This document shows, one piece after another, positions 1 to 64,000 of a stretch of DNA of 64,000 nucleotides. Location of the stretch: NCBI RefSeq assembly GCF_006210265.1, contig NZ_VCNC01000004.1, positions 248,001-312,000 of the forward strand. Reading direction: 5' to 3'. The position numbers and the translations under genes were made by a program. Each line of letters opens with the position of its first letter. Position 1 is the first letter of the stretch. The DNA comes from Desulfovibrio sp. UCD-KL4C. Lineage in GTDB: Bacteria; Desulfobacterota; Desulfovibrionia; Desulfovibrionales; Desulfovibrionaceae. The notes under the pieces were generated by a model. The model was not told the DNA's origin and ran no database searches. It was given only the letters and a program-made list of their open reading frames with translations.

Positions 1-80
1 ACAGGTTGTATAAACCCTAGCTGGTAGGCATAAAGCTACTGGGCGGCCATCTGTTTTAGCTGTATCAATAAGATTATTAA

Positions 81-534
81 AGGTTTATCCGGCTCAAGCG
101 TACTTTTGACAAAATAAAGAGACATGTCGGCCAATCGGTGAAAGAACCACCCATCATTGAAAGGATTAATCGCCATGTCCACGAATTTCATTTATTACGC
201 CTTAGCGCTGTCCGGCTATGACGATGTCTGGCAGGATTTTGTTGCCGGTAATGTGCTGATTTATGTCAAACCAAAAGCAAAGCTTGTAGAATGCTCCCGC
301 TGCAAGGACCGCCATGTAATCCGTAAAGGAAGAAGTGAACGTTGGTTACGCACCGTTCCCATCGGTATCAAGCCGATTTGGATCATCGTCGATGTCCCAC
401 GGGTCCAATGGAAGGCACAAACAACAAAATCAAAACCATGAAAAGGCAAGCCTACGGATACCGTGATCAGGATTTTTTCAAACTCAGGATCATGAGTATT
501 CATGAAGCAAAGTACGCTTTAACCGGATGAACCT
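81..534 (+). mobile_element. Internally deleted ISL3-family IS relic with both inverted ends
   Basis: A short element bounded by imperfect inverted repeats: the left end (81-108) and the reverse complement of the right end (508-534) share the core TATCCGG/CATCCGG followed by AAGCGTACTTT. Inside are only the start and the end of an ISL3-type transposase, so most of the gene has been lost while both ends remain. No 8-bp target duplication is visible at the flanks. Bases 1-80 and 535-659 hold nothing I recognise. Confidence 0.75.
175..530 (+). pseudogene. ISL3 transposase, N- and C-termini fused by internal deletion
   Basis: The first part starts MSTNFIYYALALSGY and carries the zinc-finger-like CSRCKDRHVIRKG typical of ISL3 transposase N-termini. 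From about position 400 the reading shifts from frame 1 to frame 3 and the sequence becomes EGTNNKIKTMKRQAYGYRD...FFKLRI, the C-terminal signature of the same family, ending with TGA at 530. About 280 central residues, including the DDE catalytic core, are missing. It cannot encode an active transposase. Start chosen at 175 because the family normally begins MSTxF. Confidence 0.8.
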
Positions 535-659
535 GAAAAAAGTAGTTAGGAGCGGTTTTTTTGCAAAGAAGTACGTAGTAAAAATAGAGTTGATTTTTAC
601 AATGGCGGATTTGTATAAAGAGTTAATTCGGACAGTTATCTTTCGCTGCCCGGACTTGA

Positions 660-1535
660 TTATTTTTCAACTTCTGCAAAAAGAGCTGCATGATAGGACG
701 AGCGTACAAGTGGCGCACAATACATATGGGGTATACCTTTTTTACGACCGTATTGCGCATATCTATCGAATATATCAGGGTGAACATAGCGCTCGACACC
801 GGGATGTTTTAAAGAAGGTCGCATATATTGTCCGATGGTTACTATGTCACATTGAATCGCAGCAAGATAATCGATTACTCCATGGACTTCTTCGTCATTT
901 TCGCCAAGTCCAACCATTAGACCTGATTTGGAGACACAACCTGCTTTTTTTACTCGTTCAAGTAGTTCGAGACTTTGTTTGAAATCTGCTTGTGGGCGGA
1001 TGCTCGTGTAGTGCCTGGGGGGCGTTTCAACATTATGGTTTATAATATCAGGGTGGGCTGAGATTACTTTGTTTAATGCTTCTTCGTTACCTTGGAAATC
1101 AGGGATAAGTACTTCAATAGTGGTTTTTGGGAATTCTTTGCGTATGGCGTTAACTGTTGCCGCGAAGTGGCTGGCTCCGCCATCGTTAAGGTCGTCACGA
1201 GTAACGGAAGTCACTACTACGTGTTTAAGATCTAATCTTTTGGAAGCTTCTGCCACTCGTTCAGGTTCCGAAGGGTCGAGAGGAGAAATTCTTCCATTTT
1301 CAATATTGCAAAAGGCACAATTACGGGTACAGGTATCGCCCATAATTAAAAAAGTAGCAGTGTGTTCTGAAAAGCATTCAAACATATTAGGACACTTTGC
1401 ACTTTGGCAGACCGTGTGAAGATTTAGATCCTTCACCAACGTGCGCGTTGCAGAGTATGTTTTGTTGCAAGGAATTTTTACCCTAAGCCATTCAGGAATA
1501 CGTAAATATTTTTCAGATTTATTTTCAGAACACAT
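660..1535 (-). CDS. lipA: Lipoyl synthase
   Basis: Radical-SAM enzyme that inserts two sulfurs into octanoyl groups on lipoyl-domain proteins such as the adjacent GcvH. The 291-residue product has the usual length. It shows the auxiliary-cluster motif CQSAKCPNMFEC (C43, C48, C54), the radical-SAM motif CTRNCAFC (C69, C73, C76) and the C-terminal RSSY element whose serine ligates the auxiliary cluster. It lies on the minus strand downstream of gcvH but is separated from it by a strong terminator, so it may be read from its own promoter or by read-through. It closes the lipoate-related group lpd-gcvH-lipA. Assignment is secure. Confidence 0.96.
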   Translation of the reverse strand: MCSENKSEKYLRIPEWLRVKIPCNKTYSATRTLVKDLNLHTVCQSAKCPNMFECFSEHTATFLIMGDTCTRNCAFCNIENGRISPLDPSEPERVAEASKRLDLKHVVVTSVTRDDLNDGGASHFAATVNAIRKEFPKTTIEVLIPDFQGNEEALNKVISAHPDIINHNVETPPRHYTSIRPQADFKQSLELLERVKKAGCVSKSGLMVGLGENDEEVHGVIDYLAAIQCDIVTIGQYMRPSLKHPGVERYVHPDIFDRYAQYGRKKGIPHMYCAPLVRSSYHAALFAEVEK

Positions 1536-1568
1536 GATTGAACTCTTGAACGTTTCGTTCTTTAAAAA

Positions 1569-1598
1569 AGAGCGGCTCCTTATAAACGAAGCCGCTCT
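1569..1598 (-). terminator. Rho-independent terminator after gcvH
   Basis: Perfect 9-bp stem AGAGCGGCT / AGCCGCTCT with a 12-nt loop. On the minus strand the stem is followed by a T run (TTTTTAAA). It lies between gcvH and lipA. Confidence 0.85.
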
Positions 1599-1641
1599 AG
1601 TCTCTATTTATATAACTATGGAGGAATATTTGTCGGAAAGG

Positions 1642-2031
1642 CTACTTAAGTTTTGCCGAGTAATCAGCAGCATTCAACAGCTGTGTTTTTTCGGCATTTT
1701 CATCAACAGTAATACGAAGCATCCAACCATCCCCATAAGGAGAGGTATTTACATCGGAAGAATCATCTTCGAGGGCTTCATTTGTTTCGGTAATAGTACC
1801 CGAAATAGGCATGTATAGACTGCTGACAGCCTTGATTGATTCCACCGTTCCAAATTCTTCTCCTACTGAGAAACTCTCTCCAGTGGAGGGAAGGTCCACA
1901 AAAGCAACTTCTCCAAGCTGCTCCTGAGCAAAATCAGTAATGCCGACTACTGCGGTATTATCATCACCGATACGTACCCAAGTGTGTTCTGGATGGTAGA
2001 GAATCTCTTCCGGGAAAGTAAGGTCACTCAT
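1642..2031 (-). CDS. gcvH: Glycine cleavage system H (lipoyl carrier) protein
   Basis: Lipoyl-bearing shuttle protein of 129 residues. The lipoylation site is K67 in ESIKAVSSLYMP. The conserved N-terminal YHPEHTWVR and GITDFAQEQLGEV segments are present, and the family's usual length is kept. A Shine-Dalgarno AAGGAG lies upstream of the ATG. gcvT and gcvP are absent from this window, so the protein either serves a glycine cleavage system encoded elsewhere or is a lipoate-binding carrier for another pathway. Its neighbours lpd and lipA provide reoxidation of the lipoyl arm and its biosynthesis. Confidence 0.93.
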   Translation of the reverse strand: MSDLTFPEEILYHPEHTWVRIGDDNTAVVGITDFAQEQLGEVAFVDLPSTGESFSVGEEFGTVESIKAVSSLYMPISGTITETNEALEDDSSDVNTSPYGDGWMLRITVDENAEKTQLLNAADYSAKLK

Positions 2032-2129
2032 TTTATCTCCTTTTTAATTGATTCTGGTCGAATCGAATAAATACAATCTTATTTAACAATCATTCGTATC
2101 ATTTTGATTGTTAAGATTATTATTTTTAC

Positions 2130-3551
2130 CTAGCAGCCTCTCAGCCAGCCTTCGCATACTTCGAAAAGGCCTTCTGCCAAAGTGGGATGTGCATGGATGG
2201 TATGTGCAACATCTGCAGCAGTCAGTCCTTTTTCAATTGCTAGTGCTGCTTCAGCAATTAAATCTGTGGCATGTGCTCCGGCAATATGTGCACCAAGTAT
2301 CTTGCCGCTTTCTTTTTCACAGATAATTTTGAACATGCCTGGAAGTTTTCCCATGGCCTGCGCCTTACCTAATTCTCGGAATTGAAAAGTTTGTGAGCGG
2401 ATCTCGATATTTTTGCTGACAGCTTCTGCTTCGGACATACCGACAGTTCCAATTTCCGGAGAAGTGAAGATGCCTGCAGGGATGACGGTATAATCAAGTT
2501 CCTTTTCTGCACCAAAGCAGTTATCGACTGCACACAAAGCTTCTGCTGAAGCTACATGGGCGAGCATGATCCGAGATGGGCCAAGCACATCACCGATAGC
2601 GTAAATTCCTTCTGCTGAAGTTCGCATTCCCTGATCTGCTTTAATCCAACCCCGTTGGTCTGTTTCCACCCCTGCTTTAGCGAGATTAAGCCCGTTAGTA
2701 TTGGGGGTACGACCGATAGCCACAAGCACTACATCTGCTTCTATTGTAGAATCTTTGCCTTTAGCTCCCTCAACAAAAGGGGATGGACCAATTTCACACG
2801 AGACCTTTCCGTCTATAATCTCGACGCTTTTAACGGTTTTAGCCAGTTCAACTTTGATCCTGTGTTTTTTGGCTTCACGTTGGAGTAGACGACTCATATC
2901 AGCATCAACAGAAGGAACAGGAAGAAGGCGGTCCAGCCCTTCAACTATAGTTACTGAAGATCCGAATGCACGATAAATAAAGGCTAGTTCACACCCAATA
3001 ACTCCACCGCCGACAACAACCATCTTTTCAGGAACGTAAGCAAGGTTCAGAGCATCATTACTATCAATGATATGTTTATGGTCAATTGGCAGCGAGGGGA
3101 GGTTTAAGATACTTGAACCTGTAGCAATGATAATTTTATCACTTTTGATTTCTTCTGTGCCATCCTCAGAGTGGACAAGAACAGTACGGTCAGCAGCAAG
3201 TTCGGCAGCACCACGAAGAACCCTTATTTTTAGCGAAGCGCAGGCCTTTTCAAGCCCACCGCAAAGAACTTGGCGTACACGTTCCTTTCTGGCTATTATT
3301 GAAGGCATATAAGCCTTAAAACCTACAGCTTCCTCAGAGTCTGCTTTGATTCCAAACTCTTCAAGACGGGAAGCCATTTCAAGAGCTTCTGCTGAAGATT
3401 TGAGGGTTTTGGTCGGAATACAACCCCAATTTAGGCAGGTTCCTCCCAGATTTGCTTTTTCAACCAGAGTTACGGAAGCTCCCCGACGGGCGGCTTCAAA
3501 TGCTGCGATATAACCGCCCGGACCAGCGCCTATGATAGTAATGGATGGCAT
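2130..3551 (-). CDS. lpd: Dihydrolipoyl dehydrogenase (E3 / L-protein)
   Basis: FAD- and NAD-dependent flavoprotein that reoxidises dihydrolipoyl groups. It has 473 residues, normal for E3. Visible are the N-terminal FAD fold (GAGPGGYIAA), the redox disulfide GGTCLNWGCIPTK (C39/C44), the NAD-binding GGGVIGCELA, the second FAD motif AIGDV, and the C-terminal catalytic HAHPTLAE. It is first in a minus-strand set with gcvH and lipA, which points to the glycine cleavage H-protein as partner rather than a 2-oxoacid dehydrogenase. About 100 bp separates it from gcvH. Confidence 0.95.
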   Translation of the reverse strand: MPSITIIGAGPGGYIAAFEAARRGASVTLVEKANLGGTCLNWGCIPTKTLKSSAEALEMASRLEEFGIKADSEEAVGFKAYMPSIIARKERVRQVLCGGLEKACASLKIRVLRGAAELAADRTVLVHSEDGTEEIKSDKIIIATGSSILNLPSLPIDHKHIIDSNDALNLAYVPEKMVVVGGGVIGCELAFIYRAFGSSVTIVEGLDRLLPVPSVDADMSRLLQREAKKHRIKVELAKTVKSVEIIDGKVSCEIGPSPFVEGAKGKDSTIEADVVLVAIGRTPNTNGLNLAKAGVETDQRGWIKADQGMRTSAEGIYAIGDVLGPSRIMLAHVASAEALCAVDNCFGAEKELDYTVIPAGIFTSPEIGTVGMSEAEAVSKNIEIRSQTFQFRELGKAQAMGKLPGMFKIICEKESGKILGAHIAGAHATDLIAEAALAIEKGLTAADVAHTIHAHPTLAEGLFEVCEGWLRGC

Positions 3552-3594
3552 TTTCTCTCCTAATTATTGATCGATCGTGAAGTTGCGAATGGAA

Positions 3595-4023
3595 TTAATC
3601 TTCTTCAAGATGCAGGTTGTAGGTCATAGGAAAAGCTTCGTGCAAAGATGCGGTGACCAAACAGCCTTTTTTCATAATTTTTTCCACGCGATCGAAAATG
3701 AATCCGAAATCTTCGTCCATATGGACAGTGACATCAAGGGTGATGCCAACAACGCGAGCACGTTTTTTCTCGTCAATACCTGTTTCGAGAGTCGCTGTGC
3801 CAGTTATGCGGTCGTATTCTGCTCCGCGAGTTTCCAGAGCCTTACCCAGCGCACCACAGAAGCAATAAAGAGCAGAAGAAGCCAGCAATTGTTTAGCCGT
3901 TCCGCCTCGTTCATCTTCAGGAATTCCTTCATGATTGATAACAATTTCACCAAGAACTTTTGATCTTGTATCTATTGTCTGCTTTTCGCCTTCTCGATTA
4001 TATGAAACAGTAAGTTGGGCCAT
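3595..4023 (-). CDS. OsmC/Ohr-family protein
   Basis: OsmC-family protein of 142 residues. The family comprises cysteine peroxidases acting on organic hydroperoxides and some uncharacterised relatives. Cysteines occur in LYCFCGALGK and in KKGCLVTASL, the two regions where OsmC redox cysteines normally sit, but spacing and context are not canonical, so peroxidase activity is uncertain. I chose the start at 4023 (MAQLTVSYNR), 22 codons inside a longer open frame, because GGGAGG precedes it. It lies 43 bp upstream of lpd on the same strand. A weak sigma-54-like promoter (4073-4088) and three dyad sites lie upstream. Confidence 0.75.
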   Translation of the reverse strand: MAQLTVSYNREGEKQTIDTRSKVLGEIVINHEGIPEDERGGTAKQLLASSALYCFCGALGKALETRGAEYDRITGTATLETGIDEKKRARVVGITLDVTVHMDEDFGFIFDRVEKIMKKGCLVTASLHEAFPMTYNLHLEED

Positions 4024-4072
4024 TTTAATCCTCCCTTGTGATTTTTTAAACAATCTTGTTCGGCAAATCACT

Positions 4073-4088
4073 ATCATTTTCCGTGCCA
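4073..4088 (-). promoter_or_regulatory. Weak candidate sigma-54 promoter for the OsmC-like gene
   Basis: On the minus strand the sequence reads TGGCACGGAAAATGAT: a perfect -24 element but a poor -12 (ATGA instead of TTGC). It lies about 50 bp upstream of the OsmC-like start, with CGAC-N6-GTCG dyads 87-274 bp further upstream. Tentative. Confidence 0.3.
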
Positions 4089-4174
4089 ATTTTTTTAATT
4101 CTTTTAATTAAGGCATCTTTTTAAAGAAAATGTAGACTCACTAAAGTTTGAAAGATTTATATTCTTGAAATATA

Positions 4175-4347
4175 CGACGCTTGTGTCGCGAGTTTTCTGA
4201 AGATTTAGGTGATTTTGTACACGAGGTAGGGCTTTACCCCTTGTCGACGAGTATGTCGTGTGCATTCGTAGAATATTTTAGTGTAAGCTAAAAAATCTGA
4301 AATATTGTTGTATAAGCGGACATAAACATAGGGCGACATACCTGTCG
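4175..4347. repeat. Three CGAC-N6-GTCG dyads, distal group
   Basis: Exact dyads at 4175-4188, 4245-4258 and 4334-4347, each CGAC, six bases, GTCG. The first two are 70 bp apart, close to the 69-bp spacing seen at 4682/4751 and 11424/11493. They are candidate binding sites for the sigma-54 activator encoded at 9927. Confidence 0.75.
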
Positions 4348-4661
4348 TTTTTTTTTGAAGGTCGTGACACCTTAATAATTAGTGTTCATATATAATAAGG
4401 ATGGGCATTCTTTCATGGAAGTGTTTTGTTGTGTTTTTCGATATACTAATGAAGTTTCGCAGTGTTTTTCGCATAAAACTGATTATCATATCATAAAGAT
4501 CCTTTAAAATGAATAATCATTTGTCAGATTCGACCAGGCACTGTTCCTTTTATAGCAGATATAAGTGTGGGCGCTATACTACGTCTCATGTGATTATTTT
4601 CATATTGTTCTGATTCCTTTCTTTAGGTAGAAGACAAAGTATTTTTGTTTTGTGAAAAAAG

Positions 4662-4764
4662 TGACGTTTGTATCGCGCAGGCGACAAAGATGTCGTTGCA
4701 TTGGTTGCCCCTTTGATATTGCAGCAAATTGCTTGTTTTGAAGATATTCACGACATTGTCGTCG
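4662..4764. repeat. CGAC-N6-GTCG dyads upstream of the BCCT sigma-54 promoter
   Basis: A degenerate site (TGAC-N6-ATCG, 4662-4675) is followed 20 bp later by a perfect site at 4682-4695 and 69 bp later by another at 4751-4764. The last lies 94 bp upstream of the -24 element, a typical enhancer distance. The arrangement is repeated before the DMT gene at 11406-11506. Confidence 0.8.
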
Positions 4765-4844
4765 CATTGTTTTCTTAGCATGAGCTATGTACTTGCGCCT
4801 ACTTTCACAATCTATATACATCTTTTTGTGAGGCTTTACTGTTT

Positions 4845-4860
4845 TGGCCCAGTAATTGCT
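4845..4860 (+). promoter_or_regulatory. Sigma-54 promoter of the BCCT operon
   Basis: TGGCCCAGTAATTGCT matches the TGGCAC-N5-TTGC consensus with one mismatch in the -24 box and correct GG-to-GC spacing. It is 132 bp upstream of the BCCT start and just downstream of the dyad enhancers. Confidence 0.7.
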
Positions 4861-4991
4861 TACTGTGGTAAATGCGGCTGCAGGCGCATAATTAATCGGA
4901 CAGAAAAAACTTCCGGTAACACAATCAATAAGTCTCTTCTCGAAATTATTACACATTGAGAGTTGCAAGCGTACTTACTTAGGGAGGTAGT

Positions 4992-6545
4992 ATGGCTACA
5001 GATGGAAACGGTGAAGGAGCGGATCTCCGCCCTGATTTAAAAATTCTTATTCCGGCAACAGTAGTGTTAATTGCTATCATTGCCTGTTCAATCCTTTTCA
5101 CAGAAGCTAGCGAGAAAGTTTTAAAAACAGCATATTCTGTTTTTACTAAGAACACAGGAACCCTTTATTTGTGGGTCACTGTATTAATGATGTTTTTGGC
5201 TTGTTTCTTTATGTTCAGCAGCTATGGAAATATTAAATTCGGCGAGGAACATGAGAAGCCTGAATTTAACAACTTTTCATGGATATCAATGATGTTCTGC
5301 TCTGGTGTTGCCGGGGCAGTAATGTTTTGGTCTATTGTTGAACCTTTATTTAACCTTGCTTATCCTCCAAAATATGCAGCATCATTAAGCCGTGAGTCTT
5401 TTGAATGGGCAATGTCTTACGTTTTATTACATTGGGGTCCGGTTACCTGGCCTTGGTATGTCGTAACAGCACTCCCAATTTGCTACATGTTTTACAAACG
5501 GAAAAAGCCCGTTCTTAGAATTAGTTCAGCTACAGAGCCAATTCTTGGAGATAAAGTTAACGGTAGCATCGGCAAGGGGATCGAAGTCTTTTTCATTATC
5601 GGCCTCATGTTTTCCAATGCTGCGGTTATGGGCGTTTCAGTTCCAATTGTGAATCATGCTTTAGCTAAGACCCTGGGAATAGAGCCTAGCTTTACCATGG
5701 AAATGATAATCCTTGGAATTAGTGCGGTCATCTTCACAGCCAGTGTTTCAATGGGACTGAAGAAAGGAATTAAGATTCTGTCAGATGCAAATGTCGTTAT
5801 TGCTCTGTCCATGGTTTTCTTTTGCCTTGTTGCTGGGCCTACAGTGTTCATCATTGATAACTTTACCAATTCATTTGGTAATATGGTGAACAATTTCTTT
5901 GGCATGATATTCTGGACTGACCCATACACTAAGGGAACATTCCCGCAAGACTGGACTATTTTTTATGCCCTCTGGATGGCATCATACGGTCCTTTTATGG
6001 GGTTGTTCATTGCTCGTATCTCCCGTGGCCGCACGGTACGACAGGTCATCGGTTTGGGATTGACCGGTGGTATTGCAGGTTCTTACATGATCCACGCTGT
6101 TTTTGGCGGATATACAATGTACGCTCAGCTTAATGGAATCGTAGATGCTGTAGGAATTCTTAAATCCAGTGGTGGTCCTGCTGCACTCGTAGCAGTTCTC
6201 CACACTTTGCCTGCAGGAACATTTGTATTGATAGGATACTGCGTGTTTTCCACTATTTTCTTGGCCACGAGTGTGGATTCCTGCGCATACGTAATTTCTT
6301 GCGCAGCTACAACTAAACTTATGCCGGGTTATGAACCAACACGGGGACACCGGTTTTACTGGGCTGCAATTCAGGCTGGTCTTGCTCTTGCTGCTATCAC
6401 AATGGGAGGATTAGGTCCTGTTAAGGTTTTCGCTAACTTTTCAGGAGCATTAATGCTTATCCCGATTGCATTTGTCGTATTGGCCTGGTTTAAGATGATC
6501 AAAGAGGATAATGCACTAATGAAGTGCTGCACCCCCAAAAAATAA
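4992..6545 (+). CDS. BCCT-family betaine/choline/carnitine-type transporter
   Basis: Inner-membrane secondary transporter of 517 residues with about 12 hydrophobic segments. BCCT proteins move quaternary-ammonium or related zwitterionic substrates. The family signature region is clear (YALWMASYGPFMGLFIARIS followed by RGRTVRQVI), as is the aromatic-rich substrate segment HWGPVTWPWY. The ATG follows GGGAGG. There is no long C-terminal osmosensory tail, which fits a catabolic uptake role more than osmoprotection. It is first in a group with a phosphodiesterase-like AlkP enzyme, and control by sigma-54 with dyad enhancers suggests induction by its substrate. The exact substrate cannot be read from the sequence. 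Confidence 0.92.
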   Translation: MATDGNGEGADLRPDLKILIPATVVLIAIIACSILFTEASEKVLKTAYSVFTKNTGTLYLWVTVLMMFLACFFMFSSYGNIKFGEEHEKPEFNNFSWISMMFCSGVAGAVMFWSIVEPLFNLAYPPKYAASLSRESFEWAMSYVLLHWGPVTWPWYVVTALPICYMFYKRKKPVLRISSATEPILGDKVNGSIGKGIEVFFIIGLMFSNAAVMGVSVPIVNHALAKTLGIEPSFTMEMIILGISAVIFTASVSMGLKKGIKILSDANVVIALSMVFFCLVAGPTVFIIDNFTNSFGNMVNNFFGMIFWTDPYTKGTFPQDWTIFYALWMASYGPFMGLFIARISRGRTVRQVIGLGLTGGIAGSYMIHAVFGGYTMYAQLNGIVDAVGILKSSGGPAALVAVLHTLPAGTFVLIGYCVFSTIFLATSVDSCAYVISCAATTKLMPGYEPTRGHRFYWAAIQAGLALAAITMGGLGPVKVFANFSGALMLIPIAFVVLAWFKMIKEDNALMKCCTPKK

Positions 6546-6561
6546 ACAACCTCGCATAATA

Positions 6562-6587
6562 AAAAGGGGGGAGTATTCCCCTCTTTT
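6562..6587 (+). terminator. Hairpin after the BCCT gene
   Basis: GGGG...CCCC stem with A-rich 5' side and T-rich 3' side (CTCTTTT) just after the BCCT stop. It could attenuate expression of the following gene. Confidence 0.5.
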
Positions 6588-6669
6588 GAGTCCTGAAAAA
6601 CAATTTTTCAGGGAGTTCTTTTTGCGTGCGAGGCATTTTGTAAGTATCTGAAATTAAAGGAGAAATAAA

Positions 6670-8559
6670 ATGGCGGATCAAGCTAAAAGAGTAGCTTTAC
6701 TCGGATTTGACTGCGCTATTCCTAAAAGGCTCGAAGCCCTTATGGAAGAAGGTGTACTACCCAACTTTAAGAAATTTGCCTCTGAAGGATCTTATATGAC
6801 TGAAGGCTACAATATGCCTACAGTTACACCTCCCTCTTGGGCTACTATCTGCACAGGAGCTTATCCTCGCACTCATGGAGTTGAAGACTATTATTACTAC
6901 AACGAAGGTGAGTCTTTACATTTCTCAAAGTGCGTTCAGGCTTTTGGTTCAGAAATGCTCACCGCTGAAACTATTTGGGATGCATGGGATAAAGCAGGAA
7001 AAAAATCACTGGTTGTGAACTATCCTACTTCTTGGCCATCTAAGCTTAAAAACGGAATTATGGTCCAGGGAGAAGGTCTTTCTTCTGCTGAACATCGTTG
7101 GCAGATTGAAGGCTATGAGCATAAAGAATGGCTTTGTGCCGAATCCTGCGTAGCTACAGATTTCTATCCTATTGGTGTACAGGCCCGTTTCGAGGACGCA
7201 GAGGGTTGGAAGAATATCCCGGAAGAAATCGAAGATCAGGAACCACTGGAAATGGTCATTCCCATGGAGTTTGGACATGCAATGGATCCTCTGGTCCAGC
7301 AGACTTGGTACGGTTTGACTTGGGAATCTGATGACGATGGTTATGATGTTTTTGCTCTTTGTCCGGAAAAAGATTTTTCTAAAGCCTTTTTTACCATCAA
7401 GCTTCGTGAATGGAGTGATGTCATAGAACATCAGTTCCAGATTAAATCAGACGATCGTATCGAAGCTGGCTATTTCCGCTGCAAGCTTATGGAACTTTCC
7501 GATGACGCAGAAGATTTCAAACTCTATATTTCTGGAATTAACGGAACTACAGGGTACTGCGCTCCAGCTGATGCTTTGAAGAATGTAGATTTCACCAAAA
7601 ACATTGTAGCCAACGATATGGGATTCGTTGGTCATGCCAACGGTATCATTGATGATGAAACCATTATTGAGATGGCTCAGTTTCATTCAGAATGGCTCAC
7701 TGAAGTGATTACAACCCTGATGAAAGACAATTCGGATTGGGATTTGCTGTACATGCATACCCATCTCATTGACTGGTTCTACCATGGTTTTCTGGATAAG
7801 ATGGATAGTGATGATGAAAAAGTTCGGGAATATGCTTTCAATCTAGAACGCGCTATCTACAAAATCGAAGATAAGTTCCTCGGTATTATGATGGAACACA
7901 TGCCAGATGATGCCTTGACCTGCCTCATTTCTGACCACGGAGCAACTCCTATCGGGCCTATTCTCAATACTGCAGAAGCATTGAAACAGGCCGGACTTAC
8001 CGCATATGAGCTCCGTGGAGCTGAAGATGCCGGATCAGTCTGGGAAGAGTCAGAAGGTTTTAACTATGACCTTATTCCTGAAAAATCAAAGGCAGTTCCG
8101 CAGCGCTATATGTTCGTTTACGTTAACCTGAAGTCCAAATATCCCGGTGGTATTGTTGAGGATGAAGATTACGAAAAGGTTCGTAACGAAATCATAGACG
8201 CACTCTACGACTATAAACATCCAGAAACCGGTGAACGCCCTGTTATGTGCGCAGTTCCGAAAGAAGATGCCAAGGTTTTCGGTATGGGCGGCGAGCAGTC
8301 TGGTGATGTTGTCTATGTGCTTAAACCAGAATACATGGCCGAACACGGCTATGGCTTTCCTACTGGAGAATCTGGATGCGGTTCTCTAAAAAATGTCATG
8401 ATCTGGCGTGGTCCTGGCATTAAGCAAGGTTTCAAGTACGAACGTCCCCGCTGGTTAGCTGATGTTGTTCCAACTTTCTGCCACGCAACCGGCAACCCTG
8501 TTCCTGCAGATACTGAAGGCGCAGTTTGCTACCAGATATTCGAAGATCATAAATCATAA
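6670..8559 (+). CDS. AlkP-superfamily phosphodiesterase / nucleotide pyrophosphatase-like hydrolase
   Basis: Predicted two-metal phosphodiester or phosphonate/sulfate-ester hydrolase of 629 residues. Metal-ligand motifs of the alkaline phosphatase superfamily are visible: GFDCAIP near the N-terminus, the nucleophile segment TPPSWATICTGAYPRTHG (threonine nucleophile as in NPP-type members, no sulfatase cysteine), HLIDWFYHG and ISDHGATP. There is no signal peptide, so it should act in the cytoplasm on an imported compound, consistent with the BCCT transporter just upstream. ATG preceded by AGGAG. A choline- or betaine-like phosphodiester is a plausible substrate, but this is inference from context. 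Confidence 0.82.
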   Translation: MADQAKRVALLGFDCAIPKRLEALMEEGVLPNFKKFASEGSYMTEGYNMPTVTPPSWATICTGAYPRTHGVEDYYYYNEGESLHFSKCVQAFGSEMLTAETIWDAWDKAGKKSLVVNYPTSWPSKLKNGIMVQGEGLSSAEHRWQIEGYEHKEWLCAESCVATDFYPIGVQARFEDAEGWKNIPEEIEDQEPLEMVIPMEFGHAMDPLVQQTWYGLTWESDDDGYDVFALCPEKDFSKAFFTIKLREWSDVIEHQFQIKSDDRIEAGYFRCKLMELSDDAEDFKLYISGINGTTGYCAPADALKNVDFTKNIVANDMGFVGHANGIIDDETIIEMAQFHSEWLTEVITTLMKDNSDWDLLYMHTHLIDWFYHGFLDKMDSDDEKVREYAFNLERAIYKIEDKFLGIMMEHMPDDALTCLISDHGATPIGPILNTAEALKQAGLTAYELRGAEDAGSVWEESEGFNYDLIPEKSKAVPQRYMFVYVNLKSKYPGGIVEDEDYEKVRNEIIDALYDYKHPETGERPVMCAVPKEDAKVFGMGGEQSGDVVYVLKPEYMAEHGYGFPTGESGCGSLKNVMIWRGPGIKQGFKYERPRWLADVVPTFCHATGNPVPADTEGAVCYQIFEDHKS

Positions 8560-8592
8560 TTTCTTATACCTTATAGGTTCACACCCCTATTA

Positions 8593-8632
8593 GCTGACAG
8601 GTGCGGTCTTTTCTATGGACCGCACCGTCAGC
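8593..8632. repeat. Long perfect stem-loop between phosphodiesterase and its paralogue
   Basis: Fifteen paired bases with a single bulged A: GCTGAC and GGTGCGGTC pair with GACCGCACC and GTCAGC around a 9-nt loop. No T run follows, so it may be an mRNA-processing or stabilising hairpin rather than a simple terminator. Confidence 0.7.
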
Positions 8633-8728
8633 AAAGATGTGAGTAAAATTTTCAAGTGGTACTAGTCGCAGCGTGTTCAGGTGCGGCTGAAGATCCTGAA
8701 ACAATGATTCAAATTAGGAGAAATAAAA

Positions 8729-9310
8729 ATGGCAGATAAGAAAGTAATACTTGTTTCTTGTGGTTCCGCAGCTGTAGACGCAGACGGCGAAGCTATTAAA
8801 AAATTTATGAAAAAGACTGCTTCTGTCGCAGAATTTAACACTGCCGATATTGCAGTAACCGCAAAAAGAATCGAAGGAGCAACAGTTGTCGATCCTGAAG
8901 GTCTTACAAAATATTTTGAAGAAGATGGATCTTTCGCAATTGTAGAACTCGGTGATGTTGACGGAGGTGCTCTGGACGCTGCTCTTGCTCTCATTTCAGA
9001 AGCTGCAGACCGTCGTACTCTGGTCATTCTTGCATCAACTAAAGGACTGTACTTTGCAGGGCTGGGTATCAACAAAAAGGCAGGCAAGGTAGAACGCTCA
9101 GCTGTTGCTGAAGATGTTGTAGCTACACTCTGCTACATTGCAGATCAGCCAGTTCCAAGTGATTGTACTGGTGCAGTTCTTTATCAGCTCCTCAAAAATG
9201 TTGATATGAAAGTAAAAGAAATTAACAAGCTTAAAGAAGCTCTCGCACGAATGGAAGTTGCCTTGCAGCGTGATAATCGTGAACCATGGGATAAGCACGA
9301 TTGTGCTTAA
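8729..9310 (+). CDS. Truncated, probably non-catalytic AlkP-superfamily paralogue
   Basis: 193-residue soluble protein. Its middle-to-end segment, GLGINKKAG...DVVATLCYIADQPVPSDCTGAVLYQL, aligns with the C-terminus of the upstream 629-residue hydrolase (GPGIKQGF...DVVPTFCHATGNPVPADTEGAVCYQI). The N-terminus (MADKKVILVSCGSA versus MADQAKRVALLGFDCA) and the ribosome-binding leader AGGAGAAATAAA are also similar. The nucleophile threonine and metal-binding Asp/His residues are absent. A charged helical tail (KEINKLKEALARMEVALQRD) has been added. It looks like a duplicated and shortened copy that may regulate or scaffold the active enzyme. Function unknown. Confidence 0.72.
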   Translation: MADKKVILVSCGSAAVDADGEAIKKFMKKTASVAEFNTADIAVTAKRIEGATVVDPEGLTKYFEEDGSFAIVELGDVDGGALDAALALISEAADRRTLVILASTKGLYFAGLGINKKAGKVERSAVAEDVVATLCYIADQPVPSDCTGAVLYQLLKNVDMKVKEINKLKEALARMEVALQRDNREPWDKHDCA

Positions 9311-9350
9311 TTGTTGTTCCCCTGAGAGATTAACAAATTGCTCAAAGAAG

Positions 9351-9381
9351 TGTAGAGGCCGGATAATTTCCAGCCTCTACA
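9351..9381 (+). terminator. Hairpin after the paralogue gene
   Basis: Perfect 9-bp stem TGTAGAGGC / GCCTCTACA with a 13-nt loop, 40 bp after the stop codon. The following bases are A-rich rather than T-rich, so termination strength is uncertain. Confidence 0.5.
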
Positions 9382-9494
9382 CTGAAAATAGTGAGAAAAT
9401 CATAATCCGGAGCTCGTTTGTGCTTTGCAACGTGTGACCGGATTTCTAATATTATTAGAATGGTGTCACCAGACTCTGTGAGGATATTTAAGTT

Positions 9495-9785
9495 ATGAAT
9501 ATGGTAGCTCAAAAGCAGTTAGATCTTTTTATTACTGAACTATTTGGCAATGGAGAGATTCTCGATGTTAAAGGAATCTATGAGCTTGTTATAACTGGAT
9601 ATCAAAACGCTAAAGACTGCTCAATGTCATGTATTAATGAGAGGTTAGAAGAGTTGAAGGATACCGGGATTCTTTTGGATGAAGGCTCTTACTTTGATGA
9701 CAGCGGAGAACAGGTCTCTTTGTACAGAATTTCAGAATGCGGATTGGATAAGCTGTATAATTTTTTAAATAGAATACAGGCATAA
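9495..9785 (+). CDS. Small conserved-looking protein of unknown function
   Basis: 96-residue soluble protein, acidic, mostly helical in appearance (LDLFITELFGNGEILDVKGIYELV...ERLEELKDTGILLDEG...). The pattern of helices ending in GILLDEGSYF...YRISECGLDKL resembles a winged-helix or PadR-like fold, but I cannot identify a family. A GAGGAT ribosome site precedes the ATG. It stands alone between the AlkP paralogue and the sigma-54 activator on the same strand, and may be a small regulator of this cassette. Codon use resembles that of the neighbours, so it appears to be a real gene. Confidence 0.6.
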   Translation: MNMVAQKQLDLFITELFGNGEILDVKGIYELVITGYQNAKDCSMSCINERLEELKDTGILLDEGSYFDDSGEQVSLYRISECGLDKLYNFLNRIQA

Positions 9786-9858
9786 CTACGAAATATTTCA
9801 GTGTTTAATGTAATAATGTGAAAAGTACATATAATTTCACTTGCACTAAACTAAATAG

Positions 9859-9894
9859 AGACATAAACGTCGCAAAAGAGCGACAGAGTTGTCG
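9859..9894. repeat. CGAC-N6-GTCG dyads in the activator's own leader
   Basis: A degenerate site at 9859-9872 (AGAC-N6-GTCG) lies 22 bp before a perfect site at 9881-9894. The perfect site ends 32 bp before the activator start. No sigma-54 promoter is visible here, so binding would more likely repress (autoregulation). Confidence 0.7.
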
Positions 9895-9926
9895 TGCCTC
9901 TTTGCATTTCTGATGGAGGGTAAGGT

Positions 9927-11396
9927 ATGAGCAGGCCTACATATGATGAATTGTGCGAGCAGTTGGAAAAACTGGAGAATCAAGTTAATTCCTTTAAGGA
10001 AACAGAGGAATTGTTACGAGAAAGTAAACTCCAATTAACACGCCTTTTTAATAACTTACCTGGTATGGTTTACCGTTGTTCTCTGGATGAAGAACAGCAC
10101 CCAACTCTTGTTTTCGTGAGTAAAGGTAGTCGAGACCTTTTTGATGTAGCTCCTGAATTTTTTACTGATCAACATACTAATGTGATGGAAACACTTGCTC
10201 ATCCTGAAGATCTTGCTTCAATGCACAAAGAGCAAGCCTCGGCAATTCTGAATAAGCGACCCTACAAACTTCTCTATAGGGTTTGCCTTGATTCTGAAAG
10301 ACAGAAATGGATTTGGGATCAGGGTGAATGCCTCTATGATGAGAATGGGAATCCAACTTTTCTTGAAGGCATAATGATCGACATCAGTGGTCAGAAACTT
10401 AGAGAGTATGAGTTACTGCAAGAAAATCAACGACTACGCGTTACTTTTGATGAACGTTTTAAGTTTGGCAGTATTATCGGACAAAGTAATGGAATGCGTG
10501 AGGTTTTCAAGTTGATTGTGAAAGCTGCAAAGCGTTCCTCAAATGTAATTATTTTTGGTGAAACTGGTACAGGAAAAGATCTCGTTGCCCAGACGATTCA
10601 TGAGCAAAGTGGTTCTACAGGAGCTTATGTTCCTGTAAACTGTGGCGCTATCCCTTCTAACCTTATGGAAAGTGAATTCTTTGGGCACGTAAAAGGGGCT
10701 TTTTCAGGTGCAACTTCAAATAGGCAAGGGTATCTTGCTGCAGCTGATGGCGGGACACTTTTTCTGGATGAAGTAGGAGAGATTGATCTTGCCCTTCAAG
10801 TAAAATTATTACGCGCGTTAGAAAGTAGACTTTATACTCCTGTTGGTGGGACAGAGCTCCGTTCTTCAAATTTTAGACTTATTGCTGCTACAAACCGTAA
10901 TTTGAGTGAAATGGTTCGCCAAGGGCTTATGCGTTCTGATTTCTTTTTTCGCCTACACGTTCTACCAATACATGTACCTCCATTGCGTGATAGAATTGAA
11001 GATCTTCCGCTCCTTATAAACGAATTTATTTCTAGATACATTGGTCGGACTGATTTGTTACCAAGTATTCCGGGTAAAATACGCGCTGCAATGGACAGTC
11101 ATCACTGGCCTGGAAATGTTCGTGAATTGCAGAATGTTCTTGAGCGTTATCTGACATTTGGTGAAATGGTATTCAGTGATTTGGGATTCAAGGCCGTCGA
11201 ATCTGGTGTAAATGTTGGGGAAGCTCTTAACATGGTGCAAACATGTGGAACATTGTCAGAGTCTATTGAAGCCTTTGAAAGGCATTTGCTGCTTAAAGCG
11301 CTTGAACGCAATCATTGGAAAAAGGGAATTACCGCAAAAGAATTAGGTCTTAATATGCGCACTATGCAGCGCAAACTTAAGAAATATAGTCTATAG
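9927..11396 (+). CDS. PAS-domain sigma-54-dependent transcriptional activator
   Basis: 489-residue enhancer-binding protein. A short coiled N-terminus is followed by a PAS/PAC sensor (about residues 30-160, ending GIMIDISGQK), the AAA+ domain with Walker A GETGTGKD and Walker [14 protein letters not shown], and a C-terminal Fis-type HTH (AKELGLNMRTMQRKLKKY). The sigma-54 contact loop reads GAFSGA instead of the canonical GAFTGA. No receiver domain is present, so it is signal- or ligand-sensing rather than phosphorelay-driven. Dyads with CGAC-N6-GTCG flank the gene and lie before the BCCT and DMT sigma-54 promoters, so it is the likely regulator of both. ATG follows GGAGG. Confidence 0.9.
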   Translation: MSRPTYDELCEQLEKLENQVNSFKETEELLRESKLQLTRLFNNLPGMVYRCSLDEEQHPTLVFVSKGSRDLFDVAPEFFTDQHTNVMETLAHPEDLASMHKEQASAILNKRPYKLLYRVCLDSERQKWIWDQGECLYDENGNPTFLEGIMIDISGQKLREYELLQENQRLRVTFDERFKFGSIIGQSNGMREVFKLIVKAAKRSSNVIIFGETGTGKDLVAQTIHEQSGSTGAYVPVNCGAIPSNLMESEFFGHVKGAFSGATSNRQGYLAAADGGTLFLDEVGEIDLALQVKLLRALESRLYTPVGGTELRSSNFRLIAATNRNLSEMVRQGLMRSDFFFRLHVLPIHVPPLRDRIEDLPLLINEFISRYIGRTDLLPSIPGKIRAAMDSHHWPGNVRELQNVLERYLTFGEMVFSDLGFKAVESGVNVGEALNMVQTCGTLSESIEAFERHLLLKALERNHWKKGITAKELGLNMRTMQRKLKKYSL

Positions 11397-11405
11397 TTTT
11401 TAATG

Positions 11406-11506
11406 CGACATTTTTTTCGCGTGCGACATTTTTGTCGTGTGCTTAATAGTTGTTAAATTAAGGGCTATTTGTTTATTTATAACTTTTTTGGGCGACATAA
11501 ATGTCG
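11406..11506. repeat. CGAC-N6-GTCG dyads upstream of the DMT sigma-54 promoter
   Basis: Degenerate site 11406-11419 (CGAC-N6-TTCG), perfect sites 11424-11437 and 11493-11506. Start-to-start spacing 18 and 69 bp copies the module before the BCCT gene (20 and 69 bp). The last site is 80 bp upstream of the -24 box. Confidence 0.82.
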
Positions 11507-11572
11507 TCCTTTTTTTTATTGCTTTAAATTCTATTTTGTAAAATACTCTTTTATTACAAAGTGTTATAGACA

Positions 11573-11588
11573 TGGCACGCTGTATGCT
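11573..11588 (+). promoter_or_regulatory. Sigma-54 promoter upstream of DMT/YitT genes
   Basis: TGGCACGCTGTATGCT: perfect -24 box and -12 box ATGC (one mismatch) with correct spacing. It implies an unusually long leader of about 340 nt before the DMT start at 11935. Confidence 0.7.
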
Positions 11589-11707
11589 TTAAAGAATATC
11601 GATTGTGCTACTGATTTTATCGAAACAATAAGTATCCCTAAGTTTCGAGTTCTGGCTCTTGGAAAGCATTGTAGATAGGCAAACTGTCAGTGAAATCCAT
11701 GACAGAG

Positions 11708-11912
11708 GGCTTCTGAATTTTGTGGAATATATCTGCTACCTTCATTTCCGACTTTCAGCCCATATAAAGTCGGCTCTCAGAAGCTTTGTCCTATCCTTTC
11801 CCTCTTTCTAAGAGCCTGTCCGGTTATAAAAGAATGAATTTACCTTCTGTGTGAAGGAACCATTCATTCTTATCCATTTAAAAAGACAACCTGCCTTCTC
11901 TAGGCAGGTTGT
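11708..11912 (+). ncRNA. Candidate structured 5' leader with four stem-loops
   Basis: Nested pair: an outer stem GCTTCTGA (11709-11716) / TCAGAAGC (11777-11784) encloses CCGACTTT / AAAGTCGG (11748-11773). It is followed by AGAATGAAT (11831-11839) / ATTCATTCT (11862-11870), which encloses CCTTC/GAAGG. Last is ACAACCTGCCT (11886-11896) / AGGCAGGTTGT (11902-11912), 6 nt before the ribosome site. No known riboswitch class is recognised. Could be a cis-regulatory RNA or a serial attenuator. Confidence 0.45.
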
Positions 11913-11934
11913 TGAATATTTAAGGAGCTGGACA

Positions 11935-12879
11935 ATGAATTGGAATGAATTCAAAAAGACACAAAACGCAGGCTATCTTTTTATTGTGTTGGGAATAATA
12001 AACTGGAGTGGTAATTTTGTGGCAGCTAGAGGGCTTGCCGGAATCATTGATCCCGCTACTCTAAACCTATTACGCTGGTTGATGGCAACGTTAATCTTCC
12101 TGCCATTTGGAATCAGGAGCTTTTGGAAAGAACGTGTGCAGGTAGCTAAGCTTTGGAAAGAACTTTCAGCAATTGCTATTTGTGGTATTTCTCTTTACGA
12201 CACTTTGATTTTTATTGCTGGACGAACTTCAGAGGCATTGAATATGTCTCTAATTTCTACGTTGTCCCCACTTTTGACTGCTCTTGTAGCTCAATTCTTT
12301 ATGCGTGAAAAATTGAAACCGAGTATGTTCATGGGCATAGCAGTGAGCACCTTCGGAGTTGCATTGCTGGTTACCGATGGAAGTATTAACAGGTTGTTGA
12401 ATATGCATTTTGCTCTTGGCGATATGCTGATTCTTTGTACTGCTATGATGTCTGCAATATACAATACTGTTGTAAAGACAGTCTCTGGAAAGATTAGTCA
12501 AACGACCTTGCTAATGTCATGTTGTCTGTTCGGAACACTATACATACTTCCTTTGTATTTATGGGAGACCGGAGGCACGATTGTGATTCCTCCAATGACT
12601 CACAATCTTGTTCTATCGCTCATTTACCTTTCGGTTTTTGCCTCTCTTCTTTGCTATCTTTTCTGGAACATGGCTGTGGAAGTTTTGGGAGCTTCCAAAA
12701 CGGCTCTATTCTATTATACATTACCTCCTGCAAGTGCCGCTGTAGCTTGGTTTGTTATTCATGAACCAGTTAATTGGAATCAAATTTTGAGTGGCACTGT
12801 TATCCTTGTTGGTATTCTCTTCGCTTTATATGGATTTCCATCCAAATTTATGAAGCAAAAGGCTCACAGTTATGGATAG
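11935..12879 (+). CDS. EamA/DMT-family membrane transporter
   Basis: 314-residue inner-membrane protein with about ten hydrophobic segments in two EamA repeats, the drug/metabolite transporter fold. Such proteins usually export or import small metabolites, amino acids or amines. Start set at 11935 (MNWNEFKKTQ), 28 codons inside a longer open frame, because AAGGAG lies 11-16 bp before it and the extra N-terminus overlaps the last leader hairpin. It overlaps the YitT gene by 8 bp, so the two are probably translated together. With the upstream dyads it belongs to the same sigma-54 regulon as the BCCT cassette, perhaps exporting a product of the imported compound. Confidence 0.88.
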   Translation: MNWNEFKKTQNAGYLFIVLGIINWSGNFVAARGLAGIIDPATLNLLRWLMATLIFLPFGIRSFWKERVQVAKLWKELSAIAICGISLYDTLIFIAGRTSEALNMSLISTLSPLLTALVAQFFMREKLKPSMFMGIAVSTFGVALLVTDGSINRLLNMHFALGDMLILCTAMMSAIYNTVVKTVSGKISQTTLLMSCCLFGTLYILPLYLWETGGTIVIPPMTHNLVLSLIYLSVFASLLCYLFWNMAVEVLGASKTALFYYTLPPASAAVAWFVIHEPVNWNQILSGTVILVGILFALYGFPSKFMKQKAHSYG

Positions 12880-13738
12880 TAATAAATTGAGGCAAATTTC
12901 AGACTCCCTTGCTTGGAATATTTTCCTTCTCGTCATGGGATCATTTATATTTGTAGTCGGGTATAACGGCATAGCAGCCCATCACGATTTTGTGCCTGGT
13001 GCACTTTATGGTCTAGCTGTTGTTTTAAAGACTATCACGCAGGAACTTTCACTTTCCCGCTGGTATTTACTTTTAAATATCCCCCTTTTTATTATGGCCT
13101 GGAAAGGGGTTAGCAGAAGGTTTTTCTTTTTGAATTTGTTGACCATGTGCATGATTACTTTCATGACTTCTTATGTGCATCTTGATCTTGGTATACACAA
13201 TGAGATGTACGCAGCAATTGCTTCAGGAGCCTTTATGGGGGCTGGCTGCGGGGTTATTTTAAGGTCTTATGGTGGAGGCGGAGGATTAGATGTTGTTGCC
13301 GTTATTCTCAATCAGCGATTTGGCTTAAGGTTTGGTGTATTTTATTTTGTAATAAATGCTGTCGTCATGGGGTTTGCTTTGAGCCGTTTTACTCCAGATA
13401 TAATTGTCGCTTCATTAGTAATGCTGTTTATCAGTTCTGTTTTAACAGAGTATGTCCTGTCAATATTTAACCAGCGTAAGGCAGTGCGTATAATTTCTCG
13501 CGAATCAAACAAAATTCTATATGAAATAACAATGGTTAAAAAAATGCACGCTACGCTTATTCCTGGTAAAGGTGGCTACTCGGGAGAAAATATAAATATG
13601 ATTTATTCTATTACTGATAATCTTCGTCTACGCTCTCTTGAGCAGCTAGTGTTTGATATCGACCCACAAGCTATTTTTGTTGTGGAAAATACATTTAGTG
13701 TAATTGGTCAAAACATTAATAGAAGAAAAGCTTACTAG
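12872..13738 (+). CDS. YitT-family membrane protein
   Basis: 288 residues: an N-terminal membrane domain with five or six segments (GYNGIAAHHDFVPGALYGLA..., GGGGGLDVVAVILNQRFGL) and a cytoplasmic C-terminal DUF2179 domain (about residues 200-285). YitT proteins are widespread and of unknown transport function. The gene starts inside the last codons of the DMT gene, so translation is coupled. Its partner and the sigma-54 control suggest a role in handling the same compound as the BCCT cassette, but nothing in the sequence fixes the substrate. Confidence 0.85.
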   Translation: MDSNKLRQISDSLAWNIFLLVMGSFIFVVGYNGIAAHHDFVPGALYGLAVVLKTITQELSLSRWYLLLNIPLFIMAWKGVSRRFFFLNLLTMCMITFMTSYVHLDLGIHNEMYAAIASGAFMGAGCGVILRSYGGGGGLDVVAVILNQRFGLRFGVFYFVINAVVMGFALSRFTPDIIVASLVMLFISSVLTEYVLSIFNQRKAVRIISRESNKILYEITMVKKMHATLIPGKGGYSGENINMIYSITDNLRLRSLEQLVFDIDPQAIFVVENTFSVIGQNINRRKAY

Positions 13739-13800
13739 AATTTTAAAATTCAATCTCAAGCTGAGATTCGCAACTTTTGAATCTGGTTACAATGTATTTC

Positions 13801-13941
13801 AGTATACAGCTTTATTGTTCAAAAAATATCCTCCTCTCCGAGCCGAGTGTAATCTAGTATACAACTTAATTTTTTACAGATGGAGTTAGGTCGACGTGAA
13901 ATGAGGATTTGTGAACTGTTCAGTATACAATTTTATTGTTC
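13801..13941 (+). repeat. Three AGTATACA-type direct repeats
   Basis: AGTATACA at 13801-13808, 13856-13863 and 13922-13929, each followed by a T-rich run. The first and third extend to about 20 bp (AGTATACA, two bases, TTTATTGTTC). Spacing is 55 and 66 bp. A diverged copy lies at 54779. They sit directly outside the left Tn7-like end. Confidence 0.6.
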
Positions 13942-13970
13942 CCTCACAGGGTGTGTTGAAGGGAAATAAG

Positions 13971-14000
13971 GTTTGATAAAAAGACAATTAATTTGATAAA
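13971..14000 (+). repeat. TTTGATAAA sites, left end
   Basis: TTTGATAAA at 13972 and 13992, 20 bp apart. The second lies in ACAATTAATTTGATAAA (13984-14000), which matches 16 of 17 bases of the perfect inverted repeat at 26722/26774. They resemble arrays of transposase (TnsB-type) binding sites. Confidence 0.6.
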
Positions 14001-14003
14001 AAT

Positions 14004-14046
14004 GGCCTTTCTTTGGTATGATGAAAATTATTTCCAAAGGAAGGCT
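14004..14046 (+). terminator. Dyad just upstream of the tnsA stub
   Basis: GGCCTTTCTTTGG (14004-14016) pairs at 11 of 13 positions with CCAAAGGAAGGCT (14034-14046), flanked by A- and T-runs. It looks like a terminator, but its 3' arm also supplies AAGGAAGG, the ribosome site of the tnsA stub, so it could sequester that site. Confidence 0.45.
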
Positions 14047-14051
14047 TTTTT

Positions 14052-14099
14052 ATGGCTAGGAAAAAATATTCATTTGATGAGAAGAAGATCCAGAAGTTT
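14052..14099 (+). pseudogene. tnsA: tnsA-like N-terminal stub (16 codons)
   Basis: ATG preceded by AAGGAAGG, then [16 protein letters not shown], the characteristic start of TnsA endonucleases of Tn7-like transposons (from memory of the family, MAR(K/R)xYSFDExKIxxF). Homology stops exactly at the stop codon of the convergent sigma-54 activator gene. The family continues with two residues and then EGRG..., and a matching continuation (EGCGKGRG...) is found 12.8 kb away at 26866. Confidence 0.6.
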
Positions 14100-15639
14100 A
14101 ACTATTTCGTTTGCGATATTTAATTTTTAGCTTGTCCATTCTACTGCGCAGGGTATGCGAGTTGATTGCCAGAATTTCGGCAGCTCCGCCGGGACCGTGT
14201 ATTTTCCCATCCACACAATTAAGTACATGGCTGATGTAGAGGCGGTTGGTTTCATCCAAAGTCATGAGTTCGTCCATTTTTAAAATATCCGGCAGATTGT
14301 CCGTTTTGGATAAAATGCCGTACTTGAGTTCCGGGAAGTCCAAGGGTCCTTCCGGGTTGTTGATGATGGCCCGCTCAATGATGTTGGCCAACTCGCGTAC
14401 ATTTCCCGGCCACTCGTATTTCAGCAGGTCATTTATGGCTCCGGGAGCCAGTTTCGGCGGTGCAATATTCATGTTCGTAGAACATTTTTTGATAATGCTG
14501 TCGGTCAGGAGATGAATGTCGGTTGGGCGTTCCCTTAAAGGAGGGATTATGATGGGGAAGACGCTTAGGCGATAGTAGAGGTCGGCACGGAAACGCCCTT
14601 CCGCAACCATGGCTTCCAGATCACAATGTGTTGCAGCAATTACGCGCACATCCACATGGCTGGTCATGGTGGACCCAATACGTTCAATTTCTCCATTTTG
14701 CAGCACCCGCAGCAGCTTGACCTGAGCACTTTGTGAAAGTTCCCCAACCTCATCAAGGAAAAGGGTTCCGCCGTCAGCCCGTTCAATGCGTCCTATGTGC
14801 TGGGCGTGGGCTCCGGTGAAGGCACCTTTCTCGTGGCCGAACAGTTCGCTGTCCAGTAGGCTTTCCGGAATGGCTCCGCAATTGAGTCTTACGAAAGCCT
14901 TGTCTCTGCGATCGGATTGTTCCTGAAGTGCATTGGCAATAACGTCCTTGCCTGTCCCAGTTTCGCCGAGGAGAAGGACGGGGGCGGTGGTATTCCCGAC
15001 TTGAGCCACACGTTTGACCACACGTTGCAACCCAGCATTTGATCCTACGATTTGAGTCGCTCTGCGGCTGTCCAGTCGTTCTTTGAGAATCCTGTTATCC
15101 TCCATAAGACGATCTTTGATCTGAATGATTTCTTTGTGGTGGAGTGTATTGGATACGGCTACACCAAAAATTGAGTGCAGTAATTCAAAGAGCGTTGCAT
15201 GCTCATCCGTAAATTTATCTGAGCCCTCTGCGAGGGCTACAACATCGCAGATACGTTCTTCCTCAATTTTTACCCGCATGACCATGTGCGAATATTCGCA
15301 AGGTCCATATGCAGGAACTAAAGCTTCTTGAACAAGAATGCTAATAGGATCTTCCCTGTAATCATTATATATTTTTATATTTTCATCCTGCTCCCATTCG
15401 GGGATGCCGCGAAGTTCATATGGAATCGGGATGAGAATGTCTGAAGACTGACTGATTTTTCCATTTGTGGTGGCAGCGATCCGTAACGAGTTCAGACTTC
15501 CATCCCAAAGATGGATGGACATGATCTTTATAGGCATCAGCGTTTGCAGGAAATTTAGGCATTGGGCTAATGCCTCTTCAAGGATCAGTGTACTGGTGAT
15601 TGCTTCTACTGATTTTCTAAAAAAAGTATTTTCTTCCAT
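14098..15639 (-). CDS. GAF-domain sigma-54-dependent transcriptional activator
   Basis: 513-residue enhancer-binding protein. An N-terminal GAF-like sensor (about 1-170) and a short coiled linker lead to the AAA+ domain with Walker A GETGTGKD, canonical GAFTGA and Walker [12 protein letters not shown], then a C-terminal Fis-type HTH ([21 protein letters not shown]). I set the start at 15639 ([10 protein letters not shown]), where GAGGG precedes the ATG, rather than 13 codons upstream where there is no ribosome site. It is divergent from the sodium symporter, whose promoter is sigma-54 type, so it is the likely activator of that operon. Its stop codon abuts the tnsA stub. Confidence 0.9.
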
Positions 15640-15681
15640 GCTGCCCTCGTTGTTTGTGAAATTTCCCACTTGTTGCATAGA

Positions 15682-15725
15682 TTAGGATATTTCGCAACGA
15701 TTCTATGTGATGTTTAGGATATTTC
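15682..15725 (+). promoter_or_regulatory. Direct-repeat enhancer for the symporter promoter
   Basis: An exact 12-bp repeat TTAGGATATTTC at 15682-15693 and 15714-15725, 32 bp (about three helical turns) apart, ending 55 bp before the -24 box. Likely binding sites of the divergent GAF activator. Confidence 0.65.
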
Positions 15726-15779
15726 CTATTTTGTTTTGTTGGCCATAAAAAATGCTTTGTTTTTTAGGGGTATAGAGAG

Positions 15780-15795
15780 TGGCACATTCTTTGCT
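15780..15795 (+). promoter_or_regulatory. Consensus sigma-54 promoter of the symporter operon
   Basis: TGGCACATTCTTTGCT: perfect -24 and -12 elements with correct spacing, 80 bp before the symporter start. Confidence 0.88.
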
Positions 15796-15874
15796 TTAAA
15801 GATGCTTAAAATAGTTTCTGCTGATATTATATCAGCGGAATAAAAAATTAAGCACATCAAGCGTATCGAGGGAA

Positions 15875-17350
15875 GTGATGGATTCAGTAAACCATTGGGG
15901 AATTTTGTTGGCGGTCATGTTCTACGAAATTGTCGTGATCGTTGGAATCGGGGCTTTTCTAAAGACTCGGGAACGTAAAAGCTCTTCCTGTGAAATAGGC
16001 GGGTTTACTTTAGCCGGGCGAAGTCTTCCATGGCCAGTCGTCGGAGTTACATTGGCCCTGACGGTACTTGGCTCTCCCCATATTTTCGGTGTGCTTGAGA
16101 TGACATGGCATATTGGAGCTGTCAGTGTCTGGTTTGGTCTCGCTCATGTTGTTCTTCTAGTTGTAGCCTGTACGTCCACCGGATTGTGGGCGCGAAGGCT
16201 GAATATTACGACCATGCCGGAAATGTTATCGCTTATTTTCGGGGGAACCCCACGCTTGATGGTAAGTTGTGTCATGGCTGGAATGGTCTGGGGTATTCTA
16301 ACTCTGGAAGCTCAAGGATTGGGAATTATCATTTCCACAATTTCAGGTTTGCCAATTGCCAAGGGAGCTATCATCGGAGGTATGCTTGGAACACTGTATG
16401 TTGTCTTGGCGGGAATGAAAGAAATTGGATGGGTCAATCTGGTTAACTGCTTCATAATGTATGTTGGCCTGATTTTGGCTTTTATATATATTGCTCAGGG
16501 AATTCCTTTCGGTGGTTGGGATGGCGTGGCCGCAGTATATTTGGAACGAGGGCAGGGTTTTATGCTGTCTATGACAGGAACTCCTCAATTGTTGCTTACA
16601 TTTGGGGTGGGAACTGTTTTAGCTACAGTAACATGCCATTCCGTTGCACAGCAGTTGATTCAGCCAGCACTGGCAGCCAAGGATGAAAAAACGATTAAAA
16701 AAGCTCTCTGGCTGGCAGCTCCGCTAAACGGATTTTTTTGTGTCTTTGTAGTCTGTATAGGGCTGGCAGCTAAAATCGATCCAGCCGTGAACTCATTGGG
16801 TCCCAAACTTGCCGGACCTGCTATGTTTATGCACTACCTTCCACCGTGGCTTATTGCTCTTCTTTTCGCTACTTTTCTTGCTGCAGTTCTTTCTAGCTTC
16901 GCCGCATCAGTATTGGCTCCTGCAACAATATTCACCATTGATATCTATAAAAATTTTTTTCGCCCTAATCTATGCGAAAAAGAAGAAGCACTTGTTACAA
17001 GAATTGGCATTGTAGTGCTTGCTGCGCTTGCTATTTTTGCCGCAGGAAACATGCCCCCCATTGTCAGTGCTATCAACTGGCTGTTCGCTTGGATTACGCC
17101 AGTCTTCTTCCTTATTCTTTTTGGTCTTTTCTGGCGTCGCTCTTCGATTGCAGCAACAACAACGTTACTGGTAGCTTGGTCGGTCAATATGCTTTGGAGT
17201 TTTACCTCTCTTGCTGAGGTGCTGGGTGTTGCTGACGTTCCTAACGTCTATCCTGCACTTATTTCCAGCCTTGTTGTATCAATTGTAATGCTGCTTACTA
17301 CACGAACAGAGCCCGGACTTTTCCGTAAACAGATATTCATTACAGCTTAG
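15875..17350 (+). CDS. Sodium:solute symporter (SSS family)
   Basis: 491-residue inner-membrane protein with about 13 hydrophobic segments, of the SSS/SSF fold: FTLAGRSLPWPVVGVTLALT near the start, where family members read F.AGR.LPW, and the conserved core GSPHIFGVLE. SSS members couple Na+ to uptake of carboxylates, sugars, amino acids or vitamins. It is the first gene after a perfect sigma-54 promoter and is followed at 12 bp by two tiny membrane-protein genes. Within this island it probably imports the substrate of the transhydroxylase pathway. The substrate itself is not deducible. Confidence 0.88.
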   Translation: MMDSVNHWGILLAVMFYEIVVIVGIGAFLKTRERKSSSCEIGGFTLAGRSLPWPVVGVTLALTVLGSPHIFGVLEMTWHIGAVSVWFGLAHVVLLVVACTSTGLWARRLNITTMPEMLSLIFGGTPRLMVSCVMAGMVWGILTLEAQGLGIIISTISGLPIAKGAIIGGMLGTLYVVLAGMKEIGWVNLVNCFIMYVGLILAFIYIAQGIPFGGWDGVAAVYLERGQGFMLSMTGTPQLLLTFGVGTVLATVTCHSVAQQLIQPALAAKDEKTIKKALWLAAPLNGFFCVFVVCIGLAAKIDPAVNSLGPKLAGPAMFMHYLPPWLIALLFATFLAAVLSSFAASVLAPATIFTIDIYKNFFRPNLCEKEEALVTRIGIVVLAALAIFAAGNMPPIVSAINWLFAWITPVFFLILFGLFWRRSSIAATTTLLVAWSVNMLWSFTSLAEVLGVADVPNVYPALISSLVVSIVMLLTTRTEPGLFRKQIFITA

Positions 17351-17362
17351 CGAGGTTCCTTT

Positions 17363-17476
17363 ATGTTATTTTGGCATATGTTCGGCAGCGTTGCTGTCTG
17401 CATCATCATACTTGTATCGGTAGGCCTCACCCTTTCACATATTCTGGGTGAAAAAGATAAACAGGAAAATAAATAA
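17363..17476 (+). CDS. 37-residue single-span membrane protein
   Basis: Very short gene starting MLFWHMFGSVAVC, with one hydrophobic segment (VAVCIIILVSVGLTLSHIL) and a charged C-terminus (GEKDKQENK). CGAGG precedes the ATG. It lies 12 bp after the symporter stop and 10 bp before another tiny membrane-protein gene. Size and position resemble small accessory subunits of SSS/DASS-type symporters. Function inferred only. Confidence 0.6.
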   Translation: MLFWHMFGSVAVCIIILVSVGLTLSHILGEKDKQENK

Positions 17477-17486
17477 AGGGGTTACT

Positions 17487-17630
17487 ATGCTTACTCAGCA
17501 TTGGATGATGATGGTTATGGGAATAATGGCTCTCTTTGGCGGTATAGGCGTTCTCGGAATGATATTCAAAAAGAAAAAATCAGGAGACCGGCAAGCTGAA
17601 GCCTGTTCATGCATAAAATTTACGCGGTAA
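17487..17630 (+). CDS. 47-residue single-span membrane protein, Met-rich
   Basis: Starts MLTQHWMMMVMGIMALFGGIG: one methionine- and glycine-rich span followed by KKKKSGDRQAEACSCIKF, a basic cytoplasmic tail with a CSC pair. AAAGGGG precedes the ATG. It follows the 37-residue protein by 10 bp and belongs to the symporter operon. Probably a symporter accessory peptide. The CSC motif might bind a metal. No family recognised. Confidence 0.55.
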   Translation: MLTQHWMMMVMGIMALFGGIGVLGMIFKKKKSGDRQAEACSCIKFTR

Positions 17631-17640
17631 ACTTAAGTAG

Positions 17641-18417
17641 TTATTTGCGGGGAGAAAATACGTAGCTGGAAATTGAATCTGCTGCCATCCTTACCTTGGC
17701 AATGATTTCGGATTTCGGATTGTTGAGATCAAGGCTCATGTCCATTGCAACGACAGCTCCTGCAGGAAGGCCATCGTAACCGAAAAAGGGGACGGCAACG
17801 GCGTTTACGCCGATCTGGGTTTCTTCAAGGTCCGTTGCGTAACCCTTTTTGCGTACGTTTTTCAGATTCGCAAGAAATGTTTCTGTATCGGTAATAGTAC
17901 TGGGAGTAAGCGGAAACATTCGTTCATTTAATATTGGGGATAAATCCTCCTGTGCAACGTGGGCTAATGTCGCTTTGGAACCGGCAGCAGCAAACCACGG
18001 CATAACATCTCCCAGCGCACCGGCAAAAGATTTTACCCGGTGTCCCTTTAGAGCGAAAAGAAGGATATTTTTCATACCTGAAAAAAGCTCTAAGGTTACG
18101 CCGCATCCTGTTTCTTCGCAGAGTTTTTCTAAATGAGGGCGGGTGTGTTCAAGAAGAGTTCCTGAACGTAAGGAGTGAGTAAGGGACGCCCCCAAGGCTA
18201 ATACTGTCCCTCCAAGGGATACCCGGCTGCTGTCCAGTTCATACCGCAACATGCCGTGTTCAACCAGAGTCCGAACCGTGCGGTGGACAGTGGGGCGTTT
18301 GAGACCCAGTTCTAGGCTTATTTCATTTATTGAGGCGGGACGATTTTCCTTCTCAAAGAAGCGTAAAATTCTGACGGCCTTACTAATAGCATTGTTTTTT
18401 AAGTTTTCCATATTCAC
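17641..18417 (-). CDS. IclR-family transcriptional regulator
   Basis: 258 residues: N-terminal winged HTH (about 12-70, INEISLELGLKRPTVHRTVRTLVEHG) and a C-terminal IclR effector domain (LEKLCEETGCGVTLE... GVNAVAVPFFGYDGLPAGAVVAMDM), which binds small organic acids or aromatics in family members. It is convergent with the symporter operon and divergent from the transhydroxylase genes, with a perfect palindrome between. It most likely controls the transhydroxylase operon in response to an aromatic or carboxylate ligand. The alternative start two codons in makes little difference. Confidence 0.92.
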   Translation of the reverse strand: MNMENLKNNAISKAVRILRFFEKENRPASINEISLELGLKRPTVHRTVRTLVEHGMLRYELDSSRVSLGGTVLALGASLTHSLRSGTLLEHTRPHLEKLCEETGCGVTLELFSGMKNILLFALKGHRVKSFAGALGDVMPWFAAAGSKATLAHVAQEDLSPILNERMFPLTPSTITDTETFLANLKNVRKKGYATDLEETQIGVNAVAVPFFGYDGLPAGAVVAMDMSLDLNNPKSEIIAKVRMAADSISSYVFSPRK

Positions 18418-18507
18418 CGTAACCTATAGATAAAATTTGTTTTTTAGTTAAAAAGGAAACTGTTTTAAAGTTGTAAGCAGTCGCCTTCTTTAGGTTGTAT
18501 CCACTAT

Positions 18508-18524
18508 ATGGACATAGTGTCCAT
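18508..18524. promoter_or_regulatory. Palindromic IclR-type operator
   Basis: ATGGACA-TAG-TGTCCAT, a perfect 17-bp palindrome whose AT-rich flanks (TAT/ATA) extend the dyad. It lies between the divergent IclR gene and the transhydroxylase start, about 100 bp from each. Confidence 0.7.
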
Positions 18525-18626
18525 TATATGGGTGAGAGGAAATATAAACACCAGTTACTTTCTGGTCAACAGGTTCCCTCGTTTAAAGCGAAGGTGACCG
18601 GTCAACATGAAACAAAGGGAGTTCAT

Positions 18627-21617
18627 ATGAGGTATTCTTCAGCCATGGCTGAAAAAGTTGCCAAGGCGAAAATGAAAACCTTGTTCTTCGGCCTTACTGC
18701 TGCGATTAAAGTGGCCGGGGCCCGAAGTGAAACAATTAAAAAGCTCATAAGCAGCAAGAATTGCGTGGTTCAGATCGAACTACGTGATAAAACCTGGGGG
18801 CGTTGGTTTTCATTTAAGGACGGTAAGGTTTCTTCTGGAAGAGGAATTCACGAAAATCCCGATGGGATATTGCTTTTCGATTCTGCTCGTGAAGCTGTGC
18901 GGTTAATGAATCCTTTCCCGGATTTCAATACTCGTTTGCAGTTTATTCACATGGCAAAGAACTTTAAGACTGATTCGCGTGGCGATGATGAAGTTTTACT
19001 GTTCTTCTCCCAACTAACAGCTGAAATCATTGATCTTCAGTTTTCTAAAATCGGCACACCCATGAAGGACGGCACTACCCGATTTGTAAACAACACAAAT
19101 GCAGGGCCGGTGTTTGTATACGTTAAGGATGACAAGATCATCCGTATCACCCACATCGAATTCGATGATAAAGATGCTGATCCGTGGACCATTAAGGCAC
19201 GGGGTAAAAGTTTTACTCCCCCCCGCAAAACAAGCGTTAACTCCTACACGTCGGGCATTAAATCGACTATCTATTCAGATAAACGACTATTGTATCCCAT
19301 GAAACGGGTGGACTTTGACCCGAAGGGCGAACGGAATCCACAAAATCGCGGTATTTCTGAGTACGAACGAATTTCGTGGGAAGAGGCAGCCACCATCGTA
19401 GCGGATGAGATTCAGCGGGTTAAGAAGGAACACGGTCCCGGTTCCATAATGAACGGGTCCGGATCCCATCATACATGGGGCAACCTCGGATATTGGCTTT
19501 CCGCCCGTCGTCGTTTCTTCAACATTATCGGTTGCACCTACGTAGACCACAACCCCGACAGCTGGGAAGGCTGGTTCTGGGGTGCTTCCCATCATTGGGG
19601 CAACACAATCCGCAACGGAGCTCCGGATACGTATTCTACAGTTGAAGACCTGCTTCAGAATGCTGAAATGGTGGTTTTCTGGTCAAGTGACCCTGAAGCA
19701 ACTTCGGGTGTTTATGGTGCGCAGGAAGGTACAGTGCGCCGCATGTGGGCCAAGGAATTGGGCATCCCCTGCGTGCACATTGATCCGTTCTATAACCATA
19801 CCGCTGCGCTCATGGGCGGCAAATGGCTGGCCCCGCGTCCTGCAACAGGTAACGCGCTGGCACTTGCTATCGCCTACGTCTGGATCACAGAGAACCTGTA
19901 TGACAAATGGTTTGTAGAAAACCGTACTACAGGATTCGAAGAGTGGCGTGATTATGTGCTTGGTAAAGAGGATGGCATTCCTAAGACTCCGGAATGGCAG
20001 GAAGGAGAATCTGCGATTCCTGCCAGAGAAGTTAGAGCTCTAGCACGCCAATGGGGTTCGAAAAAAACGTATCTCTCCTGTGGAGGTATTCAGGGATTCG
20101 GTTCAGCCTGCCGTTGCGCAACAGGTGTAGAATGGGCTCGAAGCATGGTTTATCTTATGGCTATGCAGGGTATCGGTAAGCCCGGTGTAAACATGGGATG
20201 TCTCCAGCAAGGCACGCCGGTAGACACTCGCTTTTTCTTTCCCGGGTATTCTGAAGGTGGCCTCTCCGGTGATCTCGCGGGTACGGGGTTGATGATCAAC
20301 ATGTATCAGCGCATGCCCCAGCTCATGACTCTTAACACCGTCAAACAGAGCGTGCCGCGACTTCAGATTCCTGAGGCCATACTGAACGGTGAAACCACTG
20401 GATATCCAACTGATCCTTCAACTATTCGCGGGCAGTTTTTCCCTATCAAATACCCTTCACCTGGGCATTCCAAGGTTAAGCTTTACTGGAAGTACGGCGG
20501 GTCTCACTTCGGGACCATGTGCCATACCAACCGCTATGCCGACATGTATCGCAGCTCAGAGCTGGAATGTGTCATCAACCAGTCCATTTGGATGGAGGGC
20601 GAAGCGCAGTTTGCTGATATCATTTTGCCTGTATGTACCAACTTCGAACGGTGGGACATCGGCGAGACCGCCAATAGCGGTGGCTATATTCACCACAGCT
20701 ATACGCAATGGAACCATCGCACGATGACCATTCAGCATAAGTGTATAGAACCATTGGGAGAATCAAAGTCCGACTACGAAATTTTCGCAACCATTGCCGC
20801 AAAACTTGGATTGGGAAGTTATTTCACTGAAAACAGTACGGAACTTGATTGGTGTAAACGTCTATTTGACGCAACAGACCTTCCTACAGTCACATCATGG
20901 CGTGATTTTCTAAAGAAGGGCTACTATGTCGTTCCCGCTCCGTGTGAAGAACGTCGTGATCCTGTTTCTTGGAATTGGTTTTACGAAGGCCGTACCAAGG
21001 ATGTGCCGGAAGTGAGCCCGCTGCCAGCTGATTACTCTGGGAAGTTCCGCGAAGGGTTGCAGACCCAGAGCGGTAAGATCGAATTCGTTTCGACTAGTTT
21101 AACCCAGTATGATCCCGACGATCCGGAACGTCCGCCTATGTCAAAATATATCCCGGCATGGGAAGGCCATCATTCCGCGGATTACAAGCGTTTTCCCCTG
21201 CAGCTGATCTCTCCGCATAATCGGTACAGCTTCCATACCATGCAGGATGGTAAGGACTCATGGCTCAATGACATTAAGGATCACCGCGTTGAAGTTGATG
21301 GCTGGCACTATTGGATTATTCGTCTCAATCCTGCCGATGCTCAGGCTCGTGGCATAGCGCACGGTGATCTGGTTGAAGCATATAATGATCGTGGATCGGT
21401 CATTCTTTATGCTTTCCTTACCGAACGTATTCCGGCTGGAACAGTTCATTCATATGAATCTTCAGCCATATACGCCCCCATAGGCGAGCCCGGTAAGTCT
21501 CCGGATCGCGGAGGGTGCGTCAATATACTTACGCCGAGTCGGTCCATGGTAAAGAAATCACATTCCACGGCCAGTAACTCGTGTCTTATCGAAATTCGTA
21601 AATGGGAAGAAGATTAA
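18627..21617 (+). CDS. Pyrogallol-type transhydroxylase large (Mo) subunit with N-terminal SCP2-like domain
   Basis: 996-residue DMSO-reductase-family enzyme. From about residue 150 it closely follows the transhydroxylase of Pelobacter acidigallici (AthL): GPVFVYVKDDKIIRITH, TFTPPRKTS-like FTPPRKTS, SSHHxWGN-like GSHHTWGN, and DHNPDSWEGW, whose serine is the Mo ligand in AthL. AthL is about 875 residues. The extra N-terminal ~150 residues (VVQIELRDKTWGRWFSFKDG...NPDGILLF...GDDEVLLFF) resemble an SCP2 sterol-carrier-like domain. No Tat signal, so cytoplasmic. Start at 18627 follows AAAGGGA. It abuts the FeS subunit gene. The natural substrate is probably a polyhydroxylated ring, but I cannot confirm pyrogallol. 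Confidence 0.88.
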   Translation: MRYSSAMAEKVAKAKMKTLFFGLTAAIKVAGARSETIKKLISSKNCVVQIELRDKTWGRWFSFKDGKVSSGRGIHENPDGILLFDSAREAVRLMNPFPDFNTRLQFIHMAKNFKTDSRGDDEVLLFFSQLTAEIIDLQFSKIGTPMKDGTTRFVNNTNAGPVFVYVKDDKIIRITHIEFDDKDADPWTIKARGKSFTPPRKTSVNSYTSGIKSTIYSDKRLLYPMKRVDFDPKGERNPQNRGISEYERISWEEAATIVADEIQRVKKEHGPGSIMNGSGSHHTWGNLGYWLSARRRFFNIIGCTYVDHNPDSWEGWFWGASHHWGNTIRNGAPDTYSTVEDLLQNAEMVVFWSSDPEATSGVYGAQEGTVRRMWAKELGIPCVHIDPFYNHTAALMGGKWLAPRPATGNALALAIAYVWITENLYDKWFVENRTTGFEEWRDYVLGKEDGIPKTPEWQEGESAIPAREVRALARQWGSKKTYLSCGGIQGFGSACRCATGVEWARSMVYLMAMQGIGKPGVNMGCLQQGTPVDTRFFFPGYSEGGLSGDLAGTGLMINMYQRMPQLMTLNTVKQSVPRLQIPEAILNGETTGYPTDPSTIRGQFFPIKYPSPGHSKVKLYWKYGGSHFGTMCHTNRYADMYRSSELECVINQSIWMEGEAQFADIILPVCTNFERWDIGETANSGGYIHHSYTQWNHRTMTIQHKCIEPLGESKSDYEIFATIAAKLGLGSYFTENSTELDWCKRLFDATDLPTVTSWRDFLKKGYYVVPAPCEERRDPVSWNWFYEGRTKDVPEVSPLPADYSGKFREGLQTQSGKIEFVSTSLTQYDPDDPERPPMSKYIPAWEGHHSADYKRFPLQLISPHNRYSFHTMQDGKDSWLNDIKDHRVEVDGWHYWIIRLNPADAQARGIAHGDLVEAYNDRGSVILYAFLTERIPAGTVHSYESSAIYAPIGEPGKSPDRGGCVNILTPSRSMVKKSHSTASNSCLIEIRKWEED

Positions 21618-21618
21618 T

Positions 21619-22479
21619 ATGCAGCAGAACAAAGAATCAAAAACGGCAAAGTGGCATATCATTGTTGACGTTGAAAAATGTGAAAACTGCAACAACTGCT
21701 ATATGACTCTGCTGGACGAATATGTTGATAATGAATTCTCCGGTTACAGTGCTTCCTGCCCCAGGCACGGACATCACTGGATACAGCTGGATACTCATGA
21801 ACGCGGTTCAGGCTCTCTTCTGGATGTGGCCTACCTTTTTACCACCTGCAACCAGTGCGCAAATCCGGCCTGTGTAAAGGCAGCCAAAGATGGAGCTGTT
21901 TACATGCGTAAAGACGGGATCGTAATGATTGACCCCCAAAAGGCTAAGGGCCGGAAAGAATTGGTCAAGGCATGTCCATACGGCCACATCTGGTGGAATG
22001 AGGAAAAGGAATTACCGCAGAAATGGAACTGGGATGCGCATCTGCTTGACGCGGATTGGAAAGAACCTCGCCCTATTTCAGTTTGCGCAACAGGCAGTCT
22101 TAAGTCTGTGAAGGTTACTGATGTTGAAATGAAAACTCTTGCCGAAAAAGAAGGGCTTCAGGTTCTTCATCCCGAATACGGCACATTTCCACGAGTTTGG
22201 TACAGAAACCTCTACCGCTATACCCACGAGCATATCGCTGGCAGCGTAGCCATGGTAGATAACGGTGTTGAGGACGTGGTCGAGGGGGCCACTGTGAAAT
22301 TAAAGAAAAATGATAAAGAAATAGCAACTGTCATTGCTGACATGTTCGGTGATTTCAAATTCGACGCCATTGAGCCCGATTCCGGTGAGTATACCATTAT
22401 CGTCTCCCATAAAGATAAAGAAACACAACATTCGGTTATTATGGGAACCAGTAAAAACGTAGGCGTTATCCTATTGTAG
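21619..22479 (+). CDS. Transhydroxylase small (iron-sulfur) subunit
   Basis: 286-residue electron-transfer subunit. It carries Cys groups for [4Fe-4S] clusters (CENCNNC near residue 20, CNQCANPAC near 85, CPYG near 115). The C-terminal ~80 residues (GSVAMVDNGVEDVVEGATVKL...) form a Cna-B-like beta domain, the arrangement known from AthS. It begins 2 bp after the large subunit stop, so the two are translated together. The AthS-type C-terminal domain supports the transhydroxylase assignment over other DMSO-reductase family members. Confidence 0.88.
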   Translation: MQQNKESKTAKWHIIVDVEKCENCNNCYMTLLDEYVDNEFSGYSASCPRHGHHWIQLDTHERGSGSLLDVAYLFTTCNQCANPACVKAAKDGAVYMRKDGIVMIDPQKAKGRKELVKACPYGHIWWNEEKELPQKWNWDAHLLDADWKEPRPISVCATGSLKSVKVTDVEMKTLAEKEGLQVLHPEYGTFPRVWYRNLYRYTHEHIAGSVAMVDNGVEDVVEGATVKLKKNDKEIATVIADMFGDFKFDAIEPDSGEYTIIVSHKDKETQHSVIMGTSKNVGVILL

Positions 22480-22526
22480 TAATTGTTCGTACTACCCGAA
22501 CGGCCACACCCTATACCTCCCTATGT

Positions 22527-22546
22527 CCGCCCTCTTTGGAGGGCGG
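22527..22546 (+). terminator. GC-rich hairpin after the FeS subunit
   Basis: Perfect 8-bp stem CCGCCCTC / GAGGGCGG with a TTTG loop, but without a T run. Possibly an attenuator or processing site before the MFS gene. Confidence 0.5.
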
Positions 22547-22610
22547 GCTGCGAGGGGACAGAATGACGGCCCAATTTTATACATACTAAATATAATTGAG
22601 AGGACATAAA

Positions 22611-23798
22611 ATGAATAAAGCAATCAGAACACCTGATTCCCCTTATGCATGGTGGATGTTGGCGGTGGTGTTTTTTGTAGGTATTGCCGCACCAATCAAC
22701 CAATTTAAAGTTCCTCCTATGATGCAGCAACTCTGCACCAGTCTGGACGTTTCACTGGCTACCGCCGGCTGGCTGATGTCGGTTTTTTCGCTTGTCGCGA
22801 TTATCCTGGCCCTGCCTGCCGGGTTTATCATTCGTAAAATCGGCATCAAGACTGCAGGTACAATTGCAATGCTTGCCTTTATCGCAGGTTCTTTTATGGG
22901 CGTTTATTCCACCTCTCCCGTCATGCTGCTGGGAAGCCGTGTAATTGAAGGGCTGGGTATGTGCCTTATTGCTATCGTTGGCCCGGCTGCTATCTCCTAC
23001 TGGTTTACACCCGCAAAGCTCGGTACAGCTATGGGGCTTTGGGGGGCATGGGTTCCGCTCGGATTGGTTATAATGTTCAACGTAGCTCCGCATATTGGAG
23101 CCAGCGACTGGCATCCTGTCTGGTGGGCAAGTACCGGCTACGCTGTTTTTGCTCTTTTCCTTTTTGTTTTCTTTTTCCGTATGCCGACAGAAGGAGTTAA
23201 GAAGAATGAAGAAGATGCTCCTACCATGGGATCTATCTTCAGCAAATTGCGTATTCGCGATATTTGGCTGCTGGCTTTCGCATTTCTGGCTCAGAACGTC
23301 TGCCAGATAACCATCAATTCATTTATGCCCACTTTCATGCAGACCAACTTGGCAATGAGTCCGGCAAAAGCCGGTTTTACGGCTAGTCTGCTCATGATGA
23401 TAAGCATGGTGTCAGGAGTATTGGCCGGAGTCTGGTCCGACAGGATTAACTCCCGTAAAAAACCTATCATTATTGCGCTGATAGCTCTGGCTGTTCTTAT
23501 GATTTGTCCGTTTTCTCTGCCGGCTGAATACATGACAGCATATATGCTTACCCTCGGTATTTTTGTCGGTATTATTCCTACATGCGTGTTCGCGGCCGGT
23601 CCTGAAATCATGGGTAGTCCAGAAGATGCCGGAATCGGTTTGAGTGTTGTTGCACTCGGACAGAATCTTGGGATGTTTTTCGGACCTGGAATATACGGTA
23701 TGTGTATTGAACAATTAGGATGGGTTACGGCTGGTTACTGCATCATCCCCGTTCTTGTTCTTGGAATTATCGCAACTTTGATGATGCGTATTAAGTAG
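22611..23798 (+). CDS. MFS transporter
   Basis: 395-residue inner-membrane protein with 12 predicted spans, of the major facilitator superfamily (NarK/NNP- or OFA-like in appearance: APINQFKVPPMMQQL...GWLMSVFSLVAIILALPAGFIIRKIG, with the loop-2 basic motif). ATG at 22611 follows GAGAGGA. It sits between the transhydroxylase and the FmdE-MoeA gene on the same strand. Probable role: uptake or efflux of the aromatic substrate, or of an oxyanion. A molybdate role is not supported by any motif I can see. Confidence 0.85.
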   Translation: MNKAIRTPDSPYAWWMLAVVFFVGIAAPINQFKVPPMMQQLCTSLDVSLATAGWLMSVFSLVAIILALPAGFIIRKIGIKTAGTIAMLAFIAGSFMGVYSTSPVMLLGSRVIEGLGMCLIAIVGPAAISYWFTPAKLGTAMGLWGAWVPLGLVIMFNVAPHIGASDWHPVWWASTGYAVFALFLFVFFFRMPTEGVKKNEEDAPTMGSIFSKLRIRDIWLLAFAFLAQNVCQITINSFMPTFMQTNLAMSPAKAGFTASLLMMISMVSGVLAGVWSDRINSRKKPIIIALIALAVLMICPFSLPAEYMTAYMLTLGIFVGIIPTCVFAAGPEIMGSPEDAGIGLSVVALGQNLGMFFGPGIYGMCIEQLGWVTAGYCIIPVLVLGIIATLMMRIK

Positions 23799-23809
23799 TT
23801 GAGAAAAAA

Positions 23810-25468
23810 ATGAATATTGAAAGCTATACTTTTCAGGAGTTTAAGAACTTGGCTCAGAATTTCCACGGATATGCAGCTCCGGGGCTGCTCATTGGTGGGT
23901 ATATGGTAGCTATGGCTAAAAGACATATTCCTGAAGGAACCCTTTTTGAAGCGGTTGTTGAAACAACCAAGTGCCTACCGGATGCTGTTCAGCTTCTAAC
24001 CCTTTGCAGTACCGGTAATAACTGGATGAAGGTCACCAATCTTGGAAGGTATGCACTTTCCATCGGAGACAAATACACTGGCGAAGGCGTTCGTGTAAGC
24101 ATTGATCCTTTGAAACTGGAAGTTTTTCCTGAAATACGGGATTGGTTTTTCAAGCGTAAACCGAAACATGAGCAGGATGTTGTCAGGCTTGAGCAAGAAA
24201 TTGAGCAGGCCGGAGACACCATCTGCAAAGTGGAAAAGGTTATAATAAAACCGACCTTTCTCGGTCATAAACCCATGGAAGACAGTGGAGTCTGCTCGGT
24301 ATGCGGTGAAGCATATCCTTTATGTGACGGCCCGATCTGCCGTGGTTGCCAGGGGCAGGCTCCTTATGTGATGGCAGACCCTATTGTGGTGGACAACACT
24401 GCAAAGCACGCGCGCGTTGTTCCTGTTGCCGAAGCTGTAGGACAGCAGGTTGCGCATGATATGACCCGTATTGAGCCTGGACAGTTCAAAGGTCCCGAGT
24501 TCAAGGCCGGTCAGAGGATTTCTGTTGGTGATGTCTGCCGTCTGCAGAAGATGGGGCGTTTTCATGTTGCTGTTTGTGATCATGCTGCTACCGCCAATGT
24601 AAGAAAGCAGGGATTCATTCATGAGGACGAGGTTGCGGAGCGTTTTGCACGGCATATGGCTGGGCCCGGAGTTACCTATAGTCTGCCTCCCCGCGAAGGT
24701 AAAATTGATTTTACAGCTGATTGTGATGGTCTGCTTTGCGTTGATTCTAAGTGCTTGGAGCAATTTAATCTCGTACCTGAAGTGATGGCCGCATCTCGTC
24801 ATGATGGTACTATTCTAAAAAAAGGCTCTAATTTTGCCGGAACCCGTGCCGTACCTCTGATGCTCTCAGAAGAACATCTGCAGAGTGCTATGTTAGTTCT
24901 TGGTACCAACCCCCTGTTTAAAGTCCTGCCTTTAAGGAAGGCAAAAGTAGGCATTCTGGTTACCGGAACTGAGGTTTTCAAGGGACTGATTGATGATAAA
25001 TTCATTCCGGTGATAACTGCAAAGGTTACCGCTCATTCATGTTCTGTTGTTAAAAGTACCATTGTCCCGGATGACAGGGAGATGATGCGCGAAGCCATTG
25101 AGGACATACGCTCCGCCGGAGCAGATTTATTGATCACTACCGGAGGACTCTCTGTGGACCCCGATGATATAACCCGGCAGGCCCTGATGGAAAACGGGTT
25201 ATCCAATGTTCTGCACGGGGTTCCCATGCTGCCCGGAACAATGAGTCTTATGGGTACACTTCCGGCACAGGAGGACCGCTGTAAAATGCAGGTACTCGGT
25301 GTCCCGGCTTGTGCCTTGTTCTACAAGACCACCTTCTTTGATATTATACTGCCAAGGCTTCTCGCTGGGCGGGATATTACTCGTGGCGAACTGGCAAGGA
25401 TGGGGGAAGGTGGTTATTGCATCTCCTGCAATACTTGCACCTGGCCCAAATGCTGGTTCGGTAAGTAG
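23810..25468 (+). CDS. FmdE-domain / MoeA-like fusion protein
   Basis: 552 residues. Residues 1-150 are an FmdE-type domain (HGYAAPGLLIGGYMVAMA...LCSTGNNWMKVTNLGRYALSI), followed by a zinc-ribbon-like stretch (CSVCGEAYPLCDGPICRGC) and then a MoeA/CinA-like region (KVGILVTGTEVFKG...DDREMMREAIEDI...LLITTGGLSVDPDD) that in MoeA inserts Mo into molybdopterin. The C-terminus ends in a Cys cluster (CISCNTCTWPKC). The gene is 11 bp after the MFS gene and before moaA. It probably matures the Mo cofactor for the island's transhydroxylase. FmdE itself has no settled function. Confidence 0.82.
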   Translation: MNIESYTFQEFKNLAQNFHGYAAPGLLIGGYMVAMAKRHIPEGTLFEAVVETTKCLPDAVQLLTLCSTGNNWMKVTNLGRYALSIGDKYTGEGVRVSIDPLKLEVFPEIRDWFFKRKPKHEQDVVRLEQEIEQAGDTICKVEKVIIKPTFLGHKPMEDSGVCSVCGEAYPLCDGPICRGCQGQAPYVMADPIVVDNTAKHARVVPVAEAVGQQVAHDMTRIEPGQFKGPEFKAGQRISVGDVCRLQKMGRFHVAVCDHAATANVRKQGFIHEDEVAERFARHMAGPGVTYSLPPREGKIDFTADCDGLLCVDSKCLEQFNLVPEVMAASRHDGTILKKGSNFAGTRAVPLMLSEEHLQSAMLVLGTNPLFKVLPLRKAKVGILVTGTEVFKGLIDDKFIPVITAKVTAHSCSVVKSTIVPDDREMMREAIEDIRSAGADLLITTGGLSVDPDDITRQALMENGLSNVLHGVPMLPGTMSLMGTLPAQEDRCKMQVLGVPACALFYKTTFFDIILPRLLAGRDITRGELARMGEGGYCISCNTCTWPKCWFGK

Positions 25469-25500
25469 TGAAGATAGATTGACCTCCAATGTCGTTGTTC

Positions 25501-25529
25501 GTTGGGCCTGTTTTTTCAGCAGGCTCAAC
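25501..25529 (+). terminator. Terminator after the FmdE-MoeA gene
   Basis: GTTGGGCCTG / CAGGCTCAAC, 10-bp stem (one G-T pair) with a T-rich loop. A T-rich stretch follows about 8 bp later. Confidence 0.6.
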
Positions 25530-25645
25530 GGACATCATTTTTAATTCGATTATTATTCCGCCAAAGTATATTGAACGCGTCTTTATTTTGAGCAGTTCAA
25601 TTTCGATTTCAGGGCGTTTATATAAATGATATCAGGGTGACTTTT

Positions 25646-26647
25646 ATGAATAAATTACTGGTTGATAGCTATGGCCGTAAGTCCAGTTATATGCGAATCA
25701 GTGTAACGGACCGTTGTAATTTGAATTGTACCTATTGTGCTGGGGAAGGGTTTGAGTTCATCCCGCACGCAAGGGTTCTACGTTATGAAGAAATATTTAA
25801 GCTTATGGAGCTGGCTACGGATCTTGGCGTAAGAAAAATTAGGTTTACAGGTGGAGAGCCTTTTGTACGCAAAGGTTTTGTCGAGTTTTTGATAGAAGCT
25901 GCAGCCCGTTTTTCAGATTTGGAATTGTGTGTAACTACAAATGGAACTTTGATAGGCAACTGTGTGGAAAAAATTGCTTTTGCAGGTATAAAGCGGATAA
26001 ATATTTCTTTGGACACCCTGAATCCTGCACGCTTTAAATCAATTACGGGACATGACAAATTTGACTTGGTCCTTGAAAATATTGATCGTTGCCTGAAGGC
26101 TGGAATGACAGTCAAGGTTAATTCCGTGGCAATGAAAAATGTTAATGATGATGAGCTGGCGGATTTTATCGGACTGGCTGGATCTCTGCCGCTTGATATG
26201 CGTTTTATAGAATTTATGCCGGTAGGGTTGGATACCGGATGGACTGCGGAAAGCATCTGGTCGGCGGAGGATATTATCGCCCAAGCCCGCGAATTTGCCG
26301 AATTATCACCTTGTGAAGAAGAAGGCGCGAACAGCGGCCCGGCACGTATGTTCTCCATTGTTGGGGGCAAAGGACGTCTCGGAGTAATCTCGCCTCACTC
26401 CAACCATTTCTGCTCCACCTGTAATCGGCTGCGTATCAGTTCTGACGGCAATCTTCGCAGCTGTCTGTTTTCAGACAAGGTGTATCGGTTGCGGGCGATG
26501 TTTCGTAACCCCAAGGTCAGTGGCAGGGCAGTGGAAAAGGTATTCAAGGAAGCTCTCCGCCATAAACCTGTAGGGCATGATCTGCTTGAATTGATGCCCG
26601 CAGTTAAGGGGGTATGCAGGACAAGGATGGCTTCTATAGGAGGGTAG
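25646..26647 (+). CDS. moaA: GTP 3',8-cyclase, molybdenum cofactor biosynthesis
   Basis: 333-residue radical-SAM enzyme that starts molybdopterin synthesis. It shows the N-terminal cluster motif CNLNCTYC, the GGEPFVRKG segment, and the C-terminal second cluster region CSTCNRLRISSDGNLRSC diagnostic for MoaA. The usual last Cys of the three-Cys C-terminal set is retained. The normal GG end is present (ASIGG). Start set at 25646 rather than three codons upstream on ribosome-site spacing. An island-borne moaA beside the MoeA-like fusion suggests dedicated cofactor supply for the transhydroxylase. The chromosome probably has a second, housekeeping copy elsewhere. Confidence 0.92.
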   Translation: MNKLLVDSYGRKSSYMRISVTDRCNLNCTYCAGEGFEFIPHARVLRYEEIFKLMELATDLGVRKIRFTGGEPFVRKGFVEFLIEAAARFSDLELCVTTNGTLIGNCVEKIAFAGIKRINISLDTLNPARFKSITGHDKFDLVLENIDRCLKAGMTVKVNSVAMKNVNDDELADFIGLAGSLPLDMRFIEFMPVGLDTGWTAESIWSAEDIIAQAREFAELSPCEEEGANSGPARMFSIVGGKGRLGVISPHSNHFCSTCNRLRISSDGNLRSCLFSDKVYRLRAMFRNPKVSGRAVEKVFKEALRHKPVGHDLLELMPAVKGVCRTRMASIGG

Positions 26648-26721
26648 CTTTGTTTTTTCTCATTATGTAAAGAACTGCATCCGCAACCTTTGTCAGCTGT
26701 AGCGTCGCTCAGTATTGTAGT

Positions 26722-26790
26722 ACAATTAGTTTGATAAAAAAGATCTCACCGTAAACTGAAATTCTACCCAAAATTTATCAAACTAATTGT
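26722..26790. repeat. Perfect 17-bp inverted repeat containing TTTGATAAA
   Basis: ACAATTAGTTTGATAAA (26722-26738) and its exact reverse complement (26774-26790), 35 bp apart. The left end carries the same word with one change (13984-14000). A further site, TTTATCAAA, lies at 26839-26847. Consistent with dispersed transposase sites in a Tn7-like left end. Confidence 0.7.
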
Positions 26791-26865
26791 TATTCCATTA
26801 AATTTGCCGACCAAAACATGCGGTTAAACCGCCACTTTTTTATCAAACTTTATTTTCAGTCCACA

Positions 26866-26985
26866 GAAGGGTGTGGTAAAGGTCGCGGGCCAGTCTATTC
26901 TCCGTGGCTGCGAGTTCGAGATATTCCTTCCAAAGGCAGGTCTCATCGAGTTTTCAGTCACAAATCACGGCGATCACATCATCTT
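26866..26985 (+). pseudogene. tnsA: tnsA-like internal fragment (40 codons)
   Basis: Translation EGCGKGRGPVYSPWLRVRDI, then PSKGRSHRVFSHKSRRSHHL, matches the TnsA N-terminal domain (family pattern EGRGxGxGxxYxPWLxxxDVPSxGRxxR...tGRxHHLLSDLE, from memory). Homology begins exactly at the right element boundary and ends after HHL, where unrelated AT-rich sequence follows. It continues the 16-codon stub at 14052 with a gap of only about two residues, as if one gene had been split. Confidence 0.62.
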
Positions 26986-27027
26986 CCTTTCTTAAATACA
27001 ATTGTACATTCTTTTTACTGAGTGATT

Positions 27028-27624
27028 TTAAAAAGATGGTGGGGTATTCACCCATAAAACGCGAGTGATGATCTTGCCGGGGTTAGAATATCCATGTGTC
27101 AATTCAGACCTGAACACAAAAGAATCTCCTTCATTTAAAGTATATGTTGAGTCATCAACAATTAATTCAAGAGTTCCCTCTAAAACATAGCCTAAATCTT
27201 CTCCTTCATGATTATACGTACCGTTTGTAGTTGCTCCCGGCTGAACTACGTGAATGTTTGCCTGAAGTAATCTGTTTACTGAATGAGGGGCCAGAGCTTC
27301 CATAACGATGCCTTCTTTTGAACGAGTAGATGAAATAGTAAGTTTTGGTCGCTCTGAAGCTCGGATGATCATGGTTTCATCTTCACCATCGGCAATAAGT
27401 GCGGCTGCATTTGTATTCAGAGCTATTGCTATGCGCTGTAATGCTTTTAATGAAGGGCTAGCCTTACCGTTTTCAATTTTTGAAATCATGCTTTCTGAAC
27501 ATGCAGATCGCTTTGCAAGCTCTGCCATTTTTAAACCCAATAGCATGCGTCTGTGCCTGATGCGTACGCCGAAGCTACCATCTTCCTTATTAGTTGAGTT
27601 TCCGTACTCGTTTGTTTTGGGCAT
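27028..27624 (-). CDS. XRE-family regulator with C-terminal cupin domain
   Basis: 198 residues: an N-terminal Cro/CI HTH (about 20-75, RIRHRRMLLGLKMAELAKRSACSESMISKIENGKASPSL) and a C-terminal cupin (about 110-195, HVVQPGATTNGTYNHEGEDLGYVLEGTLEL...GDSF) that would sense a small ligand. This architecture is common for regulators of amino-acid, polyamine or pyrimidine catabolism. It is divergent from the pyrimidine operon, with a 10-bp inverted repeat between. It probably represses its own gene and possibly the operon, although the operon promoter is sigma-54 type and needs a separate activator. Confidence 0.9.
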   Translation of the reverse strand: MPKTNEYGNSTNKEDGSFGVRIRHRRMLLGLKMAELAKRSACSESMISKIENGKASPSLKALQRIAIALNTNAAALIADGEDETMIIRASERPKLTISSTRSKEGIVMEALAPHSVNRLLQANIHVVQPGATTNGTYNHEGEDLGYVLEGTLELIVDDSTYTLNEGDSFVFRSELTHGYSNPGKIITRVLWVNTPPSF

Positions 27625-27651
27625 ATATATTCCTATATGTAATCGTTATTC

Positions 27652-27749
27652 ATGTTACTTGAATATAACTTAACAAGCAGGCAATGCAAGTAACATTTTA
27701 TGACAAAACTGAGTGTTCATTTTTGTTATTATTCAATTCTATTTTGTCA
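27652..27749. promoter_or_regulatory. Two inverted-repeat operators upstream of the XRE-cupin gene
   Basis: ATGTTACTTG (27652-27661) and CAAGTAACAT (27687-27696), exact with a 25-bp spacer. Just after, TGACAAAA (27701) and TTTTGTCA (27742) form a second dyad. Candidate sites for the XRE-cupin protein or for an unlinked sigma-54 activator. Confidence 0.55.
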
Positions 27750-27834
27750 TTTATGTAAAATTATGTACCATATTTCTACTAAAATTTTTCGCCTAAGTTA
27801 CAATTATGGTTGTTATGTGTGCATAATCTTAATC

Positions 27835-27850
27835 TGGCATGCGGCTTGCA
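27835..27850 (+). promoter_or_regulatory. Consensus sigma-54 promoter of the pyrimidine operon
   Basis: TGGCATGCGGCTTGCA, full match to TGGCAY-N5-TTGCA with correct spacing, 46 bp before the NCS1 transporter start. Confidence 0.85.
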
Positions 27851-27895
27851 AATAATTCAAGAGACTTGAATTTGAATACAACTACTGGAGGAGAA

Positions 27896-29338
27896 ATGAG
27901 TAAAAAGAGTCCTTTTGATGAGACCATGGTTGAGCTGACGCGAGATTGTTCAGGCAGCCCTCTCTATAATGAAGATCTTGCCCCGACCTGTATTAAGAAT
28001 AGAACATGGACTATATACAGTTATATAGCGCTCTGGATGGGAATGAGTTTCTGTGTCCCTACATATCTTATGGCAGCAGGTTTTATTGCTGCAGGTATGA
28101 GCTGGTCTCAAGCAACATTTACCGTTCTACTTGGAAACGCTATCATTTTAATTCCAATGCTCCTTAACGGGCGTATCGGGGTTCGCTACGGCCTATCATT
28201 CCCTGTTTTCTGTAGAGCTCCATTTGGAACAAAAGGAGCAAATATCCCAGCTCTTGCCAGAGCTCTTGTGGCTTGTGGCTGGTTCGGGATTCAGACATGG
28301 ATCGGCGGGGCAGCATTAAATGCTCTCTTCGCACTTGTCATTCCAGGTTGGGACTCCATTACATTTAATGTATGGATCAGCTTCTTTTTCTTCTGGTTTC
28401 TTAATATCTTTATCGTCTACAGAGGAATGGATGCCGTTAAGAAATTTGAGCACTTAACTGCTCCTTTGCTTCTTGTCTTCGCTGTAGGACTTTTTGTCTG
28501 GGCTGTAACCCATGCTGGCGGATTCGGACCAATTATGGCTCAGCCTTCCAAGTTTCACAGCCTTGGTGAATTTCTGCCTGTTTTCATTCCGTCTTTAACA
28601 GGTTGCATTGGGTTCTGGGCTACTCTTTCTCTCAACATTCCAGACTTTACCAGATTTGCAAAATCTCAGAAAGATCAAATAATTGGACAGTCCATCGGAC
28701 TGCCTTTCTCTATGACTTGTTTTGCACTGATTGCTATCCTCACCGCATCTGCGACAGTCATAATCTTTGGTAAAGCAATTTGGGATCCAGTTGAAATCGT
28801 CAAACAGTTCGATAGTCCTCTGCTGGTTATCATCGGAACACTTTGCGTAACTCTTGCAACTCTTACTACCAATATAGCTGCAAACGTTGTTTCTCCAGCC
28901 TATGACTTTGCGCATATTGCTCCTAAAATTATAGACTTTAAACGTGGAGCCTTGATTACTGGTATTATCGGTATTGCCATGATGCCTTGGAAGCTACTTT
29001 CTGACTTTGGATCGTATATTTTCGGATGGCTCGTTGGTTACTCAGCTTTATTAGGTCCTATCTGTGCAATCATGCTCGCCGATTACTTCATCGTGCGTAA
29101 GCGTGAAATTGATTTAGACCAGATGTTTGTTGAAGACGGTATCTACAGCTATGGCAACGGATACAACAGCAAAGCCTTTATAGCTATGGGAGCCGGAATA
29201 ATAATGGGTCTTATCGGTTTGGTGGTTCCTTCTTTGTCGTTCCTTTACAACTATGCATGGTTTGTAGGGTTCTTTACTTCAGGAGTCTCTTACATAGCTC
29301 TTATGAAGCAGGAAAGACGTGTAGCTGAAGTTTATTAA
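27896..29338 (+). CDS. NCS1-family nucleobase/hydantoin/allantoin transporter
   Basis: 480-residue inner-membrane protein with 12 spans of the nucleobase:cation symporter-1 family. N-terminal PLYNEDLAPTCIKNRTWTIYSYIALWMGMSF is the family hallmark and the core FSVFCRAPFGTKGAN-like segment is present as FPVFCRAPFGTKGA. Members take up uracil, hydantoins, cytosine or allantoin with Na+ or H+. Start set at 27896 (MSKKSPFDET) behind GGAGGAG. A longer open frame would overlap the sigma-54 promoter. It heads a six-gene catabolic operon, so a pyrimidine or hydantoin is the likely cargo. Confidence 0.93.
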   Translation: MSKKSPFDETMVELTRDCSGSPLYNEDLAPTCIKNRTWTIYSYIALWMGMSFCVPTYLMAAGFIAAGMSWSQATFTVLLGNAIILIPMLLNGRIGVRYGLSFPVFCRAPFGTKGANIPALARALVACGWFGIQTWIGGAALNALFALVIPGWDSITFNVWISFFFFWFLNIFIVYRGMDAVKKFEHLTAPLLLVFAVGLFVWAVTHAGGFGPIMAQPSKFHSLGEFLPVFIPSLTGCIGFWATLSLNIPDFTRFAKSQKDQIIGQSIGLPFSMTCFALIAILTASATVIIFGKAIWDPVEIVKQFDSPLLVIIGTLCVTLATLTTNIAANVVSPAYDFAHIAPKIIDFKRGALITGIIGIAMMPWKLLSDFGSYIFGWLVGYSALLGPICAIMLADYFIVRKREIDLDQMFVEDGIYSYGNGYNSKAFIAMGAGIIMGLIGLVVPSLSFLYNYAWFVGFFTSGVSYIALMKQERRVAEVY

Positions 29339-29352
29339 CCGCTGCAAGATAA

Positions 29353-29384
29353 ACTGACCTGCGTCTTTAGTGTCGCAGGTTAGT
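29353..29384 (+). other. Intercistronic stem-loop before the hydantoinase gene
   Basis: ACTGACCTGCG / CGCAGGTTAGT, an 11-bp stem with one G-T pair, located between the NCS1 stop and the hydantoinase ATG. It covers an alternative upstream GTG start, supporting the start at 29400. Confidence 0.6.
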
Positions 29385-29399
29385 AAAAAGGATTTTGAA

Positions 29400-30782
29400 A
29401 TGACTTACGATATTATTCTCACAGGCGGATTGGTTGTAACAGCCTCCGACACATTCAAAGCTGATGTGGCTATTAAAGACGGATGCATTGCAGCTTTAGG
29501 CGAGAAATTTAATACAGATGCTGTAAAAACTATCGACTGTTCAGGTAAGTATATTCTTCCTGGCGGGATAGACGTGCATACTCATATGGAAATGCCTTTC
29601 GGGGGAACTACTTCCAAAGATACTTTTGAAACAGGTTCTATTGCCGCGGCACATGGCGGAACAACGTCGATTGTAGACTTTTGCATTCAGGGTAAAGGAC
29701 AATCCCTGCGAGAATCTCTGGATGGGTGGCATGCAAAAGCCGATGGCAAGTCCTGCATCGACTACGCCTTTCACGTAGCGGTAACAGATATGACTGATGA
29801 AGTTCTATGTGAGATGCCTGAGATCATTAAGCAGGGATACCCTAGTTTCAAACTTTTTATGGTCTATGACGGACTGCGTGTTTCAGATGGAACATTTTTA
29901 AAAGCTCTTAAGGTCGCCCGTGATAATGGTGGACTGGTCTGCGTGCATGCTGAAAATAATGATATTGTTGTGAATAATATTGGTGAACTTCTTGCCGAAG
30001 GTAAAACCGCTCCGAAATATCATGCTGCTTCCCGCCCTCCACTTGCTGAAGGAGAGGCCACAGGACGTGCCTGTAAGCTAGCTAGGATAACAGACGGACC
30101 TTTGTATGTAGTTCATCTAACTTGCAGCGACTCTTTAGAAGAAGTGGTTCGCGCACGCAAAGCCGGAGCTTCGGTTATGGCTGAAACATGTCCGCAATAT
30201 CTCTATCTTTCCACAGAAAATTATGAAGAACCGAATTTCAATGGCGCCAAATATGTGATGAGTCCGCCTTTACGTCCGGCGGAGAATCAGGCTCCTCTCT
30301 GGAACGCTCTAAAAAATGGCGACCTTCAGACCGTTGCCACTGATCACTGTCCTTTTGACTTCAAAGGACAAAAGGAAATGGGCAAAGATGACTTTACAAA
30401 AATCCCTAACGGAGCTCCGGGAGTGGAGCCGCGTATGTCTTTACTTTATAAGGGGGTTGTTGAAGGCCGTTACTCTTTAAACAAAATGGTTGAAGTTGCT
30501 TCAACTAATCCAGCAAAAATTATGGGGATGTATCCGCAAAAAGGAACCATTGCCCCTGGAGCTGACGCAGACATCTGCATCTTTGATCCTGAAAAAAGTG
30601 GACCGATTAACCACGCCGAACTGCATGAAAATGTCGACTACACTACTTATGAAGGTATTGATGTTCCAGGGCGGCCTGTATCCACAATTTCAGGAGGAAG
30701 GCTTGTTGTAGAAAACCAAAAGTGGATTGGAGAAAAAGGTAAAGGACACTTTATCAAACGCGGAACACCAATAATTTTATAA
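29400..30782 (+). CDS. hydA: Dihydropyrimidinase / D-hydantoinase
   Basis: 460-residue cyclic amidohydrolase that opens dihydrouracil or dihydrothymine (or 5-substituted hydantoins) to N-carbamoyl-beta-amino acids. Binuclear-metal ligands of the amidohydrolase family are visible: DVHTHMEMP, the carboxylated lysine in YPSFKLFMVYDG, VCVHAENND, YVVHLTCSDS and ATDHCPFD. The length is normal. ATG at 29400 follows AAAGGA. In the operon it acts between PreA (ring reduction) and the M20 hydrolase (carbamoyl removal). A pure hydantoinase role is possible, but the presence of preA favours pyrimidines. Confidence 0.93.
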   Translation: MTYDIILTGGLVVTASDTFKADVAIKDGCIAALGEKFNTDAVKTIDCSGKYILPGGIDVHTHMEMPFGGTTSKDTFETGSIAAAHGGTTSIVDFCIQGKGQSLRESLDGWHAKADGKSCIDYAFHVAVTDMTDEVLCEMPEIIKQGYPSFKLFMVYDGLRVSDGTFLKALKVARDNGGLVCVHAENNDIVVNNIGELLAEGKTAPKYHAASRPPLAEGEATGRACKLARITDGPLYVVHLTCSDSLEEVVRARKAGASVMAETCPQYLYLSTENYEEPNFNGAKYVMSPPLRPAENQAPLWNALKNGDLQTVATDHCPFDFKGQKEMGKDDFTKIPNGAPGVEPRMSLLYKGVVEGRYSLNKMVEVASTNPAKIMGMYPQKGTIAPGADADICIFDPEKSGPINHAELHENVDYTTYEGIDVPGRPVSTISGGRLVVENQKWIGEKGKGHFIKRGTPIIL

Positions 30783-30834
30783 TAAAAATATTTTATATAT
30801 CAACACAATAAACTAATATTCTAGGAGAATTATC

Positions 30835-32055
30835 ATGTTAAGTAAATTTAATGAACTGTCAGAAGCCATGCGTGATGATGTTATCGCTTTCACTCAGAAA
30901 CTTATTCAGACTCCTTCCATCAGTGGCGAGGAAGAAACTTTAGCAAAATTGACCGTAGAGAAGATGAAAGAGCTCGGCTACGATGAAGTTTTTATTGATG
31001 ACATCGGTAACGTCGTTGGAATCATAAAAGGTGAAGGCAGCGGCCCAAGTGTTATGTACAATTCTCACATGGATCACGTTGACCCGGGCGATCTGTCCAA
31101 CTGGAAATATGATCCTTACGGCGGTGAAATTGTAGATGGTTATGTTCACGGACGCGCCGCATCTGATGTAAAATCAGGTATGGCTGCCCAGATCTATGCA
31201 GGAGCACTCCTGAAAAAAGCTGGAGTTCCGCTTAAAGGTGACTTTATTTATACTGGAGTAGTTCAAGAAGAGCCTGCCGAAATGTATGGTATGGCTTACC
31301 TTTGTAATAATACTTTTAAAGAACGTGGTATCACTTTCGATGCTATGATTTCCTCTGAAGCAACTTCTATGAACCTTTACCTTGGGCATCGCGGCCGCAT
31401 TGAAATGGAAGTTACTACCAAAGGACGTACCAGTCACGGTTCAGCTCCTTGGCGCGGAGTGAACGCTGTATACAAAATGATGCCCGTCATTGAAGAAGTA
31501 CAGAAGCTTTACGAAAAACTTCCTGAAGATAAATTCCTCGGACAAGCATCCCTTGCATTGACCATTATTGATTGTAAACCTGGATTCTTATCCATTATAC
31601 CTGACGTCTGCACTGTTGCTCTTGATAGACGCTTGATTCGCGGAGAAACTAAGGAAGATGCTATAGGTCAGATTCAGGAAATTTTAGACCGTCTTGCCGC
31701 TGCTGATCCTGATTTTAAAGCAGAAGTCAACGTTAGAACTGTTCATGAAACTTCCTACAAAGGAATTTCCGCTGATTGCGAAAAATATATGAATCCATGG
31801 GCCATTGAAGAAGATGATGCCATGGTTGTTAAATGTGTTGAAGCTCTTAACGCTATCGGGCAGAAACCTGGATTCGGCAAATGGGATTTCGGAACTGATG
31901 CCTCACACATAACAGGCGTAATGGGTATTCCTTCCATAGGTTACTCCCCCATGGAAGAAGAGTACGCCCATACTCCGTATGATTGCTGCAAAGTGGACAA
32001 TATAGTTAAAGCCGTCGCGGGTAATGCTGCAATTGCCGTAAAAATAGCTGGATAA
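30835..32055 (+). CDS. M20-family (YgeY-like) hydrolase, probable N-carbamoyl-beta-amino-acid amidohydrolase
   Basis: 406-residue metallohydrolase of the M20/ArgE/YgeY group. Metal ligands: NSHMDHVDPGD, GRAASDVKSGMAAQ, VVQEEPAEMYG, and the C-terminal YAHTPYD. YgeY is often found with hydantoinase-like genes in anaerobic purine and pyrimidine clusters. By position, between hydantoinase and aminotransferase, it should release NH3 and CO2 from N-carbamoyl-beta-alanine, taking the role of beta-ureidopropionase. This substrate is inferred. The protein could instead be a general dipeptidase or deacetylase. Confidence 0.82.
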   Translation: MLSKFNELSEAMRDDVIAFTQKLIQTPSISGEEETLAKLTVEKMKELGYDEVFIDDIGNVVGIIKGEGSGPSVMYNSHMDHVDPGDLSNWKYDPYGGEIVDGYVHGRAASDVKSGMAAQIYAGALLKKAGVPLKGDFIYTGVVQEEPAEMYGMAYLCNNTFKERGITFDAMISSEATSMNLYLGHRGRIEMEVTTKGRTSHGSAPWRGVNAVYKMMPVIEEVQKLYEKLPEDKFLGQASLALTIIDCKPGFLSIIPDVCTVALDRRLIRGETKEDAIGQIQEILDRLAAADPDFKAEVNVRTVHETSYKGISADCEKYMNPWAIEEDDAMVVKCVEALNAIGQKPGFGKWDFGTDASHITGVMGIPSIGYSPMEEEYAHTPYDCCKVDNIVKAVAGNAAIAVKIAG

Positions 32056-32071
32056 TTTCTGGAGATCTAAA

Positions 32072-33406
32072 ATGACTGATGAAGAAAGATATAAAGAAGC
32101 TAAGGAAAATGACCGTAAATATATGATGCATTCCTGGTCAGTTCAGGAAAAACTTTCTCCGGTTCTTGTCACCGGCTGTGAAGGCATCTATTACTGGGAT
32201 GAAACTGGTAAAAAATATATGGATTTCGGTTCCCAGTTGGTCAACCTGAATATTGGGCATAATCATCCTAAAGTACAGCAGGCCATCAAAGATCAAGTTG
32301 ATGAGATTTGTTTTATTGGACCTCAATTTGCCAATGAAACTAGAGGTAGATTGGCTAAAAAAATTATCGGGCTTCTTCCTGATAATTTTGGAAAATGTTT
32401 TTTCACTATTGGCGGAGCTGATGCCAATGAGAATGCCATCAAAATGGCTCGTGCCTTTACTGGTAAAACTAAGATTTTTTCACGCTACCGTTCATACCAC
32501 GGAGCTACCTACGGTGCTATTTCAGTAAGTGGTGATCCTCGCAGGCCTCCTGTGGAGCCGGGTATCCCCGGAGTTGTCCGTTTCTTTGACCCCTACTGTT
32601 ACCGTTGTCCGTTCGGACATAAGTACCCTGACTGTAAAATGGAATGCGCTACCCACCTTGAGGAAATAATCGGGTACGAAAATAAGGATACCTGCGCAGC
32701 AGTCCTTGTTGAATCCATCACAGGTACCAACGGTGTTTTTGTACCACCTGCCGGTTATATGGAAAAATTGCGCGAAATCTGTGACCGCAACAACATGCTT
32801 CTTATCTGTGATGAGGTCATGACAGGATTCGGACGCACTGGTAAAATGTTCGGCTTTGAAAATTTCGACATTAAGCCGGATATAGTTACCATGGCTAAAG
32901 GCGTTAACTCCGGCTACGTTCCACTGGGTGTAACATGCGTATCGCAAGAAATTGCCGACTGGTATGAAAGCAATATGCTTTGGTGTGGACTAACTTATTC
33001 CGGACATCCTGTTTCCTGCGCTGCTGCTTTGGCCACCATAGACGCCTACGAAGAAGAAAAGATTATTGAGAACTCTGCAACCTTAGGGGAAGTTCTTGAA
33101 AAAGAACTTCTTGCCATGAAGGAAAAACATCCAAGTATCGGTGATGTACGCGTAAAAGGGCTCTTTGCATGTGTTGAAACTGTTAAAGACCGCGAGACAC
33201 GCGAACCACTTGTCCCTTGGAATGGAGCTCCCGGCGTGATGGGCGAAGTTGCAGCTAAAATGAAAGAACTTGGCGTGACTATGTTTGTGCGCTGGAATTT
33301 CATTTTTATAACTCCGCCATTAGTTATTACCAAGGAGGAACTTCTCAAGGGTCTTTCCTGCATATCTGAAGCTCTTAAAATAGCTGATGCAGCTTTGGAG
33401 AAATAA
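32072..33406 (+). CDS. Class III aminotransferase, probable beta-alanine (omega-amino acid):pyruvate type
   Basis: 444-residue PLP-dependent fold-type I aminotransferase. It shows LLICDEVMTGFGRTG (PLP-binding Asp) and the Schiff-base lysine in TMAKGVNSGYVPLG. Sequence flavour is that of omega-amino-acid or taurine:pyruvate enzymes. It starts 16 bp after the M20 gene with GGAGAT. In the operon it would turn beta-alanine (or beta-aminoisobutyrate) into malonate semialdehyde (or its methyl form). The following alcohol dehydrogenase would then reduce the aldehyde. Taurine use is a less likely alternative. Confidence 0.85.
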   Translation: MTDEERYKEAKENDRKYMMHSWSVQEKLSPVLVTGCEGIYYWDETGKKYMDFGSQLVNLNIGHNHPKVQQAIKDQVDEICFIGPQFANETRGRLAKKIIGLLPDNFGKCFFTIGGADANENAIKMARAFTGKTKIFSRYRSYHGATYGAISVSGDPRRPPVEPGIPGVVRFFDPYCYRCPFGHKYPDCKMECATHLEEIIGYENKDTCAAVLVESITGTNGVFVPPAGYMEKLREICDRNNMLLICDEVMTGFGRTGKMFGFENFDIKPDIVTMAKGVNSGYVPLGVTCVSQEIADWYESNMLWCGLTYSGHPVSCAAALATIDAYEEEKIIENSATLGEVLEKELLAMKEKHPSIGDVRVKGLFACVETVKDRETREPLVPWNGAPGVMGEVAAKMKELGVTMFVRWNFIFITPPLVITKEELLKGLSCISEALKIADAALEK

Positions 33407-33408
33407 AT

Positions 33409-34563
33409 ATGAGTATGCAGATTTTCCAAGCTCCTGGAAGAATAATCTTCGGTTGCGGCAGTGTTAGCTCCGTGGGGGAAGAATGCGCCAAGTACGGAAC
33501 CTCGGCTTTGGTGGTAACGGGTAAATCCTCTGCAGCTAAGACCGGAATGCTTGATAAGGTCTCAGTTTCATTGAAAGAGGCAGGAGTTCTTCCTGTAATT
33601 TTTGCCGAAGTAGAGCAGGACCCTAGTGTAAACACTGTAAACAAAGGTGTGGCGTTTGCTCGTGAAAAGGGATGCGATGTTATCGTGGCCCTTGGCGGTG
33701 GAAGCCCACTTGATGCAGCAAAGGCGATTTCCCTGCTATTAACAAATGAAGGTGAAATTCAGGACTATGAAGGATTTAAACCTCATAAACAGGGAATGCC
33801 GCTTGTAGCTATTCCAACCACGGCCGGAACAGCAAGCGAAGTAACCCGTTTTACTGTGATCACTGATACTGAGCGCAAGTTAAAAATGCTTGTCGGCGGC
33901 GACGGAATTATCCCTAAAGTGGCTTTGCTTGATCCCGAATTAACTCTGACCATGCCTGCTGGAGTTACAGCTGCAACTGGAATGGACGCCCTTACTCACG
34001 CGATTGAAGCATACATTTCCCGTAGGGCTATGCCCTTAACAGACATTCATGCCATCAAGGCTATTGAGCTTATCGGCGGCAATTTGATTAAAGCTGTGAC
34101 AGACCCTGAAAACATTGTTGCCCGTGAAGCGATGCTTTTAGGACAGCTGCATGCCGGATTTGCTTTTTCAAACAGTTCGGTGGCACTCGTTCATTCCATG
34201 TCTCGTCCACTCGGAGCCAACTTCTCAATCCCGCATGGCAAAGCAAATGCTATGCTGTTGCCAGCCGTTATGGATTATAACCGTTTAGCCTGTCCTGAAA
34301 AGCTTAAAGATGTCGCGACAGCTTTAGGCGAAGACACAGAAGGACTCAGTTCTCGTGAAGGGGCTCTTGTCGGAGTAGAATCTTTATTTGAAATATTCTC
34401 CGAAACGGGACTACCTGCAACGTTGGCTGAATACGGAGTTGCAGAAAAAGATCTCACTGCACTGGCAGAAGACGCAATTGCCTCCGGTTCTACCGCAAAT
34501 AATCCAAGAAAACCAATATTAAACGACGTAATATCAATATATTCTTCTATTCTTGGCTCGTAG
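33409..34563 (+). CDS. Iron-type (group III) alcohol dehydrogenase
   Basis: 384-residue NAD(P)-dependent dehydrogenase. GGGSPLDAAKA binds the dinucleotide. The metal site shows as GMDALTHAIEAYIS, ALVHSMSRPLGA and SIPHGKANAMLLP. It begins 2 bp after the aminotransferase stop, with its ribosome site inside that gene. A reductive role, malonate semialdehyde to 3-hydroxypropionate, fits an anaerobe that must reoxidise NADH. The same step is carried out by unrelated dehydrogenases in the aerobic Rut pathway. Confidence 0.88.
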   Translation: MSMQIFQAPGRIIFGCGSVSSVGEECAKYGTSALVVTGKSSAAKTGMLDKVSVSLKEAGVLPVIFAEVEQDPSVNTVNKGVAFAREKGCDVIVALGGGSPLDAAKAISLLLTNEGEIQDYEGFKPHKQGMPLVAIPTTAGTASEVTRFTVITDTERKLKMLVGGDGIIPKVALLDPELTLTMPAGVTAATGMDALTHAIEAYISRRAMPLTDIHAIKAIELIGGNLIKAVTDPENIVAREAMLLGQLHAGFAFSNSSVALVHSMSRPLGANFSIPHGKANAMLLPAVMDYNRLACPEKLKDVATALGEDTEGLSSREGALVGVESLFEIFSETGLPATLAEYGVAEKDLTALAEDAIASGSTANNPRKPILNDVISIYSSILGS

Positions 34564-34581
34564 CCGTTTAGAAATAATTAT

Positions 34582-34605
34582 GGCCCGGGGTTTACCACCC
34601 GGGTC
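34582..34605 (+). other. GC-rich intercistronic hairpin before preA
   Basis: GGCCCGGG / CCCGGGTC stem between the dehydrogenase and preA. No T run. Possibly limits read-through or stabilises the upstream message. Confidence 0.5.
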
Positions 34606-34625
34606 AAGGTCTCAGAGGTTTAAGT

Positions 34626-35825
34626 ATGAGTAAAATTATCGACCTTTCCGTTACCCAGAACGGCATAACTTTTCCCAATCCCTTTTTGCTTGCTTCGGCT
34701 CCACCTACAGCATATGGGGAAAACATAATGCGGGCATTCGATCACGGATGGGGCGGTGCAGTGCTTAAGACACTTAAGCCTGACTTTATGGACATCAAGG
34801 ATGTTACTCCGCGTTTTGCTACACTCAAGGATAAGAATAAAGTTCTCGGGTTTCAAAATTTTGAACTGGTTACAAAGCGTTCTCTAGCCGATTGGCTTCC
34901 AGAGATTGAAGAGATAAAAAAGAAATACCCTAAGCAAGGCCTTATCGGTTCCATCATGGCTGACATAAAAAAAGAGTCATGGCAGGAAATGGCTAAAAAG
35001 GTTCAAGGAGCCGGATGTGATGGGCTTGAACTTAATTTTTCATGCCCTCACGGAATGCCGGAAAGAGGTATCGGAGCTGCTATAGGACAAGATCCAGAGT
35101 TGGTTGAGCAGATAACTTCATGGGTCAAAGAGGTGTCCGAAGTTCCGGTTTGGGTTAAAATAACTCCTAATATTGCGACCCCGATTCCTCAGGCAGAAGC
35201 AGCTTTACGAGCTGGCGCAGACGGCTTGGCTGCAATTAATACCGTCCAATGCTTGATGGGGGTTGATGTTGAAAATTTCAACCCACTTCCTGCTGTGGAA
35301 GGCCAGACCACTTACGGCGGGTATTCCGGACGTGCTGTTAAGCCAATCGGGTTGCGTATAGTTTCTCAGCTTGGCAAGATGGGGGTAAAATCAATTTCCG
35401 GTATCGGCGGAGTTTCTGATTGGAAGGATGCTGTAGAATATATGTTGCTCGGCTCTACCACTGTTCAGGTGTGTACTGAAGTTATGCTACGTGGGTATGC
35501 TATAGTAGATACCATGATCGATCAGTTAACGGATTATCTTGGGCGTAAAGAAATGTCTGCGATGGATTTAGTTGGCAAGGCCTTACCATCCATTACCAGT
35601 CATGAATCTCTTTCCCGAATACATCAAATTGTAAGACATGAGCCTGAGCAATGCGTATCTTGTGGCAGGTGTGTAATTGCCTGTTCCGACTCTGGCTACA
35701 GTGCTCTCAGAATGCTTAACCGTGAAATATTACTGGAAACTGAAAAGTGTGATGGGTGTTCCTTGTGCACTCATGTTTGCCCAACAGGCAGTATGTCTAT
35801 GCAGGGTGCTTGCGCAAGGCTTTAA
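34626..35825 (+). CDS. preA: NAD-dependent dihydropyrimidine dehydrogenase, PreA subunit
   Basis: 399-residue FMN flavoprotein that reduces uracil or thymine. The TIM-barrel part contains the active-site Cys in LELNFSCPHGMPERG. The C-terminal 60 residues hold two ferredoxin-type clusters, CVSCGRCVIAC and CDGCSLCTHVC. The length matches E. coli PreA. E. coli PreA works with the NAD-binding PreT, but no preT is in the operon, so electrons may come from ferredoxin or from an unlinked partner. It ends the six-gene operon and is followed by a strong terminator. Confidence 0.93.
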   Translation: MSKIIDLSVTQNGITFPNPFLLASAPPTAYGENIMRAFDHGWGGAVLKTLKPDFMDIKDVTPRFATLKDKNKVLGFQNFELVTKRSLADWLPEIEEIKKKYPKQGLIGSIMADIKKESWQEMAKKVQGAGCDGLELNFSCPHGMPERGIGAAIGQDPELVEQITSWVKEVSEVPVWVKITPNIATPIPQAEAALRAGADGLAAINTVQCLMGVDVENFNPLPAVEGQTTYGGYSGRAVKPIGLRIVSQLGKMGVKSISGIGGVSDWKDAVEYMLLGSTTVQVCTEVMLRGYAIVDTMIDQLTDYLGRKEMSAMDLVGKALPSITSHESLSRIHQIVRHEPEQCVSCGRCVIACSDSGYSALRMLNREILLETEKCDGCSLCTHVCPTGSMSMQGACARL

Positions 35826-35837
35826 GAATAAAAAGAT

Positions 35838-35868
35838 AAATGTCCTATGCTTATAGCATAGGACATTT
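35838..35868 (+). terminator. Terminator of the pyrimidine operon
   Basis: Perfect 13-bp stem AAATGTCCTATGC / GCATAGGACATTT with loop TTATA, 12 bp after the preA stop. Confidence 0.88.
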
Positions 35869-35966
35869 GTTTAAATCTATTTAATACCGCTTTTAAATAC
35901 TTTAAAAACGAGTATTCAGGAGTGGTTTTAAACAAAGATCGTTTTGACTCCTCAAATTTCAGAAAT

Positions 35967-36581
35967 TCACTGGTCGGTTTTGCGGTCTAAGTGAATAGTT
36001 CGATTTGTTCGATCCAAAAGCTCAGAATGATCGTGCGTTACTTGTATTACGGCCGTTTGGTTAGTATCTAAAGAAGATTCCAAAAGAGAGCGCATAGTAT
36101 TTTTAAGTTTTTTGTCTAAGCCTGTGAAAGGTTCGTCCAACAGTAAAATCTTTGGACTGATCGCAAGAGCTCTGGCAATTGAAACACGTTGGCACATGCC
36201 GCCTGAAAGTTGGTGAGGAAGCATTTTTTCGAATTTAGAAAGCTCCATGCATTTAAGAAAATGGCGTGAGCGTTCTAACGCTTCGTCTTTTTTTATTCCT
36301 AAAGCCTGTAGTGGCAGGGCAACGTTATTTAGCATTGTATCCCAAGGCAGCAGACGCGCTTCTTGGAATACGTATCCTATGTGAGAAGTCCCTATATCTA
36401 TGCTTCCCGAATCTGGTTTTTCCAGCCCGGCTATTATGCGTAGTATGGTAGATTTTCCGATACCGCTGGGACCGAGTAATGCCAAAACTTCTCCATGCTT
36501 AACGTCTAGGTCGAAACCGGAAAGAATCGTGCAGTCTCCGAACTTTTTATGGATATTTTTCAATTTAATAATGGAGCTCAT
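35967..36581 (-). CDS. ABC transporter ATPase (SsuB/TauB-type)
   Basis: 204-residue ATPase, short for the family but with all motifs: Walker A GPSGIGKST, Q-loop YVFQEARLLPW, signature LSGGMCQRVSIARA, Walker B ILLLDEP and switch His in VTHDHSE. QxARLLPW is typical of the nitrate/sulfonate/thiamine-precursor (NitT/TauT) group. It overlaps the permease stop by 4 bp. With the permease and binding protein it forms an importer at the end of an operon led by a TonB receptor. Confidence 0.9.
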   Translation of the reverse strand: MSSIIKLKNIHKKFGDCTILSGFDLDVKHGEVLALLGPSGIGKSTILRIIAGLEKPDSGSIDIGTSHIGYVFQEARLLPWDTMLNNVALPLQALGIKKDEALERSRHFLKCMELSKFEKMLPHQLSGGMCQRVSIARALAISPKILLLDEPFTGLDKKLKNTMRSLLESSLDTNQTAVIQVTHDHSELLDRTNRTIHLDRKTDQ

Positions 36582-37345
36582 GTCTGCCTCCTTTCTATCG
36601 CTTTGCGAGCAGGACGCAAAAGAATTACCTCCACACCACCTATGATCAGCATTGCCAACATCGTTAGTGCATAAAGATTCTCTGTCTGAAGGTTCGTCCG
36701 GGATATAGCCAAAGCGTGGCCAATGCCTTGGTTGGTTCCGAGCATTTCAGCCAGTACTACCAGCCGAATGCAGTTACCCGTTGCTATAACCACTGATGAT
36801 AAAAGCGGCCTTGCTAAGGCCATGGCGTAAATTCTAGTCAAACGCATATGTAAAGGCATGCGGTAGACTTTAGCCATTTCCATAAGGCTGCTGTCTACGC
36901 TCCTCATGCTGTCGGCAACATTTACGTATACTATTGGGGCTATCATGGTAGAAGTTATACTCACCACCATAGTTGTTCCCATGCCGAACCAAAGCATGAA
37001 AACTACTACAACGATTATAGCGGGTATGCTCGTAAGAATCCAACGGATTGGAGCGAGCATCAGTCGTAAAGGTTCCATCAAACCCGCCAGAACGCCCAGA
37101 ACAGCTCCGCTGCCAATTCCAATAACCAGAGCTAAAGTGATACGTTTTAGAGTCGGAACCAGATGCATAATCAGGAATGTTTTATTTCCTACTAGCTTAA
37201 ATAATGCGGCTAAAGTTTCTACAGGTGCTGCCACTACCAGTCCCGAATAGTTACGGGCAAGTATTTCCCATCCTAAAAGGAGTATAATAAGCCCGAGAAG
37301 ATTGAAAACATAGGGGGGCAGCTTGTCGGTACGGGAACCAATCAT
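36578..37345 (-). CDS. ABC transporter permease (NitT/TauT type)
   Basis: 255-residue inner-membrane protein with about six spans and the EAA-like loop of binding-protein-dependent permeases (MEMAKVYRMPLHMRLTRIYAMALARP). It overlaps the binding-protein gene by 4 bp upstream and the ATPase gene by 4 bp downstream, so all three are translationally coupled. The family transports sulfonates, nitrate, taurine, thiamine precursors and, in TonB-linked systems, less well known ligands. Confidence 0.9.
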   Translation of the reverse strand: MIGSRTDKLPPYVFNLLGLIILLLGWEILARNYSGLVVAAPVETLAALFKLVGNKTFLIMHLVPTLKRITLALVIGIGSGAVLGVLAGLMEPLRLMLAPIRWILTSIPAIIVVVVFMLWFGMGTTMVVSITSTMIAPIVYVNVADSMRSVDSSLMEMAKVYRMPLHMRLTRIYAMALARPLLSSVVIATGNCIRLVVLAEMLGTNQGIGHALAISRTNLQTENLYALTMLAMLIIGGVEVILLRPARKAIERRQT

Positions 37346-38304
37346 TGACCAACCTCAAACAGATCACTTTTCGGCATGGTTCCTCCGATAGCAGCAGGTG
37401 ATATGTTATTGATTCTGGATAGAAAGAATAAAGCATTGTCTTGCGCTTTTTTGCCACTTAAAGTGTGAATGTTGATTTCTTTAACTGCTCCCGAGTTTAG
37501 TTGCGCTGCAAGGGCAGGGAATTTCTGTTTCGTAAGCGCCAGAGCCTTGGCTGGATTTTCACGTACCCACTTACATGCCTGTTTATGAGTTTTGCGAAAG
37601 TTTTGTACTAGTTTAGAACTGTCAGATTTTTCTCCGAAGAAAGTCATGCTGGTTGCCGCCAAAGTATGGCCCGGGAAAGCTCGTGACCAAGCCTTACACA
37701 TGCTTACCCGCCTAACCAATAACGGGGCACCTTTGGAATGTTTAGCTATAGACCGTGATATCGCTACGGATACAGTCGGTTCACTAAGCATTGCATGGTC
37801 ACCTTTACCGGCGAGTAAAAGATTAACAGCTTCCAAGGCTCCACTCGTGTGCTTAATTGATAGATTGTTAGCTTTGTTCCCTGTGGTGGCTTTGAAGAAA
37901 AGTTCTGGCATTTCTCCCGGGCCGAATGGAAACAGCAGCGTTCCTTTAAGAGACTCCAGTGTGTCAGGACCAGGCTTTACTGATACAATCCAAACAGGAG
38001 ATTCATAGAGGAGAGCAATTCGCCCATGAATCCCCTTGTTGAGCAAGGTGCTGGCAGCAGCAGTAGTAATTATGGCTGCGTCTATTTGTCTGCCCACTAT
38101 CATGGCCCGAAGCATGTCAGGAGAATGCCAAGGGATGAATTTTACTTCAAAATTCTGTTCCCATGCTCTCATATTTTGAGACATGGCAATAAGGGGAACA
38201 CTTTCAGCAATAGGTGGTCCTGAAAATATCAGAGAAGGGAATTCCTTACACTGAGCTGATCCTGTAAAGGAGATGATAAGTGCTATCAAAAGTAATATTT
38301 TCAT
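37342..38304 (-). CDS. Periplasmic substrate-binding protein (NMT1/SsuA-like)
   Basis: 320-residue protein with a signal peptide (MKILLLIALIISFTGSAQC; the Cys may make it a lipoprotein) followed by a type-2 periplasmic-binding fold (PLIAMSQNMRAWEQNFEVKFIP...GRQIDAAIITTAAASTLLNKG). Start set at 38304, because the 8 codons before it lie inside the end of the methyltransferase gene and lack a signal sequence. It delivers ligand to the two downstream genes' permease and ATPase. The ligand is unknown. The linked TonB receptor suggests something too large or scarce for porins. Confidence 0.85.
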   Translation of the reverse strand: MKILLLIALIISFTGSAQCKEFPSLIFSGPPIAESVPLIAMSQNMRAWEQNFEVKFIPWHSPDMLRAMIVGRQIDAAIITTAAASTLLNKGIHGRIALLYESPVWIVSVKPGPDTLESLKGTLLFPFGPGEMPELFFKATTGNKANNLSIKHTSGALEAVNLLLAGKGDHAMLSEPTVSVAISRSIAKHSKGAPLLVRRVSMCKAWSRAFPGHTLAATSMTFFGEKSDSSKLVQNFRKTHKQACKWVRENPAKALALTKQKFPALAAQLNSGAVKEINIHTLSGKKAQDNALFFLSRINNISPAAIGGTMPKSDLFEVGQ

Positions 38305-38308
38305 ATGT

Positions 38309-39346
38309 TTATCTACTTTTACGAGCAATGACCAGTTCAGCCGGGCCCAAAGGCATGTTCATAGTTTTGGTTTCTACTGTAGCGAATCCGGCTCTAGGTA
38401 AGTGTGAAGCTATCTCTCCTTGTTCAAAAGAAACATCTTGTCCCTCTAGGGCAAGAGAAAGGCGGGACAAGACCATATCCGGTGGTTGGGTCCGTTCGCT
38501 GGTGAGCCCTTCGTGGAGGCTGATGAAGACTCCACCTGGATTGAGGGCGTTATGTATACGTGAGAACATGGCTCCAAGATCTTTGGCATAATAAAGGGTT
38601 TGGCTAGCCCATATCAGGTCGTAACCTTTGCCGAAGTCAACTTCATTATAATCTCCAGCAATTGTAGTTATTCGTGATTCGAGCCCTGCTGCAGCTATTT
38701 CTTCACGCGCAACCTCCATAATTGGAGGCATATCGCATAGGGTTCCTTCCATAAAAGGATGGTTTGAGACTACTGCCATGCACATGATCCCGGGGCCGCA
38801 GCCGAGGTCCAGCATGCGTCGCATGCTGGGATATTCAGGCAAAGAAGAAATTAAGGAGCTTGTTCTTTTTGCCATGTCTGCTTTTTGATAGCAGGCTAAA
38901 TGGCGAACGGAATTTTTCCATTTTTCTTCACTGTCTAATTTATTTTTATTTTTAACTTCCGGAGGACCTTGAATTATTAAATCTTGAATACGAAAAAGGT
39001 TATGATGTTGCATGCGGGAAATATTTTTGACCATACCTCCAAGGTAGGTAGGGCTTTCTTTCCGCAAGTAAGATTTAGAAAAAGGCGTATTTGTGTATGT
39101 CCCAGCTGTTTTTTCAGCAAATCCCAAGGCGGTCATGGCATCTAGAAAGTAAATCAGGTTGGTTTCATCTGTCTCTACTTCCAACGCTTTGGCAATAACT
39201 TTGGGGTCGTGAGTTTTTTCCAGTATATCGGGCAGTCCCATCTCAATGACAGTTTCCAGTACTGCCATACGGGCAGGGCCGACCATCAGTTCAAAAAGCA
39301 AGTCCGATTTCAGAGGTTGTGTCAGGGCGTTGAGCTGTTGTGTCAT
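38309..39346 (-). CDS. SAM-dependent O-methyltransferase-like protein
   Basis: 345 residues. The N-terminal dimerisation/winged-helix domain (MGLPDILEKTHDPKVIAKALEVETDETNLIYFLDAM) plus a C-terminal Rossmann domain with SAM motif MLDLGCGPGIMC is the acetylserotonin/caffeate O-methyltransferase layout. It lies between the TonB receptor (4 bp) and the binding protein (4 bp), so it is an integral part of the uptake operon. It may modify the imported ligand or a siderophore-like compound. An enzyme of this type inside a TonB-ABC operon is unusual. Confidence 0.85.
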   Translation of the reverse strand: MTQQLNALTQPLKSDLLFELMVGPARMAVLETVIEMGLPDILEKTHDPKVIAKALEVETDETNLIYFLDAMTALGFAEKTAGTYTNTPFSKSYLRKESPTYLGGMVKNISRMQHHNLFRIQDLIIQGPPEVKNKNKLDSEEKWKNSVRHLACYQKADMAKRTSSLISSLPEYPSMRRMLDLGCGPGIMCMAVVSNHPFMEGTLCDMPPIMEVAREEIAAAGLESRITTIAGDYNEVDFGKGYDLIWASQTLYYAKDLGAMFSRIHNALNPGGVFISLHEGLTSERTQPPDMVLSRLSLALEGQDVSFEQGEIASHLPRAGFATVETKTMNMPLGPAELVIARKSR

Positions 39347-39350
39347 ACTC

Positions 39351-41432
39351 TTAAAAACTCCAGTTTAGGGTTACACCGTATGTTGTGGGAGCACCGTCTT
39401 CGACCATAGTATCTCCTGTCCCACTGGCTACTTTTTTAACAGCATAGGCCGTGTCAAAAATATTTTCGGACCATATGGAAACCTCTAAATCACCAGTCTT
39501 ATATCCTAAGCGTAAGTTAACTGTTTGGTAAGCATCTCCTTTAAGATCGTTGGCTGCGTCAAAATACTGTTCGCCTGTACCCAAGAGATCGGCAACAGCA
39601 AAAAAGCCGCTTGCGTGATTGTATTGAACGTCAAAATTATATGTATATTCTGGAGCCCACGGCAGCTTTTTGCCACTATAGTCAACACTTTTTCCGCCTA
39701 CTATTGTACTCCAATCATCAATTTCGGAGTCTGCGTATCCAAAGCCGGCTATAAATTGTAGCTCTGGAATTGGTTTATAACGGCTTTCCACTTCAATTCC
39801 TTGAGTATGAGCTTCGGCAGCATTACTGAATTTCCATGCTCCAACTCCTCCGTCGGCTACAGATTCTCGAACCTGCTTGTCGGTAATATCAGTATAGAAA
39901 CCAGTAAGGTTGAAGGTTAATATATTATTAAACCAGTTAGTTTTGATACCAGCTTCGTAGTTAAGTGTATGTTCTGCGTCGTAAGCAAAACTGTCAGCGT
40001 CTGTGGCTGAGTAAAAGTTGAAACCTCCAGCTAAAAATCCTGTAGATACTGTGGTGTAAGCTGTGACATGGGAGTTAAAATCATAGGCTACAGATCCCAT
40101 GGGTAGAAACTCTGTATCATCAACGGATTCTTTATAAGAAGTAGCACCTGTATTTGGGGTGTAAGTCTGTTCTCCTGTGTTATAGGTCGTATCCAGCCGC
40201 GTACCACCAGTGAGGCGTAGGCCATTTATTATTTCGTAAGTTGCCTGTCCAAAAAGTGCGTATTCTGTTCCTTCGCTATTACCGAGCCGCGTGGAACTTA
40301 AAGCTGGCTTTACGTTGGTGAAGTTAATTCCGGCATCAATATTTTCGTAGCTTCCGTAAACCCCAACTAACCAACTCAGGTCGCTTTTGCCCTTAGAGGC
40401 AAGACGTATTTCTTGGTTCCAACTATCCGTGTCCATATTTAGATCCGAATATGAAATCTCCTTGGCTGTCCTATCACTGTCTAAATGGTGTTCTCGGTCG
40501 AACGTGCGATGACTGGTGATGGAGGTTAATTCCATGTTTGACCATGAACGTTTGATTTTCGCAGACTGTCCGATTTCTTCTTCCGTTGCTTTATCACTTT
40601 CGTTACTGGTTACCTTGTACCGGTCAGTTGCACTCGGTCCTTCCATATATCGCAGAGCACTTATACCAAGGTCGCGCATTGCTCCATCAAGATTAAATGA
40701 AATGTCCCAGTCATCAGTCGGGGTCCAGCGTATGGTACCGCGTCCGTTAAAGGTTTTTTTCCCATTTACATCGTCGTCATTTGTTAAAATGTTTGTGTTG
40801 TAACCTCTGGTTGTTAAACCTTGCATAGAGATGCCGTAGTAAAGTTCATCTTCAGAAATTGGGCCGCTGGCACTGATCCCTAGACGAGCTGTGTAATAGT
40901 TACCTAACTCCAACATAACTTTCTTATGTTTCTCATTATCAGGTTGCTTAAGAACTACATTGATAACTCCTGATTCACTGTTTCTTCCATACAATGTGGC
41001 CTGCGGACCACGTAGGATCTCAATTCGGTCAACGTCAAATAGATCTTGATCGCTCATGTATCCTATAGGGTATGGCACATCATCTACATAAAGCCCCATA
41101 GGACTGAATAGAGACGTATCAATAGTGGAGATTCCCCGGCATACAATTGATCCTCCAGAGCTGGTGTTTTTTATATAAACGTTTGGAGCAAACCGTGTTA
41201 GATCATCAAGCGTATCTATTCCCCGTGTTTCTATGAACATATCGTCCATTACTGAAATGTTACCTGGAAAATCTTTTATTGTACCCTCACGTTTGGAGGC
41301 AGAAACAGTAAAAGTTTCCATTGTTAATGTTTTTTGCTTGTCATCAGGAGAAGGCTCGTCAGCCGCTAATGCGGGATACGAAATAAGGAAGCTGAATGTG
41401 ACTGCAAGGATAAAAAATTTAATTTGTTTCAT
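39351..41432 (-). CDS. TonB-dependent outer-membrane receptor
   Basis: 693-residue receptor: signal peptide (MKQIKFFILAVTFSFLISYP..ALA), a TonB box-like ETFTVSASKR, plug domain (FPGNISVMDDMFIETRGIDTL...ILRGPQATLYGRNSESGVINVV) and a 22-strand barrel ending in aromatic TYGVTLNWSF. It imports a ligand across the outer membrane using proton-motive force, feeding the ABC importer encoded downstream. The plug resembles siderophore/FecA-type and also PepSY-like receptors. The ligand cannot be told. A Fur-like dyad lies about 50 bp upstream of the start. Confidence 0.93.
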   Translation of the reverse strand: MKQIKFFILAVTFSFLISYPALAADEPSPDDKQKTLTMETFTVSASKREGTIKDFPGNISVMDDMFIETRGIDTLDDLTRFAPNVYIKNTSSGGSIVCRGISTIDTSLFSPMGLYVDDVPYPIGYMSDQDLFDVDRIEILRGPQATLYGRNSESGVINVVLKQPDNEKHKKVMLELGNYYTARLGISASGPISEDELYYGISMQGLTTRGYNTNILTNDDDVNGKKTFNGRGTIRWTPTDDWDISFNLDGAMRDLGISALRYMEGPSATDRYKVTSNESDKATEEEIGQSAKIKRSWSNMELTSITSHRTFDREHHLDSDRTAKEISYSDLNMDTDSWNQEIRLASKGKSDLSWLVGVYGSYENIDAGINFTNVKPALSSTRLGNSEGTEYALFGQATYEIINGLRLTGGTRLDTTYNTGEQTYTPNTGATSYKESVDDTEFLPMGSVAYDFNSHVTAYTTVSTGFLAGGFNFYSATDADSFAYDAEHTLNYEAGIKTNWFNNILTFNLTGFYTDITDKQVRESVADGGVGAWKFSNAAEAHTQGIEVESRYKPIPELQFIAGFGYADSEIDDWSTIVGGKSVDYSGKKLPWAPEYTYNFDVQYNHASGFFAVADLLGTGEQYFDAANDLKGDAYQTVNLRLGYKTGDLEVSIWSENIFDTAYAVKKVASGTGDTMVEDGAPTTYGVTLNWSF

Positions 41433-41469
41433 TGTGTTCGACCCCTTGAATATCAGTTATTTATTTGAA

Positions 41470-41486
41470 ATTGATAGTCATGGTCA
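41470..41486. promoter_or_regulatory. Weak Fur-like dyad upstream of the TonB receptor
   Basis: TTGATAGTCATGGTCAA, an imperfect palindrome with outer arms TTGA/TCAA, 38 bp before the receptor start. It resembles a degenerate Fur box. Confidence 0.3.
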
Positions 41487-41553
41487 ATACACTCGTAGAA
41501 TGGATAGGACTAATCTTGTCTGGGCTAAAATTGACGGTAAAAGGACTTTTTGC

Positions 41554-42582
41554 TTAGGGAGCTAGCAAAAGACGCTGTCTGGTTAAGAACTCTTTGGGCA
41601 AAATGCCAAAACGTTTTTTGAATGCTTGACTGAAATGACTTAAGCTTAGGTATCCCACTGTGTAAGCAACTTCAGTCACGTTATTATTTCCCTGTTGTAA
41701 AAGATCATGCGCTTTTTGCATTCTGTATTCTCTGAAGTAACCGAAAACAGAAGTGTCGTAGACTTGGCGAAAACCGTTCTTTAATTTCTTTTCATTAATA
41801 CCAATATGATTTGCAAGTTCATGTATGCTTGGCGGGTTTTCCAAATCGCTAACTAAGATTTTGCCGGCAGTGCGAATGCGTTCAACCTCTTCCGTGCTTA
41901 AAGGATGCATTCTAGGGCATTTGCTGGTTTCTGATCTTATATAATCCTGAAGTTGTATAGCTAGAAGGTCCATAACTCTTCCTTCTACAAACAATTTCCG
42001 TACTCCGCCCGTATGCTGGCATTCTAAAATTTGAGTCAGCAGATGGAGCTTGGTTGGATTACAAGTTCCAAACCAATGCATAGGATTATTTTTGCAACCT
42101 TCAAGAGTCTTTTGAAAGGTTTTAGGTAGTATGTCCATGTTGTCCATAAAATAGTCACGAAGAAATTTAGGTGAAACAATTATACCTAAGACACAAGAGG
42201 ACTCATCGTTAGAACGTTCTATAATTCCGCATGTTTTTGGAAGATAGAAGATCCCGTTTGATCCTGTTTGCATCTCGTCGCTTTGATTACGCAACGTTCC
42301 GCCGGAGAAGGAGCATCTGTTTTTACCTGAATAGGTGAACCCGAACTGTATAGGGGCATCATCTCTGTCAAAGGGGACTTTTAGAACCGATTGGGTTGTT
42401 GTTCTGGAGATGGTCAGCGTAAGACCTGGTCGCAGTGAAATGTTTTTGAAATATTTAGATCCCAAAATTCCACTTTTTGCTGAGAATTGAAGTGGAGTGC
42501 ATTGTTGGGATGACTCGTTCTGGGTGATATCTGATTTCACAGGAACATCTCCAAAGATTATAGTATTAGTCTTCTTACGCAT
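41554..42582 (-). CDS. AraC-family regulator (PchR-like)
   Basis: 342 residues. A ligand-binding N-terminal part with no clear cupin, then the double HTH of AraC proteins (about 235-335: SIHELANHIGINEKKLKNGFRQVY and NVTEVAYTVGYLSLSHFSQAFKKRFGILPKEF). Such regulators, encoded next to TonB receptors, activate uptake genes when the siderophore or its iron form enters the cell. It lies just upstream of the receptor on the same strand. A Fur-box-like sequence precedes it. Confidence 0.9.
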   Translation of the reverse strand: MRKKTNTIIFGDVPVKSDITQNESSQQCTPLQFSAKSGILGSKYFKNISLRPGLTLTISRTTTQSVLKVPFDRDDAPIQFGFTYSGKNRCSFSGGTLRNQSDEMQTGSNGIFYLPKTCGIIERSNDESSCVLGIIVSPKFLRDYFMDNMDILPKTFQKTLEGCKNNPMHWFGTCNPTKLHLLTQILECQHTGGVRKLFVEGRVMDLLAIQLQDYIRSETSKCPRMHPLSTEEVERIRTAGKILVSDLENPPSIHELANHIGINEKKLKNGFRQVYDTSVFGYFREYRMQKAHDLLQQGNNNVTEVAYTVGYLSLSHFSQAFKKRFGILPKEFLTRQRLLLAP

Positions 42583-42593
42583 ATAATTTTATA

Positions 42594-42612
42594 GATAATG
42601 GTTGTCAATCTC
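42594..42612 (-). promoter_or_regulatory. Fur-box-like sequence before the AraC gene
   Basis: GATAATGGTTGTCAATCTC matches the 19-bp Fur consensus GATAATGATAATCATTATC at 14 positions and lies 12 bp upstream of the AraC start. This supports iron control of the AraC-TonB-ABC operon. Confidence 0.45.
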
Positions 42613-42671
42613 ATTGTAGTAATAGAGCAATCAATTTATATTAAAGTTATATAAGCTGAAATTATGCGGTT

Positions 42672-42706
42672 AAAGAGATCCCAAGCTATAATTTTGAGAT
42701 CTCTTT
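42672..42706 (-). terminator. Terminator after the FeS subunit gene
   Basis: AAAGAGATC / GATCTCTTT, 9-bp stem, downstream of the FeS-Mo operon on the minus strand and upstream of the AraC promoter. Confidence 0.6.
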
Positions 42707-42792
42707 ATTCGGATGTGTTGAGTTAGGAGAGTTATTTATTAATTTCAATTCTGGCAGAATGGGATGTTAATCCGAGTCGAGTAATAAATTAG

Positions 42793-43311
42793 CTAAAATG
42801 TTTTTTGTTTTTGGCTGCTATGCACGAGCTTTTCCAGTATATCTGCTTCATAGATGTTCTTTTTTGCCGGAATGATTTTTGTCATGGTCAGAGCATTTCC
42901 AGGGCAAGTTGCCACGCAAGGAGGTTGCGATGTTACCATTGGTTGATCAACGCACAAGTCGCATTTTTGCATGATTTTATCCTCACCAAACTGGGGAACA
43001 CCAAAGGGGCACGCTTTCGCACACGCTTTGCACCCGATACAAAGCGTTGCATCTACGAGCACTCTACCATTTTCAACATTCTTGGAGATGGCTTCCACAG
43101 GACATGCCTCGACACATTCTGGGTTGGTGCAATGCAGGCAGGAAAGGGATAAGCTTTTGCTTTTTACCAAGGGGTAGCTGCCGTACCAAAGATTGAGGAC
43201 CCTTCGGAATTGAATGCCGTAAGGGAGGTCTCGCCACGCTTTGCAGGCAGTTTCACATCCGTGACACTGAATGCACAGTTCTGGATTGAACTGAATTATA
43301 TATTCTTTCAA
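42793..43311 (-). CDS. DmsB-type four-cluster ferredoxin subunit
   Basis: 172-residue electron-transfer subunit with four Cys groups for [4Fe-4S] clusters: CIQCHGCETAC, CLHCTNPECVEAC, CIGCKACAKAC and CDLC...CVATC. No signal peptide or Tat motif, so it is cytoplasmic. It begins 11 bp after the molybdoenzyme stop and forms a heterodimer with it. No membrane anchor subunit is encoded nearby, so the complex is probably soluble or couples to ferredoxin/NADH systems. Confidence 0.92.
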   Translation of the reverse strand: MKEYIIQFNPELCIQCHGCETACKAWRDLPYGIQFRRVLNLWYGSYPLVKSKSLSLSCLHCTNPECVEACPVEAISKNVENGRVLVDATLCIGCKACAKACPFGVPQFGEDKIMQKCDLCVDQPMVTSQPPCVATCPGNALTMTKIIPAKKNIYEADILEKLVHSSQKQKTF

Positions 43312-43321
43312 GGAGTCCTCC

Positions 43322-45529
43322 TTAATCTTCTACGTATTTTTGTACTTCTACCAAAGTCTGGCTTGCCATAGCTGTGACTAAGGGGTCATAGGCCTTTTCT
43401 GGAGCCACACTGTACATGGTGTTCACATTGGCGCCACCGTCTGCGAGAGGATAATCTTTTAGCCCTAACTCCTGACACCCTTGCCACCAGCCGTGAAGGA
43501 GCATTACCGTATCGGGACGGATACCCGGATACAGTTCTGCTTTGACCTTGATCCATCCATGGGGCGAGGTTATCGTTACCCAGTCTCCATCGTTAATATT
43601 TCGCTTTGCAGCCGTATTTGGGTGAATATGTATCGCCGGGTCGGGCTGGATTTCACGGAGGTGAGGAACATTGCGTTGCCACGCAGCACTGAAGTTCTTC
43701 GATGTATGGTAGTCGGAAAGAATGAGAGGGTAGGCTGCGTTTAGTTCAGGCGTCCCTGTGATACTTTCCGGTGGTTCTCGCCATTCAGGCAATGGGGAAT
43801 ACCCTGCTTCTTCAAATAATGTGTTATAAAGGGCCACCTTACCTTGGGGTAAAAAAGGACCTTTACCAATGCGGGGGCTTTGTCGTTTAAAAACTTTGTC
43901 ATACTTTTCATATTTGGGTTGAGCAGTAGGAAAAACTATTCCGGTCTGGTGGCTCCGAAGAGTATCCATGTTGATTTCTAGAGGTGCCAACTGATCGTCC
44001 ATGCACGTTTGTATATCACCCTGCCAGAAGTCTTCCCCATAACCCATGGTTTTTCCCAAATCTAAAAAGAACTCGAAGATAGATTTCTTGGACCCAACAG
44101 GCTCGATAACTTTATTGTTAGCCATGAGCCAATTGGGTCCCATCTGGAAGGGATGATTGATTTCATATCCAGTCGCTACGGGTATAACAATGTCGGCCCA
44201 AGGTATTTCTGGTGTGCGAGCTACGTCTACTACCACTAAAAAGTCGAGTTTTTCTAAAGCCGCCAGAACATTTTTAGTGCCTCGGGTGCTTGCCAGTGGC
44301 TGGGTGCCCGGAGCAATGATTCCTCGGATTGGGTAGGGCTTTTTGGTTAGCACACTTTCCCAAATGCGATAATAAGCCGACGTTGGGCCTTCAATAAAGG
44401 GCTGAAAAGGTTTTGGAAATTCCGGGCCGACCAGTTTGTTGATAAGGTCTTGTGTATGTCGCTCCCGCAAAGTAATATTTTTTGGACCTTTTTGAGGAGG
44501 TAGTTTGAGCATATTGCCGCCCGGTCTATCCAGATGCCCAGTTATGGCTATAAGCATGGCGATTGATCGGATAGCATCGCTAGCTGAAGGAGCATGTTCC
44601 AAACCATTGCCCACGTCGATGGCGGCTTTAGGGCAAGTCGCATATGTTTTAGCTACATGTTCGATCTGTGATGCAGGAATTCCTGTGATATTTTCTGCCC
44701 AGCTTGGAGAATATTGTTGAATATGGGTCTTCAGGGCTTCGAACCCATAGCACCATTTATCCACGAAATCATGGTCAACGAGGTCTTCTTTGATCACAAC
44801 ATGTAGCATGGCTAGGGCTAAAGCTGCATCTGTTCCGGGGCGGATCGGAACCCATATGTCGGACATGCCTACATCTGGTTCTACAGAAGGCTTGATGGCA
44901 ATGATCTGTGCGTTACGCTGCTTGGCAGCCAGTAGTGCTCTAGCTACGGGGCCTACCGGTCCTGAGTAAATGGGCTGCCGTCCCCAAAAAATTATTAAAT
45001 CACTCTGGTTATAGTCCGGCGCTGGCCAGTCTGCGACAGTATACATGAATGAAAAAGCGCGCTGTAAGGCGCAAATACCGCTATGACCATAGTTCGGGCT
45101 TCCGTGAACAGTGGTAAAACGCTGAAGGTATTCACTATATGATCGTTTTGCTGGGGATAGTACAGCCAGAGATTCTGGGCCGTATTGTTCTTTTTGCTGA
45201 AGCAGTTTGTCGGCAACATGGGTAATGGCCTCATCCCAACTGATCTTTTCGAATTTGCCTTCTCCTTTTTTTCCGATACGTCGGAGAGGAGTGGTGAGGC
45301 GATCTTTGGAATATACCCATTGAGGAGCAGCATGAGCTTTGGCACAAAGAGCTCCCCGGTTATTAGGGGATTCATCCATGCCGGCGACACGGACAAAGCG
45401 TCCATTTTTTGTAAAGGCATATATACCGCATCCACCGCCCGGTCCACCTGGCCCACACATGCCGCAAACCGTTGGAGTTACTTCTTCTCCTTTGACTCTG
45501 GCGATATCAAGCGCTTGCTGTAAGTTCAT
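43322..45529 (-). CDS. Cytoplasmic molybdopterin oxidoreductase (DMSO reductase family), substrate unknown
   Basis: 735-residue catalytic subunit. The N-terminal [4Fe-4S] site is CGMCGPGGPGGGC...CAKAH. The Mo-ligand region reads GHSGICALQRAFSF, where a cysteine is the likely Mo ligand. The C-terminal MGD-binding domain (IHIHPNTAAKRNINDGDWVTI) is normal. There is no Tat signal peptide, unlike respiratory reductases, which together with length (~730) and DmsB-type partner is reminiscent of acetylene hydratase-like and aromatic dehydroxylase-like cytoplasmic enzymes. It is followed by a MarR gene on the minus strand. I cannot name the substrate. Confidence 0.85.
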   Translation of the reverse strand: MNLQQALDIARVKGEEVTPTVCGMCGPGGPGGGCGIYAFTKNGRFVRVAGMDESPNNRGALCAKAHAAPQWVYSKDRLTTPLRRIGKKGEGKFEKISWDEAITHVADKLLQQKEQYGPESLAVLSPAKRSYSEYLQRFTTVHGSPNYGHSGICALQRAFSFMYTVADWPAPDYNQSDLIIFWGRQPIYSGPVGPVARALLAAKQRNAQIIAIKPSVEPDVGMSDIWVPIRPGTDAALALAMLHVVIKEDLVDHDFVDKWCYGFEALKTHIQQYSPSWAENITGIPASQIEHVAKTYATCPKAAIDVGNGLEHAPSASDAIRSIAMLIAITGHLDRPGGNMLKLPPQKGPKNITLRERHTQDLINKLVGPEFPKPFQPFIEGPTSAYYRIWESVLTKKPYPIRGIIAPGTQPLASTRGTKNVLAALEKLDFLVVVDVARTPEIPWADIVIPVATGYEINHPFQMGPNWLMANNKVIEPVGSKKSIFEFFLDLGKTMGYGEDFWQGDIQTCMDDQLAPLEINMDTLRSHQTGIVFPTAQPKYEKYDKVFKRQSPRIGKGPFLPQGKVALYNTLFEEAGYSPLPEWREPPESITGTPELNAAYPLILSDYHTSKNFSAAWQRNVPHLREIQPDPAIHIHPNTAAKRNINDGDWVTITSPHGWIKVKAELYPGIRPDTVMLLHGWWQGCQELGLKDYPLADGGANVNTMYSVAPEKAYDPLVTAMASQTLVEVQKYVED

Positions 45530-45655
45530 ATGCTCTCACTTTTATGTACCATGAATCACCCAGAGAGTGGGCGTCACAGTTTAAGGTTAAATTACTTATT
45601 GCTTTAATATTTAATGTGCCGAGGGTTGATCCTTGGCATATTTTGAAGATAAATT

Positions 45656-46132
45656 TTAATCGATGGATGGAATATCTTTTGTAGTCTTACAAGTCTGGTT
45701 GTGATCAATATGGCGATAGATATCTTTGAGAAAATTTAAAATTGTAGCTTGTTCGTCTTCGCTGTAATTTTTTAAAATGGATAATTTCTCTTGCCTAGCA
45801 TGTTCATGGCAGGCCTTATGTTCATCATACATTTCTTGCCCTGTTTCAGTTAGTTGAAAATAAATTTCTTTATTATTTGTAGGCTTTTGATATGTTTCTA
45901 TAAAATTTTTGTTTAGTAACTTTTTGCTGATTTTACTGATTGCCCCTCGAGTCATATCCATTTTATTAGATATTTTTGTAGCGTTTGGACGGTCAATTGA
46001 ACCTATCCAGTGGATACAATGGATTTCAGTAAGATTGATCGCAGCAAAGAGTTCTTCACGTCCGTGTTTAAAAGCATCGGCTTGTTGAAGAATTTTTACT
46101 AAAACATCAATAATATGTGGAGCGGTTGTCAT
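45656..46132 (-). CDS. MarR-family regulator
   Basis: 158 residues with the MarR winged helix (RPNATKISNKMDMTRGAISKISKKLLNKNFIETYQKPTNNKEIYFQLTETG). Members respond to phenolic and other small ligands. I put the start at 46132 (MTTAPHIIDV), preceded by GAGGGG. A longer frame would run through a palindromic operator. It lies directly upstream of the Mo/FeS pair on the same strand, 126 bp away, and probably represses that operon and itself. Confidence 0.88.
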   Translation of the reverse strand: MTTAPHIIDVLVKILQQADAFKHGREELFAAINLTEIHCIHWIGSIDRPNATKISNKMDMTRGAISKISKKLLNKNFIETYQKPTNNKEIYFQLTETGQEMYDEHKACHEHARQEKLSILKNYSEDEQATILNFLKDIYRHIDHNQTCKTTKDIPSID

Positions 46133-46153
46133 ATTTCCCCTCTTTTTGTTTCC

Positions 46154-46186
46154 TTGGAAATAATAATTGCGCAATAATGTTTCCAA
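46154..46186. promoter_or_regulatory. Palindromic MarR-type operator
   Basis: TTGGAAA (46154-46160) and TTTCCAA (46180-46186) enclose a second palindrome ATTGCGCAAT (46166-46175), all within 33 bp immediately upstream of the MarR start. Likely autoregulatory operator. Confidence 0.7.
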
Positions 46187-46271
46187 GTCAACAAAATGTA
46201 CATTTAGGATTACTAATAATATGGTGAACTTTTTTGTGAATAATAGAGTAGATAATGCGCCAAAAAAATGA

Positions 46272-46309
46272 AGCCTCACAGTGCGTATCGCATTGTGGGG
46301 CTTTTTTTC
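46272..46309. terminator. Bidirectional terminator between the MarR and FeoA genes
   Basis: A 14-bp GC-rich stem AGCCTCACAGTGCG / CGCATTGTGGGGCT with T runs on both strands. On the minus strand it ends the ferrosome-like operon. Confidence 0.85.
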
Positions 46310-46404
46310 TTAAAAGGTGATGATAGGTCTTAAATGCTAGGTGGGCTGAGTGCAGTTTTGCGCATTTAAGGTCTTAATCTCGTTGGGAAAACTTTATTTT
46401 ATAA

Positions 46405-47121
46405 TTATTCTTTGTTTTCGACGAGTAATCCTGCGGCTTGGTCACGGCGCAGATGCAACCTCAAACCTTCTTTGCTGCGGATGATTATCCGCTGCCCGTT
46501 CTCCATGCATATTTCTTTTGCAGGTTGAACAGATTCAAGAGTGATGATTGAACCGGGTTTGATTCCTGTTCCGCTTATGGTTTGAACTGCTCTTGGTCCT
46601 CCAAGAATCTCTTTTACTTTAAATGGACGTCCTTTGCCGCAAGTGGCGAGCTGACATAATTCTTCGTCGCATTCTCCCCATATTTTTGCGGCCATACCTT
46701 CAGTCAGGCTGCATTGCTTCCCGTCTATAACTGCTTTATATTCCATAGGAGGCAGGCAGCGGATAAGTTCAATGTCATCACCTTCGCTTAGTCCCAATAT
46801 TTTTAAACTTTTTTCAAGGTGTGAACCGGAAGTTAATCCTTCAATATGCCCTTTTTCTCCGGGATTCATTTCAAATACAGGTGTTATATGCCCGTCATCA
46901 TGATGGGTTATAACTTTTGAAGCCATGCCTGCGGCCAAGAGTACTTCGCCACTCGGGCCTTTGACTCTGACCGGGTGAAGAGCTGAATCTTCCGATAGAA
47001 TCTCCAGTTCACTTCCTATATGCAACCCCATGTGTTGTAGGCTGTTTTTGAGATTTTCATTAACAATTGCTCGGAGTATAAGAGGGGTTTCAATTAAGGC
47101 TTTGTCTAGTGGGGTGGTCAT
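46405..47121 (-). CDS. Triple FeoA-domain protein
   Basis: 238 residues made of three consecutive FeoA/SH3-like domains (about 10-75, 85-150 and 160-235; each with an MGLHIGSELEI- or TGIKPGSIITLE-like beta core). FeoA is normally an 80-residue partner of the FeoB ferrous-iron transporter. No feoB is present. It overlaps the P-type ATPase gene by one base, so it is probably a cytoplasmic regulatory partner of that pump in iron handling. It is last in the seven-gene minus-strand operon. A triple array is uncommon. Confidence 0.85.
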   Translation of the reverse strand: MTTPLDKALIETPLILRAIVNENLKNSLQHMGLHIGSELEILSEDSALHPVRVKGPSGEVLLAAGMASKVITHHDDGHITPVFEMNPGEKGHIEGLTSGSHLEKSLKILGLSEGDDIELIRCLPPMEYKAVIDGKQCSLTEGMAAKIWGECDEELCQLATCGKGRPFKVKEILGGPRAVQTISGTGIKPGSIITLESVQPAKEICMENGQRIIIRSKEGLRLHLRRDQAAGLLVENKE

Positions 47122-49250
47122 TACACATTCTCCTTTGCAATTTTCGGTAAAATCGATTTGCAGGACGTCGGGGATGTTTTGAATGCAGCGTATCCTAAGA
47201 TGCCGACTGTGCTTAAGTTGTGGGTCATGGCGGCTGCAAGGGTAGAGATCTTGCCCATTCCTGCAAGTACAAGGGTTGCGGTATTAATTGCTACTGCCGA
47301 CCATAGGCAGGAGGTTAATGTTTCCCGGTTGTTGCAAGCAATGTGACGGGCTTCCACAAGAGTTCGTAAATCTTCATTTAGCATAATAACTTGTGCAGAT
47401 TCTCGGGCCAAATCTGCTCCAGAAGGCATGCAGATACCCACATCAGCACATATCAGTGCCGGGGTGTCATTCACACCGTCTCCAGCAAATCCGACTTTTG
47501 CACCATCTTTTTTAAGATTTTCAATAATGGCGGCCTTATCTTCTGGTTTTAGTTCCCAGTGCACGGCGTCTACGGGGGAAAGTTGGCTTACGAGGGCTAG
47601 AGCTGCTTCGCGGTGGTCTCCAGTAAGTATTTCAATGCGTTTTATACCAGCGCTTTTAAAGGCTTCTAAAGCTTCAAGGGCTTCGGGGCGTAGCTCGTCT
47701 CGCATTGCGATCAACCCTATAAGCTTTCCTTCCATAGCTACAAATACCAAATTATCTCCGGCATTACGTAGCTGGCGGGCTTTTTTCTCCATAAATGAAC
47801 AATCAATTTTTTCATCTTCTTCAATGAAATGCTGACTTCCGACCAAGACGCGTTTTCCGTCAACAAAAGCGGAAACTCCGTGAGCCACGATAAAGTCAAC
47901 TCCGCTTACTTTCGGCATATTAACTTTTTGACTTTTTGCTTCGGTCACCACAGCCTTGGCAACTGGATGAGCGTAATGTTCCTCTGCCCCAGCTGCAATC
48001 GAAAGGAGTTCTTCCTCTGTATAAAGAGGCATGGGAACTATTTCAGTAACCTTAAGCTCCCCTTTGGTCAGAGTTCCTGTTTTATCAAATACAAGGGTGT
48101 CGATAGCAGCAAGGTTATCTAGAGCCTGTCCGCCTTTAAAAAGTATTCCAGTTTGACTGGCTGTGAACATGGAGGTTCTTGTTGCAACCGGTGTGGAAAG
48201 TTTTATGGCACATGAGTAATCTACTGTTAAGACCGAAGCGGCTCTAGTGATGTCTCTGGTAAGAGCATAAACTCCAAGTCCTGCACCAAAAGTGAGTGGA
48301 ACGAGTTTGTCGGCAAGTTCAGCTGATTTAATTTGATTCTTAGATTGTGAACGCAGAGATGTTTCCAGAAAACGGTTAATGCGTGCCATTCCAGTTTCCG
48401 CACCGATTTTATCTGCTCTTATTTTAAGAGTTCCTTCTTCTATAACAGCTCCGGATAAGGTCTGGTCTCCGGGTTGTAAATGAACAGGTACAGATTCTCC
48501 CGTGATAGAGCTTTGATTGACTGAAGCATCTCCTTCAATAATTACGCCTTCAACGGGAATGAGTTCTCCGGCACCGCAAATTACAATATTTCCGGCCGTT
48601 AGGTCATTAAAATCTATTTCTATTTCACGCCCGTCACGTTCAATCCATATTTTTTCGACTTGTGGTTTTAACAGGGTTTTAAGCAAGTCTGTAGATTTTT
48701 GTTCAGATTGATCTTCTAGATATTCTCCTAGACTGAGCAAGGCTCCTACTGAGTTTGAAGTGAAATAGTCACCTCGCAGCAATGAAAGAGCTTTAACTGT
48801 TCCATCCAGGACCTCTATTTTGACCCCTCGGCTTAAAAGTGTTTCCAGCCCATTGGCTATGCCTGGGATTGCTAACATCCAGCTTGCTGCTGCCTGTACA
48901 GGTAAGGGGAGAAAAGGAGTGGCTGCCGCTGCTGCTGCTTTGGCACTAACCTCAATCAGGTCAACTCCATGCTCTTTTGTGTTGTTTGTAAAAAAAGCAT
49001 CATCAGGTATAGAATTAAGGTTTTCAATTATTGCAGTGCGAGTGGAGGGGGTTCCGTCATATTCAACTGTGATTGAAAAAGCTGGCCCATTAACCCGTGC
49101 AGACTCTACTCCATGAAGGGACTCAATTATTGCTTGCAGATAATTGAGGTCTAGAGCTGGAGTTAGAATTACCAGAGATTTTAACCTGATCCTATATGGC
49201 AGTTCATGGACAATTTCAAAACGCTTTTTTCTATGTGGAATTCCAATCAT
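47121..49250 (-). CDS. P1B-type metal ATPase with SCA motif, FezB-like candidate
   Basis: 709-residue P-type pump. N-terminal HELPYRIRLK and an HMA-like fold precede the membrane domain. The metal-site helix reads VDYSCAIKLSTPVA, with S-C-A where most P1B pumps have CPC or CPx. Also present: DKTGTLT (phosphorylated Asp), the SEHPHP-type AEEHYAHPVAKA, and GDGVNDTPAL. In ferrosome-forming bacteria a divergent P1B-6 ATPase (FezB) loads iron into the compartment, and this gene, flanked by FeoA and small membrane proteins, is a good candidate. Metal specificity is not proven by sequence. It could also be a Mn or Zn pump. Confidence 0.85.
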   Translation of the reverse strand: MIGIPHRKKRFEIVHELPYRIRLKSLVILTPALDLNYLQAIIESLHGVESARVNGPAFSITVEYDGTPSTRTAIIENLNSIPDDAFFTNNTKEHGVDLIEVSAKAAAAAATPFLPLPVQAAASWMLAIPGIANGLETLLSRGVKIEVLDGTVKALSLLRGDYFTSNSVGALLSLGEYLEDQSEQKSTDLLKTLLKPQVEKIWIERDGREIEIDFNDLTAGNIVICGAGELIPVEGVIIEGDASVNQSSITGESVPVHLQPGDQTLSGAVIEEGTLKIRADKIGAETGMARINRFLETSLRSQSKNQIKSAELADKLVPLTFGAGLGVYALTRDITRAASVLTVDYSCAIKLSTPVATRTSMFTASQTGILFKGGQALDNLAAIDTLVFDKTGTLTKGELKVTEIVPMPLYTEEELLSIAAGAEEHYAHPVAKAVVTEAKSQKVNMPKVSGVDFIVAHGVSAFVDGKRVLVGSQHFIEEDEKIDCSFMEKKARQLRNAGDNLVFVAMEGKLIGLIAMRDELRPEALEALEAFKSAGIKRIEILTGDHREAALALVSQLSPVDAVHWELKPEDKAAIIENLKKDGAKVGFAGDGVNDTPALICADVGICMPSGADLARESAQVIMLNEDLRTLVEARHIACNNRETLTSCLWSAVAINTATLVLAGMGKISTLAAAMTHNLSTVGILGYAAFKTSPTSCKSILPKIAKENV

Positions 49251-49504
49251 CTAGTTGTCCTTCTTGGTTTTTTGGATACAGCATAGTGCAACGCTGTAAA
49301 GCCGATAAAGGCAATAGAAGCCCAAAGGTGTAATGGTTTAGCTCCCTTGAATTTCAGTATTCCTGATGCTGCGGATGCACCAAGGGTTGCAACCATTCCT
49401 ATTTTGGCAACTGTCTTAGTCTTGCTTGGATTCAGAGGGCAATCCTTACATTGACGGAATATCTTTTTTTCAGTTTTCGCGGGCTGTTCTAAGAGGGTGT
49501 TCAT
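49247..49504 (-). CDS. Small two-span membrane protein
   Basis: 85 residues. N-terminal CKDCPLNP motif may bind metal. Two hydrophobic segments follow (VAKIGMVATLGASAASGILKF and WASIAFIGFTALHYAVS), ending in KKPRRTTR. It overlaps the ATPase start by 4 bp, so translation is coupled. I chose ATG 49504 over an upstream TTG. No named family. By position it belongs to the ferrosome-like gene set, where small membrane proteins are encoded beside the ATPase. Confidence 0.7.
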   Translation of the reverse strand: MNTLLEQPAKTEKKIFRQCKDCPLNPSKTKTVAKIGMVATLGASAASGILKFKGAKPLHLWASIAFIGFTALHYAVSKKPRRTTR

Positions 49505-49565
49505 AATATAAATCAATCCGGTTCAGTTCTGTCCTGAGCCGGATTGCCGTAATATGTTTAACTTA

Positions 49566-49877
49566 TTAAGACTGATCCACTTCAGCTTTGATATCTTGAA
49601 GTTTTTCTTTTGCTTCTTCAATTCCGCCCTGAAGCGCTGCCCATAGTTTGACGGAACCGGAGACAACTGCTTTTTGAACCGTAGGGTTTGAGGCTACGAT
49701 TGCGACTGCTGCTCCTACGGCAAAGCCTTTCAAGTAGCGTGAATCTGTGACATTTACCCAGCTTTTAATAGGGGCCTGCACTGGCTGCACCTGTGTTGCA
49801 ACATCCACTTGCTGTTGGTCGTTAATAAGTCTGGGATCTTGATTGTAATATGTGTAGTCATAATTATTGTCAGTCAT
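49566..49877 (-). CDS. Small single-span protein with KGxxVGA segment and acidic helix
   Basis: 103 residues. A polar Gln/Asn/Tyr-rich N-terminus, one small-residue-rich span (YLKGFAVGAAVAIVASNP) and an amphipathic tail (LWAALQGGIEEAKEKLQDIK). The KG-x2-VGA span recurs in the next gene ([17 protein letters not shown]), which marks them as paralogous modules. GxxxG-like packing suggests oligomerisation in or on a membrane. Start at 49877, where AAGGAG is well spaced. The alternative ATG at 49883 overlaps the upstream stop. Probably a ferrosome-associated structural protein, by position. Confidence 0.7.
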   Translation of the reverse strand: MTDNNYDYTYYNQDPRLINDQQQVDVATQVQPVQAPIKSWVNVTDSRYLKGFAVGAAVAIVASNPTVQKAVVSGSVKLWAALQGGIEEAKEKLQDIKAEVDQS

Positions 49878-49882
49878 GTTCA

Positions 49883-50575
49883 TTACTCCTTATCTGCTTG
49901 TGCGTCTTTTGCCGCTTGGGCTATTTTGTACTCTTCTTCTGCTTTAAGATCTTCCATTCTTTCAGCTTCTTCTGCCGAAACCTCTTCAGAGTTTCCTGAT
50001 GAAAAAATTGATCGAACGGTTTTGCTGGTGCAAGCAAAAGTAATACCTGCTCCAACGAGTAGTCCTTTCCAAAAGCTATCATCGATGCCATTGAAAAAAC
50101 TTAGAAAACTTGCAGGGTCGGCTTTCCCTTCTGTGGTGTCCTTTACTAAATCAACAAATTGTTTGATCTGATCTTCTTGTACATTTGTTGCCGCAGCCTG
50201 TGGTTGTTGCACCGGTTGCTGAATTGGTTGTTGAACAGGTTGTCCATATACTGGCTGACCATAAACCGGTTGTCCGTAGACTGGTTGTCCATACACTGGT
50301 TGACCGTATACAGGCTGACCATAGATTGGTTGTCCATATACTGGTTGCTGAGTCGGCTGTTGGACCATTTGCGGTGTAGGCTGCTGTATTGGCTGACTTG
50401 GCTGTACTGGACGTCCATAAATATCGGTTTGAATATATCCGGAGACTGGAGCTCCTTGATAAGGATCACCAGGAGTTGTGTATGAAAAATGAGGTTGTCC
50501 CATATCCGGACCCATGACCGGTTGCGAGGGGTTAGGCTGTTGCGGGACATCAGTTTTTTCGTGCTCGGTTGACAT
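49883..50575 (-). CDS. Low-complexity QPVYG-repeat protein with C-terminal membrane segment
   Basis: 230 residues. Residues 1-130 are Pro/Gln/Gly/Tyr-rich, with seven 5-residue [10 protein letters not shown] units coded by 15-bp tandem DNA repeats, then QQP repeats. The C-terminal part has a single span ([17 protein letters not shown]) homologous to the neighbour's, and a charged helix ([16 protein letters not shown]). The repeat region looks disordered and phase-separation or scaffold-prone. It ends where the 103-residue gene starts (stop overlaps an ATG). Possible organising protein of the iron compartment. No named family. Confidence 0.75.
50238..50342 (-). repeat. Seven tandem 15-bp repeats inside the QPVYG gene
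   Basis: Seven consecutive 15-bp units (plus strand form GGTTGTCCATATACT and variants), differing mostly at wobble positions, so selection keeps the peptide repeat. Copy number may vary between strains by slippage. Confidence 0.85.
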
Positions 50576-50598
50576 CTTTTTGCTCCTTTATTTTGTTT

Positions 50599-50916
50599 TT
50601 ATGCAGGATGGTTCATCAGTTTGCCGTATAGCTCACTGATGATTTGAACTTTTTTGTTTTTATCTACGCCGTTAATAAGTTCCTCGATTACCTCAGGAAA
50701 TATTTCTTCTGGATTATATTCGATAACCACTGAGCGAGCAGCCATGTTTACCCTTGCACTTGTGATTGCCGCAGGTAAATCTGAGTGCTCACGCATGGCT
50801 GAAAGGGCAGCAGGTTTAGTGAGGATAAGTGGACTGAATTTAACCCTGATGCGTCCGGGTACATGATGGGCGACATCTAGATATTTTTCCAAATCAACAA
50901 GTTTATGAAAGTTCAT
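50599..50916 (-). CDS. HMA-like small protein with HxxPGRIR motif
   Basis: 105 residues with an HMA/ferredoxin-like beta-alpha pattern (HHVPGRIRVKFSPL...SARVNMAARSVVIEYNPEEI). It lacks the CxxC metal site of copper chaperones. The motif H-x2-P-G-R-I-R also occurs at the N-terminus of the following ATPase (HSIPGRIRVR) and, altered, of the FezB-like ATPase (HELPYRIRLK). It overlaps the 753-residue ATPase gene by 14 bp, so it is likely a regulatory or docking partner of these pumps. Confidence 0.75.
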   Translation of the reverse strand: MNFHKLVDLEKYLDVAHHVPGRIRVKFSPLILTKPAALSAMREHSDLPAAITSARVNMAARSVVIEYNPEEIFPEVIEELINGVDKNKKVQIISELYGKLMNHPA

Positions 50917-53164
50917 TTATTTTACCTGATTTTAGTTCGAGAGGTTGCGGGGAATGGCTCAAAAGTCTTGAAGAATTGGCAATGACGCCCAGAGTGTGGA
51001 GTATATGCAGCATGCCAGCCATAACCGGTGTAAGAACTCCTGTGGCTCCCATTACTACACCCACAATATTAGATCCGGTTGCCAGCCAGAAGTTTTGATG
51101 GGCAATTTTTATAGTGTCCTGGCTGAGCTTTTGCACATAAACCAGACCGCTCAAATCATCATTGACAAGTGCAATGTCGGCCGCTTCAACAGCCACTTCC
51201 GCTCCTCCTGTTCCCATGGCAATACCTACATCAGCCTGTGCAAGGGCTAGCGCATCGTTGATGCCGTCTCCAACCATCATAACTTTTGTATTGATAGTTT
51301 GTAAGGATTTTACCAATTCAGCCTTTTCTTCAGGCATAGCCGAGGAGTGGATTTCCTTTATATCCAAAATCTGAGCAAGATGTGTTGCTGTTGCAGGTTC
51401 ATCTCCGGTGACCAGTACTGTTCTGTCTATTCCCCCGTGTTCAAGGGATTTGAGTACTGCGGAAGATTCCTTGCGCACGGTATTGGCAAAAGCCAGTAGT
51501 CCTATAGGAGCTTTATCTTTGATTACATATAAAACTGTGAGGCCTTTATTTTTAAGAGTGGAGACATTACGGCTGAGCAGACCTATACGAACATCAAATT
51601 GTTCAGTTAATTTTTTGTTGCCTACAAGAATTTCTGCTGGATTTCCTGTTTTGTCGCAAAGCTCAGCTCGCATCCCTTTGCCAAGAAAATATTCACAAAC
51701 GGTATGGGGAAGGGGAGATATTTCGTGCTTATCGGCTTCAGTCTTAATAGCTTGTGCCAGTGGATGGTGATTATGTGTTTCAACTGAGAACGCATAAGTT
51801 AGTATTTCAGATTCTTCGATTCCTTTTACTGCGTAAATGACTTCCAAGCTTGGTTCACTTTCAGTGAGAGTTCCGGTCTTGTCAAAACAAGCAATATCGC
51901 ACTGTCCTATTTCTTCAAGATAGCGTCCACCCTTAATAAGGATATTATGTCGCGCTGCAGTATTTATTGCGGCGCTGATAGGAGTAGAGGCTGAAAGAAC
52001 TGTTGCGCATGGGCACGCCATAACTAATAGTACAGTAAATGCTCGCCATGGATCAGTGGTAATGAGAAGGGTTCCGATAGTTGCGCCTAAACCTATTTTA
52101 ATTAGGCGAACGGAAAGTTTATCCGCAGTGGATTCAATTTCAGTTTTGTTTTCGAGGGAATCTTCCACTTTGTGTAGAATGCGGGAAAGGTAGGTCTTAT
52201 CGCCGACTTCTTCGGCCTTAATGTAGATAACTCCCTCGCGAACAAAAGTACCTGAAAAAACTTTGTCATCTTTTTTCTTATGAATAAAGTCGGCTCTTCC
52301 TGTAATCGGCGCTTCATTTATAAGTCCTTGTCCATCGACAATTATTCCATCAACACAAATTTTTTCACCCGTATGCAGAACAACAATATCGCCTTTTTGA
52401 AGATTGTTTATTTCTACTTCTATTTCAACTTCGTCTTTAAGTATGAAAGTGTGGTGGGTTGTGTTGTCTAAAATACCGGATATAGCTCTGCGGGAACGTT
52501 CGGTTATCCATGCGGTCAAAAAGTCTGCGCCCGCATTTATCCACATGATCTCAAAAGCTGTCAGGGCTTCACCAGCGACAACCGCAGCGATAATTCCTCC
52601 TGCAAGCATTCCTTCCAGTCCGAATTTTTTTTCACGAATTTTTTTTACAGCTTCCTTAACTAAGGGAACTGCTGCAAGAATGGTTATTGCTCCAAGAGGG
52701 CTGAAAAGGGTCTGGCTGATAGTGAGGCCAAGCAGAGATTCACTTACCAGTACAGCTCCGCCAATGGCTGAAATAAATGAAAAATAGCGTAGTGAGCTGC
52801 GAACTTGTGGGCATCCGCATTCCTTTGTATCTTTAATCGGGCAAAGTTCGGTTGTGTGTATGGAAATAATATCGTCAACAGCATTAGTCAGCATTTCAGG
52901 GGAAGCTATTTTTACATTGTAGTGGATGATTAGGCTGGCGCATTTTGTATTTGTTCTTGTCTGCTTAATGCCTTGAACTCGTTCAAGATTTTTTTCAAGA
53001 GTCGCGCAAAGTAAGTTATTTTTTTTTAGTTCAGGGATTCTAACTCTAATGCGTCCCGGTATTGAATGTTTGATATGAGCTTTTTGATGTTGCTTTTTCA
53101 CTTCAGCATCCTGTTTTGTATCTGTGATTTTGGTTATTCTGTTGATATTGAGATTGAATCTCAA
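50903..53164 (-). CDS. P1B-type metal ATPase with CPC motif
   Basis: 753-residue P-type pump. N-terminal KHSIPGRIRVRIPEL opens an HMA-like domain without CxxC, then a Cys cluster (CPIKDTKECGCP). The membrane metal site is MACPCATVLS (CPC), with DKTGTLT, HNHHPLAQA (HP motif) and GDGINDALAL. CPC pumps usually move Cu+, Zn2+ or related ions, but P1B-6-like members of ferrosome loci also cluster here. It is the first gene of the seven-gene operon. Two different P1B ATPases in one operon suggest that they act in series or on different metals. Confidence 0.85.
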   Translation of the reverse strand: MRFNLNINRITKITDTKQDAEVKKQHQKAHIKHSIPGRIRVRIPELKKNNLLCATLEKNLERVQGIKQTRTNTKCASLIIHYNVKIASPEMLTNAVDDIISIHTTELCPIKDTKECGCPQVRSSLRYFSFISAIGGAVLVSESLLGLTISQTLFSPLGAITILAAVPLVKEAVKKIREKKFGLEGMLAGGIIAAVVAGEALTAFEIMWINAGADFLTAWITERSRRAISGILDNTTHHTFILKDEVEIEVEINNLQKGDIVVLHTGEKICVDGIIVDGQGLINEAPITGRADFIHKKKDDKVFSGTFVREGVIYIKAEEVGDKTYLSRILHKVEDSLENKTEIESTADKLSVRLIKIGLGATIGTLLITTDPWRAFTVLLVMACPCATVLSASTPISAAINTAARHNILIKGGRYLEEIGQCDIACFDKTGTLTESEPSLEVIYAVKGIEESEILTYAFSVETHNHHPLAQAIKTEADKHEISPLPHTVCEYFLGKGMRAELCDKTGNPAEILVGNKKLTEQFDVRIGLLSRNVSTLKNKGLTVLYVIKDKAPIGLLAFANTVRKESSAVLKSLEHGGIDRTVLVTGDEPATATHLAQILDIKEIHSSAMPEEKAELVKSLQTINTKVMMVGDGINDALALAQADVGIAMGTGGAEVAVEAADIALVNDDLSGLVYVQKLSQDTIKIAHQNFWLATGSNIVGVVMGATGVLTPVMAGMLHILHTLGVIANSSRLLSHSPQPLELKSGKINELS

Positions 53165-53218
53165 AACTACAGGGAATAACTAACGATGCAAAATATCTTT
53201 GTCAATTAAAAATAATAT

Positions 53219-53235
53219 TGAATTATACTGATTCA
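53219..53235. promoter_or_regulatory. Fur-like dyad upstream of the ATPase operon
   Basis: TGAAT-N7-ATTCA palindrome in the 200-bp gap before the first ATPase gene, 55 bp from its start. A candidate operator for the nearby Fur protein. Low confidence because the region is AT-rich. Confidence 0.35.
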
Positions 53236-53364
53236 TTTTAATAGCATAAACTGACTTTATAGAAAAAAAGGTATAAATAATAAAAACTTATGGGAAATAA
53301 CGCCGCGCTGTATAAAACAGCGCGGAAGATGATATTTGTCAAAGGTAGGTAGATTACAGTTACA

Positions 53365-53709
53365 TTATTCATCAGTGCAACATTTCAGAGTAGTGTTGCT
53401 ACTAGAAGTGGAAGCTGAAGGAACTGTTTTATCCCATAAAATTTTTGCACTGGTTGCTACAATGGTAAACCCAAGAAGTCCGGCAAAGCCTCCAAGTCCT
53501 ATAATCCCAGTTACTGCGACTCCTGCAGCTGTTGCCAAACCTGTTCCTGCAGATTCAGTTGCCACGTTTTTTGCCAGTTCGCATTTTGTTATTTTTCCTT
53601 CTTTTACTGCAATTGTTCCACGTACTGCGGCAACAGTTCCACCTACCAAAGCGCCTGTTGCTGCGGCTGAAGCTGTAATAACAGGAAGAAGTCTAGTCGT
53701 AGTTGTCAT
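53365..53709 (-). CDS. Gly-zipper membrane protein of the ferrosome-like island
   Basis: 114 residues with two Ala/Gly-rich spans (LLPVITASAAATGALVGGTVAAV and GLATAAGVAVTGIIGLGGFAGLLGF), a polar linker (GKITKCELAKN) and a Cys-ended tail (KCCTDE). GxxxG-type repeats resemble those of magnetosome and other compartment membrane proteins. It is transcribed in the same direction as the ATPase operon but 200 bp ahead of it, and divergent from fur, with which it shares a control region. No named family. Confidence 0.7.
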   Translation of the reverse strand: MTTTTRLLPVITASAAATGALVGGTVAAVRGTIAVKEGKITKCELAKNVATESAGTGLATAAGVAVTGIIGLGGFAGLLGFTIVATSAKILWDKTVPSASTSSSNTTLKCCTDE

Positions 53710-53892
53710 AGTTAAATCTCCTTTATTGGTGACGCTTTCAGGGGCGTCAATTATGTGTCCGTCTAGTTCGGCTTATTTTTATTTGTATTTAGTATAAATG
53801 TATTTATTTTGAAAGCAATACGATTGATATTCATTTGCATTCTTCACAGCCCTAAGGTTTAGGGTGTATTGCTATTGACAATTGTTTTCATT

Positions 53893-53904
53893 TGAGAATA
53901 CTCA
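53893..53904. promoter_or_regulatory. TGAG-N4-CTCA operator-like dyad before fur
   Basis: TGAGAATACTCA, a perfect short palindrome 48 bp upstream of the Fur start, between the divergent membrane-protein and fur genes. Candidate autoregulatory site. Confidence 0.4.
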
Positions 53905-53952
53905 TCAAAGTCAATTTCGATTGTAAAAAATAATAAGGAACTGGAGAAGGTT

Positions 53953-54384
53953 GTGCTTAATCCTCAACATATTTTTTTAGACTACTTGTTAGAAAATAAA
54001 ATGGCAGTAACAGAGCAACGTAGAGTTGTGTTGGAAGTTTTTTTAGATGCAAATGAACACTGTTCCTGTGAGGAGCTGTATCTGGAAGTAATTAAGAAAG
54101 ATTCGACTATTAGCTCAGCAACTGTTTACAGGACTGTTAAGCTATTGGTTGAGAGCGGGGTTGCCGGGCAATTATGTTTTGGAGATGGAGTTTTACGATT
54201 AGAACCTCGTTTTAACAAGCCGCATCACGATCACCTTGTCTGCGTTAATTGTAGGAAAAAAATTGATGTTGTGGATGAGCGTATAGAAAAATTGCAGCAA
54301 TGTTTAGCCGAAAAATATGGATTTGTATTTAATAGGCACAAAATGATTTTATATGGGGTTTGTTCTGACTGCCGTAAAAAGTAG
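53953..54384 (+). CDS. Fur-family metalloregulator
   Basis: 143 residues with the Fur winged helix (TEQRRVVLEVFLDANEHCSCEELYLEV...ISSATVYRTVKLLVESG) and the C-terminal dimer domain. Zinc ligands CVNC and CSDC are present, as is the HHDH metal-sensing segment. Start is GTG at 53953 behind GGAG. It lies between divergent parts of the island, so it probably senses Fe(II) and controls them. PerR or Zur identity cannot be excluded from the sequence. Confidence 0.92.
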   Translation: MLNPQHIFLDYLLENKMAVTEQRRVVLEVFLDANEHCSCEELYLEVIKKDSTISSATVYRTVKLLVESGVAGQLCFGDGVLRLEPRFNKPHHDHLVCVNCRKKIDVVDERIEKLQQCLAEKYGFVFNRHKMILYGVCSDCRKK

Positions 54385-54471
54385 TTTGATGATGTATGTA
54401 ATTATCAATTGCAGGATTTGTAGAGTGTGAGTATGTTTATTATCATTTAATAAACATAAAGGAGAAAATGT

Positions 54472-54699
54472 ATGAGTTTAGGAAGATTTTTACTGGTTAC
54501 CAGTACTACGGCGTTTGTAGGTTATGCGGCTTATTCAGTTTATAAAGCCGGTGGGGTTCGTCCTGCTATTGCTAATGTTGTGAAAAGTTCAGTCAAAGCT
54601 GGTAATTGGGCTTCTAAAAAGTACTCTTGTGCCAAAAATGAAGTTACCAGAATGGTGGATGAAGCTAAGACTGAAATTGCTAGTGGAGGAGAGGTTTAA
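54472..54699 (+). CDS. Small membrane-associated protein downstream of fur
   Basis: 75 residues: one N-terminal hydrophobic segment (FLLVTSTTAFVGYAAYSVYKAGG) and an amphipathic, partly basic C-terminus (VVKSSVKAGNWASKKYSCAKNEVTRMVDEAKTE). Clear GGAG ribosome site. It follows fur by 87 bp on the same strand and ends with a terminator at 54873. YtxH-like in appearance. By position it is another small protein of the ferrosome-like island. Confidence 0.7.
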   Translation: MSLGRFLLVTSTTAFVGYAAYSVYKAGGVRPAIANVVKSSVKAGNWASKKYSCAKNEVTRMVDEAKTEIASGGEV

Positions 54700-54777
54700 C
54701 TTTTAAAAATTTCAGCGCATTAATATGTATTTTTTGTTCTACATTTACGAGGGTATATTTAAAAGTAGAAGTATGTT

Positions 54778-54837
54778 CAGAATATAATTTTACTGTTCTC
54801 CCACATATGTCTGTTGACTGAAAGCAAAGTCTTATAC
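54778..54837 (+). repeat. Diverged copy of the Tn7-like left-end flank
   Basis: The first 28 bp match 13921-13948 at 23 positions (CAG.ATA.AATTTTA.TGTTC). After a one-base shift, 54812 onward (TGTTGACTGAAAGCAAAG) matches the right element end at 19 of 24 bases. No TTTGATAAA follows. Confidence 0.45.
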
Positions 54838-54872
54838 TTTATATATAGTCTCTTACAGTGTGTATTTAATGT

Positions 54873-54902
54873 AAAAAGGCAGATTTCTCTGCCTTTTTTT
54901 TG
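54873..54902 (+). terminator. Terminator after the small membrane-protein gene
   Basis: AGGCAGA-TTTC-TCTGCCT followed by a T run, preceded by an A run. Confidence 0.88.
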
Positions 54903-55037
54903 ATCAATAATATATTAGTGTTTTTGGTTCCGTTTTCACTCCATTTCCAGCCATTCCACACTCTCTACTGGTCAGTTTTTTCGATGAAGTGAATCTCATT
55001 TTTAAGCATCACCCTCAGAGAGCTTTATGTTGTCTTC

Positions 55038-56570
55038 TTAGAATAAGACGTTAGCAAGGGGGACGCCTACAACAATCATTACAATGACAACTACGGCGGA
55101 CATGATGATTGCGTGGATGGCCGCATCTTTCTTGGAAATCCATTCGGGCTGGTCAAAAAGGATAGCGCCGAAAGGAGATCCTGCTGGGGTTGCTGCGGCA
55201 ATAAGAACCACATAGAAAAAGCAGACTATAACTGGAGCTGCATTGAAGCCAAAGGCGTTGGCTATGGCAAGCAGTACTGGTGAAAGCACAAGGCCAGCCA
55301 CAACGGAGTTAAAGAAGTTAGTGATAAAGATAGCAAAAATTATCACCGTCACTGAAAGCATGGTCATGCCCATTCCTGAAAGATGGCCACGGAGCATGTA
55401 TTCCATGAAAATGGATACATTCGTACCTTTACCGGACATGGCTCCACCGAGTAGGAAGGCAGTTGCGATGAGAAAAAAAGTTCTCCACGAGAAGCACTTT
55501 CCGGTCTCCTGAAGGTCTGCAACAGGTTTGCCATTAATGCGGATTAAACAGGCCAGAAAGGTTACTATCATAGTTCCGGCTAGAGCATTTTGCCCAAGGA
55601 AAGCACCTAGCTGGTTGGTGCGCCCGATGATTCCGGGCAGTAGCAGCCAGATTGCATAAAAGATAAATAACCCTATAATGGTTTTTTGGGCTCCGGAAAG
55701 AGGGGGTAGTTTATCTTTGTTGATAGCATTCATATCAATATTTTGCAGTGGAGATACATCTACCCGGAATACAAAACGCATAAGGAAAAGGATGACTCCG
55801 ATACAGATAAAGGAAATTGTGAAAGCAAAAACCAGATATGTGGCAAGATTGATGGGTACCGCGCCAAGTTCAGGAGCCGTGACAGCAAGATTTTGAAGGT
55901 TTGCCAGCAGATAGAAAGCTCCAGCTTTTATGGGGTCACTGGCAAAGCTTAAGAGGGCCATTATGATCACGTTGGTGACCATGAAAGTAACATACCTGTC
56001 CCCTTTCTTGAATCCTACAGCTTTAAAAACAATAAACAGCACAGGCAGCATGAGAAAACAGGCGGTAACCTGCTCCAAAAAAGCTACGAAATAGGTGGCT
56101 AGCAGGATGGATGCGGTAAACATCCATGGCCTACCCTGTACTTTTGGGTGAGTCATAAACCAACGGGCAAGATATGTTGAAAGATCACTTTTCACCAGTA
56201 TAGCTGCAAAAACGAATAGGAAAAAAATCATTACAACCATGGGATTTCCCATGAATTGCTTTAAAACCATAGGCATGGGCGCATAATCACTCATACCAAG
56301 CATTAATACGCCTAGAAAGCTAGGCCACATGGTATCAACTGTTGTCCACAGATAAACAACACCGATGAAAAGTGTGACTACAGTCATACCTACCGGCGTA
56401 ATTGTTATAAGCGTACCACCGTCCACCTGTGGAAATCCCATGCTAATCAATCTCTTTGATGTTTCAACCACCATGGACGGAGCTGGGAGCATGCGGCCAA
56501 AACACATTATTCCCAAACCAATAAATAAGTGAATCATTTCACTTATGTTAATCTGTTTTTTATCTGACAT
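55038..56570 (-). CDS. DASS-family (SLC13/CitT-like) anion transporter
   Basis: 510-residue inner-membrane protein with about 12 spans of the divalent anion:sodium symporter family (VGVVYLWTTVDTMWPSFLGVLMLG..., NFFNSVVAGLVLSPVLLAI, AATPAGSPFGAILFDQPEWISKKD). Family members carry di- and tricarboxylates or sulfate. It lies downstream of the first sulfotransferase gene on the same strand, but separate from it by two hairpins, so it has its own promoter. A homologous gene (63104 onward) sits beside the second sulfotransferase, which ties the transporter to that enzyme. Confidence 0.88.
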   Translation of the reverse strand: MSDKKQINISEMIHLFIGLGIMCFGRMLPAPSMVVETSKRLISMGFPQVDGGTLITITPVGMTVVTLFIGVVYLWTTVDTMWPSFLGVLMLGMSDYAPMPMVLKQFMGNPMVVMIFFLFVFAAILVKSDLSTYLARWFMTHPKVQGRPWMFTASILLATYFVAFLEQVTACFLMLPVLFIVFKAVGFKKGDRYVTFMVTNVIIMALLSFASDPIKAGAFYLLANLQNLAVTAPELGAVPINLATYLVFAFTISFICIGVILFLMRFVFRVDVSPLQNIDMNAINKDKLPPLSGAQKTIIGLFIFYAIWLLLPGIIGRTNQLGAFLGQNALAGTMIVTFLACLIRINGKPVADLQETGKCFSWRTFFLIATAFLLGGAMSGKGTNVSIFMEYMLRGHLSGMGMTMLSVTVIIFAIFITNFFNSVVAGLVLSPVLLAIANAFGFNAAPVIVCFFYVVLIAAATPAGSPFGAILFDQPEWISKKDAAIHAIIMSAVVVIVMIVVGVPLANVLF

Positions 56571-56692
56571 TAAGTATACCCTGTTTTTTAAATTAAGAAT
56601 CCCTCATGCATCTGGCTGACAATATGCGTACTTTAGAAGTTTAGAAAAGTAGTCCATGCTAGGTTTGTGAAAAAAATAACAAAAGTTTTATA

Positions 56693-56732
56693 CAAGAAAA
56701 GGCTTGAGACTCCACTCTCAAGCCTTTTCTTG
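56693..56732 (-). terminator. Terminator of the sulfotransferase-Trx operon
   Basis: Perfect 16-bp stem CAAGAAAAGGCTTGAG / CTCAAGCCTTTTCTTG with an 8-nt loop. Minus-strand terminator. A second, smaller GC-rich hairpin (about 56779-56803) lies 15-40 bp beyond the gene end. Confidence 0.85.
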
Positions 56733-56816
56733 TAGGTATATCCTTAAAGAAGCACATCCAGGGGCCTCAACAGAAACGGGGACAGGGCTCCATACCCTGC
56801 CCCTAAGTATATTTTA

Positions 56817-58697
56817 TTAGCAATAGATGGTTATGCCAGTTTGGAACATCTTGTCATTATAGATGACCTTGATGTCGTATTTGCCGGAAAGACCATTCTT
56901 GCTGATATTCATTTTGAGCTGACGGTCATCCTTTTCCAGAAATGCACCGGAGCACATTGCTAGGTGGTGAACAGCAGCAGTGTTCAAGAAGTATCCGCGG
57001 GTTTCTTTTTCGCCTGCAAGGACAATCATTGCCAACGATCCGTGTTCGAATAAGCCGTGGAAAACAAGGCGGTCTTCATCTTCGTCGATAACTATCTCAC
57101 GTTCAGAACTCGGTAATTCGTCAACTTCTTCAACATCCGGGATGGTATCAAAAGTAGGGGTTACGTCCAGATTGCCCACCAGTTTGCCTTCGCCAAAAGT
57201 GAGATTTTCGCATGAGTGATACGGTGTTAATTTTTCAGCACGGTAGAAGTTGCCTTCCACTTCCAGTTCGTATAGGACCACGCCGTCTTTTTCTTCTACT
57301 GTGATCGAACGGCGTTCTGTGCCGGGTATCGTGGTATCGAGGAAGGCTCCAAGACCATCGGAGGCCCAACCATCAACAAAGCCCAATCCACCGGAATGAG
57401 TTAGGTAATGGCCCTCGTCGTAATATTCGACGTTGCAGATGTAAGGAGAGAAGAAATCCTGTCCACGTTCTTTTCCGTACTGCCATATCTGCTCGATTTC
57501 CATTTTGTCGGTATCGATGCGGTAGCGGACGCCACGGGAGAAATTATCCCTGTTTCTGATGTAGTTCTCTTTGGACTTGGCGCGGTACTGACCATTGTCA
57601 AAGCACATGATGTCACCGTCAGGGCAGACTACGCAGGCATGCTGCTCATACTGCCAGTCAAAGTTCTCAACATCACCAACTGGTTTGAAGAAATACTTGT
57701 CTACCATTTCCTGAGGCCAACCTTCAGGGTCGCCGATGATCCAGTTCAGGGTATTGGTATCGTAATCGATATTCACAACAGCATCCTGATGACGGCCGGA
57801 AAGAGTGATGGAGTTTGTCTTTTTATCGTACCATAGAGCATTGTTGTGGAACCAGTCGTGGGCATCCTGCGAACCTGAACCGGCCACATCCTGTGGCAGG
57901 AACTCTTTGAAATCCCAGGTGCGGAGCACTTCACCTGTCTCGCGGTCCAGTAGTGCTATCATATCTTCCACGGTGTCGGTGTGGAAATCCTGAGTCAGGG
58001 CTAGGATATTTCCGTCTTCCATTTCCCAGTGGTCATGATGATAGTTGCCGGGCATCCGGTACTCTTTGTATATTTTACCGAGCAGACTTAGTTCGAAGAG
58101 TCCGGTAGAGTTATAAGGCATACGGCAGAAACGGCTGGAGCCGGTCATGATATTGCCGTTTTCGAGACGTTTGATGTCAAACATTGTGTTGACGGTCAAC
58201 ATCCAACGTATTTCGCCCGCATAGTCGTATCCGGTGGGCAGGTTCTTGCCAGCCGGAGTCAAAAACATGATGTTATTGCCGAAGTAGTCAAGTGAAGTCT
58301 GGACGTTGAGACAACGGCAGACGGATGCAGGAAGTTCTTCGGACTGTACAAGGAAAGTTTTGCTTTCACCGTTAGATAGGGACACGGTAACCTTGGTCTC
58401 AATGCCTTCATACAGGCAGAGAACCGGGATAGAGTGGGAAGTGGTCGCCTTAAAGGTGTGCGTAATGTCCTCACGGCTGTTACGTTTGCCGTGTACGGTC
58501 AGTTCTGCTTCTACCTCGGTTTCGGTCTTGAACAGAATCAGTGCTGAAAGCGGGTTGATGAGATACGGATTGACAATAACGTGAGCATTTTCAAGGGAAG
58601 GCTTTTCTGTTTCGAAAGTTTCAAGAAAAGTTTTTTCAGCATTATTCTGTTGTGTGATCAGGTTATCTTCACAAGTGTAAACGACTTTGTTGCTCAT
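56817..58697 (-). CDS. Aryl-sulfate sulfotransferase-like protein 1 (leaderless)
   Basis: 626-residue beta-propeller sulfotransferase of the ASST family, which moves sulfate from one phenol to another through a sulfo-histidine intermediate. Conserved His-rich sites are visible: NYHHDHWEM, DAHDWFHNNA, SGRHQDAVVNID, QYEQHACV and THSGG. Characterised ASSTs are periplasmic and have a signal peptide; this one starts MSNKVVYTCEDN without one, so a cytoplasmic location is likely. It has a paralogue at 61181. Thioredoxin and thioredoxin reductase genes precede it on the same strand. A sulfated aromatic or thiol substrate is possible. Confidence 0.85.
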   Translation of the reverse strand: MSNKVVYTCEDNLITQQNNAEKTFLETFETEKPSLENAHVIVNPYLINPLSALILFKTETEVEAELTVHGKRNSREDITHTFKATTSHSIPVLCLYEGIETKVTVSLSNGESKTFLVQSEELPASVCRCLNVQTSLDYFGNNIMFLTPAGKNLPTGYDYAGEIRWMLTVNTMFDIKRLENGNIMTGSSRFCRMPYNSTGLFELSLLGKIYKEYRMPGNYHHDHWEMEDGNILALTQDFHTDTVEDMIALLDRETGEVLRTWDFKEFLPQDVAGSGSQDAHDWFHNNALWYDKKTNSITLSGRHQDAVVNIDYDTNTLNWIIGDPEGWPQEMVDKYFFKPVGDVENFDWQYEQHACVVCPDGDIMCFDNGQYRAKSKENYIRNRDNFSRGVRYRIDTDKMEIEQIWQYGKERGQDFFSPYICNVEYYDEGHYLTHSGGLGFVDGWASDGLGAFLDTTIPGTERRSITVEEKDGVVLYELEVEGNFYRAEKLTPYHSCENLTFGEGKLVGNLDVTPTFDTIPDVEEVDELPSSEREIVIDEDEDRLVFHGLFEHGSLAMIVLAGEKETRGYFLNTAAVHHLAMCSGAFLEKDDRQLKMNISKNGLSGKYDIKVIYNDKMFQTGITIYC

Positions 58698-58707
58698 GAT
58701 TTTACCC

Positions 58708-59016
58708 CTATTTTATTTTATTAATTTCGTTAATGATTGCTGGCTTTTGCTTTAGTCCTTCCAAACGACTCACTTCTTCGCCATTTTTCATAAGAAGCAT
58801 GGTAGGAAATCCCTTGACTCCACACCGCTCTTTGAGTTCGACGTTCTCATCAAAATCAATGGTGTAGATGGGGAAGTCCGGATCGTTCTTGCTGATGTCT
58901 TTCAGTACAAAGGCAAGCATCTTACAGGGACCGCAAGTTTTGGAGTAAAACTCAACAAGCATGGGACCTGATTTTTCCAGTGCATCAAATTCTTGGGTGT
59001 TAACTTCTTTGATCAT
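58708..59016 (-). CDS. Thioredoxin, atypical (no Trp before CGPC)
   Basis: 102-residue thioredoxin-fold protein. The active site is KTCGPCK: the CGPC pair is normal, but the usual preceding Trp is replaced by Thr. The cis-Pro (FPTM) is present. It lies between trxB (15 bp) and the sulfotransferase gene (10 bp), so it forms a reduction module for this operon. Similar Trp-less thioredoxins accompany specialised enzymes such as glycine reductase in anaerobes. Confidence 0.9.
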   Translation of the reverse strand: MIKEVNTQEFDALEKSGPMLVEFYSKTCGPCKMLAFVLKDISKNDPDFPIYTIDFDENVELKERCGVKGFPTMLLMKNGEEVSRLEGLKQKPAIINEINKIK

Positions 59017-59031
59017 AATGTTGCTCCTATA

Positions 59032-59958
59032 TTAGTCCTTAAGAGATTCGACATATTTGGCTGCGGTGTTAGCGGCAATAGCTCCATCGGAGCATGCAGT
59101 CACAATCTGGCGTAGCTTTTTGTTGGTGATATCGCCGGCTCCGAAGATGCCGTTGACTGAAGTCCGCATTTCGTCATCCACGATGATGCATCCAAATTTG
59201 TCTAAGATACCTAGGTCGGCGAATGGTTTCGACGTTGGTTTAAGGCCAATGTATTCAAACACCCCATCACAATTGACATGGCGTTCAGTGCCGTCTTCTT
59301 TGGTTGATTTGAAACGAACCCCAGTGAGTTTTTCTTCACCTGTGAATTCCAGCACGTCCTGATAGGGGTAGATAGTTACGTTATCCATATTGCGAAGCTT
59401 GTCGCACGCTTTGGGATCTGCAGTCAGGTCAAACATGGTTACAATAGTGAGCTGATTGACAATCCCGGCCAGATAAATTGACTCTTCCACCGCAGAATTT
59501 CCGCCGCCGATGACTACGACGTCTTTGCCGCGGAATTGCGCTCCGTCACAGATGGCACACCAGCTGATGCCGTTTCCAGTAAATGATTCTTCGCCTGGCA
59601 CTTCCAGAGAGCGGGGCACTGTGCCTGTGGCAAGGATGACTGCTGCGGCTTCGAAGACAGCATTGTCTTCTTCGCAGTGGATTACTTTGGTTGCACCCTT
59701 GTCTTCGACTTTGAGGATAGTTTTATAGTCAAATTCAACGCCCAACTGCTGGGTATGCTCGAACATTTGCATGCTGAGTTCTGCCCCGTTAATAACGCCG
59801 GAACCTGTGTAGTTCTCGATTTCGTTGGTGTTGATCATCTGTCCGCCTGGAGCAAGTTTGTCCAAGATCAGGGTCTTCATGTTGGCACGGATTGCATAAA
59901 TGGCGGCAGTCATGCCTGCAGGGCCGCTTCCAACAATGATGACATCGTATTTTTTCAT
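59032..59958 (-). CDS. trxB: Thioredoxin reductase
   Basis: 308-residue NADPH:thioredoxin reductase of the low-Mr type. N-terminal FAD motif GSGPAGMTAAIYA, redox site CAIC (canonical CATC) in WCAICDGAQFRG, NADP motif GGGNSAVEESIYLA and C-terminal GAGDI. Heads the minus-strand operon trxB-trx-ASST. The linked Trx and the paired gene order suggest a dedicated thiol-reducing system for the sulfotransferase pathway, perhaps to split an organic thiosulfonate or disulfide product, although this is inference. Confidence 0.93.
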   Translation of the reverse strand: MKKYDVIIVGSGPAGMTAAIYAIRANMKTLILDKLAPGGQMINTNEIENYTGSGVINGAELSMQMFEHTQQLGVEFDYKTILKVEDKGATKVIHCEEDNAVFEAAAVILATGTVPRSLEVPGEESFTGNGISWCAICDGAQFRGKDVVVIGGGNSAVEESIYLAGIVNQLTIVTMFDLTADPKACDKLRNMDNVTIYPYQDVLEFTGEEKLTGVRFKSTKEDGTERHVNCDGVFEYIGLKPTSKPFADLGILDKFGCIIVDDEMRTSVNGIFGAGDITNKKLRQIVTACSDGAIAANTAAKYVESLKD

Positions 59959-60090
59959 ATCAAACTCCTTTCTTTAAAATAGAATATTGCAAAGTGGGAT
60001 TCTCACTATAGCTATAAACGGTACGATAAGTAGAAATGAAAAAGCTCATGACAACCTTATGGTTGCCGATGTATTGCTTCAAAATTTCTT

Positions 60091-60109
60091 ATATGGGAAA
60101 ACCCCATAT
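60091..60109. promoter_or_regulatory. ATATGGG-N5-CCCATAT operator
   Basis: Perfect 7-bp arms. The centre is about 44 bp before the predicted transcription start, the usual place for a Crp-type activator adjoining the -35 box. Probable site of the Crp-family protein encoded downstream. Confidence 0.65.
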
Positions 60110-60137
60110 TGAAAAGCTTGTCGGGAAAGTCTATAAT
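60109..60137 (+). promoter_or_regulatory. Sigma-70 promoter of the Crp-family gene
   Basis: TTGAAA (60109-60114), 17-bp spacer, TATAAT (60132-60137). Confidence 0.75.
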
Positions 60138-60285
60138 TAGTGACGGCGTATGAATCAAACTCTCGGAGAGTATGATGCCTATGCCGATAACGGTGTGAAC
60201 AAGTACACTAAATTATATTTTATTATATCTATTACTCCACCCGATATAGTCTTTTGCTAAAGACTTCTTGTTAGCTTGTACGAAC

Positions 60286-61056
60286 ATGCATTTTTTTAGC
60301 AAGAAAAAAGGTAGCCCAGACTATGTTGTGAAAAAAATCGCTAGAGTAAAGATCGCAGAAAATAAGGATATCAGAGTGAAAGTTGATACAGAACTCTCAA
60401 GCAACATGGAAATACTCAGTGCAATTGGCACTGAGATAGAGGTTCCCAAAGGGGCACGATTCGATTTTCGTAATATTTATTACTTAAAGGAAGGAATCGC
60501 TGCGCTGACACATTTGACCCTGGCAGGAGAGCAGAGTTCCTTCATCTATTTTAAACCTGGCATGCTGCTCAATTTCTTGCGTCCCATTATTACTGCCACA
60601 GGTATCGGCAGCGACATCACAATGAAACGACTTTCCTCTTTGGATCATGGCATTTATGCAAAAACAAAATGTAAATGTCTTTGTATTAATGGTGCAACCT
60701 TTCTTGAACAGGCTGAAAGAGATTCGGCATTGTATAGGATGCTCCTCCGGTCTATTAGTGAAAATTTGATCAACGTACTCGCCCTTTCGACCGAGCTCTC
60801 TACCAAGCCAGCCAGTTTACGGGTATGTCAGGTTTTGTTCGATTTCATGTCTGATGATACCCCGCCAGAGATTCCGCGTTATCTGACCTACAATGAGATT
60901 GCTTTCTATCTGTCTATGCACGTAATCACTGTTACAAAGATATTTAAAGCTCTTAAACAAAGTGGAGTCATTGATAAAAAGGGACGGACTACCATCGTTA
61001 TTGATAAAGCAAGATTATTCGCAATTGGTACAGGGGTCGAAGAACTCAAATATTAA
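60286..61056 (+). CDS. Crp/Fnr-family transcriptional regulator
   Basis: 256 residues: an N-terminal cyclic-nucleotide-binding-like beta barrel (about 40-150, with FYFKPGMLLNF) and a C-terminal Crp-type winged helix (TYNEIAFYLSMHVITVTKIFKALKQSGVIDKKG). No clustered Cys as in FNR, although KTKCKCLC (around residue 130) could bind a metal or be redox-sensitive. Start uncertain: ATG 60286 or TTG 60268, neither with a strong ribosome site. It is divergent from trxB and lies between the two sulfotransferase operons, so it is their likely regulator. Mostly diverges from Crp by its long N-terminus. Confidence 0.85.
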   Translation: MHFFSKKKGSPDYVVKKIARVKIAENKDIRVKVDTELSSNMEILSAIGTEIEVPKGARFDFRNIYYLKEGIAALTHLTLAGEQSSFIYFKPGMLLNFLRPIITATGIGSDITMKRLSSLDHGIYAKTKCKCLCINGATFLEQAERDSALYRMLLRSISENLINVLALSTELSTKPASLRVCQVLFDFMSDDTPPEIPRYLTYNEIAFYLSMHVITVTKIFKALKQSGVIDKKGRTTIVIDKARLFAIGTGVEELKY

Positions 61057-61100
61057 AGCCTACCTTTAAATATAATTCACCTAATAATTCACCATGTATT

Positions 61101-61167
61101 CACCTCCCAGTGGCCTGAGCAGGGGCGTATATCTCTCTTTTTACTTTCAGGTACACACTGGGAGGTG
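61101..61167. terminator. Shared inverted repeat between convergent genes
   Basis: CACCTCCCAGTG (61101-61112) and CACTGGGAGGTG (61156-61167), exact, 43-bp loop, T-rich on the plus side. Between the Crp gene and the convergent second sulfotransferase. Confidence 0.6.
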
Positions 61168-61180
61168 GGTTTTCTGGTTT

Positions 61181-63073
61181 TTAGTCAACAGTGATGCAAA
61201 TTCCTGTGTGGTATTTTTTTTCGTTGATGATGACTTTGACAGCAAAGATGCCGGAGAATCCGAGTTTGCTGACGTTGAGAGAAATCTGACGGTCATCTGC
61301 TTCCATAAATGAACCAACACACATGGCCAGTGCTGGGCGGGCCGTGGTGGATATATAGTAGTTGTGTGACTCTTGCTCATTTTCAAGGCAAAGCATGAGC
61401 AGACATCCTTTTTCAAACCTTCCAGAGAAGGTAAACCTATCTTCTTCTTCGACTATCTTTATTTTATACCATTCGGAAGGAGGCTGGCTTGTTTCTTCTG
61501 TTTCTGGAACTGTGTCGAATTCAGGGGTGACGTCGAGATATCCCAGAACCTTACCTTTTCCTAGAGGCATGTTGTCGCCGTCGTGGTAAAGTGAAAGCTT
61601 TTCTGCCCGGTAGAACTGGGATGGCAAGTGCATTTCAAACATGACCACGTCGTTCTTTACTTCGACTGTGACACTTTGCTGTTTGTGGCTGGGATCTTCA
61701 GGGTCAAGGAAAGCTGGTAAGAGTTTTTCAGATGCCATGCCATCGACATATCCGATACCTCCGGAGTGAACCATATAGTGGTCATTAGCATAGCATTCCA
61801 CGTTGCAAATATACGGGGAGTAGAAATGCTGACCGCGTTCTTTGCCGAACTGCCAAATCTGTTCAATTTCCATCTTATCAGTATTGATGCGGTAGCGGAC
61901 ACCACGCGAGAAGTTGTCTTTATTTTTTCTGTAATTCTCTTTTTTCTTTGAGCGCCAATGACCGTTGTCAAAGCACATGACATCCCCGTCGGGGGTTATC
62001 AGGCAAGAGTGCTGTTCGTATTGCCAGTCGAAGTTGTTCAGATCCCCGACAGGGGTGAAGAAGTACTTCTCAACCAACTCTTCAGGCCAGCCCTCAGGGT
62101 CACCCAGCATCCAGTTTAATTCCCCGGTTTCATAATCGATATTGATAATTATGTCCTGATGGCGTCCGGACAAGGTTAAGGAGTTTGTTGGCTTGTCGTA
62201 CCATACTGCGTTGCAGTGAAACCAGTCATGGGAACTCCAACTGCCGGACTTTCCAACATCCATGGGGTAAAGCCCTTGAATATCCCAAGTCTTAAGAATG
62301 TCTCCGGTCTCGCGGTCTACCAAGACCAACATGTCTTCCACTGTCTCGCGATGAAAGTCTTGTGTCAGAATCAGTAGATTACCGTCTTTCATTTCGAATT
62401 GATCATGATGATAGTTGCCGGGCAACCTATATTCTTTGACGATCTTACCTACCATAGTAACTTCACAGAGGCCCGTGGTGTGGTAGGGAGGGCGAGAATA
62501 TCTGTAGGATCCCATCAACAGATTGCCGTTAGCGGCTCGTTTCATGTCAAAGACAAAGTTTTCAGCCATGGCCCAGCGGCAATCCCCGTTGTAGTCATAT
62601 CCTGCGGGCAGGGATTTGCCTGCGGCAGAGACGAACATCATCATGCCTTCCATGTATTCTGGAGTGGTGATAATATTCTCGACTTCCTGAGTTAATTCCG
62701 GGAGCCCGCCAGTCGTGGCGATGACTGAGCTCTTTTCTCCGGTGGAAAGTTCAATGTCTACTATATTATCGCATTCTTTATAGAGGCCGAGTATTGGCAG
62801 CACATGCTCGGTCGCAGGGGGGAAGGTTTTAGTAATATTGGCGACCGATGTAACTCCACGTACTGTAATGGTCACGCCTACAGGTTTTTCTGTGCGGAAA
62901 AGAAGCACCGCTGTAAGGGGATTGATGAGGTATGGATTTACCACCAGAAGGGGGTTGTCATACTTGCATTCCTCTTCAGCGAATTGTTTCATAAAAGCTG
63001 CTTCGCTTTCATTTTGCTGAGTCACCAGATGAGATATACGTTCGTAACTAACTTTAGGTAGATTATAGTTCAT
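61181..63073 (-). CDS. Aryl-sulfate sulfotransferase-like protein 2 (leaderless)
   Basis: 630-residue paralogue of the protein at 56817, sharing NYHHDQFEM, SSHDWFHCNAVWYDK, SGRHQDIIINID, QYEQHSCLI and VHSGG. No signal peptide is visible (MNYNLPKVSYERI). Start at 63073, since GGAG is well placed there and not before the upstream ATG at 63085. It is 30 bp downstream of a DASS transporter gene on the same strand. Two cytoplasmic ASST copies, each with a DASS transporter, suggest related but distinct substrates. Confidence 0.85.
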   Translation of the reverse strand: MNYNLPKVSYERISHLVTQQNESEAAFMKQFAEEECKYDNPLLVVNPYLINPLTAVLLFRTEKPVGVTITVRGVTSVANITKTFPPATEHVLPILGLYKECDNIVDIELSTGEKSSVIATTGGLPELTQEVENIITTPEYMEGMMMFVSAAGKSLPAGYDYNGDCRWAMAENFVFDMKRAANGNLLMGSYRYSRPPYHTTGLCEVTMVGKIVKEYRLPGNYHHDQFEMKDGNLLILTQDFHRETVEDMLVLVDRETGDILKTWDIQGLYPMDVGKSGSWSSHDWFHCNAVWYDKPTNSLTLSGRHQDIIINIDYETGELNWMLGDPEGWPEELVEKYFFTPVGDLNNFDWQYEQHSCLITPDGDVMCFDNGHWRSKKKENYRKNKDNFSRGVRYRINTDKMEIEQIWQFGKERGQHFYSPYICNVECYANDHYMVHSGGIGYVDGMASEKLLPAFLDPEDPSHKQQSVTVEVKNDVVMFEMHLPSQFYRAEKLSLYHDGDNMPLGKGKVLGYLDVTPEFDTVPETEETSQPPSEWYKIKIVEEEDRFTFSGRFEKGCLLMLCLENEQESHNYYISTTARPALAMCVGSFMEADDRQISLNVSKLGFSGIFAVKVIINEKKYHTGICITVD

Positions 63074-63103
63074 TATATTCTCCATATTTATGATTAGAGT
63101 TCT

Positions 63104-64000
63104 CTAAGCTCCGATTAGATTCCAATAAGGAACAGCGGCCAGTATAAAGAAAATGAAGGCCAAAACAGTTCTAATTGCAAAGACCATGATGACATGTTTC
63201 ACCTTGATATATCCAAAAGAGAAGAAATAAAGGAGTACCGCGAATTCATAGGGGAAAATATATTGGTCCAAGCCGTATAGAAGCGAGTAAGCGGCGGTGG
63301 CAGGGGACAGTCCGAAGTTTGTGCAGATATCAACCATCGGGCCGGTGAGTGTGGCTACTGCTGCGAGCGGGGTCAAAACATAGTTTGCAAATACCCCAAC
63401 ACTAAAGATCGCTGTAAGTGTCGAAGTTTGTCCGCCTGTCAAATGCGGAATAATCAGCTCTTGAATCCCACTGCTGAGTCCAGCAGCCTTTGCGCCAGCT
63501 CCGATGCACAAGCACCCTAAGACGAAAAAGATTACGCCAAAGTTCATTTTAGCAAGTTTTTCAGTGTTCAGCAGGTTCATTCCGGGTAGGAAGCAGGTAG
63601 ATCCCATGAAAATCAGGACAAGTCCGGAGTTTAGCCCGTGGTATTTCGTTGTTGCCATTAGAATCAACATGATAACCATAATTGCCAAGCTTTTGTACTC
63701 ATCTGGTTTTGTTTTTCCGAGTGCTTGGTATTCTTGATTGATATAGTCCTTGAGATCTGTGGAAAGCTTGGGGCGCATCACGAGTAGAATAGTGATCAAA
63801 GAGATCGCAGCGTATAATACGGCTAGAGGAAAATTGTGCAGGAAGTAGTTACTCCAAGTTATGGGGACTGCCATGGATTGCCCTGCTATACTCGCGGCCA
63901 TGATGACATCCCCACCACCTGTCAGGTACGCCAGCTTCGAGCAGGCGACTGCAATGAATCCGACCAAGAGGACTGTGGCTCCTTCTCGTGATCCTTTTTT
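63104..64000 (-). CDS. DASS-family anion transporter, C-terminal part (runs off window)
   Basis: The open frame continues past 64000 without a stop or convincing start (the first residues before an apparent start read GSREGATVLLVGFIAVACSK). About 299 residues are visible: GGGDVIMAASIAG, NFGVIFFVLGCLCIGAGAKAAGLSSGI, and TPLAAVATLTGPMVDIC, matching the C-terminal half of DASS transporters. Stop at 63104. It is directly upstream of, and probably co-transcribed with, the second sulfotransferase. It is a separate subgroup from the transporter at 55038, to which it is only loosely similar. Confidence 0.85.
   Translation of the reverse strand, partial: KKGSREGATVLLVGFIAVACSKLAYLTGGGDVIMAASIAGQSMAVPITWSNYFLHNFPLAVLYAAISLITILLVMRPKLSTDLKDYINQEYQALGKTKPDEYKSLAIMVIMLILMATTKYHGLNSGLVLIFMGSTCFLPGMNLLNTEKLAKMNFGVIFFVLGCLCIGAGAKAAGLSSGIQELIIPHLTGGQTSTLTAIFSVGVFANYVLTPLAAVATLTGPMVDICTNFGLSPATAAYSLLYGLDQYIFPYEFAVLLYFFSFGYIKVKHVIMVFAIRTVLAFIFFILAAVPYWNLIGA

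Follow-up and report, generated by a model that had tools for sequence, protein, structure and literature searches.

The window, a 64,000-nucleotide stretch of a contig from Desulfovibrio sp. UCD-KL4C, contains seven open frames on the minus strand (46405–53164), all at the places reported in an earlier note on this DNA; the named genes of that note proved to be open frames throughout. The seven comprise a 238-amino-acid protein with three FeoA domains (46405–47121; Pfam FeoA, E = 8.2e-21, three stretches); a 709-amino-acid FezB-type P1B ATPase (47121–49250) with the transmembrane motif VDYSCAIKL, presumably that of a P1B-6 ATPase, and an N-terminal HMA_2-like domain below the cut-off; an 89-amino-acid FezC-like small membrane protein of DUF4405 type with an H-x13-H motif (49247–49516; DUF4405, E = 0.0026, below cut-off); and a 105-amino-acid DUF5132/YtxH-like small membrane protein with a KGFAVGA segment (49566–49883; DUF5132, E = 1.2e-4, below cut-off). 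They continue with a 230-amino-acid QPVYG repeat protein, rich in proline, tyrosine and glutamine and having one hydrophobic segment (KGLLVGA; 49883–50575), whose 15-base repeat was confirmed at 7.3 copies (50238–50347); a stand-alone HMA_2 protein of 105 amino acids bearing HHVPGRIR (50599–50916; Pfam HMA_2, E = 5e-7, 30.2 bits against a cut-off of 30); and a second P1B ATPase with a CPC motif and an HMA_2 domain (50903–53164). Both ATPases contain the Pfam E1-E2 ATPase and hydrolase domains. A further small minus-strand gene encodes a 114-amino-acid MamC-like protein (53365–53709), while the plus strand carries a 143-amino-acid Fur-family regulator (53953–54384; Pfam FUR, E = 1.5e-29) and a 75-amino-acid, probably FezA-like small membrane protein (54472–54699). 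Gene frames in the scripted analyses were called mechanically.

Candidate regulatory elements lie in and around the divergent promoter region, where three weak, clustered Fur-box-like sites with three or fewer mismatches (53825–53907, plus strand) belong to 14 such matches in the window, against 5.6 expected over the whole 64 kb; the 19-base Fur consensus has no match at this cluster. The genome has four Fur-family matches, of which the adjoining Fur-like gene is one. Upstream of the operon stands an operator-like sequence, TTGAGATTCAATCTCAAT, following a conserved TTGACAAA (53147–53164, minus strand); it is kept in congeners, and no other site in the window exactly matches a pattern that we derived ourselves from the congener alignment. 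Overlap with this conserved sequence makes the start codon assigned to the CPC ATPase (TTG, 53164) doubtful. The palindrome TTGANAYTCAA was rejected as a general Fur box, its one match in the window versus 0.5 expected being no rarer than chance; a longer form has five sites in the genome, and the other four, judged by their neighbors, are not at iron genes. The gap between the mamC-like gene and the operon contains a terminator-like hairpin (53303–53325, minus strand; nine pairs, seven of them GC), of a kind no commoner than in shuffled sequence (9 versus 8.3).

In a tree of 214 ATPase frames, a few of them duplicated, the two pumps did not both fall into ordinary Cu/Zn clades; such a placement of both is part of what the earlier note had named as counting against a ferrosome-like island. 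The window SCA ATPase and the FezB of locus L220, from a genome that we take to be Desulfovibrio magneticus RS-1, share one clade (support 1.0), and FezA-, FezB- and FezC-type genes stand in order at L220. One clade of 145 without CPC members (support 1.0) holds 129 frames with the D[YF]SCA motif, the L220 FezB included. The CPC ATPase belongs to a clade of 49 CPC ATPases (support 1.0), separate from the SCA/FezB clade, and did not group with the 17 other CPC frames sampled, one from the same genome, in a comparison that, of the ordinary P1B pumps, covered the CPC type. These pumps could instead belong to a metal-resistance or efflux operon, with both ATPases moving Zn, Cd, Cu or surplus Fe(II) out across the cell membrane, the FeoA and HMA_2 proteins acting as metal handlers, and no organelle being formed. 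Both exceed the cut-offs of the general heavy-metal (TIGR01525) and cadmium-family (TIGR01512) P-type models, the CPC motif of the second is usual in Cu/Zn pumps, and iron export by FezB-type pumps is also conceivable. However, the SCA ATPase clusters with FezB proteins rather than with CPC pumps, and FezC-like, MamC-like and proline-rich membrane proteins accompany it in several phyla, making an efflux operon improbable in our judgment.

The small membrane proteins point to a ferrosome cluster. The family of the 89-amino-acid protein aligned with FezC members from the D. magneticus genus only (hhalign 96.9, a value that replaces 99.0 from a mixed set), and its H-x13-H motif is kept in 39 of 39 frames; by profile comparison, we assign the protein as a FezC homologue with two candidate heme histidines. 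In presumed D. magneticus, FezC itself had no Pfam DUF4405 match at E up to 0.05. FezC has been described as a DUF4405-like cytochrome (PMC10979944). An HMM of the 75-amino-acid family matched the 86-amino-acid FezA of L220 (2.2e-6), and profile alignment with FezA gave 93.3 against a maximum of 2.8 in 50 shuffles, for what is a short protein. Encoded across fur and outside the operon, the 75-amino-acid protein is probably FezA-like; this assignment and the FezC-like and MamC-like ones are additions to the earlier note.

Two sequence spans had been proposed in that note as common assembly signals. The N-terminal HELPYRIR, HHVPGRIR and HSIPGRIR are all present, but H-x2-P-x-R-x-R is the start of the homologous HMA_2 domain that these proteins share and therefore need not be a separate signal. 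The KGxxVGA span does occur in two proteins, and it marks a membrane segment that the QPVYG family has in common with the DUF5132-like one (30 columns at hhalign 96.6), so it may serve common targeting. An hhalign value of 100 between these families was dropped, the sets having had members in common; the value given is from clean sets. The motif is found in 35 of 38 QPVYG versus 13 of 38 DUF5132-like family members.

Of 41 regions (the window plus 40 fetched stretches, all chosen by MamC match), 38 contain the core gene set and the remaining three are cut by contig ends; this recurrence is more than chance. A FeoA-type gene and the second (CPC) ATPase are each present in 40 of the 41, whereas some flanking genes vary, with the 75-amino-acid FezA-type family in 27 and the Fur type in 19. 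QPVYG equivalents occur in 38 regions, 35 with a KG-type motif, and have a median N-terminal PQYGHM content of 52% in mechanically called frames. The DUF5132/YtxH-like gene occupies an equivalent position in other fez loci.

Compared with the three-gene fez operon of presumed D. magneticus, the window agrees in FezB clade, in a FezC homologue with H-x13-H and in a probably FezA-like protein. It adds the CPC ATPase, the HMA_2, QPVYG, DUF5132-like and MamC-like proteins, the triple FeoA and fur, whereas the N-terminal HMA_2 part of the presumed D. magneticus FezC is absent from the window FezC. The Clostridioides difficile fez locus is compact. Its FezA membrane protein and FezB transporter, described as Fur-repressed (PMC12574912), are counterparts by description only. 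The earlier note was right that the window is richer than three genes; six-gene fez sets are already known, however, as in Rhodopseudomonas palustris RPA2333-2338 (PMC12016538). Operons of that size, of the R. palustris and Shewanella type, resemble the window in the order of HMA_2, proline-rich KGxxVGA, small YtxH-like and FezB genes. A Shewanella-type operon from an uncultured Shewanella (L131) places a MamC-like gene in the slot that this gene fills in the window; unlike in the window, the CPC ATPase and triple FeoA were not seen there or at L138. At a Rhodopseudomonas locus (L150), that slot holds only a very distant protein. The ferrosome-like island envisaged earlier is supported by the position of the SCA ATPase in the FezB clade, the FezC-like and probably FezA-like genes, and a gene order matching fez operons of other phyla. 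On these sequence comparisons, we consider it likely that the locus is an expanded-type ferrosome (fez) cluster of a Desulfovibrionaceae bacterium, in which the encoded proteins would have the roles proposed below.

The 114-amino-acid protein scored below the equivalog cut-off of NCBIfam MamC (NF038051; E = 1.3e-10, 41.4 bits against 100). Matches to this model occur in 45 of 297 class genomes versus 0 of 14 controls, with the cut-off exceeded in 0 of the 297. The family profile aligned with magnetosome MamC at 99.5% (hhalign, E = 4.3e-23) over 108 collinear columns that include the loop; the maximum was 3.8 in 100 column shuffles, 1.0 for the reversed profile, and 3.12 for four further families of small proteins from the locus. 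All 19 members of one alignment (A2) had a MamC match (E up to 0.01), no other family being common to more than one of them, and an HMM of Desulfovibrionia fez proteins matched 17 of 17 above-cut-off MamC loci (7e-25 to 7e-18). Hydropathy profiles correlated at 0.98 for the Desulfovibrionia fez and magnetosome groups, 0.93 for the window protein, and 0.84 for the gamma group. The window protein shares with MamC (Mms13) two hydrophobic stretches, a polar loop, loop glutamates and collinearity; it differs in scoring below the cut-off, in residing in a fez cluster rather than a magnetosome island, and in having Asn at the position of Asp70. A PDB search with the protein gave a single match (E = 0.039) to a viral glycoprotein that is unrelated, and we regard it as a chance hit. 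The resemblance might reflect convergence of glycine/alanine-rich helical hairpins, which would leave a fez cluster with no magnetosome tie; the protein is indeed short, Gly/Ala-rich and below the curated cut-off, and its identity to magnetosome MamC is 27–32% over 88 columns. Convergence is nevertheless very unlikely given a profile-profile score far above those of the controls (column shuffles, the reversed profile, and small membrane proteins of four other families), a collinear match extending through the loop, a glutamate in that loop shared by all 48 plus 17 sequences, and sub-cut-off MamC matches that lie nearly all in fez loci. Based on these profiles, we regard the protein as homologous to MamC, the magnetosome protein that sets magnetic-crystal size in magnetotactic bacteria.

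The genomic distribution ties MamC-like proteins to FezB. Among the 297 class genomes, 40 encode both a MamC-like protein and this FezB type, 2 the FezB only, 5 the MamC-like protein only, and 250 neither, FezB being called by a best match of E<1e-165, a threshold placed, once the values were known, in the gap between 4.5e-169 and 2.2e-136. The five MamC-only cases comprise two truncated contigs on which fez genes are present (L044, L255), a locus that a more divergent FezB adjoins (L252), a genome with no fez cluster within 19.5 kb (G134), and a 3.4-kb contig without other matches (G274). A FezB-type ATPase adjoins in 14 of 17 further regions chosen by MamC match alone; new MamC-like matches also appeared outside any fez locus (L286) and in a fez-like cluster without FezB (L289). 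Conversely, a MamC-like gene is present in 25 of 80 loci picked by FezB, in 24 of these within 1.1 kb of it. The other 55, including the magnetotactic genomes L099 and L107, had no MamC-like gene at E<1e-3; in most of these, mainly from alpha- and betaproteobacteria, the gene in that slot is no more than a very remote relative (hhalign 88.9 against the gamma group; no match to magnetosome MamC). Four loci (L080, L081, L082, L087) correspond to class loci and are counted in both sets. An iterated MamC HMM matched all five plasmid fez loci (L075–L079) and was set aside for one trained on Desulfovibrionia alone, by which only L076 and L078 match at E<1e-3.

Of 20 Rhodospirillales genomes with a MamC match, 16 exceeded the cut-off, and three of the other four have theirs in fez loci; G387, from the same order, has a MamC fragment on a 4.7-kb contig without a fez locus. 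Whole-genome searches of 15 named genomes gave a MamC match in 10, two over the cut-off. Presumed D. magneticus has no MamC match in its genome or its fez operon; a MamC-like protein is therefore not needed for ferrosomes as such.

In the MamC tree, above-cut-off proteins form a clade beside the Desulfobacterota group; the tree was rooted by choice on the gamma group and gives no order of fez and magnetosome MamC. Tips labeled magnetosome MamC are so named for passing the NCBI cut-off, and only two come from named genomes; five sequences (three duplicates, two weak matches) and L080–L082, which repeat class loci, were omitted. Magnetite binding has been tied to MamC Glu66 and Asp70 (PMC6584501). 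By our own column mapping, these positions are Glu and Asn in the window protein, and both vary across the family. A loop glutamate at position 74 (likewise our mapping) is present in all 48 fez proteins from Desulfovibrionia and in all 17 magnetosome proteins; among 27 sequences from outside Desulfovibrionia, 9 have Glu here and 8 have Asp.

We propose that FezB, the SCA ATPase, would load membrane vesicles with cytosolic Fe(II), and that at the vesicle membrane FezC, as a DUF4405-type cytochrome, may tune the iron redox state. The HMA_2 domains of both ATPases and of the small HMA_2 protein could pass on metal or keep the complex together, and the FezA-like, DUF5132-like and QPVYG proteins, with one membrane helix each, could shape or cluster the vesicles. 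The CPC ATPase may pump metal across the same membrane as a further transporter, or act as the export partner, and Fur is a candidate regulator of the locus. The MamC-like protein would sit in the vesicle membrane with its acidic loop facing the iron mineral, limiting or seeding the growth of putative granules in this organism as MamC does for magnetite. More broadly, and only tentatively, MamC may originally have been a ferrosome membrane protein that touched and limited the growing iron mineral, regular in expanded fez operons and later adopted for magnetite; the lineages concerned could conceivably be Desulfobacterota, Deferribacteraceae and gammaproteobacterial ones. We give similar, likewise limited credence to the MamC-like protein being a ferrosome membrane organizer for packing or sorting, with mineral contact a later magnetosome invention. 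That just 18 of the 48 fez proteins from Desulfovibrionia keep Asp70, and that the window protein has Asn there, suits an organizer, yet the loop is still polar, E74 is universal among those 48, and the hydropathy profiles agree.

A 2010 paper described mamGFDC as genes specific to magnetotactic bacteria (PMC2818848). The link between MamC and fez is the main new point of this analysis, although the founding fez literature may contain an earlier mention. A MamC relative in a fez cluster hints that ferrosomes and magnetosomes have a part in common, and its occurrence beside FezB in several phyla connects these two lipid-bounded iron organelles in a concrete way that can be tested. If MamC did originate in ferrosomes, the two would share a biomineral-control module beyond the plan of a pump in a vesicle. 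The MamC-like protein is a candidate for limiting ferrosome granule growth, and relatives outside magnetosome clusters offer a resource on the residues that turn iron contact into magnetite control. The locus would also add a broad fez type, with two P1B ATPases, to the family that contains the first model organism for ferrosomes.

All reading frames of the seven-gene operon and flanking genes described in the earlier note are present in the window, which is part of a 3.93-Mb genome. The operon lies on the minus strand, starting at 53164 with a P1B ATPase carrying a CPC motif and continuing with a stand-alone HMA_2 protein, a QPVYG repeat protein, a DUF5132-like protein, an 89-residue DUF4405-like protein (the last two with Pfam matches below the cut-off), a P1B ATPase carrying an SCA motif, and a three-domain FeoA protein ending at 46405. 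Upstream, also on the minus strand, is a gene for a 114-residue protein (53365–53709); beyond it, fur and then a gene for a 75-residue protein (54472–54699) lie on the plus strand. The divergent region contains three Fur-box-like sites with up to three mismatches each and no match to the 19-base Fur consensus. Stretches TTGACAAA and TTGAnATTCAATnTCAAT are conserved ahead of the operon in congeners, a palindrome upstream of the operon is absent from other iron genes, and a hairpin (53303–53325) lies between the operon and the gene for the 114-residue protein. Fur control of the cluster is plausible. A few kilobases from the cluster, frames inspected by eye (35967–42582) include an ABC transporter set and methyltransferase-like, TonB-dependent-receptor-like, and regulator-like genes, which may form a further unit for taking up metal or siderophores. 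On one flank of the cluster is a pair of similar genes: an arylsulfotransferase by Pfam (56817–58697) and its look-alike by eye (61181–63085).

One genome per species was scanned for DYSCA[LI]KL, giving at least 587 confirmed relatives, the best 80 of which were kept as FezB-picked loci. In a tree of 214 ATPase frames, which includes a few duplicates and covers only part of the P1B subfamilies, all 129 D[YF]SCA frames fall into one clade of 145 (support 1.0) that contains no CPC frames. This clade includes FezB from a genome that we take to be Desulfovibrio magneticus RS-1, in agreement with the fez-type pump proposed earlier; by phylogenetic placement, the SCA ATPase of the window is a FezB. 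The CPC ATPase falls in a 49-member clade of CPC frames (support 1.0), outside of which lie 17 others, including pumps of the window's genome and of presumed D. magneticus. A tblastn search of plasmids with the SCA ATPase matched 4387 records; among the best 40, the first 12 (Azospirillum, Arcobacter, Cereibacter, and Vibrio; 36–42% identity, E 2e-144 to 1e-128) stand well apart from the one that follows (8e-86). Five regions were fetched, and the three with annotation show small operons carrying HMA2 or YtxH-type genes. Across the class Desulfovibrionia, the FezB query gave 42 strong matches plus 121 genomes with a weaker best match (E 2e-136 to 1e-110); all five weaker-match regions inspected (L220–L222, L227, and L228) encode a FezB-type ATPase with an adjoining small FezA-type gene, and two genomes (G005 and G016) carry both a strong and a weaker match. 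In 12 of 41 fez regions (L057 at 10644–12728, L059, L061–L065, and others) a D[YF]ACA-type motif identifies an extra ATPase, followed in several by a second MamC-like gene, a 75-residue-type gene, and HMA_2 genes on the opposite strand.

The presumed D. magneticus fez operon encodes products of 86, 743, and 146 residues. By profile-profile comparison (hhalign probability), the family of the 89-residue protein matches FezC of the D. magneticus genus at 96.9%. At E up to 0.05, presumed D. magneticus FezC has no match to Pfam DUF4405 and instead matches HMA_2. The 75-residue family, found in 27 of 41 regions, matches FezA-type proteins at 93.3% (best of 50 shuffles, 2.8), with the DUF5132-like family weaker at 29.8 (clean sets). 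Together with FezB clade membership, these matches uphold the earlier suggestion of a ferrosome-like island, and the identification of the locus as an expanded ferrosome cluster is well supported. An H-x13-H pattern is kept in 39 of 39 frames of the 89-residue family; the consulted part of one report describes haem B binding by FezC and DUF4405 proteins (PMC10979944). The N-terminal HxxPxRxR motif noticed earlier does recur: SCA-type frames carry it in 20 of 50 cases, CPC ATPases in 31 of 40, and small HMA2 frames of the loci in 39 of 53 (mechanical frame starts). Since it sits at the beginning of the HMA_2 domain, it is best explained by common descent of that domain and need not be the assembly signal first suggested.

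The sole unexpected match was that of the 114-residue protein to the NCBIfam MamC equivalog model NF038051 (E 1.3e-10; 41.4 bits, cut-off 100). At E up to 0.001, this model matches in 45 of 297 class genomes, every match being below the cut-off, and the 14 control genomes show no match. An alignment spanning Desulfobacterota, Deferribacteraceae, and gammaproteobacteria has 19 members, all of which match MamC (E up to 0.01, the lowest being 1.8e-21). Reciprocally, an HMM built from Desulfovibrionia fez proteins only matched 17 of 17 above-cut-off MamC loci (7e-25 to 7e-18). The Desulfovibrionia fez family and magnetosome MamC match at 99.5% over 108 columns, against 1.0 for a reversed profile, 3.8 for the best of 100 column shuffles, and at most 3.12 for the FezC, DUF5132, QPVYG, and 75-residue families; the gamma group reaches 97.2 against magnetosome MamC, with a maximum of 2.43 over 100 shuffles. 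The correlation between hydropathy profiles is 0.98. Position 74 (our mapping) is Glu in 48/48 Desulfovibrionia fez and 17/17 magnetosome proteins, whereas Glu66 is kept in 33/48 versus 14/17 and Asp70 in 18/48 versus 15/17. Among 27 fez proteins from other groups, Glu, Asp, and Glu occupy positions 66, 70, and 74 in 12, 6, and 9 cases; the window protein has Glu, Asn, and Glu. Magnetite contact is ascribed to Glu66 and Asp70 in the consulted part of PMC6584501. In a tree of 92 sequences and 112 columns, above-cut-off MamC forms a single clade (100) that joins the Desulfobacterota and Deferribacteraceae fez proteins (84) under a root placed by choice on the gamma group; with no true outgroup, the tree gives no direction of transfer.

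Among the 297 class genomes, 40 carry both a MamC-like gene and this FezB type, 2 FezB only (in each case on a contig shorter than 4.3 kb), 5 MamC only, and 250 neither (Fisher p 1.6e-41, a statistic that ignores relatedness). Of 41 MamC-picked regions, 38 have the whole core fez gene set; the remaining three are broken off by contig ends. For a test set, 395 phylum genomes and 197 of a gamma order yielded 13 and 10 MamC-hit genomes; all 17 new regions among them were retrieved. A FezB-type ATPase adjoins the MamC-like gene in 14 of these, 12 by motif (one being DYACA) and the others as variants DYSCV and DFGCA. The other three comprise a region broken off by a contig end with flanking fez-type small genes, a match alone on a 7.5-kb contig, and L289 (G635:C288:1-19000), a fez-like cluster with no FezB found beside it. 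The L289 cluster encodes a CPC ATPase and HMA_2, proline-rich, MamC-like, and FezC-like proteins. Among Rhodospirillales, the sub-cut-off MamC match lies within a fez locus in three of four such genomes.

Viewed from FezB, a MamC-like gene (E<1e-3) is present in 25 of the best 80 loci (of at least 587), all from named genomes, and absent from 55. The 25 include one Deferribacteraceae genome, several Deltaproteobacteria, Shewanella, Ferrimonas, Photobacterium, and Kluyvera, and in 24 of them FezB and the nearest such gene are no more than 1.1 kb apart. A set of 49 loci among the best 80 that have no clear MamC-like gene comes mostly from alpha- and betaproteobacteria and also includes Aeromonas and Ectothiorhodospira. 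The fez operons of Paramagnetospirillum caucaseum SO-1 (L099) and Magnetospirillum sp. SS-4 (L107) have no MamC-like gene at E<1e-3; each genome also encodes an above-cut-off MamC, so that gene sets for both organelles co-occur in one genome. Presumed D. magneticus has no MamC match in its genome or fez operon, and another small membrane protein fills the slot in 45 of the 49 loci. These observations speak against a universal role and make the MamC-like protein an extra component of the expanded fez type, perhaps one that in other fez loci has changed beyond recognition: the alternative slot protein reaches 88.9 against the gamma group (best of 100 shuffles, 8.9) and has no match to magnetosome MamC.

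Leaving aside the founding papers (Grant 2022; Pi 2023), the consulted parts of the ferrosome and MamC literature state no MamC relative in fez loci; the link may already have been published. The MamC relative appears, with good support from homology and association, to be a regular component of the expanded ferrosome cluster, and we hypothesize that it may have a role in handling mineral.
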